A stretch of DNA of 64,000 nucleotides, from contig CAJBLH010000238.1 of NCBI GenBank assembly GCA_903953895.1, positions 62,001 to 126,000 of the forward strand, given 5' to 3'. Positions 1 to 64,000 of this stretch are shown here, piece by piece. Position numbers and translations under genes: made by a program. Within the stretch, counting starts at the first letter, position 1, and every line of letters begins with the position of its first letter. Below the pieces are notes generated by a model. That model worked only from the letters and a program-made list of their open reading frames with translations. It was not told where the DNA came from and did not search any database. The stretch is from an uncultured Desulfobacteraceae bacterium. Lineage in GTDB: Bacteria > Desulfobacterota > Desulfobacteria > Desulfobacterales > Desulfatirhabdiaceae.

Positions 1-261
1 GCCGATTTCAGCCACTTTGGCGGCCACATCGATCGTGGTGTTGCCTACCGCCAGATCCTTGGCCAGCTTGATTTCCTCCTGCAGCACCATCTGGGTCAAG
101 ACAGACAGGCTTTTGGCGATGTTTTCGACATTCTGCCGATTCATTGCAGTCAGGTCACTCGACAACTTCGTTTCCGAAAAGAAGGCGAACGCCAGAATCG
201 GCAGAAGTACGCACAATGAACCTCCGGTAAGAAGTTTGAAATGAAGACTTCGGTTTTTCAT
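1..261 (-). CDS. Methyl-accepting chemotaxis protein, N-terminal part (cut by window edge)
   Basis: The start codon is at 261, preceded by a GAGAGGAAA ribosome site, and the frame stays open for 87 codons to the window edge. The visible part begins with a basic stretch, then one hydrophobic segment (about residues 8-28), then a helical region rich in Ala, Gln, Glu and Lys that would lie in the periplasm. This is the usual N-terminus of a membrane chemoreceptor. The signalling domain lies outside the window, so the class is inferred from this layout only; a sensor kinase with a similar N-terminus is the main alternative. Confidence 0.55.
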   Translation of the reverse strand, partial: MKNRSLHFKLLTGGSLCVLLPILAFAFFSETKLSSDLTAMNRQNVENIAKSLSVLTQMVLQEEIKLAKDLAVGNTTIDVAAKVAEIG

Positions 262-625
262 GGTTTCCTCTCTGTAACATTGGGTTATAGACAGTCATTA
301 TTGTGGATGCCGATAGCATTATGGATCAGGGGTGTCAAGCAAGGATTCCGATGTCCTTGCTAAAACGTATAAGCCGGCCTCAGAAAACATTCCAGCCGGC
401 GGACCTGCGTTCAGTGCAGATGCACGAGAACGGATGATTGCTTTCGCATCTAGTGCCCTATTTGAATTCAATGTGGTTGAGGCCTCTTCCCGGAACGGTG
501 AGAACTGTGCCCTGAAACAGGTTGCGATTCCAGTTCTTCCAGAGCATGGGAATCTTCCTTCCTGAGTATTAATGGAGTTGTCCCTTGTCTTCGGCTTTCA
601 TAACGGCTCATAGGGGGACTCCTGG
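262..625. other. Intergenic region, no gene seen
   Basis: This 364-bp gap lies between the start of the chemoreceptor gene and the stop of the sensor kinase, so it must hold the receptor promoter. A plus-strand open frame at 332-565 has no family resemblance and no ribosome site. No convincing terminator, repeat or RNA was seen. Confidence 0.4.
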
Positions 626-3244
626 TCACAGATCTTTGGAAATGCGGATCGAAAAAACCGTTCCGCCGGATTCGGGGCAATGTACGGCCAAGGCGCCTTG
701 GTGTTTTTCCACAATGATATCATAGCAGATGCTCAGCCCCAGTCCCGTGCCCCCGCCGGGCGGTTTGGTGGTAAAAAACGGCTCGAATATCCGGGTTCGG
801 ATATCGGCTGGAACTCCGGGGCCGTCGTCTGCAATCTCGCAGTAAACATCATTTTCATCCTGCCAGGTTCGGATAGTGATCTGCCCCCGTTCCTGCCGGT
901 TCATTGCCTTAATGGCCTGGGCGCTGTTGACGATCAGGTTCAGGAACACCTGATTGAGCTGCTCGGGCAGGCAACGGATATCAGGCAGTTTCGCCAGATC
1001 CGTCGTGACGTCAGCGACATATTTGTATTCGTTTCTGGCGATTACCAGGGTGTCTTCGATGCAGACGTTGATATCGAAGGCTGTGAATTCCCCAGACCGG
1101 TCCACATGAGAAAAATCGCGCATGCTCTGAATGATCCGGGCGATACGCTCGAAACCGCGGCGGGATTCACTGAAAAGGGAGGGGGTGTCGTCCAGGATGA
1201 AATCGAGTTTTAGTTCGGTTTCTTTGTCGTGAACCGCTATCGATTCCGGCAGCGATGGATTTGTGTTTTCGATGGCGGCTGCCAGGTGTCGATATGCCTG
1301 GAGGACTTCGACGATATCTTCGAAATATTCGGCAAGTGTAACAAAATTCACAGAAACGAAATTGAGGGGGTTGTTCAGCTCATGGGCAATACCCGAAGCC
1401 AGTTGTCCGACAGAGGCCATCTTTTCCTGAATGGCCATCTGCGCATGAAGTTCCTCCAGTTCCCGGGTCCGCTCCTGAATCCGCTGTTCGAGCGTTTCGG
1501 TGAACTGTCGCAATGATTCCTCCGCCTGCCTGCGTTCGGCGATCTCGGCAGTCAAGGCTAAATTGGTTGCATCCAACTCGGCCGTCCGATTGCAGACTTG
1601 CATCTCAACCTCTGTATAAGCCTGATTCAGTGCATCCTTTGTCTGCCGCAGTTCATGGAATTGACCTGTCAGCGAATCCGCCATCTCCTGAAAATTTGTG
1701 ATCAGGTGGTTTGCTTCCATGATTCCGCTTTCCGGCCAGGCAATCTCTTTGCTGTTCGCCGTTGAGAGCTTGCTCGAAAAGTCTTTTGTCATCAGGCGCA
1801 GCATTTCAAGGGTAGCGATCGATTTGCGGCTCAGCAATTCAGCCAGTCCCATCGCTACGATTAAAATCAGAAACAATAGCGTCAGTTTGCCGGTATAGTT
1901 CTGATAAAGCGTCTTCTGAAAGGGTGCCACCGGCTGCTCTATAATCAGTTTCCATTCCGCCAGGTTACCGATGGCGCTTTCCACGATGTAGGATGATTGC
2001 TTCCAGCGTTCCATAACACTGGTATGGGCAGGCACGACCGGCACCCACTGACTGATCTGTGCATCCAGATGAACAAGCGATCCCTGGCTTCTGATAAAAT
2101 GGGTCATCACTTGTTGATCGGCGCGGTTGGTCATGATGACGTTGCCGTTTTTATCGATCAGTGTATAAAGGGTGGCGTTTTCATCTGTGCTTTTATTGAG
2201 AAACTGCTTGATTTGCTCCAGAGAAAGGATTCCGGTGACATAACCGTTGTATTCTCCTGATACGACCACCGGCGACAGCATTGTGGTAAAGGGCTTGGGA
2301 ACGCCGATTCTGCCCATGACCACCTCCGAGAGCATCGGTTTGAGCGTCTGTTTGAGCGTCAGGATAAACGGACGATCGGCGAAATTTTTACCGATGTTGT
2401 TCTGCCCCAGTTCATCGAACAGCGGAAAGAAGGCGGTGGTGGTGGCTTCTTTATCCAGCAGCCCGATTCGCAGAAAATTGGTGTCCGAGTTTTTTGTCAG
2501 TTCCAGATAGGGTTGCATCTGCTCCGGGGATGTTGTCGCCGCCATCCCTGCCAGATTGTTGATGATCGATGCTCTGTTCGAAACCCAGGTTTCCAGGTAT
2601 TGACCAGCGATCTGACTGTCTTGAATCAGCGTGCTGCGCATCCGTCTGTCTATTTCGGTAAAATCGGTTCGGCTTCCGATCGCCAGCATGATCAACGCCG
2701 GACACAAGACGAAAAATGCCAGAAGGTTGTAGATAATCTCTTTGTAAGATATCAGCGATGCACGCCGGCGGACGGCAAATCCGGTAAAGATCAGCCGGGC
2801 CGCCAGGGTATTGGTGATGCCGTTCACCGCCTGTTTGACCATGACAATCGAGGTGCTGTTTAAAGGAATGTGCATGGCGATGTGGTAGAAAAGATAGACT
2901 AGTGGTATCCCGATGAGTATCCAGTATATCGTATCCGCCAGCACCATCCCGATCCGGCGGCGGTTCATCAGCCAGCCGACAACCGCAACTTCCGATGTCA
3001 TGATAATGATTGCGTAGGGGTGATACCAAAGAATATACGTATAGCTGGAAATAACGGCAGCCGCCGGAATTCCGATGGCAAGCCCGAAGAACTGCAACGC
3101 CAGCATGGCGAAGATACTGCCGAATATAAAGTCGATATTCAGGAATATCGGAAAGTTGAAATAGTTGCCGAAAAGACCTGCGGCGATAAGGGCTGTGCTC
3201 TGTATGGTAATGCCTGCAAGATTTGCTTTCGGAGTTTCAGCCAT
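626..3244 (-). CDS. Membrane sensor histidine kinase with periplasmic Cache-like domain
   Basis: An 872-residue hybrid of sensing and kinase modules. About residues 10-185 form a multi-pass membrane block. A periplasmic region of roughly 230 residues resembling a double Cache sensor follows, then a further membrane helix, and then a long Gln/Glu-rich coiled coil. The dimerisation domain carries the phosphorylated His621 in [11 protein letters not shown]. The ATPase domain shows the N box (NLIVNSAQ), the DDGPG box and the TGLGLSI box. The kinase should autophosphorylate on His621 in response to a small extracellular ligand. No response regulator lies beside it, so its partner is elsewhere. The start at 3244 has an AAGGAT ribosome site. 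Hemerythrin lies 72 bp upstream in the same orientation, which may link it to redox or oxygen sensing (inference). Confidence 0.9.
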
Positions 3245-3316
3245 TCTCTTGATCCTTCAATTGCGGATTTCCCGTGTAGCAGAAAAGATGTCAACCTTTC
3301 AGCCGTTCGCTTGATA

Positions 3317-3724
3317 TCATCGAACACCTTTTGCATTCAAAAATGGGCCATAAGATTTATCCGTTCCCTGGATATGTTTTGTGAGCCAGTCCTTCAAAAA
3401 ATTTGCGATCTGAATAGGGCTGGATATCTGTCCGAAATCATACTGCTTTTTAAGCTCAAGAACATGCTGAGTCATTTTTTCATGTTTTTGCTTGTGCGCC
3501 TCATAATCGGGATAGGCGTAGAGTTTCATCAAGCTTTCTTCGGTTGTAAAATGAGTTCTGGTATATTCCATCAGGCTTTTCAGAACCGCATTCAGGGTAT
3601 CTTTCCCTTTGCCGGCCTTCATCGAGTCATATAATTCGTTTAAAAAAACCACTATTTCCATGTGCTGTTCATCAATTTTTGCGATGCCCACGCTGTAATC
3701 GTTTTTCCATTCAAAAAGCGCCAT
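3317..3724 (-). CDS. Bacteriohemerythrin
   Basis: A 135-residue single-domain protein of standard length for the family. All diiron ligands of hemerythrin are visible: His21, His58, Glu62, His77, His81, His117 and Asp122. It should be a cytoplasmic non-haem diiron protein that binds oxygen reversibly, useful for storage or detoxification of oxygen in an anaerobe. The start at 3724 has a strong AAGGAG site. The hrpA gene ends 39 bp upstream on the same strand and the Cache-type kinase follows downstream, so the three may share a transcript. Confidence 0.95.
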   Translation of the reverse strand: MALFEWKNDYSVGIAKIDEQHMEIVVFLNELYDSMKAGKGKDTLNAVLKSLMEYTRTHFTTEESLMKLYAYPDYEAHKQKHEKMTQHVLELKKQYDFGQISSPIQIANFLKDWLTKHIQGTDKSYGPFLNAKGVR

Positions 3725-3763
3725 ATCTTCTTCTCCTTAGTTTGCGGGTAAATTGAAAAGAAT

Positions 3764-6700
3764 TTACACCATCCGGACGATTTCCTCAAATGCCTTTTCA
3801 ATGCGTTTTCGAGAAACCGGGAAAGCGGTTTTCAGCTCTTGGGCGTATAAGGAGACTTTGAATTCCTCGATCACCCAGAAAACATCCTGAATCGCCTGCT
3901 TCTTCATATCTGTTGCATGGCTGGAGAGCCCGTTCTGAAAGGTTTTGAGCCTGTCGGTCAGAATTTGAATTTCCCGGCTTTTGATCTGATCCTTGTCAAA
4001 GTCCAGCCAGGCCCGCTGTGCGCGGATTGCAATTGCACGCATATACCGGATCAGATGCGGAAACCGATCTGTGTCATACCGGGTCATGAAATCATCCGGC
4101 ACCAGGAGGCGAATCTCTTCTTTTCGTGCTTGCCAGAACTGTCCGGCAGTTGCATTGACCGGGTTGTTTCTGATGAGTGTGTCGATTACGCCGATCGCTT
4201 CGGTCAGCGTTTCAAGAACTTCCATGCTGCTTTCCAGAAACCTGGCAGCCAGGGACGGCACGTCGGTAAACGTCTTTTCCGTATGGGCCATAAATTCGCT
4301 TTGGGATCGGATGTTTTTGGCGAACAGCCGAATGATCAGTGATTGATACAGTTTTTTTTCGATTTTTTTGGCGCCACCGCATTTTTCAGCTAACGCGTTA
4401 CGATGTCGGGGGATGGCCAGATATTTGCGAAGAAATTTCATTTCCCTGGCGAAAACGATTTCCACCAGTCCGGCAACGCCCATGCAATGGGCCGAAATCG
4501 CCTCGGCAGGGTCTTCAAAGAGCCGCAGACTGATGGCGCCGTTGTCTGAATTCCTGACCAGGGCGGGAAACAAGGTCCAGTTGATTCCTGCCTCTCCCCG
4601 GATATCGATGGCATTGGGAAGCTCTGCCATGTTCCATGTGGTGACGGATGTCTGCTCCCAGTTTTTTCGGGCAAGATCGAAGGCCGATGTGCTGATGGGT
4701 TCCAGCATCACGTTTTCGAGAACGGATCTGTCCCGGCCGCTGCAGATCTCCTTGCCTTCGGGGCTGATAATGGCGATACGCATTTTCAGATAATCCGGCA
4801 AGGTATCTTCCGACCAGACGGATGCCGGGATATCGATGCCGAAACGCTGGTAGACGAACCGGCTGAGGGCATTGGCCAAAATATCATTTTCCCGTGGCAT
4901 TTCCGCGACAAGGATGTCTACAGTTCGGGAAATGGGAACCAGTTGTTTACGGTAGACCTTGGGAAGGGCTTTGATCAGAGCGCCGAGTTTTTCCTTCAAA
5001 AGTCCTGGCACCATCCAGTCGAGCGATTCACGGGGAACGGCCGGCGCCGCCGCCGAAGGAATGTGAACCGTCAGTCCGTCTTCCCGGCTGCCGGGTTCAA
5101 AACTGTACAGACATGAAAAATGGTTGCCGCCCAGCGCCACCCTGTCCGGATAGAGCGCCAATTCCTCGGAATCTGGCGCATATTGAAGCAATTGCTCCCG
5201 GTTCATGTGTAGAAAATGATCTTTTCCCTTGTCTTTCAGAAAATGTTGAAACGTCCGGATGTCATAAATCGAAGTGGGAATCCGCCCGCGGTAAAAATCA
5301 AAGAGATCCGATTCACCGATCAGCATATCCTTTCGCCGGAACCGGTTTTCGATATCCTGAATTTCTTCGATCAGGCTCTGATTGTGAATCATGAAGGAAA
5401 ACGGCTTTTTGATATCGCCGTCCACAAGTGCGCTTCTTATGAAGATATCGGAGGCTTCCAGCGGATCGATCCGGCCGTAGGATACCGGACGTCGGTTGAC
5501 GATCACAAGCCCGAAGAGACTGACCTGTTCGAAGGCCACGACCTCGCCGCGGCTGCGCTCCCAGTGCGCCTGGCTCCAAGTGTAGCGGCAAAGGCTCTTT
5601 CCCAGCTCTTCGAGCCATCCGGGATCGATGCCGGCCACAATCCGAGCAAAGAGACGCGAGGTTTCCACCATTTCCGCCGCCATGATCCAGTTTCCGGCCT
5701 TGTTGAATATACAGGAGCCGGGGAAAATCATGACTTCCCGGTCCCGCGCCGCCCTGAAAATGTTCTTGTCTTTTTTCATGGCGATGTTGGAGAGAAATCC
5801 ACTGAGGATAGCGCGGTGGATAGCGCTGTAGGTATCTGTAAAATCCGATGTATTTTGGGGTTTTGGCTTTGACGGAATCGAAATCGATGCAGGGGAGGGG
5901 GGCTTTGTATCGGATATCAACTTGAGTTCTTTAACAATTTCTGAAAGCTGTGAATGTATGTCGCGCCATTCGCGCATCCGCTTGAACGACAGGAAATGCC
6001 GGTTACAGAACCGTTTCAAACTGTCCGAGGATTTATCCGTTTCCTGAAGCAGGCGGTATTGGTTCCAGATATTCAACAGGCTGATAAAGTCAGATGAGGG
6101 ATCTCTGAAAATCCGATGGGCGGCGTCTGCCTGCTGTGTCTTTTCCAGGGGTCTTTCACGGGGGTCCTGGGTGCAGAGGGCGGCGATGATAATGGCAATT
6201 TCCGGAACACACCCTTCGATCCGGGATTGCAACAGAATCCGGGAAAGCCGGGGATCCACCGGTATTCGCGACATGAGCCGGCCCTGTTCGGTCAGCGTAT
6301 GACAGATCACAGATGACCGCTTCAACACGTCGTCCGTCGCGTCCGCTGTCATCTGTTCTCCATCATCCGTCTTCCGGATGGCCCCCAGTTCTGTCAGCAG
6401 ATCGAACCCATCCGCGATGCTGCGGGAATCGGGTCGGTCGATAAAAGGAAAATCGGCGATGGTTCCCAGCTTCAGGGCCATCATTTTCAGGATGACTTCC
6501 GCCAGGTTGGATCTCAGGATTTCCGGACGCGTGTACTGGGGACGGGATAGATAATCTTCTTCGGGATAGAGCCGGATGCAGATACCGTTTTCCATGCGGC
6601 CACATCGCCCTTTCCGCTGATCCGCACTGCTTCGGCTGATGGGCCGCACCTGAAGAGATGTGGTTCGAGACCGGGGGGTATATTGGGAAATCCGAGCCAG

Positions 6701-7681
6701 GCCGGCATCGATAACGTATTTGACGCCGGGAATCGTCAGGGATGTTTCGGCGATATTGGTGGCGACGATGATTTTTCGGCCGACCGCCGGCATGAAAACG
6801 CGGGACTGATCCTTACCCGAAAGCCTGGCAAAGAGGGGAAGGACGGTAACATGCGGAAACTTTCTGCCGGCGATCAGTTCGCAGGTTTCCCGAATGTCCT
6901 GTTCGGTGGGCATGAAAACGAGGACATCGCCGAAAGGTTCCTGCCGGCAGAGCCGTTCTACTGCACGGACCGCCTGCTCGACGGCGGTGGGTTCTTCATC
7001 CGTATCGGACGGCGCCGTCGGCGGAACATAGCGGACTTCCACCGGATACATGCGCCCGGACACCTCGATGATCGGCGCCAGATCGAATGCCTTGGAAAAT
7101 TTCTCCGTGTCGATGGTAGCGGAAGTGATGACCAGTTTCAGGTCGGTACGCTTCTGCTGTAAGGTCTTGACAATACCGAGTATGAAATCGATATTCAGAC
7201 TGCGTTCGTGGGCTTCATCCACAATCAGGGTGTCGTAGCGATTCAAAAAGGGATCATTCAGTGTTTCCGCCAGAAGGATGCCGTCGGTCATGATCTTGAT
7301 GACCGAGCGGGGGCCGGTATGATCGGTGAATCGGATTTTGTATCCAACGGACTGGCCGACGGGTTCTCTGAGTTCTTCAGCAATGCGGTTTGCCACGGTC
7401 ATGGCGGCAATGCGTCGCGGCTGGGTACACCCGATGATGCCGTTTATGCCTCGGCCGGCGTCCAGACAGAATTTAGGCAACTGGGTTGTTTTCCCGGAGC
7501 CGGTTTCTCCGGATACGATCACGACCGGATGTGCGGAAATAGCCTGGATGATTTCATCTTTTTTTTCCATGATGGGCAGGGCAGGGTCATACACGCGTTC
7601 GGGAATACTGACAGCACTGGTCCGAGCCGGCTGCGGACAGGCGGATGACTGCAGAGGATGGTTATTAAAACGCGATTTCAT
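3764..7681 (-). CDS. hrpA: ATP-dependent RNA helicase HrpA
   Basis: At 1305 residues this matches the usual length of HrpA. The Walker A motif GETGSGKT is at residues 58-65, followed by the DEAH box, a SAT motif and the motif VI QRKGRCGR. The helicase-associated, OB-fold and long DUF3418-type C-terminal regions follow. HrpA is a 3'-to-5' DEAH helicase acting on mRNA and stalled ribosomes. The start at 7681 lacks a clear ribosome site: the sequence just upstream reads ACCTCCCC on the coding strand. An internal start cannot be excluded, but the motif distances favour a start near here. A DEAD-box helicase gene lies upstream on the same strand. Confidence 0.95.
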   Translation of the reverse strand: MKSRFNNHPLQSSACPQPARTSAVSIPERVYDPALPIMEKKDEIIQAISAHPVVIVSGETGSGKTTQLPKFCLDAGRGINGIIGCTQPRRIAAMTVANRIAEELREPVGQSVGYKIRFTDHTGPRSVIKIMTDGILLAETLNDPFLNRYDTLIVDEAHERSLNIDFILGIVKTLQQKRTDLKLVITSATIDTEKFSKAFDLAPIIEVSGRMYPVEVRYVPPTAPSDTDEEPTAVEQAVRAVERLCRQEPFGDVLVFMPTEQDIRETCELIAGRKFPHVTVLPLFARLSGKDQSRVFMPAVGRKIIVATNIAETSLTIPGVKYVIDAGLARISQYTPRSRTTSLQVRPISRSSADQRKGRCGRMENGICIRLYPEEDYLSRPQYTRPEILRSNLAEVILKMMALKLGTIADFPFIDRPDSRSIADGFDLLTELGAIRKTDDGEQMTADATDDVLKRSSVICHTLTEQGRLMSRIPVDPRLSRILLQSRIEGCVPEIAIIIAALCTQDPRERPLEKTQQADAAHRIFRDPSSDFISLLNIWNQYRLLQETDKSSDSLKRFCNRHFLSFKRMREWRDIHSQLSEIVKELKLISDTKPPSPASISIPSKPKPQNTSDFTDTYSAIHRAILSGFLSNIAMKKDKNIFRAARDREVMIFPGSCIFNKAGNWIMAAEMVETSRLFARIVAGIDPGWLEELGKSLCRYTWSQAHWERSRGEVVAFEQVSLFGLVIVNRRPVSYGRIDPLEASDIFIRSALVDGDIKKPFSFMIHNQSLIEEIQDIENRFRRKDMLIGESDLFDFYRGRIPTSIYDIRTFQHFLKDKGKDHFLHMNREQLLQYAPDSEELALYPDRVALGGNHFSCLYSFEPGSREDGLTVHIPSAAAPAVPRESLDWMVPGLLKEKLGALIKALPKVYRKQLVPISRTVDILVAEMPRENDILANALSRFVYQRFGIDIPASVWSEDTLPDYLKMRIAIISPEGKEICSGRDRSVLENVMLEPISTSAFDLARKNWEQTSVTTWNMAELPNAIDIRGEAGINWTLFPALVRNSDNGAISLRLFEDPAEAISAHCMGVAGLVEIVFAREMKFLRKYLAIPRHRNALAEKCGGAKKIEKKLYQSLIIRLFAKNIRSQSEFMAHTEKTFTDVPSLAARFLESSMEVLETLTEAIGVIDTLIRNNPVNATAGQFWQARKEEIRLLVPDDFMTRYDTDRFPHLIRYMRAIAIRAQRAWLDFDKDQIKSREIQILTDRLKTFQNGLSSHATDMKKQAIQDVFWVIEEFKVSLYAQELKTAFPVSRKRIEKAFEEIVRMV

Positions 7682-7734
7682 TTTTCGGGGAGGTAATCAT
7701 CATGATGCCGATATTGAGGAATTTCAAGTTCTTA

Positions 7735-7762
7735 TTTCCCCCTTTGTTGAAAAAGGGGGAAA
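7735..7762 (-). terminator. Perfect 11-bp hairpin downstream of the DEAD-box gene
   Basis: TTTCCCCCTTT is paired with AAAGGGGGAAA across a six-base loop, between the DEAD-box stop (7800) and the hrpA start (7681). The downstream side on the minus strand is TAAGAACTTG, not a T-run, so it may only stabilise RNA ends or be a dispersed repeat. Its placement fits termination between the two helicase genes. Confidence 0.45.
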
Positions 7763-7799
7763 ACTGTCTATGAGGAATGGTTCGTTTCCGGCCTGTCAA

Positions 7800-9551
7800 C
7801 TAGTCGGATTCTGTATGGTCAGGGGAATCTGAAGAATCAGAATCCGAAGAACCGGAGGCGTCTGAGGCAGGGGCCGGACTCTTTTTCTTGTTGTATCGAC
7901 GGCGTCTGCGCTTCTTTTTGACGGGTGCGGGTTCGGCGGATGCCGCCGGCGGTTCTTCTTTCAACGCATCATCAAGAATTTCTGAGGATATCTTTTCTTC
8001 CAGGGTTTCAGGAAGACTTTCAGAAACCTCGGGCAGCAGCGTTTCCTCGAACTCCATGATCTCATCTTCTTCGGGAATTTCGGCAGATACTGCAGAAAAG
8101 TCGAAACCTTCGGGTGGTTCAGGGGCAAAACCGAAAAAAGTTCCCGGAAAATAATTTTCACCCCGAGGGATGAGGAATTTAAAGGCAGGTATGTCTTTTC
8201 TACGGGGGCCGCGGTCACTGTGTTCGCCACGTTCACCGCGTTCACTGCGTTTAGGCCCATCGGTTTTCGGCTTGCGATCGGGTCTGCGGGCTTTATCCTG
8301 TGAATAGCGGCTTCGGGGAACCGGACCGGCCTTGTCTTCCTTGAACCAGTCGTCTTCTGGCCAGACCACGGGAATCTTGGCATTCAGGAGAGTTTCCAGG
8401 GGTTCCAGGTGAAAGACATAGGTTTCACAGGCAAAGGCAATGGACTTGCCGGTTTTTCCGGCTCTTGCCGTGCGGCCGATGCGATGCACATAATTTTCCG
8501 GGTCCTGGGGAAGATCGAAATTGATGACAAGGCTGATATCTTCGACATGAATCCCGCGGGATGCCACATCGGTGGCAATCAGCATCTTGATCTTTCCTTC
8601 TTTGAACTGTTCCATCAACTTGAATCGCTTGGACTGCGGCAGATCGCCGGAAATTCCTTCGGCAGGCCACCCGTTGCCCTTGAGTTTGGCGGAGAGCCAT
8701 TCGACTCCGGATTTGGTGTTTACAAAAATAAGAATACGCTCCCATGTCTCATTTTCCAGAATTCCCAGAAGCAGGGGCAATTTCTGGTCGGAGCCCACGT
8801 GAATCAGAGACTGCTCGATCCCTTCAACCGCTACCTCCTCGGGGGTGATGGATATAAATTCCGGCAGGTTCATGTACTCATATGTCAGTTCCATCACCCG
8901 GAAGGACAGGGTTGCGGAAAAGAGCAGGGACTGACGTTTGTCATAGCGAGGCAGTTTCTGGAGAATAAACCGCATATCTTTGGAAAAACCAAGATCCAGC
9001 AACCGATCCGCCTCGTCTATGACGATGATCTTGACACCGCTCGTTATAAAGATTCCTTGCTTGAAATAATCGATAATTCTTCCAGGCGTGCAGATGACGA
9101 TGTCAACACCGCTTCTCAGGATGTCGGCCTGTTTCTGATAATCCACGCCCCCAACAACCTGCGCGATGCTCAGGCCGGTATATTTGCCGATCAGACTGGC
9201 TTCCTCATAGATTTGCAGCGCCAGTTCCCGGGTGGGAGCCACGATCAACGCGCCGGGCTGGCCGGGGACTCGCGTTTCTTCAGACAGCAGGCGCGAAAAA
9301 ACGGTGAGCAGATAGGCTGCGGTTTTTCCGGTTCCTGTCTGGGCCTGACCTGCTACATCTTTTCCGGAAAGAGAAAGGGGAAGGGTCTGGGCCTGAATCG
9401 GGGTACACTGAATAAAACCCGCCTCTGACAATCCTTTCAGAACGGATTCGGGCAGATTCAGTTCATCGAAATAAGTATGGGTGAGAAAGGCGGGCTTTTC
9501 AGCCCGCGGCTCGGAAATGGGTTCATCAAAAGTGTCTGTTATTTCTGTCAT
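7800..9551 (-). CDS. DEAD-box ATP-dependent RNA helicase
   Basis: A 583-residue protein. It carries a Q motif (PIQAQTLP), Walker A AQTGTGKT, PTRELALQ, the DEAD box in VIDEADRLLD, SAT and HRIGRTARAG, giving both RecA-like domains within about the first 390 residues. The remaining ~190 residues are low-complexity: first basic with RG/RS-rich stretches, then acidic, and ending with a KKKRRRRRY cluster and a Ser/Asp tail. Such tails in RhlE/RhlB-like helicases bind RNA or the degradosome. It should unwind short RNA duplexes in ribosome assembly or mRNA decay. A gene for an S1-domain protein lies upstream in the same orientation, separated by a 266-bp gap containing an inverted repeat. Confidence 0.95.
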   Translation of the reverse strand: MTEITDTFDEPISEPRAEKPAFLTHTYFDELNLPESVLKGLSEAGFIQCTPIQAQTLPLSLSGKDVAGQAQTGTGKTAAYLLTVFSRLLSEETRVPGQPGALIVAPTRELALQIYEEASLIGKYTGLSIAQVVGGVDYQKQADILRSGVDIVICTPGRIIDYFKQGIFITSGVKIIVIDEADRLLDLGFSKDMRFILQKLPRYDKRQSLLFSATLSFRVMELTYEYMNLPEFISITPEEVAVEGIEQSLIHVGSDQKLPLLLGILENETWERILIFVNTKSGVEWLSAKLKGNGWPAEGISGDLPQSKRFKLMEQFKEGKIKMLIATDVASRGIHVEDISLVINFDLPQDPENYVHRIGRTARAGKTGKSIAFACETYVFHLEPLETLLNAKIPVVWPEDDWFKEDKAGPVPRSRYSQDKARRPDRKPKTDGPKRSERGERGEHSDRGPRRKDIPAFKFLIPRGENYFPGTFFGFAPEPPEGFDFSAVSAEIPEEDEIMEFEETLLPEVSESLPETLEEKISSEILDDALKEEPPAASAEPAPVKKKRRRRRYNKKKSPAPASDASGSSDSDSSDSPDHTESD

Positions 9552-9581
9552 TCATTGTCCTTATTTATCATAAATTTGATA

Positions 9582-9667
9582 TTACACCGCAAAGGCGCAA
9601 AGAACGCGAAGAAAAAAGCCGATTTTTTACTATCTTCTCTTTGCGATCTTTGCGCCTTTGCGGTGAA
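9582..9667. repeat. Imperfect inverted repeat (ACCGCAAAGGCGCAAAG family)
   Basis: The left arm at about 9582-9615 reads TACACCGCAAAGGCGCAAAG and onward. The right arm at about 9631-9667 is its near-perfect reverse complement (CTTTGCGCCTTTGCGGTGAA at its end). The element can fold into a long stem. It sits in the gap between the S1-protein stop and the DEAD-box start. Similar sequences recur as dispersed intergenic elements in many bacterial genomes; a role in termination of the S1 transcript is possible but unproven. Confidence 0.7.
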
Positions 9668-9817
9668 TATAAACGTGATCAATAACACTTTACTAATCTA
9701 CAGCATACGCTATTTACAGGAATTATCAAGCGTGAAGAAATGATAACAGCATCAACATCATGATATAATTCAAAATTGCGTTCATTATGATAACTCGTGG
9801 GGATTTCAACCCCGCCC

Positions 9818-11272
9818 TTACATCGATTTGGCTGAATCGAGCGCCTGCTGAAGTTTGTCCCCAAAGGTGCCGATGGAGCGGGCGGAGTTCTGCGGGGAAA
9901 ACTGCTGCCAGTTATCATCCTCCGGGGCATCCAGTCTCAGAATGATTTTTCTTTCTTCCGGCTTGATTTCATCTATCACCACGGTGAGTACTCGACCCGG
10001 TTTAAGGGATTCCACAGCCGCTGGCCGACTGGAGTTTCGGATGGCGGTCAGTAGCAGGATGCCGATAACACCGGGCTCGAGTGTAACGAGATATCCCCAT
10101 TTTTCACGTTTCTGAATCATGCCTTCCAGGGCCTGCCCGGCTTTGTATTTTTCCGGAACATCCATCCACGGATCTCCTTCAGCATCCTTGATGCTGAGGG
10201 AAATGCGCTTTTTCAACAGGTCGATCTCTTTGATCAGGACATACACCTCATCTCCGTACTGAAGGAAGTCCTCCGGCCGGTTGACACGACGGGTATAGCT
10301 GATTTCAGAAAGGTGAACCAGGCCGTCGATACCGGGGGCCAGCTCCACAAATGCCCCGAAAGGCGCCAGTCGGGTAACCTTTCCTTTTACCCGATCTCCG
10401 GCATGAAATTGATCGGCGATATGACTCCAGGGGTTGTCCAGGACTTGTTTGACGGACAGGGCGATCTTCGGATCACCTTCGGGCCTTGGCTGCATGGTGG
10501 TGATGACCACCTGAAGGATATCATCGGGTTTCAGAACATCTTCAGGTTTTTCAATGTGCGACCAACTGATTTCCGATATCGGAACCAGGCCCGTCAAGCC
10601 GGGGATCAGTTCGACGAATGCGCCATAGGGCATGATCCGGGCAACCTTGCCGGTACAGACGGTACCAACGGAGAGCTTTTCCAGAAAAAGCCTTTTTTTG
10701 TTCTCCATATCCTGTTTCAGGAGCTCACGCCTGGAAACAACGATATTTCTGCCTCTTTCTTCATACTGAAGGATTAAAAAGTCAAATGATTGGCCGACGA
10801 AGGATTCCGGGTTTTCGATGTAGGAAACGTCCATCTGGCTGACAGGACAGAAGGCGCGGGTACGATGGATATCCACATGAAATCCGCCCTTGCATGGTTC
10901 GATGACTTTCCCGTTTACCGGAATGGCATTGCGATAGGCATCCAGGAGGACGGTGTTGTCTCCGGACCCGGAAATGGCTTTTGAAAGCTGGATTTCATCC
11001 TCTTTGACGGAAACCACGTAAAGATCAAGCATATCCCCGACAACATAAGGGAATTCACCCTTTGCATCGAGCAGATCCGCTCTGTTTGCCACGCCGTCTA
11101 TCTGGGTTCCGGTATCCAGGAAGACGGCGTCTTTTCCGATTGAAATGATGCGGCCGGTTATTTTATTGCCGACTTCGATATTTCGGGTGATTTTGCTGCT
11201 GTACGATTCCAGAAGATCTGCAAAACTAGGTTCTGCATCATCTGCAGGGAGTTCTTCGGTAAAAGGCGGCAT
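9818..11272 (-). CDS. S1 RNA-binding domain protein (ribosomal protein S1-like)
   Basis: A 484-residue protein made almost entirely of five consecutive S1/OB-fold repeats. They start near residues 35, 112, 199, 285 and 372; repeats three and four are the most canonical ([16 protein letters not shown] and [16 protein letters not shown]). This is shorter than the six-repeat ribosomal protein S1 of Escherichia coli, so it may be the S1 homologue or an accessory S1-family protein. It should bind single-stranded RNA in translation or RNA turnover. The start at 11272 has an AGGA site eight bases upstream; a second ATG at 11279 is out of frame. The following gene is the DEAD-box helicase. Confidence 0.9.
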
Positions 11273-11414
11273 CTGTCATTTCCTAATAAAATCGTTTAAA
11301 GTAAAATGGTTGAATGATGGAAGCATCTTCTGCAATGTCTTCCGGTGCTGTGATTCTGAATCATTACGTATATCAGATAAAAAAGAAGCGTTGTCAATCT
11401 TTTACAGCTTCTCT

Positions 11415-13154
11415 TCAATTCGCCCAGATACCGCTCAGCACAAACCAGGTCAATCCGTCCGTAGTGGGTACATGGGTGAGGTCGAGGCGGTAGGAAACAC
11501 CGCCGTAAATCAGCTCTGGGATATGCAGAACATAATTGCCGTCGGACATGGACAGGGTGGACGGCTGGCAAGCTTTATATGCATCTGGACTGGGGTTTTC
11601 TCCGGAATTTATCAACCTGAACATCGTGTTTGTCGATGAAGCCGGGTCATACTGCAAATCCGCCCATGTATTGGGAGTTGTGTTGACTGTCGGAACAAAA
11701 AGATCGTATGCGGAACCCGACAGTGACAGGGAGGCGGCGCATGGATTTTCAGCGGGATAGATGTATCGTATGCCGAAGCTGTCATCAGTGGTCAGATTTC
11801 TTTTCTGCGTGCCGTTGCCGCCGTAACCATACATGACCTTGGCGGTATCTGTGGGATAGCCTGAAACGTTTCCATATAAATCCCGAAGGCTTAGCCAGTG
11901 CCCCAATTCGTGCAAGGCTATCGTGTGTACATCCATGGCATCTTTCGGTGTGGTGGCATTTGTACTCCATCTGTACAGGATATTGAATTTGATATCGCAT
12001 TCACGAATATAACCGCCGAAACTGAGCATCGACGCCTGGCCGATAACCCCAGGCGGAAGATTTGCCCAGATAATTTCGTTGATTTTATTCATGGATGTTT
12101 TAGCGGTTGATGTAGGGCCGGCATACTTGAAAGAGAAACGCTTGTTGGAAACCGCATTCCAGGTGTCGGCCGCATCCTGGACGGCTTGTCGCAGAGCGTC
12201 ATCACCATTGGGGTTGACTTTGAATTCCACAATCGGGCTGGCGCCCATCCACTTGATGCCGCCATAGGAAAAGGTTACTGAAAAGGGAAAGGAATCGGAT
12301 TTAACTCCGGCAGAGCTCATCAGATAAACCGGGCCGCTGCCTGCAGAGGCTGGATAGCTGTCGCTGGCCGTAAAAATGGGTACCTTGACCATCACATCAG
12401 AATCCGTCCAGGAAGTCACACAGGATGAACAGCCGTAATACTCATTGCTTTTATAATAGAAATAAGGAGTTCCTGTCGGTTGGCCGAAATTGTCGCCGGT
12501 GATGGTAATCATGGAGTTGGTGCCGGCTGATGCCGAGGAAGGGGTAATGCCTGAAATGGCGCCGATCGAAGAAGAAAATTCTGAAGTCGGCATTTCCTGT
12601 CTGTCAGGTGTTGCCGGAATCCCGCTTGTTAACGCTTTTAGAATGCGCTCTTTGAATTTGATCAAGGGGGAATTTCCAACCTTGTCATCCCGGACAGAGA
12701 ACTTACCCTGAAATCCGCCGTGGACTTGAAACCATGGCCTCTCATCTCCGGCAGCCGTCAGACCATCTTTTGCCAGTTGTTTGTCCGTAATCGGACGGAT
12801 AAAGATCACCACTTTTTCACCAACTGAAAAATTCGGTACATCCGTTACTTCTTCAGTGGTATCTCCGATTTTTCCCCCCTGGACGGCGATGATGAGATTG
12901 TTTGAGCGGATGCTTCCCTTCAATCGTTCTTCCGTGGAAATGACGACGAGTGTGAAGATATGAGATTTATCCAGGTTCCAACGGATATTTCGATCCACTA
13001 CCTGCCCTATGACAATGGCATCGGCACCGGAGGTCAGTTCTTCCGGGCTCATTTCCAGCATCAAGGCAGACGCTTTTTCAGCAACTCCTATCATTGCGAT
13101 ACAAACAACCAGAGTCAGAGCGATTAAAGTACTGTTGATTCTAATTTGATTCAT
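11415..13154 (-). CDS. Secreted matrixin-like zinc metalloprotease with IPT/TIG domain
   Basis: A 579-residue exported protein. A signal peptide spans about residues 1-30. An N-terminal region of about 140 residues of unrecognised family follows. Residues ~200-293 form an IPT/TIG immunoglobulin-like domain (SGITPSSASAGTNSMITITG), and the catalytic domain follows. The zinc site is His415-Glu416-x2-His419 with Asp425 in the place of the third His: HELGHWLSLRD, so the Gly of the matrixin HExxHxxGxxH motif is Ser. The last ~110 residues form a small beta-type tail. It probably cleaves extracellular protein. The AAGGAAAA site places the start at 13154. No propeptide cysteine switch was identified. 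Confidence 0.8.
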   Translation of the reverse strand: MNQIRINSTLIALTLVVCIAMIGVAEKASALMLEMSPEELTSGADAIVIGQVVDRNIRWNLDKSHIFTLVVISTEERLKGSIRSNNLIIAVQGGKIGDTTEEVTDVPNFSVGEKVVIFIRPITDKQLAKDGLTAAGDERPWFQVHGGFQGKFSVRDDKVGNSPLIKFKERILKALTSGIPATPDRQEMPTSEFSSSIGAISGITPSSASAGTNSMITITGDNFGQPTGTPYFYYKSNEYYGCSSCVTSWTDSDVMVKVPIFTASDSYPASAGSGPVYLMSSAGVKSDSFPFSVTFSYGGIKWMGASPIVEFKVNPNGDDALRQAVQDAADTWNAVSNKRFSFKYAGPTSTAKTSMNKINEIIWANLPPGVIGQASMLSFGGYIRECDIKFNILYRWSTNATTPKDAMDVHTIALHELGHWLSLRDLYGNVSGYPTDTAKVMYGYGGNGTQKRNLTTDDSFGIRYIYPAENPCAASLSLSGSAYDLFVPTVNTTPNTWADLQYDPASSTNTMFRLINSGENPSPDAYKACQPSTLSMSDGNYVLHIPELIYGGVSYRLDLTHVPTTDGLTWFVLSGIWAN

Positions 13155-13400
13155 ATGAGTTTTCCTTTCAGTTTAATCTGCACGTTCCCCTACATCAAAG
13201 CGGAGGAAATATATTGATTCCTATGATTCTAACCGTTGAATCTTAAAAAAGCAAATATTGTACCATGAAATGAATGGGAGTAATGCTCTTCAGGCAGCCG
13301 AAAATGAAAAGATAGGGATGCGGGTTTTTCGGAAAAGGGTGTGGCGGTCGGAATCGTTGGGTGGTGATATGGATATGGCCAATCATCGCCCAACGTATTG

Positions 13401-15131
13401 TCAGGCTGCCATGGCTTTGGATGTAATCCATTGTGCGCAAACGGCCTGTGGCGTGCTTTTGCAGGCCTTGGCATCTGTAAGGGAGAGTGCGGCGGCATTC
13501 TTTTCGTAAAATGTTTCCGGCTCATACGACCAGTCTGCAGCCAGACGTTTTTCCTCTTTGTTAATGGTTGATCCAAGATATCGACCCAACAGGGGAGCGG
13601 CGATACGGGATTTCCATCCAAAAGCGGCATACAGATCGGCCAACAGTGCGTCCATGCGATCGGCCATCTCCTGGTTTTGTCCATACCATTTTTTCATCGC
13701 CCAGACAGCGCCGGCCGAGGTGGTGCCCAGGGTCTGAGCTTCCCATAAAAACCGATTTCGAATGCGGGGGTTTGGATCGTTTTTATATCGCTTCCACCCG
13801 GTCAACTGGGTTCGGATCAACCGCGCCAGGCTGGGCCCGTTGACGTCGAAATCCTGTTTGAATGCCTGATGGAGAAAATTTTCCTCCGCACCGTCCTGAA
13901 TATGCGGATGCCGGAAATTGAACCGATACTGTCCATGGGCGTCGGCATGCGGAAATTCCGCCGGATCGATGAGCGTATTCTCCGCCTTGTGTTTTTCAAA
14001 CAGTGGTGTGCCGGAATTGGGTGTATAAAGCATGAATTGATGAAAATCGGTACCATGACTGACGGCATGGTCAATGATCTGATTCATGTCTTCGGGTCGG
14101 TGATGTTCCATACCGATGATGGATGATCCGAGTACCCGGATGCCGTGAGACTGTAACGTACTCACCAGGGCTTTTGTATCGATGTTTTTGAGTTTCTGAT
14201 ACTTGCTTTGCTCGCCTTCAAGCCCCATCCACACCCAGGATATGCCAAGCCCGACCAGTTGTTCGATACTGTAGGACTGCAACACGCGGGCAGAACTGAA
14301 GACATACAGGGCCCAGCTTTTGTTGTGTTTTTCCATCAATTCGAGAAGCTGAAGCGCCCGGCGGCGATGCAGCAGAAAATTTTCGTCCATGACAAAAAAT
14401 GACTGGATTTGAAGCCGTTTTTCCAGTTCGCACATGACATTGAACAGTTCTTCGCCGGTTTCATAAAAATTGACGAACTTTCCCTTTCCGCCGAAAAGCG
14501 CGGATGTCGAGCAGAAATTGCAACCGACCGGACATCCCACGGATGGCAGCAGCATGGCCGCGGTACTGCCGGGCTTTTCCTTGAGCGTCATCCCCATGAT
14601 GCGGGCGCCGTATCCGGAATACGAAAGCGGATGCCGGATCGGCGCCTGAACATCCTGTCCGAGAAAAGCCCTGAACCACGCCACGCCGTCTCCCTTGACG
14701 ATATGATCGGCATCGATGATTTTGTCGACATTCTCCAGGTTGGCGATATGTCCGCCGATCACAATCGTTGCACGGGGCTGGTGCCGACGCACGAGTTCGC
14801 ACATCCGGATGACCTTGCCAACATTCGGAATGATGCCGCTGATTCCGATGATATCGTAGGTATTCTGAGTGATTTCCTCAAAAAAACGATCCTGGGTCGG
14901 AAAATCGAGCAAGGTACACGGTGCATCGATATTGTTCTGAATGAGCATCAATCCAAAGCTGCGATGAAACATGCGAAGGGAAAATGCGCCCTGAAAGCGG
15001 GTTACCTGATTCTGGTACAGTTCCATGGGGTTGATTTTTCGACTGCCGAATGCGTCATCCTGGGCATAGGGGCCGAAAACGCCGGATAGAAGGACTCTGG
15101 CCTTGGTTGCCTGTGGGTGAGTCGTTGCCAT
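13401..15131 (-). CDS. B12-binding-domain radical SAM protein
   Basis: A 576-residue protein. Residues ~10-160 resemble the cobalamin-binding Rossmann domain found before radical-SAM domains (VIGGHIA, VKGDG near 124-149). The [4Fe-4S] motif CPVGCNFC gives Cys200, Cys204 and Cys207. About 370 residues follow, including the TIM barrel and a C-terminal part of unclear function. Proteins of this class carry out methylations or other radical rearrangements; the substrate cannot be read from sequence. The start was set at 15131 because AAGGAGA lies just upstream; an open frame continues 16 codons further without a ribosome site. It has no operon partner, with the matrixin gene 246 bp away. Confidence 0.85.
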   Translation of the reverse strand: MATTHPQATKARVLLSGVFGPYAQDDAFGSRKINPMELYQNQVTRFQGAFSLRMFHRSFGLMLIQNNIDAPCTLLDFPTQDRFFEEITQNTYDIIGISGIIPNVGKVIRMCELVRRHQPRATIVIGGHIANLENVDKIIDADHIVKGDGVAWFRAFLGQDVQAPIRHPLSYSGYGARIMGMTLKEKPGSTAAMLLPSVGCPVGCNFCSTSALFGGKGKFVNFYETGEELFNVMCELEKRLQIQSFFVMDENFLLHRRRALQLLELMEKHNKSWALYVFSSARVLQSYSIEQLVGLGISWVWMGLEGEQSKYQKLKNIDTKALVSTLQSHGIRVLGSSIIGMEHHRPEDMNQIIDHAVSHGTDFHQFMLYTPNSGTPLFEKHKAENTLIDPAEFPHADAHGQYRFNFRHPHIQDGAEENFLHQAFKQDFDVNGPSLARLIRTQLTGWKRYKNDPNPRIRNRFLWEAQTLGTTSAGAVWAMKKWYGQNQEMADRMDALLADLYAAFGWKSRIAAPLLGRYLGSTINKEEKRLAADWSYEPETFYEKNAAALSLTDAKACKSTPQAVCAQWITSKAMAA

Positions 15132-15312
15132 GATGTGTCTCCTTGTTCTTGACTGGTAAATGCTGATTGGAGACGCCATGATAACTCAGAACGGCGGCGA
15201 ATGACAGTCGGATGCTGGGATATTACAATGATATTACAAAACAAACAGGTTGATGGTGGAGATGTTTCACGCCCCTCTTCCTCGGGGTGGGGGTGAGGGT
15301 TTTAATTTTGGA

Positions 15313-15839
15313 TTATGTACAAAATGAGGATATCTGGCTGGCATAGCAGGCTACATCCAGTAGCGTTTCAAGAAAATCTTCGTCAAAATTGGTTAAGTCA
15401 AGCTTGCGAGGAGCGTATTGGTCCTCGGTCAACCCTTCCTCGGCCGCACGGCGGCTTTCGGCATCCATACCCTTTACCAAATCCATCAGGCGGGAAAACG
15501 TTTCCTCGATGGTAACCCGATAACATCGCCGCTGGCCGTCTGAAGTGTTTCACTGTTAAAAACACGCAACAGTTCTTCAAGCAGCCTGTTCTCGAATCGG
15601 GTGTAGTCTTTTGGCAACTGGCCCAGAAGTGGTGGAAAATCTTTCTCGATGGCATCCATGGCTTTGACCAGTTCTGCGCCGAGATCGGAGTTCTTCGGTA
15701 GAGCGGTCAGGGTGTCATAACGGGATTCCAGTGGTAACATAAGCGCCCGTCGTTTCTTGAAATCAGCGGCAGCCAGCGGTCGCATGATTTCTATTGACCC
15801 TTTCAACTGGCTGAGTATAAATACACCGCAATGTTGCAA
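15313..15839 (-). pseudogene. Remnant of a type I restriction-modification locus (HsdM fragment joined to a second fragment)
   Basis: The frame from 15839 reads a ~90-residue piece typical of type I DNA methyltransferase subunits (LPKDYTRFENRLLEELLRVF and then ASGDVIG). In intact HsdM the next residues would be RVYEYF. Here the frame runs into nonsense and stops at 15486. A different frame then continues from the junction with VTIEETFSRLMDLVKGMDAE and EEGLTEDQYA to a stop at 15313, which looks like the tail of a restriction-type subunit, possibly HsdR. The methylase catalytic motifs and the specificity subunit are missing, so no function is expected. The HsdM assignment is moderate and that of the second piece weak. 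Confidence 0.55.
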
Positions 15840-15959
15840 AGAGAATCTGATGGAAATTCGCCATTGCGGATTTATGATGAGATATCATTTGGCGACATAC
15901 AGAGCCCGGTCGATATGATCGATCCATGTTGTATAAAATTTTTATGAAGGAGGATGGAG

Positions 15960-16943
15960 ATGTTAAAAAATCTGATGGTTTTTGCTTTGATGGTTTTTGG
16001 GCTGGTCTTTACAGGGTCTCCTGTTTTTGCACAAGCGGATCAGGATATGCGCTATGATAATTCAAGCGACACCTGCCTGACCATCATGACAGATCACGGC
16101 ATGTTTGTTCCCTGTGCCAATTATAATGGCGTTGGATACGAATTTATGCTCTTTTATTTTGCAGACCCTTTCGACCCTCAAAAGCTTTTCTGGCAGATGG
16201 ATTTAAACAGTTTTAAATTAAGTTCAGGCGGTTCTTGTATCGATGTAAACAGCGATCTTGGCATGACCATCCCCTGCGCCTCGTATATGGGCACGAGATA
16301 CGGATTCAAACTCGATTTCTACAACAACCCTTCCGATCCAAACGGTCTTTATTGGCTCATGAATTGGGAAAGCCTTACCAATGAAGAAGTAAAAATCGGC
16401 AATCAGATCTGGATGAAGAAAAATCTCGAAACCGACCACTACCGCAATGGGGACTTGATACCGCAGATAACCGACCCGACAGAGTGGAATCAAACGGCCA
16501 CAGGTGCTTGGTGTTATTACAACAATGACCCTGTAACAGGTGCTGTTTACGGAAAATTGTATAATTGGAACGCTGTCAATGATCCGCGAGGGTTGGCTCC
16601 GACGGGGTGGCATGTTGCATTTCAGAACGAATGGGAAGTTTTGTTTGATTACTTAGGCGGCGATACCCTGGCCGGTGGTAAACTTAAAGAAGCGGGAACA
16701 ACGCATTGGACAGCTCCCAATACCGGCGCTACGAATGTAACCGGATTCACGGCGCTGCCGGGTGGCGCCCGAAGTTACAATGGTTCTTTTGCGAATCTCG
16801 GATTATGGGGAACTTGGTGGACAGCCACGGATGGTGATGAATTCAGTGCCAAGTATGTCGGTATGTTCAATGATGATAAAGCCGCTGCCGTCAGTGCGGA
16901 TCGAAAGGCAAAAGGATTTTCTATCCGATGTATCAAGGATTGA
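15960..16943 (+). CDS. Exported protein with FISUMP (Fibrobacter major paralogous) domain
   Basis: A 327-residue secreted protein. The start at 15960 was preferred to the ATG at 15954 because AAGGAGG ends six bases before it. A signal peptide runs to about residue 25 (GSPVFAQ). Residues ~26-140 contain two related blocks with MTDHGMFVPCANYNGVGYEF and SDLGMTIPCASYMGTRYGF. The rest is a FISUMP domain: IGNQIWMKKNLETDHYRNGD, GKLYNWNAVNDPRGLAPTGW and a C-terminal FSIRCIKD. FISUMP proteins are surface or secreted proteins of unknown biochemical role, common in Bacteroidetes and Fibrobacteres, so lateral origin is possible. It stands alone between minus-strand genes. Confidence 0.8.
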   Translation: MLKNLMVFALMVFGLVFTGSPVFAQADQDMRYDNSSDTCLTIMTDHGMFVPCANYNGVGYEFMLFYFADPFDPQKLFWQMDLNSFKLSSGGSCIDVNSDLGMTIPCASYMGTRYGFKLDFYNNPSDPNGLYWLMNWESLTNEEVKIGNQIWMKKNLETDHYRNGDLIPQITDPTEWNQTATGAWCYYNNDPVTGAVYGKLYNWNAVNDPRGLAPTGWHVAFQNEWEVLFDYLGGDTLAGGKLKEAGTTHWTAPNTGATNVTGFTALPGGARSYNGSFANLGLWGTWWTATDGDEFSAKYVGMFNDDKAAAVSADRKAKGFSIRCIKD

Positions 16944-17115
16944 CGGCTTCGCAAACTGATGTTCGGCCGAGTACGATGGCTGTTACGGGAAGGCTCAGCA
17001 GCTTCCCGAACAGTCCGGACAATCCAAAAAGAAGTACAGCAAAATGTAGTTGAATCATCGCGTGATTGCCACAGAAAGTGTTGCACCGTAGGTCAAACAT
17101 GAAAAACACGCCACT

Positions 17116-17817
17116 TCACGGTCGGCTGGAATCGGACTGCCCGTATAGACTGACCAACCGGGCAATGACCAGGGCCAGGTAAATTTGTCCGATGATCGCT
17201 TCCAGAACCGCCAATCCTCTGGCCGGGCCGCTTAAGGGGACGATATCGCCATACCCCAGAGTGGTCAGTGTCACAAAGCTGAAGTAGGTATAATGCGTAA
17301 TGAGACTGTCTCTGGGAGTGATGATAATGCTGCTTGGGTGGCTGAAAGAACCCGGCAGGGATCCGTCGAGCAGCGAAAAAAATAACGCAAAAATCAATCC
17401 GATCGTCAAATAAAGGCTGATGGCGGCGAAAATGCGTTCATTATCGACAGGCCCGCTTTTAAAGGCGGATTGAAAACAGGCTATGGTTCCAATGATGAGA
17501 AGCGCTGCAGAACTGCCTTGTTCACCCGGAGCTAAGAACTTGAAATCGGGTATGGTGGAAAGACTCCAGAAAACGAGGTGCATGAAAAACAGCACCAGAC
17601 CAGCCAGAAGAAAACCTCTCTTGCGTTTGCCGACAGACAGCAGCACCAGAAGATTCAGGGTGAACAAGATTCTGATTCCCCCGTAGATGTTCAACTCTGC
17701 CAGCACTTCACTGCCGCCGATGGTCAATAGGAGCGAACCGAAAAGGAACGCAAAGCGGTTGTCTTCCAGGAAAGTGAAAAGTGAATGCAATATGCCGGAA
17801 GAATCATTCTGGTTCAT
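17116..17817 (-). CDS. Potassium channel family protein
   Basis: A 233-residue inner-membrane protein with about six hydrophobic segments. A pore loop carries the K+ selectivity filter TLGYGD, followed by a last transmembrane helix ending LVSLYGQSD. There is no cytoplasmic RCK or cyclic-nucleotide domain. This is a simple ion-channel (Ion_trans_2-type) protein that should pass K+ down its gradient. It starts 45 bp after glk and may be the last gene of a minus-strand run that begins with the MscS gene, all concerned with membrane transport or osmotic balance (inference). Confidence 0.85.
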   Translation of the reverse strand: MNQNDSSGILHSLFTFLEDNRFAFLFGSLLLTIGGSEVLAELNIYGGIRILFTLNLLVLLSVGKRKRGFLLAGLVLFFMHLVFWSLSTIPDFKFLAPGEQGSSAALLIIGTIACFQSAFKSGPVDNERIFAAISLYLTIGLIFALFFSLLDGSLPGSFSHPSSIIITPRDSLITHYTYFSFVTLTTLGYGDIVPLSGPARGLAVLEAIIGQIYLALVIARLVSLYGQSDSSRP

Positions 17818-17862
17818 GACCGGATGTCTCCAGGAAATCAGATTGCTTCATTGTGGAGAGTC

Positions 17863-18855
17863 TCATGTCTTTGATTCATCCAATGCCAATGCAGCGTGCC
17901 GGGCAGCACCGATCAGGGCTGTCTTTGGGTTCATGATCACCCGAACAGGAATGCTCTGGATCAACGGCTGCAGACGCCCCTTGGTGGTGAAGGCGTTCAT
18001 GAACACGGGTTCTTGTAATTTGGCGATGATCTTTGGGGCTATGCCGCCTCCGAGGTATATCCCACCTGTCGCCATGAAAGTAAGCGCCAGGTTCCCCGCT
18101 TTTGCTCCGTAAAGCGACACGAAGAGTTCGAGTGCCTGATTGCACAATGGGCTCTTTCCTTCCACGGCCATCTGTGAGATTGTTTGTGACGGATCGCCAA
18201 TACGCAGTTGTTCGGTCAGCCACTGCAGTTCTTCACCCTTTCCCGTGTCCCTCAAAAATTGATACACATGAAAGAGCCCCGGTCCGGAAACCAGACGTTC
18301 GTAACTCACACGCCGGAAACGTTTCAGCAGGTATTCGAGAAGCTCCATTTCAAGGTGATTGCGGGGGGCAAAATCGACATGTCCTCCCTCCGACGCGAAA
18401 GGTCGATGGATTTTTCCATCCCAGAACAATCCAGCTTCTCCCAGACCGGTGCCGGCCGCGATGATTGCCTGGTTGCCTCTTGGACTCCGGGCGCCTTTGT
18501 TCAGAACCACAAAGTCTTTGGGCTGAAGGACGGCTATCCCGTAGGCATTGGCCACCAGATCGTTCATCAGACCGACACGTTTGAGACCCAATTGTCTGGC
18601 AACTGTTTTCGAATCGACCACCCAGGGAAGGTTCGTCGCTTCACATCGTCCGCTTTGAACCGGGCCGGCAATACCAAACGATGCTCTGATGGGATGACAG
18701 GGATACTGCGAGAGAAACTCTGCAAGCACGGCTTCCAGGCTCGTTTTCTCACGGCTTGGAAATGTCTTTTCGAATATAACCTTCTGCGTTTCGTTTTCTA
18801 TATCGACAAGTGCCAGCCTTGTGTTGGTACCGCCGATATCGCCTGCCAGGATCAT
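17863..18855 (-). CDS. glk: Glucokinase
   Basis: A 330-residue ROK/hexokinase-fold enzyme of normal length for bacterial glucokinase. The ATP phosphate loop GDIGGTNTRLAL is at residues 5-16, followed by NLPWVVDS, LMNDLVANAYG, GTGLGEAGLF, the conserved SEGGHVDFAP and the adenosine motif TGGIYLGGG. It phosphorylates glucose to glucose 6-phosphate with ATP. The GGAGG site nine bases upstream supports the start. It may supply glucose phosphate from glucan breakdown by the GH13/GH15 pair 5 kb away, though they are on the opposite strand. Confidence 0.95.
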   Translation of the reverse strand: MILAGDIGGTNTRLALVDIENETQKVIFEKTFPSREKTSLEAVLAEFLSQYPCHPIRASFGIAGPVQSGRCEATNLPWVVDSKTVARQLGLKRVGLMNDLVANAYGIAVLQPKDFVVLNKGARSPRGNQAIIAAGTGLGEAGLFWDGKIHRPFASEGGHVDFAPRNHLEMELLEYLLKRFRRVSYERLVSGPGLFHVYQFLRDTGKGEELQWLTEQLRIGDPSQTISQMAVEGKSPLCNQALELFVSLYGAKAGNLALTFMATGGIYLGGGIAPKIIAKLQEPVFMNAFTTKGRLQPLIQSIPVRVIMNPKTALIGAARHAALALDESKT

Positions 18856-18893
18856 ATCGTATCATCCTCCATTATAAATTATGAAAAAACAAC

Positions 18894-18921
18894 GTTGACC
18901 GTTGACCGTTCACCGTTCACT
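18894..18921. repeat. Short tandem heptamer array
   Basis: Four consecutive heptamers read GTTGACC, GTTGACC, GTTCACC and GTTCACT, followed by a degenerate GTTGATGG. They fill the gap between the permease stop (18937) and the glk start (18855). Copy number could vary by slippage. No function can be assigned. Confidence 0.6.
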
Positions 18922-18936
18922 GTTGATGGTCAACTG

Positions 18937-20274
18937 TCATAAGACCCAGTGCAGGGCCAGCACATAAAGTGCCGACAGCATCAACTGACAGAATGTAATG
19001 GGAACGCCGTATCTGGCGAACGTCACAAAAGAGATGGGTTTGCCGTGTGCGGCGGAAATCCCGGCGCTCACGATGTTGGCGGACGCCCCGATCAGGGTTG
19101 CATTGCCGCCCAGAGTCCCGCCGAACATCATGGCGATGAAAACAGGCAATGTGTGTATCGGCCAGTCCATGAAAGCCGGCCCCAGAGCGATCTCTGGCAC
19201 GAATTCCGCCGCCACCAGATATCCCTTGACCACCAGGATCATGGCAGCCACCACCGGGATATTGGCAAGCAGGCAGGACACGGCTCCGACACCGAAAAGC
19301 ATGAGCATGGCCACAAGCAGGAGATTCGTGCCGAACCACATACTCATGTTCCGAGACAAGCTGTACAGAATGCCTGTTCTCGTAAACGCTTCAACCATCA
19401 GAAACATGCAGGAAATAAACAACAGGGTATTCCAGTCCACATCCTTGATGACCCTGTCGAGCGGTTCCACCTTGGCGCCGTAGATGATCAGAAGGGCCAT
19501 GGATGCGGCGATGATGGCCACAGAAGGGGGAACAAGCTGAAAAGGCAGCAGTTCTCCAAAAAGGAAAAGCAGAACCATCATGACCAGAACGAGCAGTGCG
19601 AGGATGCAGAAACCTGGCCGATCGAGTTTTTTTATGGGAATTTCAGCCGGTAGTGTGCGTCGGACATTCCAGATATCGCGCATTACCCATGGCAGGATCG
19701 GGATCAGCACCAGAACAGACATCAGGCCGCCGATACTGACCTTTGTGAGATATTGACCAAATGTCATGCCGATGGAGCTTCCCACCAGAAACGTCGCCGG
19801 GTCGCCCACCAGAGTGAGGAGTCCGGCGGAATTGCTGACAACGGCCGTCAATACCAGAGGGCCGATGAAATCCACATCCAGCTCCTTTGCAACCCGGATG
19901 ATGATCGGGGCCATCAGGATCACCACCGTTGCATTGGGCAGAAATGCACAGACAGGGGCCACCAGAACGATCAGTCCCAGGAGAAATCGCTTGCCGCTGC
20001 CGCCGGTTGCTTTCAGAAATCGGGAGCCGATCAGATCGAAAATACCCGTGGGTGTCAGGGTACGGGCAACGACCATGCCGCCGAACAACAGGGCGATCGG
20101 TCCGCCGGCTGTTTGGGATGCGTGTAGAAATTCCTGTGAGGTAAAGGCGCCGAAAAAAAACAGGATACTGACACCCAAAAGGGCGGCCAATGTCATGTCG
20201 AGTACGTTGAAGGCTATGATCAGAATGACGCCGGCGAACACAAGAAGCGTAACGATTATCTGCAGTTCACTCAT
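18937..20274 (-). CDS. SLC13/ArsB-NhaD superfamily anion permease
   Basis: A 445-residue, strongly hydrophobic inner-membrane protein with about eleven predicted helices. It has two related halves with re-entrant-type sequences (PNATVVILMAPIIIRVAKEL; SNSAGLLTLVGDPATFLVG; GGTLGGNATLIGASANIV). The SN.AG..T.vGDP and GG..GGNATLiGa.aN motifs are typical of the ion-transporter (ArsB/NhaD, CitMHS, DASS) superfamily. The substrate may be a dicarboxylate, sulfate or another anion and cannot be fixed. The start has a GAGGT site. An orphan binding-protein gene ends 24 bp upstream, so the two are probably cotranscribed. Confidence 0.85.
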   Translation of the reverse strand: MSELQIIVTLLVFAGVILIIAFNVLDMTLAALLGVSILFFFGAFTSQEFLHASQTAGGPIALLFGGMVVARTLTPTGIFDLIGSRFLKATGGSGKRFLLGLIVLVAPVCAFLPNATVVILMAPIIIRVAKELDVDFIGPLVLTAVVSNSAGLLTLVGDPATFLVGSSIGMTFGQYLTKVSIGGLMSVLVLIPILPWVMRDIWNVRRTLPAEIPIKKLDRPGFCILALLVLVMMVLLFLFGELLPFQLVPPSVAIIAASMALLIIYGAKVEPLDRVIKDVDWNTLLFISCMFLMVEAFTRTGILYSLSRNMSMWFGTNLLLVAMLMLFGVGAVSCLLANIPVVAAMILVVKGYLVAAEFVPEIALGPAFMDWPIHTLPVFIAMMFGGTLGGNATLIGASANIVSAGISAAHGKPISFVTFARYGVPITFCQLMLSALYVLALHWVL

Positions 20275-20298
20275 GGTTGACCTCAGATCAAAGGAATA

Positions 20299-21345
20299 TC
20301 ATCGAAACGGAGGAGAATACATCAACCCCCCCTGGGTATAGAGACGATTCAGGCCCCGGTCGAGTTTGAGAATGCTCTGCGTGCCGAAATTGCGATCGAA
20401 TATCTCTCCGTAGTTTCCGGCAGCTTCGATCGCGCGTTTGCTCCAATTGGGTGGAATCTGCAAGGCACGGGCAATGGACCCATCGACTTCCAGCCACCTC
20501 TTGATTCCAGGGTCGGGGCTGTCGATGAGTACGGAATGGAGATTTTCCCGGGATACACCGAGTTCTTCGGCTCTGATCAGCAGGTAAAGGACGGACCGTA
20601 CCAGGATGAGCCATTCGTCATCACCCCGTCGCACCACCGGCCCAAGGGGCTCTTTGGATATCTGTTCAGATAAAATAACATAGTCCTGCGGTCCGCCGGG
20701 TGCTTTCAGTTTCAATGCCGACAGTTGCGGTCGTTCCGAAGTGAATGCCGTACATCGGCCTTCAAAAAAGATTTCAGAGGCCTTGTTATGTGATTCCAGG
20801 ACCACAGGCTGATAACTCCATTTCCGGCCCTGAAAATAGTCTGCCAGGTTCACTTCATCCGTTGTGGATTTTACCACACAGATGGTTTTCTCATTCAATT
20901 GAGAAATTTCTTTGATACCACTGCTGGCCGGAACAAGGAAGCTCTGACCATCATAATAAAGAATTCCGGCAAAAATGACCTCCATTGTGGCTTCACGTTC
21001 CAGAGTCCATGTGGTGTTGCGAACAAGAACGTCAATTTCTCCGGATCTTAGGGAAGGAAATCTTTCGGAAGTCTTCAGGGGTAGAAATTTTACCTTTTCT
21101 GCATTGCCCAAAACTGCAGCGGAAAGTGCTCTGCAGAAATCCACATCCATCCCCGTCCATCGCCCGTCTGGATCTTTGATGGAAAATCCCTGAATCCCTT
21201 CACTGACCCCGCACCGCAAATCTCCTCTGGATTTGATGCGATTCAGTGTATCGCCGGCAATGGCAACAGTCTGCCATAAAAACACCGCCGCCAGAACAAC
21301 GGTTGGTAAAACAAACAACTGAACCGCCTTTTTCAAAAAGCGCAT
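20299..21345 (-). CDS. Amino-acid ABC transporter substrate-binding protein (family 3, AapJ-like), orphan
   Basis: A 348-residue periplasmic binding protein. A signal peptide occupies about residues 1-31 (VLAAVFLWQTVAIA). The mature part starts DTLNRIKSRGDLRCGVSEG, with GRWTGMDVDFCRALSAAVLG and SGEIDVLVRNTTWTLERE, characteristic of general L-amino-acid-binding proteins. Start 21345 was chosen over 21381 because GAGGT lies six bases upstream of it. No ABC permease or ATPase gene is near, so it either serves a remote transporter or works with the adjacent permease. The MscS gene ends 75 bp upstream. Confidence 0.9.
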   Translation of the reverse strand: MRFLKKAVQLFVLPTVVLAAVFLWQTVAIAGDTLNRIKSRGDLRCGVSEGIQGFSIKDPDGRWTGMDVDFCRALSAAVLGNAEKVKFLPLKTSERFPSLRSGEIDVLVRNTTWTLEREATMEVIFAGILYYDGQSFLVPASSGIKEISQLNEKTICVVKSTTDEVNLADYFQGRKWSYQPVVLESHNKASEIFFEGRCTAFTSERPQLSALKLKAPGGPQDYVILSEQISKEPLGPVVRRGDDEWLILVRSVLYLLIRAEELGVSRENLHSVLIDSPDPGIKRWLEVDGSIARALQIPPNWSKRAIEAAGNYGEIFDRNFGTQSILKLDRGLNRLYTQGGLMYSPPFR

Positions 21346-21420
21346 CTGTTGACCTCGGTATCTTATTAGTTCGAAAGGCAATATGAAAAAAAAATATATC
21401 AGGGATACGGTTTCCTTATC

Positions 21421-23766
21421 TCAGGAAGATTCCTTTTCCGTCTTTTTTGCCATTGCCTGTTTCAGTTTGTCTTCATCGCTCAATATCTGGGTCAGGGCTG
21501 CGGCCGCGCCGGCTTTCAAGAGTTCCGATGCGCCGGAATTTTCAGAGCCGCTGTGATGGCTCGATTCGGATGCTTTTTCATAGCCGGGAGGCATCTCCAC
21601 GATCACCCGGCGATGGGCGTAATGGATTCCCTTTTTTGCCAGGGCATCGGTAATGAGTTCGAAGGCTTTCCGCTGAATGATGCCCTGCCGTCCGAATTTG
21701 GCCGTAAATCTTACCCGAAACGTCATCACCGAATCCACCACGGATTTCACGCCCATGGATTTGACCGGGCGGATGATATCCGGACCCAGTTCCGGGTCTT
21801 CCATGAGCTGCTGACCCACCTTTTTAATGATTTTTCGCACCTGATCGATGTTGGTGTCGTAGGGCAGGCTCAGCGCAAATTTTACCACAGCACCGCCCCG
21901 ATTGTAGTTGGTGACAGCCCCCAGCTTGCTGAATGGAACGATCTGCAATGCCCCGCGATCATGCCGCAGTTCGATGTTGCGCAGCGAAAACCCTTCGACC
22001 GTTCCGGATACGCTGCCGGCCTGAATGTATTCTCCTACCCGGAAGGCATCATCCACCAGATAGAAGATACCGGACAACACATCCGCCACCAGTTTTTGAG
22101 ACCCGAAGCCGATCGCCAAGCCCACGACACCGGCGCCGGCCATGAGCGGTGCGATATTGATGCCCATACTCGAAAGCACGATCAGCGACACCATGAGCAT
22201 CAGAACCGTTCCCACAAATTTACGAAGCACCGGCAGCAAGGTGAAGCTGCGAGCCAGTGTCTGGCCGCTGAACTCCTCTTCGTCATCCACACTCTGTTCC
22301 GAAGACGGCGCCATGGCCTCCAGCTTTTGCTGGATATACCGGTTGATCATTCCCCAGATCACATGGGCGATGATCAGTGTCAACAAAATACTGAAAGCGG
22401 CCTGGACGGTATGTTCGATGAAGGGCAGGCGGAATCCCCAGATATCGCAAAGCCATAACACAAGGGAGATAGCGATGGTTATCCGGACGATGCGCACCGC
22501 AATTTTATAATAGGCGGTGTTTTCATCGATTTCCGTTTTCCGAAGCGTTCCCAGGGTTTCCTGCACCACCCATCTGCCGGCCTGGTCCAGCACGAGATAC
22601 AGGGGAACGATCAGAAAGCTGATGACAAAGGCCATATCATTCTGAGGGCCGAACAGAGCATACCGCCCGATTCCCAGTACCCATAACAGCATGATATACG
22701 CCACAGTCAGAATATGCCAACTGGAAGCCAGTTGATCCAGCATCCAGGAATTTCGTCCGGAAGGTTTCATGCTCGTTTGCCGCAAATAATCAGCTACGGC
22801 GGACCGGTTGTTCCAGATGAGGCGGAAAATCATTGCCATGAAAGGGATGGATAAAATCAAAAGTATCAGAAATGTCGAATTCATCGACACCCCAAGCTTT
22901 TGGATCAACAGGGAAAAAATGTAAAACAGCCCGTAATAGCCGATCAGCAGGAACACTTGCCGGTGCAGGTAGCGGGCTGTCGTGTCGCTGACCGGCGCCA
23001 GACGTAGATGACCATTGTTCGGTGCAAAAATCAGATTCGACAGCAGAAACGCCATCCGCACCACGATAATCGCCAGCATCATGGCGATGAACAGCAACCG
23101 CCACCCTGCGGCGCTGGACTGGTGGATCAAGGCAAAGAGTATTCCGCCCGTCAGTGAAAAGACGAAAATTCCCAGAAAGTCGGGCAATATTTTCAATATC
23201 CCGGTACTGAACCGCATCCAGCCTTCCATGACGGGGGCGGCATCGAAACGGGCCCGTATCCCCGCACTCGATCGCCACCAGAGGCGTTCTGCTGCAATGG
23301 AAAGCCCGATGATCGCCGACAGAAAGAACACCATCTCCAGCAGCATTCCAAAGCCCTTGCCATCCGTCAGATTTCCGACGGCCTGATCGATATCCGTAAA
23401 AAACAGGGGGAGATGGCGGCCGATTTCCGTGAAGCGATCTCGGAAAAGAACGGAAAAATGATCCAGACTGTGCATCAGCCCCGCGTCGGAACCCACAGCA
23501 TCCCCTTTTTTCCCTTTACCCGGCGGGATCGTCTTTTCGAGCTGCTGGATCAGGATTTGACGCACCTGCACATCCGTGAGCCGGGAGACCAGTTGATTCA
23601 TCTCTTCGACAGAGGCAGGGTGCAGGGAGTCGGCAGTCGGTGGCGGATCTGTTTTGGGCGTTTTGGCTGCAAGCAGGGCAGGGGCACCGGGAAAGGTCAC
23701 GGATATTGACATAAAAAAGAGGATTGTCTTCCAAAATCGACGGGGATCGGATAGAATAGTTTGCAT
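21421..23766 (-). CDS. Large MscS-family mechanosensitive channel
   Basis: A 781-residue protein. A signal peptide is followed by a periplasmic stretch of about 120 residues and roughly ten membrane helices. The MscS core follows: the pore helix GAGVVGLAIGFGSQKLVADV, the beta domain (FRVGEYIQAGSVSGTVEGFS; ALQIVPFSKLGAVTNYNRGG) and the cytoplasmic cage ending near residue 740. It should open under membrane tension to release solutes in hypo-osmotic shock. The length puts it with YbdG/YnaI/MscK-type channels. The AGGAAGG site supports the start. A truncated, frameshifted paralogue lies at 39946-40942 on the other strand. Confidence 0.93.
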   Translation of the reverse strand: MQTILSDPRRFWKTILFFMSISVTFPGAPALLAAKTPKTDPPPTADSLHPASVEEMNQLVSRLTDVQVRQILIQQLEKTIPPGKGKKGDAVGSDAGLMHSLDHFSVLFRDRFTEIGRHLPLFFTDIDQAVGNLTDGKGFGMLLEMVFFLSAIIGLSIAAERLWWRSSAGIRARFDAAPVMEGWMRFSTGILKILPDFLGIFVFSLTGGILFALIHQSSAAGWRLLFIAMMLAIIVVRMAFLLSNLIFAPNNGHLRLAPVSDTTARYLHRQVFLLIGYYGLFYIFSLLIQKLGVSMNSTFLILLILSIPFMAMIFRLIWNNRSAVADYLRQTSMKPSGRNSWMLDQLASSWHILTVAYIMLLWVLGIGRYALFGPQNDMAFVISFLIVPLYLVLDQAGRWVVQETLGTLRKTEIDENTAYYKIAVRIVRITIAISLVLWLCDIWGFRLPFIEHTVQAAFSILLTLIIAHVIWGMINRYIQQKLEAMAPSSEQSVDDEEEFSGQTLARSFTLLPVLRKFVGTVLMLMVSLIVLSSMGINIAPLMAGAGVVGLAIGFGSQKLVADVLSGIFYLVDDAFRVGEYIQAGSVSGTVEGFSLRNIELRHDRGALQIVPFSKLGAVTNYNRGGAVVKFALSLPYDTNIDQVRKIIKKVGQQLMEDPELGPDIIRPVKSMGVKSVVDSVMTFRVRFTAKFGRQGIIQRKAFELITDALAKKGIHYAHRRVIVEMPPGYEKASESSHHSGSENSGASELLKAGAAAALTQILSDEDKLKQAMAKKTEKESS

Positions 23767-23790
23767 CAGGCACCTTCCTGAAAATGGATT

Positions 23791-23897
23791 TATAGACTTT
23801 CAGAAAAATAATTTCGCTGCGTTATCGGTCGGGAATGGCCGAAAAAAGGCCTATTCCCTCCCTGCTGCCTTGCGAAATGAATTTTCTGAAAGTCTAT
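23791..23897. repeat. Palindromic dispersed element, copy 1 (107 bp)
   Basis: The element begins TATAGACTTTCAGAAAAATA and ends with the reverse complement TTTTCTGAAAGTCTAT. An inner hairpin centres on GGGAATGGCC and GGCCTATTCCC around an A-run. A second copy at 51497-51602 differs, as far as I can read, only by one base in the A-run, and a decayed inverted copy lies near 27331-27424. The terminal inverted repeats and small size resemble a MITE or REP-like element. This copy lies just upstream of the MscS gene, between it and the GH13 gene. Confidence 0.85.
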
Positions 23898-23977
23898 GTT
23901 TAAGCTTTTCACAAATAACAAAGCCCCGGAAGGCGGTCAAGAACAATAAAATGATTTCTACAAGGGAGGAACGCATC

Positions 23978-25456
23978 ATGACGACATCCATCTATCCATC
24001 ACTTTATCAGATCAACACCCGTGTTCGATTGACGGAACTCTCCCGTTCTCTCGGCAGACCGGCCACATTGGATGACATAACGGATTTTGAACTGGACTGC
24101 CTGGCGGAACAGGGTTTCGACTGGGTGTGGTTTCTGAGCGTCTGGCAGACGGGTCCGGCCGGGCGGAAAGTATCCCGTTCCAATGCGGCGTGGCGTCGGG
24201 AATTCGAAGAGACATTACCGGATATGTGTGAGGCGGATATCGCCGGGTCCGGGTTCGCCATCGCCGGCTACACCGTTCATGCAGATATCGGAGGTGATGC
24301 TGCCCTGGCTCGGCTTCGTGAACGTCTCAGCGATCGGGGATTGAAACTGATGCTCGATTTTGTTCCCAATCATACCGCTTTGGATCATCCCTGGGTAACA
24401 GACCATCCAGCATATTATGTCTCCGGAACTGAACAGGCGCTGATCTGGGAGCCCAAAAATTATATCCGGATCGAACACCCCGACGCGGATCTGATTCTGG
24501 CGCATGGCCGGGACCCCTTCTTTCCGGGCTGGCCGGATACCCTCCAGCTCAACTACGGCAACCCGGTCGTCCAGGAGGCCATGATGGGTCAACTGCGTAA
24601 GATCGCCGGTCAGTGCGATGGGGTTCGCTGCGATATGGCCATGCTGGTTCTGCCGGATGTTTTCGAACGGACCTGGGGGATTGCTTCTCAGCCGTTCTGG
24701 CCTCGGGCGACCGAACGGGTACGCGAAGCCTTTCCGGATTTCATTTTTATGGCGGAAGTTTACTGGGATCTGGAATGGACCCTGCAGCAGCAGGGATTCG
24801 ATTACACCTACGACAAACGGCTTTACGACCGCCTGAGCGAGGGACATGCCCGGCCGGCGCGGGAACATTTAATGGCCGATCTGGCGTATCAGAACAAAAT
24901 GGCCCGGTTTCTGGAAAATCACGACGAACCACGGGCGGCGGTTGTTTTTGCGCAGGAAGTGCATGAAGCGGCGGCAGTCATCACGTTTCTTTCCCCCGGG
25001 CTGCGATTTTTTCATCAGGGACAGTTCGAGGGGCGTACCCGGCGGATATCACCGCATCTTGTTCGGGGGCCGGATGAGCCCGTCAACCGTCAGTTGGAGC
25101 AGTTCTATGACCGGCTGCTTGCCGTGCTGCGCCATCCGGTCGTTCGAAACGGTCGGTGGCAGCTTCTCGATTGCGTTCCGGCTTGGGAAGGCAACGAGTC
25201 GTACGATGCGTTTATCGTATCTGCCTGGGAGAATGCCGACGGCGATCGCCTGATTATGGCGGTCAACTATGCGCCTTATCAGAGTCAGTGCTTTGTAAAG
25301 ATACCCTTTACAGATATCGGTGGGGATGGGTGGCGGCTCCGGGATATGCTCGGCGATGCCTGTTATGATCGGTACGGATGGGATTTGCAGTCCCGTGGGT
25401 TATATCTGGATATGGCTTCCTGGCAGTATCATGTTTTCGAGATGCGGAAAATATAG
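23978..25456 (+). CDS. GH13 alpha-amylase family glycoside hydrolase
   Basis: A 492-residue cytoplasmic enzyme with no signal peptide. All GH13 conserved regions are present: region I DFVPNH (127-132), region II GVRCDM with nucleophile Asp219, region III AEVYW with acid/base Glu260, and region IV ENHDE with Asp316. It should act on alpha-glucosidic bonds of a glucan, oligosaccharide or related glucoside; the subfamily is not clear. The start 23978 has an AGGGAGG site; an in-frame extension upstream runs through the palindromic element and is not coding. The GH15-like gene follows after 20 bp, so the two probably act together on glycogen-like material. Confidence 0.9.
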   Translation: MTTSIYPSLYQINTRVRLTELSRSLGRPATLDDITDFELDCLAEQGFDWVWFLSVWQTGPAGRKVSRSNAAWRREFEETLPDMCEADIAGSGFAIAGYTVHADIGGDAALARLRERLSDRGLKLMLDFVPNHTALDHPWVTDHPAYYVSGTEQALIWEPKNYIRIEHPDADLILAHGRDPFFPGWPDTLQLNYGNPVVQEAMMGQLRKIAGQCDGVRCDMAMLVLPDVFERTWGIASQPFWPRATERVREAFPDFIFMAEVYWDLEWTLQQQGFDYTYDKRLYDRLSEGHARPAREHLMADLAYQNKMARFLENHDEPRAAVVFAQEVHEAAAVITFLSPGLRFFHQGQFEGRTRRISPHLVRGPDEPVNRQLEQFYDRLLAVLRHPVVRNGRWQLLDCVPAWEGNESYDAFIVSAWENADGDRLIMAVNYAPYQSQCFVKIPFTDIGGDGWRLRDMLGDACYDRYGWDLQSRGLYLDMASWQYHVFEMRKI

Positions 25457-25476
25457 CGAGCTGATAACGAAAATAC

Positions 25477-26835
25477 TTGAAACGGTTTCAAATGCCTTTT
25501 GTCCATAATGAAAAGTTGCTCGGCATATTGCATGATCGATACACTCCGGCCGATATCGCCGTCATTCGGAATTTTATCGAAACGCATGATGTGCTGACTT
25601 TTCCGCAGATCGGCGAAACCGGCCTGTTTCCGGCCGCTCGATGCTCCATTCATACCCGATACACCCAATATGACAGAATATGGGTACGCGACAACATCCA
25701 TATTGCCAACGCCCATCGCCTGACCGGAAAAATCGATGTTGCCCGTTCAACCCTGAAGTCTCTTTTTGCCATGTTCCGGGCGCAAAAGGAAAGATTCAGG
25801 CTGTACATATCCGGCGAAGTTCAGAGAAAAGATCTGTCCTGGAGACCGCATATTCGTTTTCTGACAGGGGACGGTGTGCAATTCGATTTCGAGCCATGGA
25901 ATTCCCAAAACGATGCGCTCGGTTATTTTCTGTGGTTTGCCTGCACCCTGATTCTGGAACGGATATATTTGCCTGAGCCCGAAGATATCGATTTGCTCCG
26001 TACGTTCGTTTCCTTTTTCGGCGCCATATCATTCTGGTCCGACGAAGATTCCGGCCACTGGGAGGAAGCCCCCAAGATCGAAGCGTCGAGCATCGGAACC
26101 GTCCTGGCCGGATTGGAAAAATATCGGCTGTTACTGAACCATTTGAATCGGGACGGGTGTTCAGATGAAAAACAACGGGTTGAGCGATTGTGCGACACAG
26201 CACGTTTGCACTTAAACGCCATTCTTCCGGCGGAATGCATTCAGATCGACAAGCGCAGGGATTTCGATGCAGCACTGCTCTTTCTGATCTTTCCCCTGGG
26301 GCTTCTGGATGGAGAGACTGCCGGAAGAATTGTGGGGCGGGTTGAATCCAATCTGAAAGGCGATTACGGTGTCAGGCGATACATCGGGGATCGTTTCTGG
26401 GGGCCCGACTATGATGACATTGTTCCGCTGGATCGCTGGACTGTGGATACCACCCGACATCCGGGAACACGCAAACGCCTTGTGGCCGTAACCCCAGGCG
26501 TGGATGAGGCGCAGTGGTGCATTTTCGATCCGCTGCTGTCGGTGATTTACGGCTTGTGGAGCAGAACAGCACTGTCGGACAGACAGCCGTTGCTTCAAAA
26601 ACAAATCCATTATTTCAATCGGGCGATGGGCCAGATCACCGGACCTGAAGCCGGAGAAAATGCTTATCGATGCCCGGAGCTGTATTACATGAAAAAAGGA
26701 CGTTACACCCACAACGCCGCTACGCCGCTGCTGTGGACACAGGCCAACCTGCTGGTGGCGCTCAAGATTCTTGAGGAAAATGTGGCGGAGTATGCGGTAA
26801 GAGCATTGAAAAATGAAATTTTCGATGGTAGCTGA
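25477..26835 (+). CDS. GH15-like (glucoamylase / phosphorylase-kinase-like) protein
   Basis: About 450 residues that read as an (alpha/alpha)6 toroid of the GH15 / phosphorylase-kinase alpha-subunit type: IWVRDNIHIANAH, WNSQNDALGYFLW, HWEEAPKIEASSIGTVLAGL and DRFWGPDY. In the family these aromatic and acidic patches form the sugar site. The start is uncertain: TTG at 25477 or ATG at 25492, neither with a strong ribosome site, probably because translation is coupled to the GH13 gene. The last ~10 codons lie inside a segment that is repeated at 44.4 kb, so the present C-terminus may derive from a recombination event. Confidence 0.75.
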   Translation: MKRFQMPFVHNEKLLGILHDRYTPADIAVIRNFIETHDVLTFPQIGETGLFPAARCSIHTRYTQYDRIWVRDNIHIANAHRLTGKIDVARSTLKSLFAMFRAQKERFRLYISGEVQRKDLSWRPHIRFLTGDGVQFDFEPWNSQNDALGYFLWFACTLILERIYLPEPEDIDLLRTFVSFFGAISFWSDEDSGHWEEAPKIEASSIGTVLAGLEKYRLLLNHLNRDGCSDEKQRVERLCDTARLHLNAILPAECIQIDKRRDFDAALLFLIFPLGLLDGETAGRIVGRVESNLKGDYGVRRYIGDRFWGPDYDDIVPLDRWTVDTTRHPGTRKRLVAVTPGVDEAQWCIFDPLLSVIYGLWSRTALSDRQPLLQKQIHYFNRAMGQITGPEAGENAYRCPELYYMKKGRYTHNAATPLLWTQANLLVALKILEENVAEYAVRALKNEIFDGS

Positions 26836-26956
26836 CCTGGTGTGTGTTACAGGCCACCGCCCCACCGGTACTGCCAGGCAATCCCAACCAGGGTGAAATC
26901 GCTTCCCGCACGGGTGTACACGCTGCTGCTGGTGAAAAGCTTGATCGAATTGTTCC
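26805..26956 (-). pseudogene. Fossil A: 3' end of a phenol-MetA-type outer-membrane protein gene
   Basis: This segment matches 44391-44543, the end of the outer-membrane gene at 44433-45425 plus the sequence just beyond it. It shares ATTGAAAAATGAAATT, TGTTACAGGCCACCGCCCCA and GCTGCTGCTGGTGAAAAGCT. The last codons (WQYRWGGGL and stop) are kept. The 5' part of the gene is gone; the match ends at GAATTGTTC, where fossil B begins. Confidence 0.85.
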
Positions 26957-26958
26957 GG

Positions 26959-27028
26959 TCACCATTGAAGAGGTGCATCGGATTCTTCTGGAGCATCTGG
27001 CATTGCAGGTTTTTTGAAACGAGGGCGT
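26959..27028 (+). pseudogene. Fossil B: 3' end of a lipoprotein hydrolase gene
   Basis: The segment matches the last ~70 bases of the hydrolase genes, 47535-47604 in the second copy. It retains the reading TIEEVHRILLEHLALQVF and stop, followed by GAAACGAGGGCGT as in the intact downstream sequence. It abuts fossil A on the left and fossil C on the right. Confidence 0.85.
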
Positions 27029-27029
27029 C

Positions 27030-27188
27030 GGAATTTCCAAGGAAACAGCTCTTCCGCGTTGGTGTAAAGCGTGTGGGGTGCTTGCGGCAGCCGGGGAGGG
27101 TGTCCCAAACAACGCTTTGTAACCTCGACCTGTGATGAGCTTGGGCTTCATTATCTATGCCAGGGGTATAAAAAATTCTTTTCTCATA
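27030..27188 (+). pseudogene. Fossil C: 3' part of an anSME (radical SAM) gene
   Basis: The segment matches 51087-51246, the region coding for the SPASM cysteine cluster of the sulfatase-maturating enzyme. Shared stretches include CCAAGGAAACAGCTCTTCCG and ACCTCGACCTGTGATGAGC. Scattered substitutions turn some cluster residues, and the upstream two-thirds of the gene is missing. Confidence 0.9.
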
Positions 27189-27246
27189 AGAGAATTAAAT
27201 TCGATACAGTCAAGACAGAAAAAATGTTGCCGGAAAAAACCCATAT

Positions 27247-27333
27247 TGTCCAGGTGCATGCAGATTGTATGAACGACTCGTATGGGCGACGCATGTGCGG
27301 GAAAGGTCAATGTAAAATGAGTCAATATGGAAA
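27247..27333 (+). pseudogene. Fossil D: 5' part of the Cys-rich repeat protein gene
   Basis: These 87 bases appear identical to 57086-57172, covering the end of the signal peptide and the first Cys repeats of the gene at 57039-57395. Neither the start codon region nor the second half is present. The 58 bp between fossils C and D have no match that I could find in the window. Confidence 0.9.
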
Positions 27334-27424
27334 TTGATTTCGCAAGGCAGCAGGAAGCTGATAATACTGTAGTATATCTCCAACCGATAACGCCGCGAAA
27401 ATATTTCTCTGAATATCTATAGAA
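27331..27424. repeat. Palindromic dispersed element, decayed inverted copy
   Basis: Read against the reverse complement of copies 1 and 2, it keeps ATTTCGCAAGGCAGCAGG at the left and CCGATAACG.CGCGAAA.TATTT.TCTGAA...CTATAG at the right. The central hairpin is replaced by unrelated sequence. It ends about 25 bp before the start of the small exported protein gene at 27448. Confidence 0.7.
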
Positions 27425-27447
27425 TTTAAACCGGGGGCTTGACCACT

Positions 27448-27855
27448 ATGCGAACAAGAAAATGCATCCTTCTCTTGCTATCGATCAGCCTGACATTTCT
27501 GATTGCCCTGAACACACTCTCCCATGCCCAAGACAAACCTGACTTCACGGCGTTGAAAGGCCGGTGGGTCAGAACCGATGGTGGCTACGTCATCGAAATC
27601 CAGAGCATCGGGGCCAGCGGCCAGATACAGGCCGCGTATTACAACCCGAAGCCGATCAACGTATCACAGGCGGAAGCCAAGATGTCGGGTGCTGCGGTCA
27701 CCGTTTTCATCGAGTTGCGGGGTCCCGGCTATCCGGGGTCCACCTACACCCTGATATATGACCTAAAGAACGATGCTCTCAAAGGGGTTTACTACCAGGC
27801 CGTGATTCAGAAGGACTTTGACGTCGTCTTTGTCAGGAACAAAGCAGGGCAATGA
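27448..27855 (+). CDS. Small exported protein of the cytochrome b operon, function unknown
   Basis: A 135-residue protein with a clear signal peptide (residues 1-~27, ending SHAQD). The mature ~108 residues are predicted beta-rich, with GRWVRTDGGYVIEIQSI and a C-terminal KDFDVVFVRNKAGQ. They contain no Cys and no haem or metal motif, and I do not recognise the family. Start 27448 was chosen over TTG 27439 because of the GGGGG stretch 11 bases upstream. The stop overlaps the start of the cytochrome b gene (ATGA), implying translational coupling and a periplasmic role in or near that complex. Confidence 0.75.
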   Translation: MRTRKCILLLLSISLTFLIALNTLSHAQDKPDFTALKGRWVRTDGGYVIEIQSIGASGQIQAAYYNPKPINVSQAEAKMSGAAVTVFIELRGPGYPGSTYTLIYDLKNDALKGVYYQAVIQKDFDVVFVRNKAGQ

Positions 27856-29162
27856 TTTCCGCTGCAGACCCGGAACCGCGTCGTTTCAGCCCCTTGCGCA
27901 TGCTGGTTTTACATTTCAGACCCCGCAGGGTGGCGGAAAAGACCCTGCGATTTACACTGACCTGGGGCCTGGGCGGCATGGCGGCCGTACTTGTTTGTCT
28001 TCAGTTGTTCACCGGAATTCTGCTGAAGTTCGCCTACGCACCGGTTCCCACCCAGGCATACGCGTCGCTGGCGCACCTTCAGGAAAATTTTCTGTTCGGG
28101 CAACTGGTCCGAAGCATCCATTTCTGGAGTGCCAATCTTCTGGTCGTGGTGGTCTGTCTGCACGGCCTGAGGGTCTTTTTTACCGGTGGATTTCACCCCC
28201 CACGGCGGTTGAACTGGGTTGTCGGACTCAGCCTTTTGATCCTCGTGCTGGCATCCAACCTTACCGGATATCTGCTTCCCTGGGATCAACTGGCCTATTG
28301 GGCCACTATTATCTGCATCAGCATGCTGGAATACATTCCCGTCATCGGCGGCCGGATGCAGCAAATCGTTCTGGCCGGTCCGCAGATCGGACCGGCCACC
28401 CTGCGCAACTTTTTCGCGATGCACACCGCCGTCTTTCCGGTTATGATCGTCATGCTGATGGCGTTTCATTTCTGGCGGGTGCGAAAAGCAGGCGGACTGG
28501 TCATCCCGCGTTCCCCGGCCGAAGCATCGGACGATAAGCCGGTCCTGGTACCGACCTACCCGAACCTTCTGCTGCGCGAGGCGGCCCTGGCATTGGCGAC
28601 CCTTGCTGGCGTTCTGATTCTGTCGCTGCTCTGCGATGCGCCCCTGGGTCAACCGGCCAACCCGGGCCTCAGCCCCAACCCGACCAAGGCGCCCTGGTAC
28701 TTTGCAGGTGTCCAGGAATTGCTGATGCATTTCAACCCGGGGTTTGCCCTGTTGATCGCCGCTATCCTGACAATCGCCGCTTTTTGTCTGCCGTATATCA
28801 ACTACAACAATGCCCCCGCCGGCATCTGGTTTGTGTCGGTCAACGGCCGGCGTACCGCACGCGCCTCCGCCGTAGCTGCATCTGTGTTCCTGCCGCTGAT
28901 TATCCTCCTCGATGAATATGCGGTTCATATTCCGGCAATGCCGCCCGGGCTTCCCCAGGCCTTCAGCCATGGGATCGTACCGATATTCCTTTTCATTGCG
29001 GTCATCATCTGTTTTTATGCACTGATCGTAAGGAAGTTCCATGCCTCACGCCTGGAGTCCGTGCAGGCTGTTTTTGTTTTTCTGGCGGTGGGATGGGTGA
29101 TATTGACCGCAACCTGCGTGATTTTCCGGGGAGAGGGGATGAATCTGCGGTGGCCATTTTGA
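27852..29162 (+). CDS. Cytochrome b of a bc-type complex
   Basis: A 436-residue membrane protein with about eight helices. The two b haems are ligated by His90/His191 and His104/His206; the spacings x13 and x14 match the cytochrome b6 type. The Qo loop has KAPWYFAGVQELL in place of the PEWY of mitochondrial cytochrome b, as in several anaerobe complexes. The N- and C-terminal parts are fused in one chain. It should oxidise a quinol and pass electrons to the Rieske protein encoded next. The order cytochrome b then Rieske is the reverse of the common arrangement. Confidence 0.93.
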   Translation: MISAADPEPRRFSPLRMLVLHFRPRRVAEKTLRFTLTWGLGGMAAVLVCLQLFTGILLKFAYAPVPTQAYASLAHLQENFLFGQLVRSIHFWSANLLVVVVCLHGLRVFFTGGFHPPRRLNWVVGLSLLILVLASNLTGYLLPWDQLAYWATIICISMLEYIPVIGGRMQQIVLAGPQIGPATLRNFFAMHTAVFPVMIVMLMAFHFWRVRKAGGLVIPRSPAEASDDKPVLVPTYPNLLLREAALALATLAGVLILSLLCDAPLGQPANPGLSPNPTKAPWYFAGVQELLMHFNPGFALLIAAILTIAAFCLPYINYNNAPAGIWFVSVNGRRTARASAVAASVFLPLIILLDEYAVHIPAMPPGLPQAFSHGIVPIFLFIAVIICFYALIVRKFHASRLESVQAVFVFLAVGWVILTATCVIFRGEGMNLRWPF

Positions 29163-29184
29163 TAACCGTCTTGAGGAAATCCAA

Positions 29185-29727
29185 ATGAAACCAACCCGGA
29201 TAAAAAAATCCAAAGACAAAAAGCCCGATGAGGTGCCCGATGAAGTTTCCCGCCGCGGTTTTTTGAGCATCCTGTGGACTGTCATGGGCCTTGTGGCGCT
29301 GGCGGAATTCCTATGGATGGCTTTTTCATTTCTGCGGCCTGCCAGACCGGGCATCGCTGAAAACCAGGTCGATACCGTGATTCAGGCTGGAGCGGTGGCG
29401 TCCTTTGCTCCCGGCACGGTCACCGCGTTTCAAAGTGGGGAATTTTACATCGTTCGGCTGGATGATGGGGGACTTCTGGCGCTTTCGTGCAAATGCACCC
29501 ATCTGGGATGCACTGTACCCTGGATTGAAAAAGAAAAAAAGTTTTTGTGCCCGTGCCATGCATCGGCTTACGACATCACCGGCAACGTGATCAACTCCCC
29601 GGCTACCCGCAGCCTGGACATTTTTCCTGTGGTCATCGAGAACAACGTCGTCAGAGTGGACACTCGGAAACGAATCAAGAGAAGCGGGTTTGACCCGAAA
29701 CAAGTGGTGTATCCATCAAAGGTTTAA
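29185..29727 (+). CDS. Rieske [2Fe-2S] protein
   Basis: A 180-residue protein with a basic N-terminus, a twin-arginine-like SRRGFLSIL and one membrane anchor (about 28-50). The cluster domain has box 1 CTHLGC (Cys104, His106, Cys109) and box 2 CPCHAS (Cys122, Cys124, His125). By analogy with known Rieske proteins the cluster ligands are Cys104, His106, Cys122 and His125, with a Cys109-Cys124 disulfide. It starts 22 bp after the cytochrome b gene and should carry electrons from the Qo site to the multihaem cytochrome encoded next. Confidence 0.95.
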   Translation: MKPTRIKKSKDKKPDEVPDEVSRRGFLSILWTVMGLVALAEFLWMAFSFLRPARPGIAENQVDTVIQAGAVASFAPGTVTAFQSGEFYIVRLDDGGLLALSCKCTHLGCTVPWIEKEKKFLCPCHASAYDITGNVINSPATRSLDIFPVVIENNVVRVDTRKRIKRSGFDPKQVVYPSKV

Positions 29728-29733
29728 ACCGAT

Positions 29734-32037
29734 ATGTTCCGCTGGAAAATTATTGGAATTCTCTCCACCGCACTGATCGTGATTACGATACCGCTTTCGA
29801 TCGTTAAGCATCATTACCGTGCCGGGCAGGTACAAGGGGGCGCTGCCGCAGATTTCATCGGCAGCGAGAAATGCCGGACCTGCCATCAGCCGGAATATGA
29901 GCTGTGGAAAGGCTCCAATCACTTTCATGCCATGGATGTCGCCTCCGAAGCCAGTGTGCGTGGCGATTTCAACGATGCCACCTTTGAACGCTTCGGCATC
30001 GTCTCCCGGTTCTACCGCAAGGACGGCAAGTTCTTTGTCCATACCCAGGGGCCGGATGGCATTATGGGCGATTTCGAGATTACCCACACTTTCGGGTGGA
30101 ATCCCCTTCAGCAGTATCTGATCCCGTTTCCCGGCGGCAGGATGCAGTGCCTGCCCATCGCCTGGGATGTGAAAGGCAGGCGGTGGTATCACCTGTACCC
30201 TGACCATCCGATAGACCCGAAAGACTGGCAGTATTGGACCAATGCAGCCATGAACTGGAACGGCATGTGCGCCACGTGCCATTCCACCAACCTGAAGAAA
30301 AACTACAATGTTCAAACCAACACGTACCAGACCACCTGGTCGGACATCAATGTCGGCTGCGAAGCCTGCCATGGCCCCGGATCAAGGCATGTGAAGTGGG
30401 CGGAACTTCCGGACATGGCTCGGCCGAAAGTGGAAAACTACGACCTTGCAGTTCGCACCTCCGAACTGAAATCCCGCGAACTGGTGGAACTGTGCGCGCC
30501 GTGTCATTCCCGTCGGGCGATCCTGGGGGATTACACCCACACCGAAAAGAATCTTCTGGATACCATGCTGCCCAGCCTGCTTACCCGGGAACTGTACTTT
30601 CCCGACGGTCAGATTCTGGATGAGGTCTATGCCTACACCTCGTTCACCCAGAGCAAGATGTACGCACGGGATGTGCGCTGCAGCGACTGCCATAACGTCC
30701 ACAGCATCAAGCCCGTCAAGGAAGGCAACAGCCTGTGCCTTCAGTGCCACCGGGCAAGTGACTACGACACATCCCAGCATCATTTCCACAAGAAGAAAGG
30801 TGAAAAGGGTGATCCCATCAAGTCCGCTGACGGCAAGGTGCTGGTTGAAGTCGGCACCGGGGCTGAGTGCGTCCAATGCCACATGCCCGGGCGTTTTTAT
30901 ATGGGGGTTCATTACCGACTGGATCACAGCATCCGGATTCCCCGGCCGGATCTGGGTGTCAAGCTCGGTGTGCCGGATGCCTGCACCCGCTGCCACATAG
31001 ACAAAACCAGGCGCTGGTCCGATGAAGCCATCACCAAATGGTACGGCCCGGGGCGACGCGCCCATTACGGCGAGATCATCCAGGCCGGACGCAACCGGCA
31101 GCCTGGGGCCGCGGAAGGCTTGATCCGCCTGGCCGGAGACCCGCTTTATCCGGTCATCGTTCGCGCAACCGCACTGGAGCTGTTGGACGCTTACCCTGGA
31201 GAGGACAGCACCGCTGCGCTGGAACGGGCGCTGATGGACGGCGAGGCGCTGATCCGCCGCACTGCTGTCAGCCATTTGCAGACAATCGATCCGAAACGCC
31301 GCGTCCAGCTCTTGGCGCCGCTGCTCTATGATCCTGTAAAAGCCGTGCGGACAGATGCGGCATCACGGCTGGCCGGGCAGCCAAGCCGTCTGCTTGCGGA
31401 CGATCAACGCCGTATGTTCGAGAAGACTCTAAAGGAGTACATTGCTTCAATGGAGTATTCCGGGGATTTTGCTTTTGGCCGCTACAACCTCGGCAACCTT
31501 TACATCGACCTTGGCGAACCCCAAAAAGCCATAGACAGCTTTCGCGCGGCCATCAGGATAGATGATCTGTCTTATCCCGCCAAGGTGAACCTGGCCATGC
31601 TATATACCCAATTGGGTCGGAATGCCGAAGCGGAAACGCTGCTGCGCGAGGTCGTCAATGCCTATCCGGAGCTGTATGACGTTCAGTATTCGCTGGGTTT
31701 GCTGCTGGCCGAGGAAAAAAATTATGCTGAGGCCGAAGTCCACCTGGAGCTTGCGGCACGCGGCCTCCCCGATGGATCGCGGGTGCACTACAATCTCGGA
31801 TTGCTCTATGATTACCTGGGGAAAACTCGGCAGGCCGAAACAGCTCTGCGCCGGGCTGTCGAGCTGGAACCGGATAATATGGACTATCTTCAGGCCCTGG
31901 CCTTGCAATATATTAAGCAGGGGAATTTTGCCGATGCCGGAAAGATTGCCGATCAGATGATAGTCAAGCATCCCAGCGATAGCCGAGGATTGGAGATAAA
32001 GGGTTTTGTGAAGCGAAATTCGGGAAATGATAAATAG
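29734..32037 (+). CDS. Octahaem c-type cytochrome fused to HEAT-like and TPR repeats
   Basis: A 767-residue exported protein with an N-terminal anchor (about residues 5-22). Eight CxxCH haem sites lie in the first ~430 residues: CRTCH, CATCH, CEACH, CAPCH, CSDCH, CLQCH, CVQCH and CTRCH. A HEAT-like stretch follows (LAGDPLYPVIVRATALELLD; ALIRRTAVSHL), and then about four TPR units (FGRYNLGNLYIDLGEPQKAI; VHYNLGLLYDYLGKTRQAE). It begins 6 bp after the Rieske gene. It probably takes the place of cytochrome c1 as the periplasmic electron acceptor, while the TPR part may dock partners. The electron destination is unknown. Confidence 0.9.
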   Translation: MFRWKIIGILSTALIVITIPLSIVKHHYRAGQVQGGAAADFIGSEKCRTCHQPEYELWKGSNHFHAMDVASEASVRGDFNDATFERFGIVSRFYRKDGKFFVHTQGPDGIMGDFEITHTFGWNPLQQYLIPFPGGRMQCLPIAWDVKGRRWYHLYPDHPIDPKDWQYWTNAAMNWNGMCATCHSTNLKKNYNVQTNTYQTTWSDINVGCEACHGPGSRHVKWAELPDMARPKVENYDLAVRTSELKSRELVELCAPCHSRRAILGDYTHTEKNLLDTMLPSLLTRELYFPDGQILDEVYAYTSFTQSKMYARDVRCSDCHNVHSIKPVKEGNSLCLQCHRASDYDTSQHHFHKKKGEKGDPIKSADGKVLVEVGTGAECVQCHMPGRFYMGVHYRLDHSIRIPRPDLGVKLGVPDACTRCHIDKTRRWSDEAITKWYGPGRRAHYGEIIQAGRNRQPGAAEGLIRLAGDPLYPVIVRATALELLDAYPGEDSTAALERALMDGEALIRRTAVSHLQTIDPKRRVQLLAPLLYDPVKAVRTDAASRLAGQPSRLLADDQRRMFEKTLKEYIASMEYSGDFAFGRYNLGNLYIDLGEPQKAIDSFRAAIRIDDLSYPAKVNLAMLYTQLGRNAEAETLLREVVNAYPELYDVQYSLGLLLAEEKNYAEAEVHLELAARGLPDGSRVHYNLGLLYDYLGKTRQAETALRRAVELEPDNMDYLQALALQYIKQGNFADAGKIADQMIVKHPSDSRGLEIKGFVKRNSGNDK

Positions 32038-32041
32038 AAAT

Positions 32042-32150
32042 AAATTCGAAATTCGAAACAATGTTCAAAAATCATAATGTTCAAAACGGTGCATCAACAA
32101 ACTGGATAGAGTCATTCCGACATTAGAATTTCGGATTTTGAATTTGTTTC
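32042..32150. repeat. AT-rich ATTCGAA-type inverted repeat region
   Basis: AAATTCGAAATTCGAAAC at 32042-32059 is answered by GAATTTCGGATTTTGAATTT and TTTGTTTCGGATTTTG within the next 100 bases, forming a loose inverted repeat after the octahaem gene. Similar words recur at 35955-35986. It may be a dispersed intergenic repeat; no function is visible. Confidence 0.5.
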
Positions 32151-32205
32151 GGATTTTGATATTTGAATTTATTTTTTTCGATTTTGTCCGAAAGAAATTA
32201 ATTGC

Positions 32206-32353
32206 TCACTCCCTAACCTCTCTTTGGGAAAACGCCATAAGAAAAAAAGCAGGGTCCTTCTTGCCGATGATCACAGGATCGTTCTTGATGGTCTGCACGG
32301 CCTTCTCGAACCCGAGTTTGAATATTCTTATGCTGGTGATAGTTGCCAGTTGA
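32206..32353 (-). pseudogene. Possible C-terminal remnant of an unknown protein gene
   Basis: One minus-strand frame, without a start, reads TSIRIFKLGFEKAVQTIKND, then PVIIGKKDPAFFLMAFSQRE and a stop at 32206-32208. The composition looks protein-like, unlike the AT-rich DNA to its left, and no ribosome site or start fits. I do not recognise the family. It could also be chance. Confidence 0.3.
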
Positions 32354-32357
32354 CAGG

Positions 32358-32777
32358 TTAATTATCCAATCCTTCCCGCATGGCTGCTTTTTCAAGATTA
32401 TTATCAAAGCATGAAAATACGACGGGTGCGGAAACTTCCTGGCGAAGTATCAGGGCTGAAGCTAAATGAATTGAATCAAAGCCCCTTAAGGCATGTTTTT
32501 CCGCGAGGTTTCCCGCCATTTTGACCATCTCTTGCGTGATGTTCAAAATGAAATAATTGGGCCAATCCTTATCAAAAAACGCTTTTAAGCGGTCATGCTC
32601 GTCCGATGTAAACGACTTTTCCCTGAACCGGCGAGCAAAAGCTGCTCTTGCTTCCGCATAAGAAACGATTGAAGTCGCCGTAGCTTCTGAAGACCTTACC
32701 AGTGTTTCGATTTTCAGAGACGCCTCTTCTTCCATATATAATTTCACAAGGCTGCTGGTATCCAGATATAGAATCAT
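32358..32777 (-). CDS. vapC: VapC-type PIN-domain ribonuclease toxin
   Basis: A 139-residue PIN-domain protein of typical toxin size. The acidic Mg-binding residues are visible: Asp6 in LYLDTSSLVKLY, Glu42 in SYAEARAAF, Asp101 in RGFDSIHLAS and Asp125 in SCFDNN. Such toxins cleave tRNA or rRNA and are held inactive by the antitoxin encoded just upstream. The start at 32777 overlaps the antitoxin stop by four bases (ATGA), so the pair is translationally coupled. Confidence 0.9.
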   Translation of the reverse strand: MILYLDTSSLVKLYMEEEASLKIETLVRSSEATATSIVSYAEARAAFARRFREKSFTSDEHDRLKAFFDKDWPNYFILNITQEMVKMAGNLAEKHALRGFDSIHLASALILRQEVSAPVVFSCFDNNLEKAAMREGLDN

Positions 32778-33043
32778 CGCCGGTCCTCAATAACAGCGCT
32801 GGATACACTCTTCCCTTTTGAAATTATCCGGACAGGCATGCCCTCCGGCATGCCACCGGACCAGGATGCCATGCCACGCTGGATGAATTGATAGAGTTTC
32901 TCTTCTCCAGCTTTTATGCCGATGGGCATTATTATTGCGATGTCATTTTTTCGATCCGTTACAATGATTCTCTCCCCGGTCCTGACTTTTTTCATATAAC
33001 GGCTCAAGTTTTCTTTAAATTCTCTTATGCCGATTCTTTCCAT
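32774..33043 (-). CDS. Phd/YefM-type antitoxin
   Basis: An 89-residue protein starting MERIGIREFKENLSRYMKKV, the usual beginning of Phd/YefM antitoxins that bind DNA through the N-terminus and the toxin through the C-terminus. Start 33043 was chosen because GAGGAG lies nine bases upstream; an alternative TTG at 33058 overlaps that site. It should repress its own operon together with the PIN toxin encoded downstream. Confidence 0.88.
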   Translation of the reverse strand: MERIGIREFKENLSRYMKKVRTGERIIVTDRKNDIAIIMPIGIKAGEEKLYQFIQRGMASWSGGMPEGMPVRIISKGKSVSSAVIEDRR

Positions 33044-33478
33044 AATGCTGCTCCTCAAAAGGCCATATCCATTTAATGTGACTACATCATAATTGATGTT
33101 GCCTCATTTGTAAAGGTAAGCTCGAAGGATCGGCAGGGTATCTTCATTTGGAAATGAGCCGGCCGGGACTTTCACCATGTACGCATTCGTCAAATAATGT
33201 AAGGATCATGGTCATGATTGCCGGCGACTGGATTATCCGGCGTAGATCCGCATTGTTTCAGATTGCAAAAAGAAGTAAGCTGTGTCAGAAATAATGTACT
33301 TTATGAAACGGGATTTTATCAATATTCTTGTCTTTCCAGTCGCCTTTCCATTCGGACTTGGCGTGTCCTTGCCTTCCTTGCCTGCTAAAATAACCGAACG
33401 GGTCCTCAGCACCGAACGCAACCAGACGAAAAAACGAATTCTTCACCATCAGGAGCTCCTCCTGGAGAAAATCGGAAC
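33044..33478. other. Intergenic region upstream of divergent toxin-antitoxin and sensor-kinase genes
   Basis: This 435-bp gap must hold the promoters of the antitoxin (minus) and the sensor kinase (plus). A plus-strand frame from 33282 (67 codons) ends in an ATGA overlap with the kinase start, but its sequence resembles no family I know. No terminator or repeat was seen. Confidence 0.4.
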
Positions 33479-35302
33479 ATGAGCTGGGTAACCATCATCT
33501 GGTCCATGGTCGCGTCGGCGTGTCTCACGCTGGCGGCGATGCATTTTCTGATCTGGTGCAAGAAGCGCACGGCATGGACCAGCCTGCTTTTTGCTCTGAC
33601 GGCGGCGGCAACGGCCGCTGTTGCGGGGTGTGAGTTGTTGCTGATGCGGGCGGAGACGGCACGGGAGTTCGGCATGGTCGTGCGGTGGGGCCATGTGCCT
33701 TACTGGGTATTGATCATCTCTCTGGTCGGTTTCGTGCGGCTTAGCTTTCGGGCAGGGCAACCGTGGCTCGCTTGGACCGTCTGCGTGGTGAGGACTTTCT
33801 CGCTGCTGCTCAATTTCCTGGTGGGCCAGAATCTCAACTACCTCGAGATCAGCGGACTGCGGCACATCCCATTCTTCGGGGAAACCATCTCTGTCGCCGA
33901 GGGGGCATCAAATCCGTGTATGCTCGTCGGCCAGTTGAGTTTGCTGTTGCTCGTGATTTTCGTGGCGGATACCACCGTTGCGGTCTGGCGGCGGGGCGAC
34001 CGGCTGTCATTGGTGTTGCTGGGTGGATCCATCGTTTTTTTCGTCATGGGCGGCACAGGACAGTTTGTGCTGGCGTTCTGGGGCTTCTTTCATATGCCTG
34101 TCACACCCAGCCTGTTCTTCATGGGTATTGTCGCGATGATGGCGTACGAAATGAGTGGCGAAATGCTCCGGGCAACACTTTTGTCGGAAGACCTTCGCAA
34201 AAATGAAGGGTGGTTGAACCTGGCCACGGATTCCGCGGGCGTGGGGCTATGGTTATGGGATTTTGGAACCAACCTGATATGGATTACAGAAAAAACCGGT
34301 ATGTTGTACGAATTTTCATCGGAAGGGCAAATACCCTTTGATCGATTTCTTTCCAGGCTGCACCCCGACGATCATGACTGGGTCGTCCAGGCCACACGGA
34401 AGTGCCTCAAGGAAGGAGCAGATTTCCGTCATGACTACCGGATAGTGTTGCTTGATGGCAGCATCCGATGGTTCCAGGTTCTGGCCAAGGTGTTCTTGGC
34501 GCCCTCGGGTAAGCCCAGCGGAATGACGGGCCTGTCTTTTGACATCACCGCCCGCAAGCAGGCTGAACAGGAAATTATGCATCAGCGCATCGAACTGGCT
34601 CACGTTGCACGGGTCTCCGCGATGGGTGAACTTGCCGCGTCCCTGGCGCACGAATTGAACCAGCCGCTTGGCGCCATCCTCCGAAATGCCGAGGCGGCGG
34701 AGCTCTTTCTGCAGGCATCCCCGCCGGACCTGGAAGAAGTGCGCGCCATACTTACGGATATCCGTAAGGACGATCAGCGCGCGGGCGCGGTGATCGACCG
34801 GATGCGCTCCCTGCTGAAGAAGCGCAAACTTGAACACATCCTGCTCGATATGAATGTGCTGGCCGATGAAGTCCTCGCCCTTGTGCGCCCGGAGGCCGAC
34901 TCACGCAAAGTCCGCCTGGAGATCGAACCCGCTTCATCGCTTCCGCTGGTAAGCGGCGATCGGGTTCAATTGCAGCAGGTGCTGCTGAATCTTCTGCTGA
35001 ACGCGATGGACGCGATGAATGATTCCGCACCCGATGACCGATGGATTACCGTGCGTGTCGAGGCCGCGGGCGAGCAGGTCGAGGTCTCCGTAAGCGACAC
35101 CGGCCACGGCATTCCGGCGGATCAGCTTGACCGAATCTTCGAGCCGTTCTTCAGCACCAAGTCGAACGGCCTGGGGATGGGGCTTGCGATCGCCCGCGGA
35201 ATCATCAAGGGGGTTGGTGGAAACATTCTGGCAAAAAACAATGAGGCCGGCGGGGCGACGATCTCCTTTACCCTGCCGGCGGCGGGAAACGGCGCCAAGT
35301 GA
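33479..35302 (+). CDS. PAS-domain membrane sensor histidine kinase
   Basis: A 607-residue kinase. Residues 1-~225 contain about seven membrane helices with no large loop. A PAS fold spans about 245-360 (GVGLWLWDFGTNLIWITE to GLSFDITARKQAE). The dimerisation helix has His391 in LAHELNQPLGAI, and the ATPase domain has NLLLNAMDAM, SDTGHGIP and GLGMGLAIARGI. Autophosphorylation on His391 and transfer to the adjacent regulator is expected. The stop overlaps the GTG start of the regulator gene. The island of sulfatases downstream suggests that it senses a substrate-related signal (inference). Confidence 0.93.
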   Translation: MSWVTIIWSMVASACLTLAAMHFLIWCKKRTAWTSLLFALTAAATAAVAGCELLLMRAETAREFGMVVRWGHVPYWVLIISLVGFVRLSFRAGQPWLAWTVCVVRTFSLLLNFLVGQNLNYLEISGLRHIPFFGETISVAEGASNPCMLVGQLSLLLLVIFVADTTVAVWRRGDRLSLVLLGGSIVFFVMGGTGQFVLAFWGFFHMPVTPSLFFMGIVAMMAYEMSGEMLRATLLSEDLRKNEGWLNLATDSAGVGLWLWDFGTNLIWITEKTGMLYEFSSEGQIPFDRFLSRLHPDDHDWVVQATRKCLKEGADFRHDYRIVLLDGSIRWFQVLAKVFLAPSGKPSGMTGLSFDITARKQAEQEIMHQRIELAHVARVSAMGELAASLAHELNQPLGAILRNAEAAELFLQASPPDLEEVRAILTDIRKDDQRAGAVIDRMRSLLKKRKLEHILLDMNVLADEVLALVRPEADSRKVRLEIEPASSLPLVSGDRVQLQQVLLNLLLNAMDAMNDSAPDDRWITVRVEAAGEQVEVSVSDTGHGIPADQLDRIFEPFFSTKSNGLGMGLAIARGIIKGVGGNILAKNNEAGGATISFTLPAAGNGAK

Positions 35303-35919
35303 CCGGACCCTCCCCCATTGTCCGGATTGTGGACGACGACGCCTCTTTTCTGACGGCAATTGCACGCATGCTGCGCGCATCCGGTTTCACTGTGAAAACG
35401 TTTGATTCGGCAGCGGCGTTTCTGGACCGGCCGGAGCTTGAAGTGCCGGGGTGCGTGCTTGTGGATTTGCAGATGCCCGGCTTGAGCGGGCTGGACTTGC
35501 AGGAAGCACTTGCGAAGGAAGGGCGCAGGTTGCCGGTCATCTTCCTCACCGGTCACGGAGATATTCCGACCACCGTGCAGGCGATGCGGCGGGGTGCGGA
35601 AGATTTTCTAACCAAACGCGCGCCGAAGGAAGATTTGATCGACGCGGTGAAACGCGCGGTCGACCGCGATGCCCGCGAGCGCGCCGGGCGTGAACGGCTG
35701 GAAGCGCTGCATATGCGCTTTTCCGCGCTCACGCCGCGCGAACGTGAGGTGCTGCGGCATGTCGTGCAGGGAAAGCTGAACAAGCAAATCGCATACGACC
35801 TCGGCATCCACGAACGCACGGTAAAATTCCACCGCACCGCCATCATGACCAAGCTTGGCTTATACTCGGCCGCCCAACTGACGCAGTTCTGGATGGAGGC
35901 TATCGGCCTCGAAGAATAG
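35299..35919 (+). CDS. FixJ/NarL-family response regulator
   Basis: A 206-residue protein. The receiver domain has the acidic pocket VDDDASF, phospho-acceptor Asp56 in VLVDLQMPG, FLTGHGD and the conserved Lys in FLTKRAP. The C-terminal LuxR-type helix-turn-helix reads LTPREREVLRHVVQGKLNKQ and HERTVKFHRTAIMTKLG. It starts at GTG 35299, overlapping the kinase stop, so the kinase and regulator are coupled. It should activate or repress transcription, perhaps of the sulfatase gene block downstream. Confidence 0.95.
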   Translation: MTGPSPIVRIVDDDASFLTAIARMLRASGFTVKTFDSAAAFLDRPELEVPGCVLVDLQMPGLSGLDLQEALAKEGRRLPVIFLTGHGDIPTTVQAMRRGAEDFLTKRAPKEDLIDAVKRAVDRDARERAGRERLEALHMRFSALTPREREVLRHVVQGKLNKQIAYDLGIHERTVKFHRTAIMTKLGLYSAAQLTQFWMEAIGLEE

Positions 35920-35954
35920 CTTGCTCCTGAACAGAAAACCAACTTCCGTTCAGA

Positions 35955-35986
35955 AAATTCGAAATTCGCGGCATGAAATTCGAAAC
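35955..35986. repeat. ATTCGAA-type repeat, second site
   Basis: AAATTCGAAATTCG and GAAATTCGAAAC lie close together between two regulator genes and repeat the words found at 32042-32059. This supports a dispersed intergenic element; it is too short to classify. Confidence 0.4.
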
Positions 35987-36059
35987 AAGGATCCAAAACC
36001 TCCCCGACCTTCCCTAAAGTACAGTAGACAGCCCTTGTTCCGGGTGTTATCTGTATTCC

Positions 36060-36593
36060 ATGGACACCACCCGAAATATCTATATCGCGGTCATCGATGA
36101 TGACGAGAGCCTTTGTCTCTCGATGAGCCGGCTGCTGCGGGCCGCTCGCCTTCAGCCGATCACGTATCCCTCCGCCGAAGCATTCCTTGCGGACACGAAA
36201 CGTCCGAAGTTTGATTGCTTGATGCTCGACATCCAGCTCACAGGGATGTCCGGGCTGGATCTGCGCCGCAGACTCTCCGCGGTTATGGATGACACCCCTG
36301 TCATCTTCATCACGGCGCACAAAGATCCCGAGGTGCGGACGCAGGCTGAGGCATCCGGCTGCGCCGGTTACTTTCGCAAGCTGGACTCCGGCGCCGATGT
36401 CCTTGCCGCCATCCGTCGCACAATCAGCGTGGCGGATGCCGAAAGAGAGAAAGGAGATAGCAATGAAAACCAAGAAAAGGGAGGTGATGAAGGAGACGCA
36501 TTAAGTTGCAAGGACCTTCGGCACGAGTGCGCCAAGGAAATCGGCAATGGATTTTACGTGGAGAACACTATTTTATCAAGGAGGAGACCATGA
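36060..36593 (+). CDS. Stand-alone receiver-domain protein
   Basis: A 177-residue protein. Residues 1-~125 are a complete receiver domain: VIDDDES, Asp57 in LMLDIQLTGMSG, FITAHKD and Lys in FRKLDSG. The last ~50 residues are hydrophilic and unstructured, with no output domain, and look as if they are read through what was once intergenic DNA. The stop overlaps the start of the sulfatase gene (ATGA at 36590-36593), so the unusual tail creates translational coupling. A short frame MKTKKREVMKETH with its own AAAGGAG site lies within the tail. It may serve as a phosphate sink for the kinase upstream. Confidence 0.8.
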   Translation: MDTTRNIYIAVIDDDESLCLSMSRLLRAARLQPITYPSAEAFLADTKRPKFDCLMLDIQLTGMSGLDLRRRLSAVMDDTPVIFITAHKDPEVRTQAEASGCAGYFRKLDSGADVLAAIRRTISVADAEREKGDSNENQEKGGDEGDALSCKDLRHECAKEIGNGFYVENTILSRRRP

Positions 36594-38191
36594 AAAGAAA
36601 ACTCACTTTTTTGCTTGTAGTAATCATTGCCGGTCTGGCTTTTTTCGGCAGTTCGGCATTTGCGGCGGATAAGAAACCCAACATCGTCGTTATATGGGGG
36701 GATGACATTGGCCAGTCCGACATCAGCGCCTACTCGCACGGCTTGATGGGGTTCAAAACGCCCAACATCGACCGCGTCGCCAAGGAAGGCATGATGTTCA
36801 CCGACATTTATGCCGAGCAGAGCTGCACCGCCGGCCGGGCGTCGTTCCTCACGGGGCAGTCCGGCCTGCGAACGGGTATGACTAAGGTCGGTCTGCCGGG
36901 TGCAACGCTTGGTCTTCAAAAAGAAGACCCGACGATCGCCGAGCTGCTCAAACCGCTTGGCTATGCCACCGGCCAGTTCGGCAAGAACCATCTGGGGGAT
37001 CGCAACGAGTTCCTGCCCACCGTGCACGGTTTTGACGAGTTCTACGGGAACCTCTACCACCTGAACGCCGAAGAAGAGCCGCAACTGCCGGACTATCCGA
37101 AGGATCCGGCGTTCCGGGAGAAGTTTGGACCCCGTGGTGTGATGGATTGTAAAGCTTCAAGCACGGACGACCCGACTGTGGATCCGCGCTTCGGTAAGGT
37201 CGGCAAGCAGATCATCAAGGACACCGGTCCCCTGACCAAGGAACGGATGGTGACGGTCGATGACGACATCGCGAACCGGGCCGTGGACTTCATTCAGCGG
37301 CAGGCCAAGACCGGCAAGCCGATGTTCGTCTGGGTGAACTTCACCCACATGCATTTCCGTACCCATACCAAGCCGGAGAGTATCGGCCAGTCGGGGCGGT
37401 GGCAGAGCCCGTACCACGACACCATGATCGATCACGACAAGAATGTCGGCCAGGTTCTCAAGGCACTGGATGATCTTGGTATTGCGGACAATACCTTTGT
37501 CTTGTACAGCACCGACAACGGCCCGCACATGAACTCCTGGCCGGATGGCGCGATGACCCCGTTCCGCAACGAGAAGAACTCGAACTGGGAAGGTGCGTAC
37601 CGGGTGCCGGGCATGGTCCGCTGGCCGGGCAAGATCAAACCGGATCAGGTGTCCAACGAAATGGTCTCCCACCTCGACTGGCTGCCGACCCTTCTGGCTG
37701 TCGCCGGCGACACATCGGTTAAAGAGAATCTGCTCAAGGGCTACAAGGCCGGAGACATGACCTACAAAGTTCATCTGGATGGTGACAACCTCGTCCCCTA
37801 CTTGACCGGGCAAGTCCAGAAGAGCCCTCGGGATTCGTTCTTCTACGTCAACGACGACCAGCAACTGACCGGTCTGCGTTACGACAACTGGAAATTCGTG
37901 TTCATGGAGCAGCGGGCTCCGGGAACAATGCGCGTCTGGTCGGAGCCGTTCGTGACCCTGCGGATTCCGAAAATCTTCAATCTCCGGACCGATCCATATG
38001 AGCGCGCAGACATCACGTCCAACACCTACTATGACTGGCTTCTGGATCACGCCTTCCTGTTCGTGCCAGCGCAGAACTATGTCGGCCAGTTCCTGATGAC
38101 GTTCAAGGACTATCCGCAGCGGCAGAAGGCGGCCAGCTTCAACATGGATGAAGTTTTCGAAAAGCTGAAGGGTAGCGGCGGATCGAAGTAA
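36590..38191 (+). CDS. Cys-type sulfatase (arylsulfatase family), exported
   Basis: A 533-residue periplasmic enzyme with a signal peptide (residues 1-~26, SSAFAAD). The sulfatase signature CTAGR has Cys79 as the residue converted to formylglycine and Arg83; the metal-binding Asp38-Asp39 is in WGDDIG. The Ca/sulfate-binding residues in STDNGPH are also present. CxAxR is a Cys-type motif, so maturation by an anSME is needed in an anaerobe; one is encoded at 50064. The AGGAGG site directly before 36590 decides the start; a longer in-frame reading from 36506 is not used. A terminator-like hairpin follows the gene. Confidence 0.93.
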   Translation: MKRKLTFLLVVIIAGLAFFGSSAFAADKKPNIVVIWGDDIGQSDISAYSHGLMGFKTPNIDRVAKEGMMFTDIYAEQSCTAGRASFLTGQSGLRTGMTKVGLPGATLGLQKEDPTIAELLKPLGYATGQFGKNHLGDRNEFLPTVHGFDEFYGNLYHLNAEEEPQLPDYPKDPAFREKFGPRGVMDCKASSTDDPTVDPRFGKVGKQIIKDTGPLTKERMVTVDDDIANRAVDFIQRQAKTGKPMFVWVNFTHMHFRTHTKPESIGQSGRWQSPYHDTMIDHDKNVGQVLKALDDLGIADNTFVLYSTDNGPHMNSWPDGAMTPFRNEKNSNWEGAYRVPGMVRWPGKIKPDQVSNEMVSHLDWLPTLLAVAGDTSVKENLLKGYKAGDMTYKVHLDGDNLVPYLTGQVQKSPRDSFFYVNDDQQLTGLRYDNWKFVFMEQRAPGTMRVWSEPFVTLRIPKIFNLRTDPYERADITSNTYYDWLLDHAFLFVPAQNYVGQFLMTFKDYPQRQKAASFNMDEVFEKLKGSGGSK

Positions 38192-38220
38192 GGTCTGTCA
38201 ACTTTGATGCTTACCATCTG

Positions 38221-38255
38221 CGGCCAACCGTATCCTGCGGTTGGCCGTATTATTT
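38221..38255 (+). terminator. Intrinsic terminator-like hairpin after the Cys-type sulfatase
   Basis: CGGCCAACCG (38221-38230) pairs perfectly with CGGTTGGCCG (38238-38247) over a seven-base loop and is followed by TATTATTT. It lies between the sulfatase stop and the ribosome site of the HAD-2H gene, so it can end or attenuate transcription there. Confidence 0.75.
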
Positions 38256-38270
38256 GGAAAGGAGTGTCAG

Positions 38271-39938
38271 GTGAAATCTTATCGCGCTTATTTTAGATTA
38301 AGCTTTTTAGCGGCGTTGACGCTGTGTGTATTGCTGCTGACGGCCGTCGGGGCGTATGCTCAGAATGACCCGCTTCCTTCGTGGAACGACGGCAAGGCCA
38401 AACAATCCATCATCACCTTTGTCGAGAAAGTGACCCGGCCCGATTCGCCGGACTTCGTGCCTGTGCCGGAACGCATCGCCACGTTCGACAATGACGGCAC
38501 ACTCTGGTGCGAGCAGCCGGTGCCCGTTCAATTGTATTTCGCACTCGACCGCGTGAAGGCGCTCGCACCGCTGCATCCCGAATGGAAAACGAAAGAACCG
38601 TTCGCATCTTTGCTTAAGGGCGATTTGAAAACTGCGCTCGCAGGCGGCGACAAAGTGATCCTGGAACTCTTCATGGCCACGCATACGGGCATGACCACGG
38701 TGGAGTTCGAACAGATCGTGAAGGATTGGATTGCGACCGCAAAGCACCCGAAAACCGGCAAGCTCTATACGGAAATGGTCTATCAGCCGATGCTCGAACT
38801 GCTCGCCTACCTGCGAGCCAATGGTTTCAAGAACTTCATCGTTTCCGGCGGCGGCATCGAGTTCATGCGCCCGTGGACGGAGCAGGTTTACGGCATCCCG
38901 CCGGAACAGGTCATCGGCAGCAGCGTCACGACGAAGTTTGAAATGCGCGATGGCAAGCCTGTCCTCGTGCGTCTGCCGAAGCTGAACTTCAATGACGACA
39001 AGGCCGACAAGCCGGTCGGCATCAACCAGCACATCGGCCGCAGGCCCATCGCCGCGTTTGGAAATTCCCGCGGCGACAAGGAGATGCTGGAATACACACA
39101 GGGCGGCTGCGGCGCGCGGTTCGAGCTGCTGGTACTGCACGATGATGCAGCGCGCGAATACGCCTATGGTCCGGCACTCGGATTGCCCGAACCCAAACTC
39201 GGCGCCTTCACGCAGGCGCTCTACGATCAGGCAAAGCAGGATGGCTGGACGGTGGTCAGCATGAAGAACGATTGGAAGACCGTCTTCCCGGTCGGGCAGA
39301 GCCCGGTTACGGCCATTGACATCCTGCTGGAACCGGACGCCGCGATGCTCCAGCATGCCGAAGCCAACAACGCCCGCCTGCTGAAGGTTTATCCACAAGG
39401 TTTCGCCCTGGATGCTGCGCACCGTCCGCACATCACGATGCTCCAGTGTTTCGTCCGCACTGCGGACCTGGACAAAGTTTATGCCGCTGAAGAAAAGGTG
39501 CTTGCCGCCGCCAGCGTCAACGCCATGAAGCTGGAGGCTTTCAAATACTACTATGCCTCTGCCGGCGCGGTCGGCATCGCAGGCATCTGCGCGAAGCCGT
39601 TGCCGGAAATCCTCAAGCTACAGTCGGACATCATTGCCGCCGCAAGGCCCTATATGGTTGAAACCGGACCCATCGGCGCTTTCACGGCCCAGCACGATAA
39701 TCCCGCAACCGATGCGGCCATCATCCAGTATGTTTCGATGTTCGTGCCGAAGATGTCCGGCGAGAATTTCAATCCGCACGTCAGCACAGGCGTTGCGCCC
39801 AAAGAGTACCTCGACAGGATGCTTGCTGAACCGTTTGAGAACTTCACCTTCTCGCCAGCGGGCGCAGCCGTTTACCAGCTCGGCCCGTTCGGAACCGCGG
39901 CGAAGAAATTGAAGGAATGGGATTTCAAGCAAAAGTGA
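38271..39938 (+). CDS. Secreted HAD-family phosphatase fused to a 2H-phosphoesterase-like domain
   Basis: A 555-residue protein with a signal peptide (to about residue 30, GAYAQND). Residues ~65-320 are a HAD hydrolase with motif I FDNDGTLW (Asp73, Asp75), Ser in FIVSGGG and the acidic motif FGNSRGDKEM. From ~350 the sequence changes to a 2'-5' ligase/cyclic-phosphodiesterase-like fold, with the paired motifs His387-Ile-Thr (RPHITML) and His503-Val-Ser (NPHVSTG), 116 residues apart, as in 2H phosphoesterases. It probably removes phosphate from small molecules in two steps in the periplasm; the substrate is unknown. GTG 38271 with an AAAGGAG site fixes the start. Confidence 0.8.
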   Translation: MKSYRAYFRLSFLAALTLCVLLLTAVGAYAQNDPLPSWNDGKAKQSIITFVEKVTRPDSPDFVPVPERIATFDNDGTLWCEQPVPVQLYFALDRVKALAPLHPEWKTKEPFASLLKGDLKTALAGGDKVILELFMATHTGMTTVEFEQIVKDWIATAKHPKTGKLYTEMVYQPMLELLAYLRANGFKNFIVSGGGIEFMRPWTEQVYGIPPEQVIGSSVTTKFEMRDGKPVLVRLPKLNFNDDKADKPVGINQHIGRRPIAAFGNSRGDKEMLEYTQGGCGARFELLVLHDDAAREYAYGPALGLPEPKLGAFTQALYDQAKQDGWTVVSMKNDWKTVFPVGQSPVTAIDILLEPDAAMLQHAEANNARLLKVYPQGFALDAAHRPHITMLQCFVRTADLDKVYAAEEKVLAAASVNAMKLEAFKYYYASAGAVGIAGICAKPLPEILKLQSDIIAAARPYMVETGPIGAFTAQHDNPATDAAIIQYVSMFVPKMSGENFNPHVSTGVAPKEYLDRMLAEPFENFTFSPAGAAVYQLGPFGTAAKKLKEWDFKQK

Positions 39939-39945
39939 ACTGCCA

Positions 39946-40942
39946 TTGCTGGATAAAGTGGGTGACGCGGCGTTCAGCATCCTGATGACCCTGTTCCTGG
40001 CCCATATGGTATGGGGTCTGACCAACCGCTACATTCAACATAAACTGGAGATGCTTGCGCCTCCGCCCTCTGAAGAAAAGGCGGATGATGACGAAGAATT
40101 CAGTGGTCAAACGTTAGACCGCAGCTTTACCCTGCTGCCCATGCTCCGCAAATTTGTGGGAACGGTTATGGTGGTTATGGTGACGCTGATTGTGCTATCC
40201 AGTATGGGCATTAATATCGCTCCGCTCTTGGCCGGCGCCAGCATTTTTGGATTGGCGATCGGTTTCGGGTTTCAAAAGCTGGTGTCGGATGTGTTGTCCG
40301 GCATCTTCTACCTGGTGGACGACACCTTCCGGGTGGGAGAATATATTCAGGCAGGCAACGTAACCGGAACGGTGGAAGGATTCACCCTGCGCAATGTCAA
40401 CCTGCGGCATGACAAAGGGGCCTTGCAGATTGTGCCTTTCAGCAAACTGGGTGCTGTCACGAACTTCAATCGGGGGGGCTGTCGTGAAATTCAAACTGAG
40501 TCTTCCTTACGACACCAGTATCTCGCAGGTGCGGAAAATCATTAAAAAGGTAGGCCAGCAACTGATGGAAGATCCGGAACTGGGTCCGGATATCTTACTC
40601 CCGGTCAAATCCATGGGGGTGCAGACTGTCGCTGACTCGGTGATGACCTTCCGGGTCAGGTTTACGGCCAGATTCGGCAGGCAGGGCATTATTCAGCGGA
40701 AGGCCTTCGAAATGATTACCGAAGCCCTGGCGAAAAAGGGAATCCATTACGCCCATCGCAAGGTCATCGTCGAGATTCCCCAAGACCATGTGAAAGCATC
40801 CAGCACCGTTCCTTCCGCAGGGGCCGACCCGGCGCCGGATGCCACGGATCAGCTCAAAGCCGGTGCCGCGGCAGCCATGGCACAAATACTCGCAGAGGAA
40901 GAACAGAAAAGAATGGCGCTTGCCAAAAAGACGCAGGAATGA
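39946..40942 (+). pseudogene. N-terminally truncated, frameshifted MscS channel gene
   Basis: The first frame (39946-40545) gives the last membrane helices and core of an MscS channel closely similar to residues ~450-620 of the intact paralogue at 21421-23766. At a G7 run (40472-40478) the frame is lost, and the homology continues in another frame to 40942 (FRVRFTARFGRQGIIQRKAF). No signal peptide, sensor helices or ribosome site remain. It begins seven bases after the HAD-2H stop. It might be a sequencing or slippage error at the G run, but the missing 5' half makes it a pseudogene regardless. Confidence 0.88.
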
Positions 40943-41137
40943 TTTGTTTTTTGGTTTCTCGCCATGTTATATGGGCATCTTTTATTGAATTCCATATGAA
41001 CCTGAAATGCTTTAACAGTAGACATATCTATCGAATTGAAGTCTATCAGCCACACCAATGAAAATGGCTTTTCCGATGACCCTGATTCATTTTTTTCTCC
41101 ACGTATCCGCAACGTGTTTCATGGCATGATCGGCGAT

Positions 41138-41153
41138 CAATAAACGTTTATTG
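41138..41153. promoter_or_regulatory. Perfect 16-bp palindrome, candidate operator
   Basis: CAATAAACGTTTATTG is fully self-complementary and ends 52 bp before the start codon of the first lipoprotein hydrolase gene. This fits a dimeric regulator site. The homologous upstream region of the second hydrolase keeps the flanking words (CGATCAAT, TTCCTATCTG) but not the palindrome. Confidence 0.5.
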
Positions 41154-41205
41154 AGTGGTGGAACTACCGATGAAGGCAGTTCCTATCTGGAATGGAGTCG
41201 AACTA

Positions 41206-43131
41206 ATGACAAACAAAATAATTATGATTGCTATACCGCTTCAGCCAGAACCAATCGCCCAGATTCATGCGCGGTGGATTCGTCTGATAGGGTGCAGCTT
41301 CCTTGTGATGTTATCAGCAGCATGGCTGTCGGGATGTGCGACACACGTAGGTGTCAAACCGGCCGGCCTTAGGGGAGCCTATGAGGAAATAAACGCTTCT
41401 GCATTGACGGCGTCAAAACCTGGAACTAACACGAGGATTGTACTACACCGCTACGATCTGATCAAGACATACGAAAAAGACCCGGAAGCGGCCCTTAACA
41501 CCCTGCATCAGAAGGTTGATGGCGAGGATGACAGAAGGGATCTGCGTTTCGCCTTATCGGAATTGAATTTTCTATACGCGGAGAAGCTGGAAAACAGCCA
41601 GGATAAACATAAAAAACTGAAGGCTCCGGATTTTTTTCTTGTTTCGGCCGTCTATGCGTATCAGTTTCTGTTTGGTGACAGCCGGGAAGAACCGCCAAGC
41701 CCCTATGACAATCGGTTCCGCGAAGCCTGCGTCATCTACAATCGCGCACTGGGCAAGGGGCTGGCCACAGGGGAAAATGGTAAACTCGAAATACGGGACG
41801 GCGTCCGGATGTTACCTGTCGGACCATTGCCGGTGTCCATTAAAAACAAGTCCTTCAAATGGGAAATGTCCAAATTTGATCAAATTTTGTGCTCAGACGA
41901 CTATCTGGTGCGTGGTTTCACAGTCAGAAATCGGTCCGCCGGCATGGGATTGCCACTGATTGCGGTTAATTCAAAAGCGAAGGTTTTATCCGGAGAGCGA
42001 GTGATTCCCCTGACGGCTTTCCTGAGAATAGAAGGGGATGGGGGTGAGATTGCGAGAGGTACGGCACGGGCGGAACTGGAGTTGTATGACACCTTTGATA
42101 ATACTGAATTGATTGTCAACGGACGGACGGTACCCATGGAAACGGATTCAACCGCGCCCATCGCCTATGCATTGGATAATCCCGACATATGGTCAGCAGG
42201 ACTGCGTCGATTTTTGCTGATCGAAGAAGAGATCCAGCCTCATCTGGTGATGCTCCAACCCTATGTACAGGGGCGCATACCTGTGGTTTTTGTACATGGA
42301 ACTGCCAGCGATCTGGTTTGGTGGGCGGAGATGCTCAACACCCTTCGCTCAGATCCGGTATTGCAGAAGCGCTACCAGTTCTGGTTCTTTCGGTATAACA
42401 GCAGTCGTACGGTTGTGGATTCGGCAGCAGCACTTCGGGAAGTCCTCACTCAGAAACGCCGTGAACTTGATCCGGATAGTCATGACCCGGCTATGGATCA
42501 GATGGTTGTCATTGGACACAGCCAAGGGGGGCTGCTGGCAAAACAGACAGTGGTTAGAACCGAAGACAAACTCTGGCTTTCCCTGAGTGATACCTCATTC
42601 GATGAAATGGATATTCAACCAGAAGGCAAAGAATTAATTCAAAAATGGTTGTTTTTTGAGCCCCTGCCCTTTGTCAAGCAGGTTGTTTTTATCTCAACAC
42701 CGCATCGCGGCAGTTTTCTGGCAGCGGACTGGATTCGAAATGCAATCCGGCGCATCGCCAGTCTGCCGATCACGACAATCAAGGGGGCTGCCTCTATTCT
42801 GAGCTTAGAAGGAAAATTGAGGCTTCCTTCCGGGCTGGAGGGCAGGATGCCGACGAGCCTGGATTCAATGTCTCCGAATAATAAGTCACTGATGGTTCTT
42901 GCCGATATTCCCATTGAACCCGGCGTGACATCTCATTCTATCATTGCCATCAAAGGCGACGACGATCCCGTGGAAGGCAACGACGGTGTGGTCGAATTTA
43001 AAAGCGCCCACTTAGACGGAGTTGTGTCGGAGTTCATCGTACGCTCCGAGCACTCCTGTCAGGAACACCCGTTCACCATTGAAGAAGTGCGACGGATTCT
43101 TCTGGAACATCTGGCATCGCAGGTTTTTTAA
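41206..43131 (+). CDS. Lipoprotein alpha/beta-hydrolase (lipase/esterase-like), copy 1
   Basis: A 641-residue outer-envelope lipoprotein. The N-terminus has a long hydrophobic segment with the lipobox AWLSGC and mature start CATHVG. The C-terminal half is an alpha/beta hydrolase: oxyanion-type VFVHGTASDLVWW and the nucleophile elbow VIGHSQGGLL, with a late acidic/His region (DGVVEFKSAH; SEHSCQEHP) likely to complete the triad. It should hydrolyse an ester, perhaps of a lipid-like substrate. Start 41206 gives exactly the same length as the paralogue at 45668 and has a GGAG site eight bases upstream; earlier in-frame codons are not used. Confidence 0.88.
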   Translation: MTNKIIMIAIPLQPEPIAQIHARWIRLIGCSFLVMLSAAWLSGCATHVGVKPAGLRGAYEEINASALTASKPGTNTRIVLHRYDLIKTYEKDPEAALNTLHQKVDGEDDRRDLRFALSELNFLYAEKLENSQDKHKKLKAPDFFLVSAVYAYQFLFGDSREEPPSPYDNRFREACVIYNRALGKGLATGENGKLEIRDGVRMLPVGPLPVSIKNKSFKWEMSKFDQILCSDDYLVRGFTVRNRSAGMGLPLIAVNSKAKVLSGERVIPLTAFLRIEGDGGEIARGTARAELELYDTFDNTELIVNGRTVPMETDSTAPIAYALDNPDIWSAGLRRFLLIEEEIQPHLVMLQPYVQGRIPVVFVHGTASDLVWWAEMLNTLRSDPVLQKRYQFWFFRYNSSRTVVDSAAALREVLTQKRRELDPDSHDPAMDQMVVIGHSQGGLLAKQTVVRTEDKLWLSLSDTSFDEMDIQPEGKELIQKWLFFEPLPFVKQVVFISTPHRGSFLAADWIRNAIRRIASLPITTIKGAASILSLEGKLRLPSGLEGRMPTSLDSMSPNNKSLMVLADIPIEPGVTSHSIIAIKGDDDPVEGNDGVVEFKSAHLDGVVSEFIVRSEHSCQEHPFTIEEVRRILLEHLASQVF

Positions 43132-43160
43132 ACTTGCGAGTTCCTATGTGTCAATGTAGG

Positions 43161-43190
43161 TGAGACACCAAACCTGTGTGTCTCATTTTC
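43161..43190 (+). terminator. Intrinsic terminator-like hairpin after hydrolase copy 1
   Basis: TGAGACAC (43161-43168) pairs with GTGTCTCA (43178-43185), followed directly by TTTTC, 30 bp downstream of the hydrolase stop. The stem is modest (8 bp) but the position and T-run fit a terminator. Confidence 0.65.
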
Positions 43191-43327
43191 ATTGACATAT
43201 CCCGATAATGGAATCATAACCTGAAACGGAATGTCGTTCACAACACGAGTATTATCCAGGAACAAGTCGATAAATATTATAAGTTGCTTTAATATTTTAT
43301 GATTCTCATTATTCCGGAGAACTCTCG

Positions 43328-44349
43328 ATGCCGATAATAAACGGAGAATTGGAGAAGTTCAAAAACGCAGAACATTCCGAAATTGAGCTGAAAGTTCGAA
43401 ATGCCCGGATTCAGCAGTTGTATAAGCAAACGTAGATTGCCCTGTCCGGCGGCTTTGTCGTTGCCTGTTCGATTTGTTTTGTACTCTGGCACGCTGTTCC
43501 CAACTGGAAACTGTCATTATGGCTTGTTCTTTTGTTTCTAGTCAGCATGGCACGTGGCATCCTCTCTGTTTCATTCAATAGAAGAGAGCCGGCTGCCGAT
43601 GATATCAGTCGGTGGGCGACGCGGCATGTATAGTCGCTTCATTGTCAGGCGTTACGTGGGCACTGCCTTCCTTTTTTCTGTGGCCGGCCGATGTGTCGGT
43701 TCATCAACTGGTATGGCCTATCTGTATATTGCCTCTTAGCGCTTCAGCCGTAGCAACCTGCTACACATGGAAGCATTCATATCTTGCCTATCTCTTCCTC
43801 TCGCTGGTTCCGATGTCACTCCGTTTTTTCTACGAAGGGGGCTTGCTGTTTACAGCCCTCGGAACGTTGAGCCTGTTCTTTATCGGTATCCTGGCCCAGA
43901 CGGGCAAGTCGATTCATGCGGCCAACTCTCGGGCGCTGGAAACAGGCTTTCGCAATGAAGCGCTCAGTTTGTATCTGTCTGAAGAAAAAGCAAAAGTGGA
44001 AGAGCGTACCGCCGAACTGATCACTGCAGGGGACGATAAAGCGGTGATTGCCCATGTCCTCGATCAAATTTCCGATCCCGCTCTTTTTCTGCGCAAGGTC
44101 GAATCGCTCTACGATAACCCCTCCGCCATATCCCGTGACACGCTGATTTTTTGTGACGGTCGCGTATTTGCGCGCTATTCGCACTCGCAAACGATTGCCG
44201 ATGATGTCGTCGGACGGGTCTGGAGCTTTCTCGATATCACGGAACAGCGTCGAGCCGAGGAACGTGTTTTCCAGTTGTCACAGAATATAAGGATGAACTG
44301 GAACGGTCAGAGCGTCAGCGTGGTCAGCTCCATAAAAAATTACCATTAA
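43328..44349 (+). pseudogene. Broken membrane sensor gene (PAS-containing kinase or diguanylate-cyclase type)
   Basis: From ATG 43328 the reading IINGELEKFKNAEHSEIELK runs to a TAG stop at 43434-43436. Reading through it gives membrane helices (GGFVVACSICFVLWHAV; LWLVLLFLVSMARGIL) and then a second stop near 43632. A frame from 43612 continues the same kind of multi-helix sensor and ends with a PAS-like GRVFARYSHSQTIADDVVGR and TEQRRAEERV. The output domain is absent. This N-terminal block is common in GGDEF/EAL and histidine-kinase proteins. At least one stop and one frameshift make it non-functional. Confidence 0.75.
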
Positions 44350-44432
44350 TTGGACATTGATGATACAGAAGGCGGAGTTCGCTGAAGACCATTGAAAAAT
44401 GAAATTTGCGATGGTAACTGACCCATCGTGTG

Positions 44433-45425
44433 TTACAGGCCACCGCCCCACCGGTACTGCCAGACAATCCCAACCAGATTGAAATCGCTCCCCGCACTGG
44501 TGTGTACGCTGCTGCTGGTGAAAAGCTTGATCGAATTGTTCGGGTTCACCGACATTGCCAATGTGGCGCCTACCCGTGAATTGTTTTGTAAATCATCGTT
44601 CTGCTCACCATCTAATGTCGTGCGCCCGCCGTAATCATTGGTTCCGCTCAGTGCCGCCCACATGCCACGGCCAAAATTGTACGTGATATGTAGCTGTGTG
44701 GTGGATACGGGGTCTTGATCAAGCGTACTGCCGCCGTAGAAATTGTCATTTTTGCTGAAAAAAAACACACCGGTGGAAAGCTCTATCGTAAGAGCCCCCC
44801 ATGCCTTGGAAATTCCGATATCCGGCTTGACAAACCAGCGGTTATTCCCCAGGTTTATCAACTTTTCACCATCATACTGACCGAGGGGAAGAGATGCCTG
44901 AACGCTGGCTCCGATAATTAAATCCTGATGGTAGTCGGTAAATTCTTCCAGCGACAGCGCAGGGGCGCCGTATAAATTGACCGAAAAACGAAATCGCGGA
45001 TCGTTTAACCCGGAAACATTGCGTTCTCGTGGTTGGCCCGCTACCATCGCGGTTCCGGACAAGTCGGAATACGGCAAAATCATATCGAATTTTCCTGATT
45101 TGCCCCAGACGTCCAGCGACCGTGCATATGCCAGGATGCCAGTATGCATCTTGACCTGCGCGTCCTTGATCGGTGACGAGGCTTCGGTTGACAGACCGCC
45201 GTCCGAATAGGAATAGCCTGCAAGCAGAAAATTGATCCCGACCGGCGTATTGACATAGGCTCTGGGTTCAATTTCTCCGGCATGTCCCATAGCTGCCGCA
45301 AAAAAGAGCGCAAATACGGCAGGCGCCACGCCTGACAGTTTGATCCTATCCCGATAGGTTATCAGGAGTGGATGACCGAGAATGACGCGAAAAAAACACC
45401 TTTTTCCTCGATTCCAATTCAACAT
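44433..45425 (-). CDS. Outer-membrane transporter-like protein (phenol MetA-pathway family, PF13557-like)
   Basis: A 330-residue protein with a signal peptide (about residues 10-52, ending MGHAGE after a long basic N-region). The mature part has alternating beta strands typical of a barrel: INFLLAGYSYSDGGLS, RSLDVWGKSGKFDMILPYSD, and a C-terminal WQYRWGGGL. It resembles proteins annotated in phenol and alkane degradation gene clusters as outer-membrane channels for hydrophobic compounds. Start 45425 was chosen as the first ATG near a plausible signal peptide; an open frame extends 35 codons upstream. It lies in reverse between the two hydrolase copies. Its 3' end is duplicated at 26805. Confidence 0.8.
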   Translation of the reverse strand: MLNWNRGKRCFFRVILGHPLLITYRDRIKLSGVAPAVFALFFAAAMGHAGEIEPRAYVNTPVGINFLLAGYSYSDGGLSTEASSPIKDAQVKMHTGILAYARSLDVWGKSGKFDMILPYSDLSGTAMVAGQPRERNVSGLNDPRFRFSVNLYGAPALSLEEFTDYHQDLIIGASVQASLPLGQYDGEKLINLGNNRWFVKPDIGISKAWGALTIELSTGVFFFSKNDNFYGGSTLDQDPVSTTQLHITYNFGRGMWAALSGTNDYGGRTTLDGEQNDDLQNNSRVGATLAMSVNPNNSIKLFTSSSVHTSAGSDFNLVGIVWQYRWGGGL

Positions 45426-45667
45426 ATCAAATTCCCTTGTAATGTCAAACGAGTAGCTGAAGAGTGCGCCACTGTCAAGACAATAATGAATCAAGTTTTT
45501 GAACTCCTCTTGCCTCCATTGGATTCTCATTTTAGAAATTGCATAAGAGCCGGATATGCTGTATCAGGAAGGACATCTATAGCTTTCAATGTCTGCCCCA
45601 CGATCGATCAATGATTTTTTAAGTTCTATAATTATTGGTGATTCCTATCTGCTGAGGAGACCAAGGA

Positions 45668-47593
45668 ATGGCAAACAGAATATATAAAATCACTATCCCG
45701 CTTCGATCCGAACCCATATCCCGGATTCATGCGCAGTGGATTCGTCTGATGGGGTGCAGTTTCCTGCTGATGCTGTCAGTTGCATGGCTGACCGGATGCG
45801 CAACACACGTCGGTGTAAAACCTGCCGGGTTAAGGGGCGCCTATGTGGAAATAAACGCTTCTGCGTTGACGGAATCAAAACCAGGCGCCAACACGCGGAT
45901 TGTCCTTCATCGCTACGATCTGGTTAAGACATTCGAAAATGATCCGGAAGCGGCACTCGCCATCCTGCATCAGAAGGCTGTCGGCGAGGATGACAGACGG
46001 GATCTGCGTTTTGCTTTATCGGAATTGAATTTTCTGTATGCAGAGAAACTGCAAAATAAGCAGGATAAACAAAAAAAGCTGTCAGCGCCTGATTTTTTTC
46101 TAGCTTCAGCCGTCTATGCATATCAGTATCTGCTGGGAAGCAGCCGGGAAGATCCGCCAAGCCCCTATGACAATCGGTTCCGCGAAGCCTGCATCCTCTA
46201 TAATCGTGCACTGGGAAAGGGGCTGGCCACAGGGGAAGATGGCCGACTCGAACTTCGCGACGGCATCCTGAAATTACCGGTCGGGTCATTGCCGCTGTCC
46301 ATTATAAACAAAACATTTCGAAGGGATGTATCTGAATTTGATCAAATTCTATGTTCAGACGATTTCCTCGTGCGAGGTTTCACTGTCAGAAACCGGTCCG
46401 CCGGCATGGGACTGCCCCTGATTGCAGTGAATTCAAAAGCGAAAGTTTTATCTGGAGAGCGAGTGATTTCTCTAACGGCTTTCCTGAGAATCGTAGGAGA
46501 CAGGGATGAGATTGGGCAAGGTACGGCACGGGCGGAACTGGAGTTGTACGACACCTTTGATACCACAGAATTGGATGTCAACGGACGGATGGTCCCTCTC
46601 GAAACAGACTTAACCGCGACCATAGCCTATGGATTGGATAATTCCGATGCATGGTCAGCAGGGTTGCGACGGTTTTTCATATTCGAAGAAGAAATTCAGC
46701 CGCATCTGGTGATGATCCAACCCTATGTGCAGGGCCGCATCCCGGTGATCTTTGTACATGGAACTGCCAGTGATCTGGTGTGGTGGGCGGAAATGCTCAA
46801 CACCCTTTACTCTGATCCACAATTGCAGAAGCATTTCCAGTTCTGGTTATTCCGGTATAACAGCAGCCGTACGATTGTGGACTCGGCTGCAGCTCTTCGG
46901 GAAGTCCTGGTGCAGAAACGCCGCGAACTCGATCCGAATAATCAGGACCCGGCGATGGATCAGATGGTTGTTATCGGACACAGCCAGGGGGGGCTTCTGA
47001 CAAAACAAACCGTGATTCGAACCGAAGACAAAATCTGGCGTTCTTTGAGTGATACTCCGCTGGATCAAATGAACATCGACCCGGCAGGCAAAGAATTGAT
47101 TCATAAGTGGTTTTTTATCGAGCCGCTGCCCTTTGTCAAGCGGGTTGTTTTTATTTCAACGCCCCACCGCGGCAGTTTTCTGGCAGCGGACTGGGTGCGT
47201 AATATCGTCCGCCGCATCGTCAGTCTGCCGGTTACAACGATCAGGGGGGCTGCATCCATTCTGAGCCTGGAAGGGCAACTGCGGCTTCCTTCCCGCCTGG
47301 AGGGCAGGTTGCCGACCAGCCTGGATGCCATGTCTCCGAATAATCAAGCCCTGTTGGTTCTTGCCGATATTCCCATTGAACCCGGCGTGACATCGCATTC
47401 CATCATTGCCGTCAAAGGCGATGGCGATCCCCTGGAAGGCGACGATGGTGTGGTCGAATATAAAAGCGCCCACATGGACGAGGTGGCGTCGGAGTTTATC
47501 GTGCGATCCGAGCATTCCTGTCAGGAACATCCTTTCACCATTGAAGAAGTGCGTCGGATTCTACTGGAGCATCTGGCATCGCAGGTTTTTTGA
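45668..47593 (+). CDS. Lipoprotein alpha/beta-hydrolase (lipase/esterase-like), copy 2
   Basis: A 641-residue paralogue of the gene at 41206, alignable end to end without gaps as far as I can see. It has the lipobox AWLTGC, VFVHGTASDLVWW and the nucleophile motif VIGHSQGG. Most differences are conservative, so both copies are probably active. A GAGGAG site precedes the start. An 84-bp gap separates it from the Ser-type sulfatase, so it is likely the first gene of the hydrolase-sulfatase-anSME transcript. A fragment of its 3' end is found at 26959. Confidence 0.88.
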   Translation: MANRIYKITIPLRSEPISRIHAQWIRLMGCSFLLMLSVAWLTGCATHVGVKPAGLRGAYVEINASALTESKPGANTRIVLHRYDLVKTFENDPEAALAILHQKAVGEDDRRDLRFALSELNFLYAEKLQNKQDKQKKLSAPDFFLASAVYAYQYLLGSSREDPPSPYDNRFREACILYNRALGKGLATGEDGRLELRDGILKLPVGSLPLSIINKTFRRDVSEFDQILCSDDFLVRGFTVRNRSAGMGLPLIAVNSKAKVLSGERVISLTAFLRIVGDRDEIGQGTARAELELYDTFDTTELDVNGRMVPLETDLTATIAYGLDNSDAWSAGLRRFFIFEEEIQPHLVMIQPYVQGRIPVIFVHGTASDLVWWAEMLNTLYSDPQLQKHFQFWLFRYNSSRTIVDSAAALREVLVQKRRELDPNNQDPAMDQMVVIGHSQGGLLTKQTVIRTEDKIWRSLSDTPLDQMNIDPAGKELIHKWFFIEPLPFVKRVVFISTPHRGSFLAADWVRNIVRRIVSLPVTTIRGAASILSLEGQLRLPSRLEGRLPTSLDAMSPNNQALLVLADIPIEPGVTSHSIIAVKGDGDPLEGDDGVVEYKSAHMDEVASEFIVRSEHSCQEHPFTIEEVRRILLEHLASQVF

Positions 47594-47677
47594 AACGAAG
47601 GCGTTGGCACACCGAAATCTTAATAGAGTGGGTTTGTTTACAGCGAAACAATCTATCAGTCAAAAGGAGCGACCGTC

Positions 47678-50101
47678 ATGAAACGAAAAACTTTGTCCGC
47701 AACATTCTGTGTTGCCTTGACGGCTGTCTGTACCGCGACAGCCGGTACTCAGACAACTCCGGATCGCACAACGCTGCCGATCCCGGAGCCCAGTTTTCCC
47801 CATAGTACCGTTTTGGATGCTCGAAATGCCACCCCCCCGGAGCGTTTCGAAGTGAGAGCGCCAGACGGCGCCCCGAACGTTCTTATCATCCTTATCGATG
47901 ATATGGGGTTCGGCCAGTCCAGTGCATTCGGTGGTCCCATCAATATGAAGACAGCGGAACGACTGGCTGACAAAGGCCTGCGCTATAACCAGTTTCATAC
48001 GACAGCCCTGAGTTCGCCGACCCGGGCAGCGCTGTTGACCGGCAGAAATCATCATACGACCAACACGGGATCCATCATGGAAACCGCAACGGCTTTTCCG
48101 GGAAACACGGGGCAACGTCCCGAGAGTGTGGCGCCTCTGGCGGCGATGCTGCGCTACAACGGTTACTCGACGGCTGCATTCGGGAAAAACCACGAGACGG
48201 CTGCTTGGGAAGTGAGTCCTTCCGGGCCGACCGACCGGTGGCCGACAAGAAGCGGCTTTGATAAATTCTATGGTTTTATGGGGGGCGAATCGAATCAGTG
48301 GGCTCCGGCCCTGTATGATGGCATGACAAAAATTGAGGTTCCAAAGGATTCGAACTACCATTTCATGACCGACATGACGAATCAGGCCGTCAAGTGGATG
48401 CAGTCGGTAAAGTCTCTGACACCGGACAAACCTTTCTTTATGTATTTTGCACCGGGCGCAACCCACGCACCGCACCATGTGCCCAAGGAATGGATCGCCA
48501 AATACAAGGGCAAGTTCGATCAGGGATGGGACAAGCTGCGGGAAGAGACTCTTGCTCGCCAGATCAAGTTGGGCGTGGTGCCAGCGGATACGAAGCTGGC
48601 GCCCAAGCCGGGGGCCATCAAGGATTGGAACAAGCTGACCGTGGATGAGAAAAAACTGTTTGCCCGCCAGATGGAAGTGTTTGCCGGTTTCGGCGAATAC
48701 GCGGACACCGAGATCGGCAGACTTGTCGATGTCATCCAAGACATGGGCCAGCTCGACAACACGCTGATCTTCTATATTGTCGGTGACAACGGCGCCAGCG
48801 CCGAGGGCGGCATGAGCGGTATGTTCAACGAAATGACCTATTTCAACGACGTAGTAGAAACGGTTTCCGATGTCATGAAACACTATGACGAGCTGGGCGG
48901 ACCGAATACTTACAGCCACTATGCCGCAGGCTGGGCGGTTGCCGGAGATACGCCATTTACCTGGACCAAGCAGGTGGCATCGAACTACGGCGGAACCCGT
49001 AACGGCATGGTTGTCCACTGGCCGAAAGGGGTAAAGGCCAGGAATGAAATCCGTACCCAGTGGCACCATGTGATCGATATCGCTCCCACGGTACTGGAAG
49101 CAGCGGTCCTGCCGGAGCCGAAAGTGGTAAACGGTATCCCCCAAACCCCGATCGAAGGGGTGAGCATGCTCTATTCTTTTAATGACGCCCATGCCAAGGA
49201 CCGCCATCTGACCCAGTACTTCGAGATTTTCGGCAACCGCGCCATCTATCGGGATGGTTGGCTTGCCGGCACAGTACACCGGGCGGCATGGGAGACTGAA
49301 GTACGCGCAACACTGGATAAGGATACCTGGGAGCTTTATGACACGCGAAACGACTTCAGCCTGGCCACGGACCTGGCAGCGAAGGAACCGGCAAAGCTCA
49401 AGGAACTTCAGAATTTATTCATGGATGAGGCTGTCAAGTACAACGTGCTTCCCATCGATGACCGGGTTTTCGAGCGCATCAACGCGGCCCTTGTCGGCAG
49501 GCCCGACCTGATGGCCGGCCGCACATCGCTCACGGTTTACGAAGGGATGACCGGAATGTCGGAAAATGTATTCATCAACACGAAGAACCGGTCGCACACG
49601 ATTACAGCCGAGGTCAACCTTCCCAAAAGCGGTGGAAGGGGCGTGATTCTTGCTCAGGCCGGGCGTTTCGGCGGATGGAGCCTGTACCTGAAAAACGGTG
49701 TGCCGACATATACATACAACTTTCTGGGATTGAAACGTTTTACCATCGCTGCCAAGAAGCCGCTGCCGGCAGGAAAGGCAACCATCCGCTATGAGTTTGC
49801 CTATGACGGCGGTGGGTTAGCCAAAGGTGGGACCGGTACGATTCTTGTCAATGATATGAAAGTGGCAGAGGGGCGGATCGAACGCACGCAGCCCATGATA
49901 TTTTCGGCCGACGAAGGTGCCGATGTCGGTGAAGATGGCGAAACGCCGGTTGTAGAGAATTATGGCATTCCAGCACCTTATCAATTCACCGGCAGGATCG
50001 ATAAGATCACCATTGACGTGCAGGAAATGAAGGCGGCAGACAAGGCCAAAGAGGACAGACTCCGTGCGCAAGCCGCTCATGAAAAAGTTCAGTCGGATTA
50101 A
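47678..50101 (+). CDS. Ser-type sulfatase (arylsulfatase family), exported
   Basis: An 807-residue periplasmic enzyme with a signal peptide (to about residue 23). The metal-binding Asp74-Asp75 is in LIDDMGFG. The active-site signature reads SSPTR at 112-116, where many long relatives have CSPTR. Ser112 would be converted to formylglycine, which the oxygen-dependent FGE cannot do but anSME can. GDNGASAEGG and HAPHHVPKEW are further active-site stretches. About 240 C-terminal residues form a beta-rich domain (RSHTITAEVNLPKSGGRG). It should cleave a sulfate ester, with size and neighbours suggesting a bulky or hydrophobic one. AAAGGAG precedes the start; its 3' end overlaps the anSME gene. Confidence 0.93.
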   Translation: MKRKTLSATFCVALTAVCTATAGTQTTPDRTTLPIPEPSFPHSTVLDARNATPPERFEVRAPDGAPNVLIILIDDMGFGQSSAFGGPINMKTAERLADKGLRYNQFHTTALSSPTRAALLTGRNHHTTNTGSIMETATAFPGNTGQRPESVAPLAAMLRYNGYSTAAFGKNHETAAWEVSPSGPTDRWPTRSGFDKFYGFMGGESNQWAPALYDGMTKIEVPKDSNYHFMTDMTNQAVKWMQSVKSLTPDKPFFMYFAPGATHAPHHVPKEWIAKYKGKFDQGWDKLREETLARQIKLGVVPADTKLAPKPGAIKDWNKLTVDEKKLFARQMEVFAGFGEYADTEIGRLVDVIQDMGQLDNTLIFYIVGDNGASAEGGMSGMFNEMTYFNDVVETVSDVMKHYDELGGPNTYSHYAAGWAVAGDTPFTWTKQVASNYGGTRNGMVVHWPKGVKARNEIRTQWHHVIDIAPTVLEAAVLPEPKVVNGIPQTPIEGVSMLYSFNDAHAKDRHLTQYFEIFGNRAIYRDGWLAGTVHRAAWETEVRATLDKDTWELYDTRNDFSLATDLAAKEPAKLKELQNLFMDEAVKYNVLPIDDRVFERINAALVGRPDLMAGRTSLTVYEGMTGMSENVFINTKNRSHTITAEVNLPKSGGRGVILAQAGRFGGWSLYLKNGVPTYTYNFLGLKRFTIAAKKPLPAGKATIRYEFAYDGGGLAKGGTGTILVNDMKVAEGRIERTQPMIFSADEGADVGEDGETPVVENYGIPAPYQFTGRIDKITIDVQEMKAADKAKEDRLRAQAAHEKVQSD

Positions 50102-51368
50102 AGAAAACATCCCGGATGCCATCCATGTGTTGGCCAAACCCATCGGTCCGGCCTGCAATCTGGACTGCGAGTACTGCTTTTACCTGGAGAAGCGGGCGCT
50201 GTTCGGGTCTGGGGAAAAGTTCCGAATGTCCGATAACACCCTGAGTGCATTCATAAAGAACTATATTGCCTCACAGCCCACACCGGTTGTTGAGTTTGTC
50301 TGGCAGGGCGGAGAGCCGACCTTGTTGGGGCAGGCGTTTTTCCAGCGGGTCATTGCGCTGCAACAACCGTATGCCAGGCAAAAAACCATCCGGAATGTGA
50401 TCCAGACCAACGGAACCCTGCTGGACGAAGCGTGGTGCCGGTTTCTGAAAAAACATGACTTTATGGTGGGTATCAGCCTGGATGGTCCGAAAAACATCCA
50501 CGACCGTTATCGCCGGGATGGCAAGGGCCGGGGAACGTTTGAAAAAGTGATCCGCGGGCTAAGGCTTCTACAGAGACACGGGGTCGAATACAATGTCATG
50601 GCCTGTGTGGCCCGTGATACGGCGGTAAAACCGCTCGAAGTTTACCGGTTTTTCAAGGATGCAGGAGTGGAGTTTATCCAGTTTACTCCGATTATCGAGC
50701 GTCCGGCCGATGAATGCAGCGCTAAACAAGGTCTGCGACTGGCTGCTTTCCCTGCTCTGGATCGGCCGGCAGTGCAGACCGAAGTCACGGACTGGTCGGT
50801 ACTGCCTGAGGATTATGCTGATTTCCTGATTGCCATTTTTGAAGAATGGGTGCATCAGGATGTGGGCAATGTTTTTGTCATGAATTTTGAATGGGCTCTG
50901 AATGCATGGATCGGCAATCCATCGCCCGTCTGCGTACATGCAGAGCAGTGCGGTCGTTCTCTGGTGATCGAGCATAACGGCGATGTGTTTGCCTGTGATC
51001 ATGGCGTATATCCACAGTTTCGGCTTGGCAGCATTCTGACAGATACCTTCCCGGCCATGGTACGGAAATCTCTGGAATCACAATTTGGAATTTCCAAGGA
51101 AACAGCTCTTCCGCGCCGGTGTAAATCGTGTGAGGTGCTTGCCGCATGCCGGGGAGGGTGTCCCAAACATCGCTTTGTAACCTCGACCTGTGATGAGCCT
51201 GGGCTTCATTATCTATGCCCGGGGTATAAAAAATTCTTTTTTCATATTCGAAAATATCTTAGAGTCATGGCGCAGCTTCTGGAATACGGGCTTCCGGTGA
51301 CCCTGGTGATGCAGGCGCTGAAAAATCCCCTCGCCATCACCCTCCCACAGAATGCCGTGGATAAGTGA
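50064..51368 (+). CDS. Anaerobic sulfatase-maturating enzyme (anSME), radical SAM/SPASM
   Basis: A 434-residue enzyme (from GTG 50064; ATG 50079 is the alternative, five codons shorter). The radical-SAM cluster is CNLDCEYC (Cys31, Cys35, Cys38). The SPASM region has CVHAEQCGRSLVIEHNGDVF, ACDHG, CKSCEVLAACRGGC and CPGYKKFF, which bind two more [4Fe-4S] clusters. It oxidises the active-site Ser or Cys of sulfatases to formylglycine without oxygen. It overlaps the Ser-type sulfatase by 38 bp and probably also serves the Cys-type one. A 3' fragment is found at 27030 and an internally deleted relic at 56894. The palindromic element follows 129 bp downstream. Confidence 0.95.
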   Translation: MRKPLMKKFSRIKENIPDAIHVLAKPIGPACNLDCEYCFYLEKRALFGSGEKFRMSDNTLSAFIKNYIASQPTPVVEFVWQGGEPTLLGQAFFQRVIALQQPYARQKTIRNVIQTNGTLLDEAWCRFLKKHDFMVGISLDGPKNIHDRYRRDGKGRGTFEKVIRGLRLLQRHGVEYNVMACVARDTAVKPLEVYRFFKDAGVEFIQFTPIIERPADECSAKQGLRLAAFPALDRPAVQTEVTDWSVLPEDYADFLIAIFEEWVHQDVGNVFVMNFEWALNAWIGNPSPVCVHAEQCGRSLVIEHNGDVFACDHGVYPQFRLGSILTDTFPAMVRKSLESQFGISKETALPRRCKSCEVLAACRGGCPKHRFVTSTCDEPGLHYLCPGYKKFFFHIRKYLRVMAQLLEYGLPVTLVMQALKNPLAITLPQNAVDK

Positions 51369-51496
51369 TTCCTTTGCGCATGCATCGATGGTGCATGGGA
51401 GGCTGGTACGATTCCACGCGAGATAGTGCTTTTCTTTTCTTGAAGAAATATCTCAAGATATTGAATGGCTTCATATGTTATTTCAGTTTTTTGAGA

Positions 51497-51602
51497 TATA
51501 GACTTTCAGAAAAATAATTTCGCTGCGTTATCGGTCGGGAATGGCCGAAAAAGGCCTATTCCCTCCCTGCTGCCTTGCGAAATGAATTTTCTGAAAGTCT
51601 AT
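51497..51602. repeat. Palindromic dispersed element, copy 2 (106 bp)
   Basis: Same sequence and orientation as the copy at 23791-23897, except for one fewer A in the central A-run. It ends 31 bp before the start of the DUF3604 gene and lies in the gap after the anSME gene. Near-identity of the two copies over their whole length argues for recent mobility or gene conversion. Confidence 0.85.
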
Positions 51603-51633
51603 AGTATAAACCCAAACAAAAGGGAGAGAGACT

Positions 51634-53589
51634 ATGAATAAAAGAGTTTTAAGTATCACATTTCTTATTATCCTCATGGTCGCTGGTCTGACACTGACAG
51701 CGCACGCCGCCGATGAAGCAGCTACAGATCCCTGCCTCGGAACAGCCGACCATGACAAGCTTGATAAGGTTTTTCCATCAAAACCGAATTATTCGCCCTA
51801 TGCTGGGCGCAATTTCCCAACGCGGCCGTATTTTGGCGACACGCACCTTCACACATCTTTTTCAATGGACGCAGGTGCATTTGGCGCTCGCCTGACACCG
51901 CGCGATGCCTATTTGTTTGCCAAAGGCAAGGAGATCACTTCAAACACCAATCAGCCGGTCAAGCTTTCCCGATCTCTCGATTTTCTGGTCGTGGCAGATC
52001 ACTCCGACGGAATGGGTTTCTTCCCGCAGTTAATGGGAGGCGATCCGGAACTGCTAACCACGCCGCAAGGCAGAAAGTGGTATGACCAGATCAAGGGCGG
52101 CCAGGGTGCCGATGCGGCTTTGGATATCATCATGAGCTTCGGTCTGGGTAAAATGCCCAAGGGGTTCCCGGTTCCGGGCACACGCGCCTACCGCGATGCC
52201 TGGCAGGAGACCATAAAGGCGGCCGAGGAGGCGAACGATCCCGGTCGCTTCACAGCGTTCATCGGGTACGAGTGGACCTCGAATACGGCTGCCAACAACC
52301 TGCACCGCAATATAATTTTCCGAGACAATGCTGACAAAGCAAGCCGGGTCGAGCCACATACAACTCTGAAGCCACTTGGAAGCGACAATCCTGCCGATCT
52401 GTGGAAATGGATGTCCGCATACGAGGAGAAGACGGGTGGTGATGTGCTGGCCATCGCCCACAACGGCAACCTCTCCAACGGCACGATGTTCCCCATGGTC
52501 GAGGCCTTCGGAAAGAAGATCGACCGCGAGTATGCCGTGACGCGCGCCAAGTGGGAGCGGCTTTACGAAATGACCCAGACCAAGGGAACTGGCGAGGCGC
52601 ATCCATACCTTTCTCCCAACGACGAGTTCGCCGACTTCGAGATATGGGATAAGTGCAACCTTGACGGCAGCATGGCAAAGACAAAAGACATGCTGAAATT
52701 CGAATATGCCCGCGAGGCACTTAAAAACGGGCTTTATCTCGAATCGAAACTCAGTGTCAATCCCTACAAGTTCGGTATGATCGGCAGCAGCGATGCGCAC
52801 AACGGTCTCGCCGCGATGGAGGAGGAGAACTTTTTCGGCAAGACCGCACCTCAGGAACCCAGCCCGGAACGGATGACCAAAACCTTCATCAAACATTCCA
52901 AGACAGGCGTAACGATCATGGACTGGGAGGTTTCCGCATCAGGTTACGCCGCCGTGTGGGCCACGGAGAACACACGCGAGGCAATCTTCGATGCGATGCA
53001 GCGGCGGGAAACCTATGCCACGACCGGTCCGCGCATGTTCGTGCGCTTCTTTGGCGGCTGGGATTTTGAGCCTAATGACGCACACAATCGTTTGCCGGCT
53101 GCCATCGGATACAGCAAGGGCGTGCCCATGGGCGGAGATTTAAGTGCAGCTCCTGCCGGAAAGGTACCCACATTCCTGGTTGCAGCACTAAAGGACCCCA
53201 TCGGCGCCAACCTCGACCGCATCCAGATTATCAAGGGCTGGCTTGATGCCAGGGGTGACGTTCAAGAGAAGATCTACGACGTTGTCTGGGGCGACGCGGA
53301 CAATCGCAAGTTTGGTGCCGATGGTAAGCTCCCTTCAGTTGGCAGCACCGTGGATGCGGAGAATGCCACCTGGACCAACACCATCGGCAACCCGGAATTG
53401 ATCACTGTCTGGAAGGACCCTGATTTCGATGCCAAGCAGCGAGCGTTCTACTACGCCAGGGTTCTGGAAATCCCGACACCCCGATGGACCGCCTACGATG
53501 CGAAGCGCTTCGGCTTCAAACCACTGCCGGGCACCACGATGACGCTCCAGGAACGCGCCTACACGTCACCCATCTGGTACACACCATAA
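51634..53589 (+). CDS. DUF3604 family exported protein (PHP-like)
   Basis: A 651-residue protein with a signal peptide (to about residue 25, AHAADE). The mature part starts with the DUF3604 hallmark YFGDTHLHTSFSMDAG, in which the D-x-H-x-H resembles the metal site of PHP-type phosphoesterases. FLVVADHSDGMG, MGNDAH-like SSDAHNG and a C-terminal GTTMTLQERAYTSPIWYTP are also present. The biochemical activity of the family is not established; a metal-dependent hydrolase is likely. GGGAGAG precedes the start. It is the first gene of a block with a parvulin and three HupE/UreJ-like genes; HupE proteins are linked to nickel or cobalt, so metal supply for this enzyme is possible (inference). Confidence 0.88.
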   Translation: MNKRVLSITFLIILMVAGLTLTAHAADEAATDPCLGTADHDKLDKVFPSKPNYSPYAGRNFPTRPYFGDTHLHTSFSMDAGAFGARLTPRDAYLFAKGKEITSNTNQPVKLSRSLDFLVVADHSDGMGFFPQLMGGDPELLTTPQGRKWYDQIKGGQGADAALDIIMSFGLGKMPKGFPVPGTRAYRDAWQETIKAAEEANDPGRFTAFIGYEWTSNTAANNLHRNIIFRDNADKASRVEPHTTLKPLGSDNPADLWKWMSAYEEKTGGDVLAIAHNGNLSNGTMFPMVEAFGKKIDREYAVTRAKWERLYEMTQTKGTGEAHPYLSPNDEFADFEIWDKCNLDGSMAKTKDMLKFEYAREALKNGLYLESKLSVNPYKFGMIGSSDAHNGLAAMEEENFFGKTAPQEPSPERMTKTFIKHSKTGVTIMDWEVSASGYAAVWATENTREAIFDAMQRRETYATTGPRMFVRFFGGWDFEPNDAHNRLPAAIGYSKGVPMGGDLSAAPAGKVPTFLVAALKDPIGANLDRIQIIKGWLDARGDVQEKIYDVVWGDADNRKFGADGKLPSVGSTVDAENATWTNTIGNPELITVWKDPDFDAKQRAFYYARVLEIPTPRWTAYDAKRFGFKPLPGTTMTLQERAYTSPIWYTP

Positions 53590-53605
53590 TGGTGATAGGA
53601 TAATC

Positions 53606-54517
53606 GTGCAAGAATCTTTTAAAAAATTGATCCGTGAGCCACTGGTTCACTTCCTGATCATCGGTACAGGGCTGTTCCTTCTCTTCGGATGGGGGGGCGG
53701 CCCTGTGCCGCTTCCGGCCGGGCAGTCCGGGTTGCCGTCGACAAAAATTGTCATCGCACCGTCCGATATAGATCAAATGACGGCAGCGTTTACACGGACA
53801 TGGCAACGTCCGCCGACCGAAACGGAAGTGAAGGTTCTTGTCGATAACTTTGTCCGTGACGAGATTTACTACCGCGAGGGACTGGCTATTGGCCTGGATC
53901 GGGATGACAGCGTAATCAGGCGACGGATGCGTCAGAAGATGGAATTCATCTTCGAGGACATCACTGCCCAGGCGGAACCAACAGATGATGAACTCCTTGC
54001 GTATATGAAGACACATCCCGATGCTTACCTGATGGATCCGCAGATCGCATTTCGCCATGTCTATTTCAATGCCAACATGCGGGGAAAGAACGCCGAAGCC
54101 GATGCCCGGCAGATCCTTGCACGTCTTAATGAAGGCATGGACGCAGAACTTGCCGGAGACCCCTTTATGCTGGGTGCGGAAATAAGTCTCTCGCCGCTTT
54201 GGGATATCCGGAAACAATTCGGCGAAGAGTTCAGCAGAAACCTGTCAGGGCTGATGAGTGAAAAATGGGAGGGGCCGTTACGCTCTGGCTTCGGGCTTCA
54301 TCTGGTTCTTGTCATACAGCGCGTGGCAAGCCGCCTGCCTGAACTGGAAGAGGTTCGGAAGACAGTGAAAAGGGACTTGATGGCTGAACGGCAGAAGGAG
54401 CTCATGGATGCCGCGTACGCCAAACTCAGGGACCGGTACACCGTGGAAATCGAAAGGTCTGAGACCAAGGCGCTCTCCTCGGCTGAAGAGAAAATGCCCC
54501 AGGGGGTGCTTCGATGA
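53606..54517 (+). CDS. Membrane-anchored parvulin-type peptidyl-prolyl isomerase
   Basis: A 303-residue protein that starts at GTG 53606, 16 bp after the DUF3604 stop. One membrane helix lies at about 15-30 (FLIIGTGLFLLFGW). A SurA-like helical part (RTWQRPPTETEVKVLVDNFV) and a PpiC-type rotamase domain follow: QIAFRHVYFNANMRGKNAEA to EGPLRSGFGLHLVLV. It should assist folding of an exported protein, most simply the DUF3604 protein encoded before it. The stop overlaps the next start by four bases. Confidence 0.88.
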   Translation: MQESFKKLIREPLVHFLIIGTGLFLLFGWGGGPVPLPAGQSGLPSTKIVIAPSDIDQMTAAFTRTWQRPPTETEVKVLVDNFVRDEIYYREGLAIGLDRDDSVIRRRMRQKMEFIFEDITAQAEPTDDELLAYMKTHPDAYLMDPQIAFRHVYFNANMRGKNAEADARQILARLNEGMDAELAGDPFMLGAEISLSPLWDIRKQFGEEFSRNLSGLMSEKWEGPLRSGFGLHLVLVIQRVASRLPELEEVRKTVKRDLMAERQKELMDAAYAKLRDRYTVEIERSETKALSSAEEKMPQGVLR

Positions 54518-55521
54518 ACCGAACGGCGATCGTTGCGCTGGCGCTGGTGCTGTGTGCCGGAACGAATACAATCGTCCTTTCTCATGAGTCGCAGCCCGGG
54601 ATACTCGAACTCAGGCAGGTTTCCAGGGATCGCTATGAAGTGACTTGGCGTGCGCCGATCTACTATGGCCGGCCGCATCCTGCCCGGCTTGTATTGCCTG
54701 AGGGCTGGAAGGATACGGTCGAACCAACGGTGAGGATGCTCCCTGACTCACAGGTCTTCCGGCGTGTCGTGACCGTCGGTGACAGGGGCGTGGAAGGAAT
54801 CGACCTGCGATTCACGGGCCTTGAGAAAACCGTAACGGATGTCTTTGTGAGATTGAACCGGCTCGACGGCACCATGATGACAGTTGTCGCACGGCCGTCA
54901 AAGCCTTTTGCGAAGCTACGGGGTGAGCGGGCCTGGCATGTAACGGCTGGAGAGTTTATCGGCCTTGGGTTTCATCACATCCTCTCGGGGGTCGATCACC
55001 TGCTCTTTGTCTTGGGGTTGCTTCTGATCGTCAATGGCAGAATGATTCTGCTGAAGACCATTACATCTTTTACAGTGGCGCACAGCATCACATTGGCCGC
55101 TGCCACGCTGGGGTATGCGAGTGCCCCGCTGCCGCCGCTCAATGCGGCCATCGCTCTGTCGATCCTGTTTCTCGGCCCCGAGATCGTCCGCTCGTGGAAC
55201 GGACAGACGAGCCTGACGATCCGCTATCCCTGGGTCGTGGCTTTCCTGTTCGGATTGCTGCACGGCTTCGGGTTTGCCAGCGGCCTGACAACAACCGGCA
55301 TGCCCAAATCGGAGATCCCGCTGTCGCTGCTTTTCTTCAATGCCGGGGTCGAAGCAGGTCAGCTCGTCTTTGTGTTCACAGCGCTTGCCCTGGTGCGGTC
55401 GTTCAAAATCCTGGAAGTCCAGTGGCCTCGCTGGGCCGAAGCACTGCCCGGGTATGCGGTCGGCAGTCTTGGGGCGTACTGGACAATCCAGCGGACGGCT
55501 ATTCTGATTGGAGGGTTTTGA
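54514..55521 (+). CDS. HupE/UreJ-family membrane protein with extracytoplasmic N-terminal domain
   Basis: A 335-residue protein. A signal peptide (ending VLSHESQ) and a ~125-residue extracytoplasmic domain precede a membrane domain of about seven helices. The His-rich start GLGFHHILSGVDHLLFVLG and the motif FGLLHGFGFASGL match the HupE/UreJ_2 family. In better-known members these His residues pass nickel or cobalt. It is coupled to the parvulin gene by an ATGA overlap. Confidence 0.88.
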   Translation: MNRTAIVALALVLCAGTNTIVLSHESQPGILELRQVSRDRYEVTWRAPIYYGRPHPARLVLPEGWKDTVEPTVRMLPDSQVFRRVVTVGDRGVEGIDLRFTGLEKTVTDVFVRLNRLDGTMMTVVARPSKPFAKLRGERAWHVTAGEFIGLGFHHILSGVDHLLFVLGLLLIVNGRMILLKTITSFTVAHSITLAAATLGYASAPLPPLNAAIALSILFLGPEIVRSWNGQTSLTIRYPWVVAFLFGLLHGFGFASGLTTTGMPKSEIPLSLLFFNAGVEAGQLVFVFTALALVRSFKILEVQWPRWAEALPGYAVGSLGAYWTIQRTAILIGGF

Positions 55522-55525
55522 GAAT

Positions 55526-56134
55526 ATGAGATGCATCCGGAGTTCTACAGGACCATCCATCGTCTTTGTCATGGCTTTATCTCTGCCGTGGAGTTCACCC
55601 GCTCTGGCACATGTCGAGCAGGGTCAGGCTGCCGGATTCCTGATCGGTCTGCAGCACCCCTGGTCAGGGTTTGACCACGTTCTGGCCATGATCGCAGTGG
55701 GGTTGTGGGGGGCGCAACTGGGCGCTCCCGCAATGTGGCTGTTGCCAGTAACGTTTCCAATGGTGATGGCATTCGGCGGAATGCTCGGCCTGATGGGCGT
55801 CAAGCTGCCGGGAATCGAAATCGGCATCGCACTGTCTGCGGTCATGCTCGGAGTGATGGTACTGGCAGAGGCACGGCCGAAATTGATGCTGGCAGCGTCA
55901 CTGGTTAGCTTTTTCGCGGTTTTCCACGGCCATGCCCACGGTACGGAACTTCCACCGGGACAAAACGGTCTGCTCTACAGCATGGGTTTTGTCATTGCCA
56001 CGGGATTTTTGCACGGACTTGGGATTTTGCTCGGCCTGCTCCACCGCTGGCCCGCGGGCAAACTTGCCTTGCGGAGTGCTGGCGCGTTTATTGCCGTTAT
56101 GGGCGTGACTTTTCTCTGGGGTGCGCTGAAGTGA
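55526..56134 (+). CDS. HupE/UreJ-family metal transporter-like protein
   Basis: A 202-residue membrane protein with a signal peptide (ending ALAHVEQ). It has the HupE motif HPWSGFDHVLAMIAVGLWG and FHGHAHGTELP, giving the conserved His/Asp pattern associated with nickel or cobalt permeation, with about six membrane helices. Start 55526 has a GGAGG site 10 bases upstream inside the end of the preceding gene. The stop overlaps the next GTG start. Confidence 0.88.
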   Translation: MRCIRSSTGPSIVFVMALSLPWSSPALAHVEQGQAAGFLIGLQHPWSGFDHVLAMIAVGLWGAQLGAPAMWLLPVTFPMVMAFGGMLGLMGVKLPGIEIGIALSAVMLGVMVLAEARPKLMLAASLVSFFAVFHGHAHGTELPPGQNGLLYSMGFVIATGFLHGLGILLGLLHRWPAGKLALRSAGAFIAVMGVTFLWGALK

Positions 56135-56745
56135 GAACATGGCGTACAAAACATGCAGGGCTTGGAGGCGTATTGGCCGGCATCGCCTCCCTGTGCTGTC
56201 CTTCATCCGCCGCCGCTCATCTGGTGATGACCGGCATGGGTCCGGTTTACGACGGAATCGGCCATCTCCTGTTGACACCCGAGGACCTTGTTGCGGCGCT
56301 GTCACTTGCGCTGTACGCGGGACTTCGGGGGCCCATTTCCGGAAGAAGAACGATGTTCCTGCTGCCGTTCGCCTGGCTCATCGGGGGAATTGCGGGGTTA
56401 GCGGTGAACGCCTTGCCTACGTTCCCCGTCTCCGCCGTATCCTTTCTTGTCACAGGCGGACTGGTGGCTGCGGACTTTTACATGCCGGTTTCTGCCGTTA
56501 TGGTACTTGGGATCGTATTCGGTTTTGCTCATGGTTTTCTTAACGGTGTTGCACTGAATGAAGGAGCAGGCATTTTGGGACTGCTCGGCATCATGATAAT
56601 GCTTTTTATTCTTACAGCGTTTGCAGCAGCCCTTGTCGTATCGCTCAATAAACCCTGGGCAAGGATTGCCGTCCGCGTGTCCGGGAGCTGGACATTTGCT
56701 ATCGGATTGCTGATGCTCGGATGGTTCATCCGTGAAGCCAAGTGA
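56131..56745 (+). CDS. Divergent HupE/UreJ-like membrane protein
   Basis: A 204-residue protein that begins at GTG 56131, overlapping the previous stop. After an N-terminal signal-like stretch ending SSAAAHLVMT it reads GPVYDGIGHLLLTPEDLVAA, then about six helices, with FGFAHGFLNGVALNEGAG near the middle. The His and Asp pattern of HupE is only partly kept, so its metal role is less certain than for the two genes before it. It ends the DUF3604-parvulin-HupE block. Confidence 0.75.
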   Translation: MRTWRTKHAGLGGVLAGIASLCCPSSAAAHLVMTGMGPVYDGIGHLLLTPEDLVAALSLALYAGLRGPISGRRTMFLLPFAWLIGGIAGLAVNALPTFPVSAVSFLVTGGLVAADFYMPVSAVMVLGIVFGFAHGFLNGVALNEGAGILGLLGIMIMLFILTAFAAALVVSLNKPWARIAVRVSGSWTFAIGLLMLGWFIREAK

Positions 56746-56893
56746 TGGTATCATTTTCACGTAATAGATCACTTCGAATATGGCCAATCATGAACTAAGT
56801 GGAACTTGAGTTTCTTCTCACATATAATGAGCACTCTTGTGCAACATCTGAGGACATGATATTTTTCAACATGCTATCTCAAAAAAACTAAAT

Positions 56894-56962
56894 TTTTGAA
56901 TGGGCTCTGAATGCATGGATCGGCAATCCATCACCCTCGCACAGGACACCGTGGATAGGTGA
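56894..56962 (+). pseudogene. Internally deleted relic of an anSME gene
   Basis: The left part, TTTTGAATGGGCTCTGAATG to GGCAATCCATC, matches anSME at 50885-50923. It is joined directly to ACCCTCGCACAG and onward to the stop, matching 51336-51368. About 410 bp between these points is missing; the join falls in a short shared word (ATCrCCC). The relic ends 76 bp before the Cys-rich gene. Confidence 0.85.
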
Positions 56963-57038
56963 CTGGAATAATCGCTTGATTCTTCTGGAAATCGCGTGGT
57001 GAAGTTGTGGTGGCCACAAAAACAAGAAAGGAAAACCC

Positions 57039-57395
57039 ATGAGATACAGGATCATCGTTTTTCTCGTTATTACCCTGTCGGTAGCTGTCCAGGTGCATGC
57101 AGATTGTATGAACGACTCGTATGGGCGACGCATGTGCGGGAAAGGTCAATGTAAAATGAGTCAATATGGAAAGGTACTCTGTGCCAGAGAAGGAGGTGGC
57201 GCCGCCAACAATAAAAACGATAATGTTCAGTGCGGAATCGGATATTGTATCGTGGACGATTACAATCGGGTGTGGTGTTCCACAATACCGGGCGGGAAAG
57301 CTTATATCGATGAGAACGGCAAAATTGTCTGTGCCGGAGAGTGTGAACGGGGTAAGGCATCCTACTGCGAAGATGCCAAGGTTGCGGAAGATTGA
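57039..57395 (+). CDS. Small exported Cys-rich repeat protein, function unknown
   Basis: A 118-residue protein with a signal peptide to about residue 21 (VQVHAD). The mature part holds ten Cys. The spacing C-x4-C-x9-C occurs twice: first around CGKGQC and YGKVLC, then around CGIGYC and YNRVWC. A preceding C-x9-C and a final C-x3-C-x7-C extend the pattern. The regular spacing suggests tandem disulfide-linked hairpins in the periplasm; no haem motif occurs. I do not recognise the family. AAAGGAAAA precedes the start, and the gene lies 28 bp upstream of a FadL-type channel gene. Fossils at 27247 and 56894 show it next to anSME sequence. Confidence 0.8.
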   Translation: MRYRIIVFLVITLSVAVQVHADCMNDSYGRRMCGKGQCKMSQYGKVLCAREGGGAANNKNDNVQCGIGYCIVDDYNRVWCSTIPGGKAYIDENGKIVCAGECERGKASYCEDAKVAED

Positions 57396-57423
57396 TTGCA
57401 GACTGGAACAAGGGGAATGACCA

Positions 57424-58713
57424 ATGGAAAGACCAAAATTAAAATGCTTTTTCTGGTTGATCGTTTTGCTGGTTGCTGAAGTTGTGGCTGTCCATGGATC
57501 GCTCTGGGCCGGCGGGATTTCACTGTACGAGATCGGAACGCCCGATCTGGGGCTGGCATCTGCCGGCTATGCCGCCCGCGCGCAGGATGCTTCTACGGTC
57601 TTTACGAATCCAGCGGGGATGAGTTTTCTTGAAACTTCCCAGGTGATGGGCGGGTTGCAGACACTTTACGGCAATATGGAATTCAGCGCCAACCTGGGTA
57701 CCACCGTTTCTGGCAGTAACGGTGGGAATGCTGTTGGTTGGCTTCCGGGAGCAAGTCTTTTTGCCACCCAGAAATTGAACAAGGATTGGAGCATCGGCTT
57801 TGGCATGCTTTCCTATTTCGGCCTCAGCGAAAGCTATGACGACAATTGGGTTGGCCGCTACTATGTCAAGAAATCATCCCTGATCGGAATGACGCTGACG
57901 CCTGCCGCCAGCTACCGGGTCAATGACTGGCTCTCTCTTGGGGCCGGTCTCAATATGATGTACGGTTATCTCGACACCGAGGTTGCCGTCAACAATTTAG
58001 GGGATACGCGACCGGACGGGCAGCTCAAAATCAAGGACACCGAGTGGGGCTATGGTGGAAACTTTGGAATTCTGGTGGAGCCGATGACCGGAACTCGCTT
58101 CGGGCTCACCTATCTGACGGAAGTCAATCTCAAATTTTCCGAAATACCTGAATTCAGCGGTCTCGACACCGGCCTGGAAACCCTTTTAAGAAATCGGGGG
58201 CTGACGACAAACAATCTGGACTTGAGCATGAACGTTCCTCAGATGGTCATGTTCAGCGCCAATCGGAACGTGAATGAAAAATGGTCAATTTTAGGCAATA
58301 TCGGTTGGCAGAACTGGTCCCGGTTCGGCATGGTCGATGTCGGGATCAACTCAACCGATCCCCGAACCTTGACGGTGGATAACGATTACAAAGACACTTG
58401 GCATGTGGCCCTGGGTACCCAGTACCATTATTCTCCGTTATGGACGTTCACCGGCGGTATTGCCTATGACAGCTCCGCCGTCGACAGCGACAAACGAACG
58501 GTCACCCTCCCCATGGCAGAGGCCTGGCGGTTTGCTTTGGGCACGCAGTATGCCATCCGTTCAGACCTGACGCTCGGCGTAGCCTATGAGTTTATGTGGA
58601 ATGGCGATATGTCCGTGAACCAGTCCCGCGGTACTGAGGCAGGAACGGTGACGGGCGCATATCACAACGCCAGTTTCAGCTTTGTTGCACTGAATCTGAG
58701 CTGGAAGTATTAG
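57424..58713 (+). CDS. FadL/OmpP1/TodX-family outer-membrane channel
   Basis: A 429-residue protein with a signal peptide (to about residue 30). The mature N-terminus GISLYEIGTPDLGLASAGYA and the hallmark NPAGMSFLE form the hatch region of FadL-type barrels. The chain ends in FVALNLSWKY, an aromatic outer-membrane terminus. Such channels carry long-chain fatty acids or aromatic hydrocarbons through the outer membrane. With the Cys-rich protein gene just upstream and sulfatases nearby it may import a hydrophobic sulfated or desulfated product (inference). Confidence 0.92.
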   Translation: MERPKLKCFFWLIVLLVAEVVAVHGSLWAGGISLYEIGTPDLGLASAGYAARAQDASTVFTNPAGMSFLETSQVMGGLQTLYGNMEFSANLGTTVSGSNGGNAVGWLPGASLFATQKLNKDWSIGFGMLSYFGLSESYDDNWVGRYYVKKSSLIGMTLTPAASYRVNDWLSLGAGLNMMYGYLDTEVAVNNLGDTRPDGQLKIKDTEWGYGGNFGILVEPMTGTRFGLTYLTEVNLKFSEIPEFSGLDTGLETLLRNRGLTTNNLDLSMNVPQMVMFSANRNVNEKWSILGNIGWQNWSRFGMVDVGINSTDPRTLTVDNDYKDTWHVALGTQYHYSPLWTFTGGIAYDSSAVDSDKRTVTLPMAEAWRFALGTQYAIRSDLTLGVAYEFMWNGDMSVNQSRGTEAGTVTGAYHNASFSFVALNLSWKY

Positions 58714-58814
58714 TACCTTTATTTTAGATGCTGTTCGTCCAACTCTTCAAGAATGAGATGCCACTGGCAGTGTGAAACCCTGCAGATATAATCTATATAG
58801 ATGGGAGGAAAATG

Positions 58815-59282
58815 ATGAGAGGGAGGATTTGTTTTTTGTTAACAACCGTTTTTTTTAGCATATGGGGACAGGCTTTGGCCCAGCAGGACTTTATCGTCTA
58901 TCCGTCCCAGGGGCAGAGTCAGCAGAAAATGGAAAAAGACCAATTCGAATGCCACAACTGGGCCAAGCAGCAGACAGGATTCGATCCCAGGGCGGCAAGT
59001 TCTTCGCCGCCGCCGGATTCCCAATCGAACACCGGCAAAGGGGTGGTCAAAGGCGGAGCCGTTGGCGCACTTGGCGGACTGGCCATCGGCTCCCTCTCCG
59101 GCAATGCGGGAGCGGGGGCAGCCATCGGTGCAACAGCCGGGGGTGTTTTCGGCGGGCTGAAAGCCAAAAACAAGCAGGACAAGTCAGAGCAAGCTCAGCA
59201 GCAATATTATCAGCAACGGCTTGACGAATATAATCGCGCCTGCAGAGCCTGCCTGATCGGACGCGGCTATACCGTGCAGTAA
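58815..59282 (+). CDS. Glycine-zipper envelope protein
   Basis: A 155-residue exported protein. The signal peptide ends ALAQQD. The middle region has a glycine-zipper stretch (GGAVGALGGLAIGSLSGNAG; GAAIGATAGGVFGG) that can insert in or span a membrane. The N-terminal mature part has ECHNWAKQQTGFDP, and the C-terminal part is Gln-rich and ends CLIGRGYTVQ. The GGAGG site favours ATG 58815 over 58812. Related proteins are common small outer-envelope components of unknown role. Confidence 0.8.
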   Translation: MRGRICFLLTTVFFSIWGQALAQQDFIVYPSQGQSQQKMEKDQFECHNWAKQQTGFDPRAASSSPPPDSQSNTGKGVVKGGAVGALGGLAIGSLSGNAGAGAAIGATAGGVFGGLKAKNKQDKSEQAQQQYYQQRLDEYNRACRACLIGRGYTVQ

Positions 59283-59374
59283 TCTCGACCTGCATTGAAA
59301 AGCTAGCCCCGTTGGACCAACCCGTGCTGTATTTTTCAGAAATAAATTGTCAAAGATAAAAATGGAGGGAAAAA

Positions 59375-59806
59375 ATGAAAAAAGCAGGAATATGCTGCAT
59401 CGTCTTTGCAATGTCCGTATTCATACCCATGGTGACAGAGGCAGCGGATTTTGACGGTTCCAAACCACTGCTGTGTTCTATCATTTCGGTGATTGAATGC
59501 ACACCTGCCGAAAATCGCACTGTCAGTGCTGAAACCATTGGCATGCCGCAGTTTATCATGGTCGATGCCGCCAAGATGAAAATCTGGCCGGCCATGGACA
59601 AGGAGGGAAAGAAGACCAGCGAAATCAAGCGGGTGGATCATGTAGGAGGAAACCTGATCCTTCAGGGCGTTGATGAAGGGATCGACAAAAATCGGGAAGC
59701 CGTAAGCTGGACAGCGACTATCTCTGAAGAAACGGGCAAATTCGTTTTGACGGCAGCCGGAGATCAGGTGGCCTTCGTCGTGTTTGGTGCATGTCTGCCG
59801 CTATAG
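59375..59806 (+). CDS. Exported protein of unknown function
   Basis: A 143-residue protein with a signal peptide (ending VTEAADF). The mature part contains LLCSIISVIECTPAENRTVS, PQFIMVDAAKMKIWP and a C-terminal TAAGDQVAFVVFGAC. Three Cys are present outside the signal. I cannot place it in a named family. A GGAGGG site lies before the start, and a strong hairpin with a T-run follows the stop. Confidence 0.65.
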   Translation: MKKAGICCIVFAMSVFIPMVTEAADFDGSKPLLCSIISVIECTPAENRTVSAETIGMPQFIMVDAAKMKIWPAMDKEGKKTSEIKRVDHVGGNLILQGVDEGIDKNREAVSWTATISEETGKFVLTAAGDQVAFVVFGACLPL

Positions 59807-59883
59807 CGTTTTCTATCGGCGAAACAGCCGGGGGTTGGCAAACGGGCGGATGTGGTTCGTCGTTACTGGAACCCTCACCCCAA

Positions 59884-59911
59884 CCCTCTCCCGAAGGGAG
59901 AGGGAGTTTTT
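59884..59911 (+). terminator. Hairpin with T-run (REP-like), likely terminator
   Basis: CCCTCTCCC (59884-59892), loop GAA, GGGAGAGGG (59896-59904), then AG and five T. It is a perfect nine-bp stem of the dispersed CCCTCTCCCnnnGGGAGAGGG type. Placed between the convergent genes ending at 59806 and 59940, it can terminate the plus-strand transcript. Confidence 0.75.
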
Positions 59912-59939
59912 GAGCATTCGGAAAGTTTACTTCCGGCTG

Positions 59940-60431
59940 TTAACGCAGCAATGGAATCTGTGTGGACAGCTCGTATTGCAAAGCCAACTGGATTTTGTTT
60001 TCCAGTTGGTAATATTTCAGGACTTTGGTTTTGGGTACGGCTTTGGTGAATTTGGGCAGAAAATCTTTTTTCAACTGGATGCGTTTGGCATCGATGGCCA
60101 ATGAATCTTTGACCAGTTTATCCGCAGCCGATTCCGACATCAATTTGTAATTTTCGGCGAATTCCACAATCAGTTTTCCTGTAGATTCATTGATTTTCTG
60201 CAGCTCTTTCTGGTAGTTCTCATACAGCGGCCAGAATGCTTTTGCCTCGGATTCCGTCAGTTCCATCACGGTTGCCACAATTAACTTTTTATCAGCCCGG
60301 ATTTTTTCAAGAAAAGCCTGGAATGTATCAGCCGATGGGTCTGCTGAGGGGCTTTGACTCAAGGCGCTGCCGCTGCCGCAAATCAGCAATCCAAAAACCA
60401 GGGCTGCAATCATCATTCGTTTTGGGGTCAT
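59940..60431 (-). CDS. Exported helical protein (Spy/CpxP-like in character)
   Basis: A 163-residue protein with a signal peptide ending GSALSQ. The mature part is almost all helix, with MELTESEAKAFWPLYENYQK and DFLPKFTKAVPKTKVLKYYQ. Its LTE-EA--FWPLY words resemble LTxxQ-type periplasmic chaperone-like proteins, but the match is weak. Start 60431 was chosen because AAGGAG precedes it; an upstream in-frame reading lacks a signal peptide. The SYLF gene lies 96 bp upstream and may be cotranscribed. Confidence 0.7.
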   Translation of the reverse strand: MTPKRMMIAALVFGLLICGSGSALSQSPSADPSADTFQAFLEKIRADKKLIVATVMELTESEAKAFWPLYENYQKELQKINESTGKLIVEFAENYKLMSESAADKLVKDSLAIDAKRIQLKKDFLPKFTKAVPKTKVLKYYQLENKIQLALQYELSTQIPLLR

Positions 60432-60527
60432 CACAAATTTCTCCTTTTTGTTTTGTTGAAGAGTTGTCCAATTGATGTGTCTGCTTGACCACATCGTCTC
60501 TTACATCCTTTTCCTGTTTACTGACTG

Positions 60528-61097
60528 TTATTTCTTGCCAGGGGTAATTTTGGTGATTTTGGTGCCCTGGATACCCATTCCGGCCATCAGACCTTTTTGA
60601 CTGAAGAAAAATGCATAAACAGCTTCTTTGGCTGTCGTGGAAGACAATGTCTTGGCAAAACCCTGATCTACAACAACGACGGAGGGTCCCACACCAACCT
60701 CCCATCCATCGCTGTTATACAGGTAATTCAGAGCTTCCTGATCGGTAAAAAAGAGGACATAACCAAACGATTGCGCTCCTGCCTGGAACCCGTAAGAAGC
60801 GGCAACGGTATTATAGTAGCCGGTAGTCTTTCCATCGATGCGAAGTGCACCCTCCCCGTATTGTCCGGCGATAATAAAACCGCCCTTGATGATGCTGGGA
60901 AAAACCAATATTCCTTTGGCGATTTTGGACAGTTCTCTGGCGGCTGGAGAACCGGCGTAAAGCTTTTTAAGCGCATTGTTGACGTCTCGGTCGATCTGAG
61001 CGGCGGTGTCCGCCAGGGCCGGCTGAGAAAATCCCGTAACCAGGAAGGCCGACATCAGAATAACTGCAATGACAGTGAAACAAGATGTGTGACGCAT
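60528..61097 (-). CDS. SYLF (Ysc84-type) lipid-binding domain protein, exported
   Basis: A 189-residue protein with a signal peptide (ending PALADTA). The remainder is a single SYLF domain: LSKIAKGILVFPSIIKGGFI, GQYGEGALR and GFQAGAQSFGYVLFFTDQEA. SYLF domains bind phosphoinositides in eukaryotes; bacterial periplasmic versions are thought to bind lipids or form filaments. AAGGAGGA precedes the start. Confidence 0.88.
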   Translation of the reverse strand: MRHTSCFTVIAVILMSAFLVTGFSQPALADTAAQIDRDVNNALKKLYAGSPAARELSKIAKGILVFPSIIKGGFIIAGQYGEGALRIDGKTTGYYNTVAASYGFQAGAQSFGYVLFFTDQEALNYLYNSDGWEVGVGPSVVVVDQGFAKTLSSTTAKEAVYAFFFSQKGLMAGMGIQGTKITKITPGKK

Positions 61098-61670
61098 AAA
61101 ATCCTCCTTTTTTAATAAATTGCATCCGGATGTTAAATTTGCTGCATTATCGGTCGTCAGCGTATTCTAATTCTATTTAAATTCTGAACCACCCATAACC
61201 AGTTTTGTTTTCTCGTATTGCTTTGTCCTGAGATTCTACAAAAGATGTGAAAAACGGTTCTGGCTGTGCGAAAATGACAACGCTCCCTTTTTGGTTTCAG
61301 ATAGGGCACTTTAACCGCAAGCCCATCATTTTTCAAGTGACTTTTAGAAAAAAATGATACATGATAAGCGAGTATGGTAGCTGGCCAGTCAGTAGAACAT
61401 TGAAGGGTTGATCATTGTAAAATCCAGAGTTCCACCGGCTGACTCATCTGCCATTGTCGTTCATTCCAATGGCAAACCAAAACCCGCATCTATTCCCAAA
61501 TAAAAAACTTGTGCATCGAGTAAAAAGAAGATGGGCAATACGAAGAAAAAGATATGAATTATGCACTCGGCCAGTTCGAGTATGAAATTTATCGATTTTA
61601 TGTATGAAATTAAGGGAGGTTTATCGGCGTGAGAGACACGATGGCAGGAATGCAACCGAAAGGAGTCCGT
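61098..61670. other. Intergenic region upstream of divergent SYLF and RND genes
   Basis: This 573-bp, AT-rich gap contains no open frame with a ribosome site before the RND adaptor gene. Near 61131-61156, AAATTTGCTGCATTATCGGTCG recalls one arm of the palindromic element (ATTTCGCTGCGTTATCGGTCGG), perhaps a half-copy. Promoters for both flanking genes must lie here but none is obvious. Confidence 0.45.
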
Positions 61671-62885
61671 ATGAAAGCCGGTTTGAAGGTAATGGTAAGC
61701 AGCGGGATAATCGTCTGCCTGTTATGGGGGGTGCTGTCAACGGTCGGATGCAAGGATAAAAAAGAGGCGGCGGCCCCGCCGCCGCCACCGATTGTTGAAG
61801 TCGTGCCGGTAGCCGTTCGCGATGTTCCCATCTATCAGGAATGGGTCGGCGCTTTGGACGGCAATGTCAATGCCGTCATCAGGCCCCAGGTTTCCGGTTA
61901 TCTGATCAAACAGAACTACTCCGAAGGGCAAACGGTGAAAAAAGGCCAGGTCCTCTTCGAGATCGATCCCCGAACCTTTCAGGCCGTTTTGAACCAGGCC
62001 AAGGGTGCGCTGAACCAGGCCAAGGGCGATCTGGCCCGGGCCGAGGCCGCCTATGCCACCGCCAAGGCCGACCTGGCGAGGGTCAAACCCCTTGCCGCCA
62101 AGAATGCCGTCTCTCAGAAGGATCTGGACGACGCCACCGGCAAGGAACTGGGCACCCACGCCTCGGTGGAAGCGGGCAAAGCCGCTGTCGTGGCTGCCGA
62201 GGCCAATGTGGAGTCTGCACAGTTAAACCTTGAGTTCACCAAGATTACCTCGCCGGTGGCGGGTATTGCCGGTATCGCCAAGACCCAGCTCGGCAACCTG
62301 GTGGGGCCGAGCTCTCCCCAGGAACTGACCACCATTTCCAGTGTCAATCCGATCAAGGCGTATATCAACGTCAGCGAGCGGGAATATCTGTCGATACGCG
62401 ACACCGGTCACAATATGGAGGAGGTTCCCTTGCAGTTGATCCTGGCCGACGGCAGCGTTTATCCGCGAAAAGGTAAGATCGCCCTGGCCGACCGGCAGAT
62501 CGATCTTACCACCGGCACCCTCAAGGTGGGGTCTCTCTTTCCCAATCCCGACGGAATACTTCGCCCTGGCGGTTTCGCCATGGTCAGGGCCCTGATGTCA
62601 GAAGAGAAAGGGGCACTGCTGGTTCCGCAGCGGGCTGTCAGCGACATTCAGGGCAAATACCTGGTGGCGGTGGTGGGAAGCGATAACAAGGTGGATATTC
62701 GTCAGGTCAAGGTAGGGGCACGGATTGGTTCCGACTGGATCATCAGCGAAGGACTGAAGCCGGGCGAAACCGTGGTGGCCGAGGGAACACAGAAAGTTCG
62801 TGCGGGTGTTATGGTAAACCCGAAGCCCTTCTCCCCCAATGCTCAGGAGAAAAAAGACGCCGTACCAACGGACGGAAAGAGGTAA
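61671..62885 (+). CDS. RND efflux pump periplasmic adaptor (MexE/AcrA-like lipoprotein)
   Basis: A 404-residue membrane-fusion protein. The lipobox LSTVGC at about residues 20-25 anchors it. The biotinyl-lipoyl halves start VIRPQVSGYLIKQNYSEG and TSPVAGIAGIAKTQLG, and a long Ala-rich coiled-coil hairpin lies between. The beta-barrel and membrane-proximal parts follow, with LVPQRAVSDIQGKYLVAVVG. It bridges the inner-membrane pump and an outer-membrane channel. Start 61671 has AAAGGAG directly upstream; an earlier GTG at 61629 is not needed. The pump gene starts six bases after its stop. Confidence 0.93.
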   Translation: MKAGLKVMVSSGIIVCLLWGVLSTVGCKDKKEAAAPPPPPIVEVVPVAVRDVPIYQEWVGALDGNVNAVIRPQVSGYLIKQNYSEGQTVKKGQVLFEIDPRTFQAVLNQAKGALNQAKGDLARAEAAYATAKADLARVKPLAAKNAVSQKDLDDATGKELGTHASVEAGKAAVVAAEANVESAQLNLEFTKITSPVAGIAGIAKTQLGNLVGPSSPQELTTISSVNPIKAYINVSEREYLSIRDTGHNMEEVPLQLILADGSVYPRKGKIALADRQIDLTTGTLKVGSLFPNPDGILRPGGFAMVRALMSEEKGALLVPQRAVSDIQGKYLVAVVGSDNKVDIRQVKVGARIGSDWIISEGLKPGETVVAEGTQKVRAGVMVNPKPFSPNAQEKKDAVPTDGKR

Positions 62886-62891
62886 CCCGCC

Positions 62892-64000
62892 ATGTCAAAA
62901 TTCTTTATCAATCGTCCCATCGTGGCCATGGTCATTTCCATCCTGATGGTGATCATGGGCCTGGTTGCCATGGCGAGGCTTCCCATCGCCCAGTTCCCGA
63001 ACATCGTGCCACCGGCCATCCAGGTCAATGCCACCTACACCGGTGCCGATGCCCTGACCCTGGAACAGGCGGTGGCCACCCCCATCGAGCAGCAGATGTC
63101 CGGTGTAGACAATATGGATTACATGTATTCGGTCAACGCCAACAACGGCGCAACTGCCCTTTATATCTACTTCGACTTGCAGACCGACGCCAATACCGAT
63201 CAGTTGCTGGCCCAGATGCGGCAGGGGCAAGCCGAGTCCCAGCTCCCGACGGATGTTCGCAATTACGGGGTGACGGTACAGAAATCCACGTCATCCCCCC
63301 TGATCATGTTCGCCCTGTACTCTCCCAACGGAACCTACGACAACGTCTTTTTGGCCAATTATTCCTATATCAACATCAATGACCAGATGACACGGATCAA
63401 GGGAATTGCCAGCGTTACAGTCTTCGGCGCCGGCCAGTATGCCATGCGGCTCTGGGTCAGGCCCGATCAACTGGCCAAGCTCAATATCACCATCCCCGAG
63501 ATCATGAACGCCGTCAATGCCCAGAACACCGTCAACCCGGCAGGGCAGGTAGGGGCGAACCCAGTTCCCAATGGCCAGGAATTCACCTATGCGGTACGGG
63601 CCCAGGGCCGGCTTCAGAGCGAGGAGGAGTTCGGTAATATCGTCCTTCGGGCCAACCAGGATGGTTCCATTGTCCGGGTCAAAGATGTGGCCCGCATCGA
63701 ACTGGGCGCTCAGACTTACAACATGGAGTCGCGGCTGAACGGCAAACCGTGTGCGCTGGTCGCCCTCTATCAGATGCCGGGGACCAACGCCCTGGACGCT
63801 GCAGATGGCGCCAAGAAGCTGATGGAAGATCTGAAAAAGCGGTTCCCGCCGGATCTGGAGTATGCGCTGGCGCTCGATACCACCCTGGCGGTCACCGAGG
63901 GGATGAAAGAAATCCAGCAAACCCTTTTCGAGGCCATTGGGCTGGTGGTACTTGTTGTCTTCATTTTTCTTCAGGGATGGCGGGCCACCCTCATCCCGCT
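62892..64000 (+). CDS. RND multidrug efflux permease, N-terminal part (cut by window edge)
   Basis: The frame is open for 369 codons to the end of the window. It starts MSKFFINRPIVAMVISILMV, the first helix of HAE1-family RND pumps. The porter-domain motifs LPIAQFPNIVPP, QQMSGVDNMDYMYS and VGANPVPNGQEFTYAVRAQG follow, then the second helix LVVLVVFIFLQGWRATLIP. It should export drugs or other amphiphiles using the proton gradient, with the adaptor encoded just upstream. Confidence 0.95.
   Translation, partial: MSKFFINRPIVAMVISILMVIMGLVAMARLPIAQFPNIVPPAIQVNATYTGADALTLEQAVATPIEQQMSGVDNMDYMYSVNANNGATALYIYFDLQTDANTDQLLAQMRQGQAESQLPTDVRNYGVTVQKSTSSPLIMFALYSPNGTYDNVFLANYSYININDQMTRIKGIASVTVFGAGQYAMRLWVRPDQLAKLNITIPEIMNAVNAQNTVNPAGQVGANPVPNGQEFTYAVRAQGRLQSEEEFGNIVLRANQDGSIVRVKDVARIELGAQTYNMESRLNGKPCALVALYQMPGTNALDAADGAKKLMEDLKKRFPPDLEYALALDTTLAVTEGMKEIQQTLFEAIGLVVLVVFIFLQGWRATLIP

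Follow-up and report, generated by a model that had tools for sequence, protein, structure and literature searches.

Origin of a five-gene block beside a sulfatase maturase

How a block of genes for a DUF3604 protein, a parvulin and three HupE/UreJ proteins came to lie between an intact gene for an anaerobic sulfatase maturase (anSME) and the remnant of a second one is the question raised by a locus of an uncultured Desulfobacteraceae bacterium, whose genome is 5.47 Mb in 315 contigs. The window, the whole stretch of 64,000 nucleotides that was analysed, is part of contig C238. Reading rightwards from 41 kb there are two lipase-like genes, a sulfatase, anSME, a 107-bp palindrome and the five genes of the block, and past the last of these, HupE3, come the 69-bp anSME relic, a Cys-rich gene and FadL (Table 1). 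The lipase-like genes lipA and lipB (41155-43131 and 45668-47593) are 83% identical over 1.95 kb, which is a local duplication, and a gene of the MetA-pathway-of-phenol-degradation family lies between them on the opposite strand.

The intact anSME scores 487.8 bits against the TIGR03942 equivalog model, for which the curated cutoff is 349.45, and thus belongs to that family; it is predicted to be a formylglycine-forming sulfatase maturase, with a sulfatase gene directly upstream. The DUF3604 protein matches PF12228 over its full length (profile positions 2-591 of 591) above the gathering score and is a member of this family. The profile matches, together with the alignment of the relic, bear out the sequence-only reading that the block is flanked on the left by an intact anSME and on the right by a 69-bp internally deleted relic.

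Table 1. Features of the window, with coordinates, strand and the matches or copies that identify them
Feature	Position	Strand	Match or remark
Fossil F1	26784..26963	+	copy of 44371-44550, 89%
Fossil F2	26954..27031	+	copy of lipase 3' end 47530-47607, 90%
Fossil F3	27030..27188	+	copy of anSME 51087-51246, 94%
Fossil F4	27247..27333	+	copy of Cys-rich gene 57086-57172, 87/87
Fossil F5	27331..27421	-	shortened, inverted member of the palindromic MITE-like family
Sulfatase	47678-50101		directly upstream of anSME, which overlaps its 3' end
Intact anSME	50064..51368 (start 50064/50094)	+	NCBIfam TIGR03942; Radical_SAM + SPASM
107-bp imperfect palindrome, MITE-like	51497..51603	.	ends TATAGACTTTCAGAAAA.../...TTTTCTGAAAGTCTATA; high-copy in own genome
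DUF3604 protein	51634..53589	+	PF12228, 812 bits
Parvulin-type peptidyl-prolyl isomerase (PpiC-type rotamase)	53606..54517	+	PF13145, 34.5 bits (cutoff 27)
HupE1, N-terminal non-membrane region + HupE_UreJ_2 domain	54514..55521	+	PF13795, 137.8 bits
HupE2	55508..56134	+	PF04955, 183.7 bits
HupE3	56131..56745	+	PF04955, 40.1 bits (cutoff 23)
Relic piece 1	56894..56927	+	identical (34/34) to anSME 50885-50918
Relic piece 2	56928..56962	+	anSME 3' end 51334-51368 including stop codon, 30/35
Cys-rich small secreted protein	57039..57395	+	seen only in this genus (sampled genomes)
FadL/TodX outer-membrane transporter	57424..58713	+	PF03349, 240.9 bits

The palindrome between anSME and the block is one of at least 36 copies genome-wide, and the 36 that were compared with their flanks all have unrelated flanks. 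It has the features of a MITE, being short and non-coding with terminal inverted repeats, many copies, unrelated flanks and TA ends. A second copy within the window lies at 23791-23897, and TA is found at both ends of family members. As the vehicle of the block this element was ruled out, the family being spread genome-wide with no copy bounding the block on the right.

The remnant of a second maturase gene

The two pieces of the relic meet at CCATC, a pentamer common to both anSME sites, with 415 nt missing between them and the reading frame lost; the join is, to judge from its sequence, a typical microhomology deletion. None of 17 homologous anSME sequences matches piece 1 better than 31/34, so the relic is a local paralogue of the intact anSME. 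Chance is excluded as its source: none of the shuffles contained a match to a 24-nt probe from the relic, and close anSME-like DNA is confined in this genome to the relic itself, a fossil near 27 kb and one paralogue match at 75%. Past the stop codons of the intact anSME and the relic the sequences do not match. The relic begins 148 bp after HupE3 and ends 76 bp before the start codon of the Cys-rich gene.

It is highly improbable that the relic is a mis-assembly or a recently pasted fragment unrelated to the arrival of the block. Its length of only 69 bp and the distribution of its differences (0/34 in piece 1, 5/35 in piece 2; p=0.054) would fit such an origin, but the relic runs up to the anSME stop codon, its two pieces join cleanly at a microhomology and it carries its own substitutions; it also sits where the order anSME-small ORF-FadL predicts the end of an anSME.

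Distribution of the block

A search for the block in other genomes was proposed from the sequence alone, and all five genes are present in Pelobacter sp. UBA6093 and in the genomes G541, G530 and G917, with a three-gene core on Rhizobium plasmids. In G541 the order is DUF3604 x2-PpiC-HupE1-2-3 and in G917 it is PpiC-HupE1-2-3-DUF3604, both without a nearby anSME; in G530 there is no anSME as far as the contig reaches, which ends soon after the module. Several lineages have the genes for DUF3604, PpiC and HupE1 together, in varying order, and the gene content of these genomes indicates that DUF3604-PpiC-HupE1-HupE2-HupE3 is an independent module. A FadL-like gene (27%) follows the module in G541, thus the proximity of module and FadL-type gene is not unique to the window locus. 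In the G917 copy (L258, G917:C24) the DUF3604 gene is broken, with query residues 132-316 unmatched, a DDE_Tnp_1 transposase adjoins PpiC and a Mfd-like helicase gene lies on the other side.

Homologues of DUF3604 are patchy in the order: with the window genome counted, 8 of 114 sampled genomes have one, and 32 of 389. No other member of the genus that was sampled has one, and the window genome holds no further trace of the block.

The closest arrangement is that of Pelobacter sp. UBA6093 (DIWZ01000032.1), where all five genes occur in the same order, with DUF3604 at 82%, and are followed by an anSME 176 bp after HupE3, so that adjacency of block and anSME exists elsewhere. In the stretch read it differs from the window in having no anSME before the block, no Cys-rich gene and no FadL match. 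There are two anSME copies in this genome, and the trailing one belongs to another anSME clade than the window anSME. This trailing copy (L121, G114:C15) is nearly full length with a frame break near residue 111; it may be decaying too, or the break may be a sequencing error. The spacing, similar to that between HupE3 and the relic, could suggest that the block travelled as block-anSME in the Pelobacter order and that the relic is its own trailing anSME. This is unlikely, as the relic matches the local anSME at 34/34 and the Pelobacter trailing copy at 26/34, the latter clusters with the other Pelobacter anSME, and the module stands without an anSME in G541, G917 and the visible part of the G530 contig.

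Relatives of the maturase gene

The contig search for anSME used the best 80 of 432 pattern matches (79 loci), with 384 relatives reported, and the likely orthologues are a group of 63-72% identity within those best 80. Thirty-three loci (L113-L145) were mapped, with downstream ORFs read in ten. In the anSME tree the window groups with L114 and L115 (96/95) and the Pelobacter anSMEs are placed elsewhere. In both L114 and L115 a small ORF separates anSME from the FadL downstream, with no block at that place. The anSME and FadL matches of L125 lie 49 bp from each other and those of L122 have one gene between them, neither with the block there, whilst G019 has sulfatase, FadL and anSME in a span of about 12 kb, ordered differently and lacking DUF3604.

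The DUF3604 tree has a different shape, with the window joined to Pelobacter UBA6093 (100/99), then to G541 and the Rhizobium plasmids (5 rows, 100/100), and with the order-mates outside. The HupE1 tree places the window with Pelobacter and G917 at 92/92, below the starred level. The discordance of the DUF3604 and anSME trees, along with the block-free order in L114 and L115, supports an insertion between anSME and FadL. As the block is also found elsewhere without an anSME, it does not look native to the cluster, and we argue from these comparisons that it is not an old part of it.

The opposite reading, in which anSME-block-anSME-Cys-FadL is ancestral for the whole cluster and relatives have lost the block, is very unlikely. 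The Pelobacter region and the downstream genes of the window do share Gly-zipper and Y59375 homologues, and the fossil near 27 kb keeps the gene order of the window; against this the two trees disagree, and a DUF3604 of any kind is present in just 2 of the 17 genomes that gave the best anSME matches. Relatives consistently carrying anSME-DUF3604-HupE-Cys without a second anSME, which would have made the block ancestral, were not seen, and the sole other genome found with block and anSME adjacent has two anSME copies.

Codon use of the block and its flanks, a comparison proposed from the sequence alone, did not discriminate, the block being near background with a mild excess for DUF3604 only. 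Codon usage and GC were set aside as a test of foreign origin, with the block only mildly off and other genes of the window further off.

The Cys-rich gene and the fossil

In the fossil (26784-27421) pieces F1-F4 keep the order and orientation of the main locus, and it looks like a collapsed collinear copy of everything from 44371 to 57172, from which, compared with the main locus, about 3.0 and 3.5 kb have dropped out between F1, F2 and F3. The sequence-only reading held that in both relic and fossil anSME sequence is followed directly by the Cys-rich gene, and took this as a sign of an ancestral adjacency. The order stands and the directness does not, given the 76 bp at the relic and the 58 bp of unmatched sequence that part F3 from F4 in the fossil, F4 lacking the first 47 nt of the Cys-rich gene. 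This 58-bp gap has no match that beats shuffles to the anSME tail, the block, the gap between HupE3 and relic or the leader of the Cys-rich gene.

As other pieces of the fossil are separated by kilobase-sized losses, its anSME-Cys junction may be one more deletion. Pieces F1-F3 differ from the main locus by about 6-9% whereas F4 is 100% identical, and with 0/87 differences in F4 against 30/390 in F1-F3 pooled (Fisher p=0.003) it follows that F4 may have been added later or gene-converted. The large losses, the gap and the unequal divergence make the fossil weak evidence of an ancestral anSME-Cys adjacency, and that part of the earlier claim is not upheld as stated. The fossil agrees with most homologues in having Trp at one codon where the intact anSME has Arg, which suggests that the fossil copy probably split off before this change.

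Genomes in which anSME is directly followed by the Cys-rich gene, also suggested as a check, were not found among the 389 sampled of the order. Three genomes of the genus, and no others of these 389, were found to carry the Cys-rich gene itself; in G002 and G006 its homologues sit in unrelated surroundings that are not near anSME, with FabD- and HemA-like neighbours in G002. Its place in the window may therefore be a local rearrangement.

Arrival of the block

We consider it likely that the five genes form a self-contained module which has spread horizontally and which entered a cluster of the order sulfatase-anSME-[small gene]-FadL beside anSME, where it now parts the intact anSME from a second local copy decayed to 69 bp. 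The two routes first put forward were duplication of the cassette or insertion between two copies; insertion beside or into a duplicated anSME is supported by the data, which do not decide between routes or the order of events. The window brings together three adjacencies, namely that of sulfatase and anSME, that of block and anSME, found also in Pelobacter, and the order anSME-small gene-FadL of L114 and L115. We infer that the insertion used or accompanied the anSME duplication. On one simple route the incoming DNA would have carried the block next to an anSME, and a single crossover between this and the resident anSME would leave an anSME copy on each side of the block, giving all three adjacencies at once. 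The right copy would then have lost its 5' part and the 415 internal nt at the 5-nt microhomology. The absence of differences in piece 1 counts against this, since the donor anSME would need to have been very close to the resident one, or the copies homogenised.

Duplication of anSME in place followed by insertion of the block between the existing copies would also yield all three adjacencies, and differs from the single crossover only in the order of events. It is a tentative but serious alternative, given that the relic is a local paralogue, that local duplications are common here (lipA/lipB and the fossil) and that the two Pelobacter anSMEs are also lineage-internal paralogues (82%). It needs two independent events at one point, however, and no directly tandem anSME pair occurs in the 33 mapped loci of the best 80 matches.

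No recombinase is found among the five block genes, which are thus not classed as a composite transposon or integrative element, and no repeats or target duplication bound the block, the sole flanking repeat being anSME sequence. Among sampled members of the genus only the window genome has this anSME and the block, and with one genome sampled per species no empty site was found in a close relative.

Possible function and comparison with known systems

The block may combine a periplasmic, metal-dependent hydrolase-like DUF3604 protein with a foldase and with HupE proteins that capture metal and resemble permeases, and act outside sulfatase maturation itself. This proposal draws on motifs seen by eye, THLHTSF (HxH) and ADHSD (DH) in DUF3604, and on published metal-binding HupE/UreJ_2 proteins (PMC12537917). 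No relative of DUF3604 was found among PDB sequences, and an AlphaFold model from two sequences (pLDDT 29.4) was unusable for comparison with the PHP fold. A full-text literature search found no described function for the DUF3604-parvulin-HupE set, which is widespread, yet almost absent from the literature, DUF3604 being named in a single paper among the search results. It is conceivable, if rather doubtful, that the module is a mobile periplasmic metalloenzyme unit that repeatedly lands beside sulfatase/anSME genes, either because anSME serves as a recombination site or because the systems cooperate, with Pelobacter UBA6093 and the window as two independent cases.

The Ang-1/HupE_UreJ_2 'anglerase' proteins bind metal (PMC12537917), and HupE1 of the window resembles them in that PF13795 follows an N-terminal region and a His stands at the expected position past the signal peptide; it differs in that its metal binding is putative and the cleavage site was judged by eye. 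In all three HupE (54514-56745) the apparent signal peptide is directly followed by a His, as in those proteins, in the motifs LSHES, LAHVE and AAHLV.

The Rhizobium plasmids (e.g. NZ_CP071455.1, NZ_CP022566.1) carry the first three genes of the module with order and strand unchanged, under the annotation DUF3604 - peptidylprolyl isomerase - HupE/UreJ, with DUF3604 74% identical to that of the window, but this set is plasmid-borne and lacks HupE2, HupE3 and an adjacent anSME. The sulfatase-anSME-FadL clusters of L114, L115, L122, L125 and G019 have the same three genes close together as in the window, and that of L125 also shares YSC84, Gly-zipper and MFP homologues with it, whereas all five differ in having a DUF1254-type gene and no block between anSME and FadL. 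Set beside these, the window offers a readable case of the rebuilding of a sulfatase cluster, in which a module of separate ancestry parts the maturase from its older neighbour and the displaced anSME duplicate decays through microhomology deletions. The processes are all of known kind, namely lateral acquisition of a module, gene duplication and pseudogene decay by microhomology deletion, and the locus is a well-documented but fairly ordinary record of transferred and decaying genes in which the DUF3604-parvulin-HupE set is the single uncommon element.
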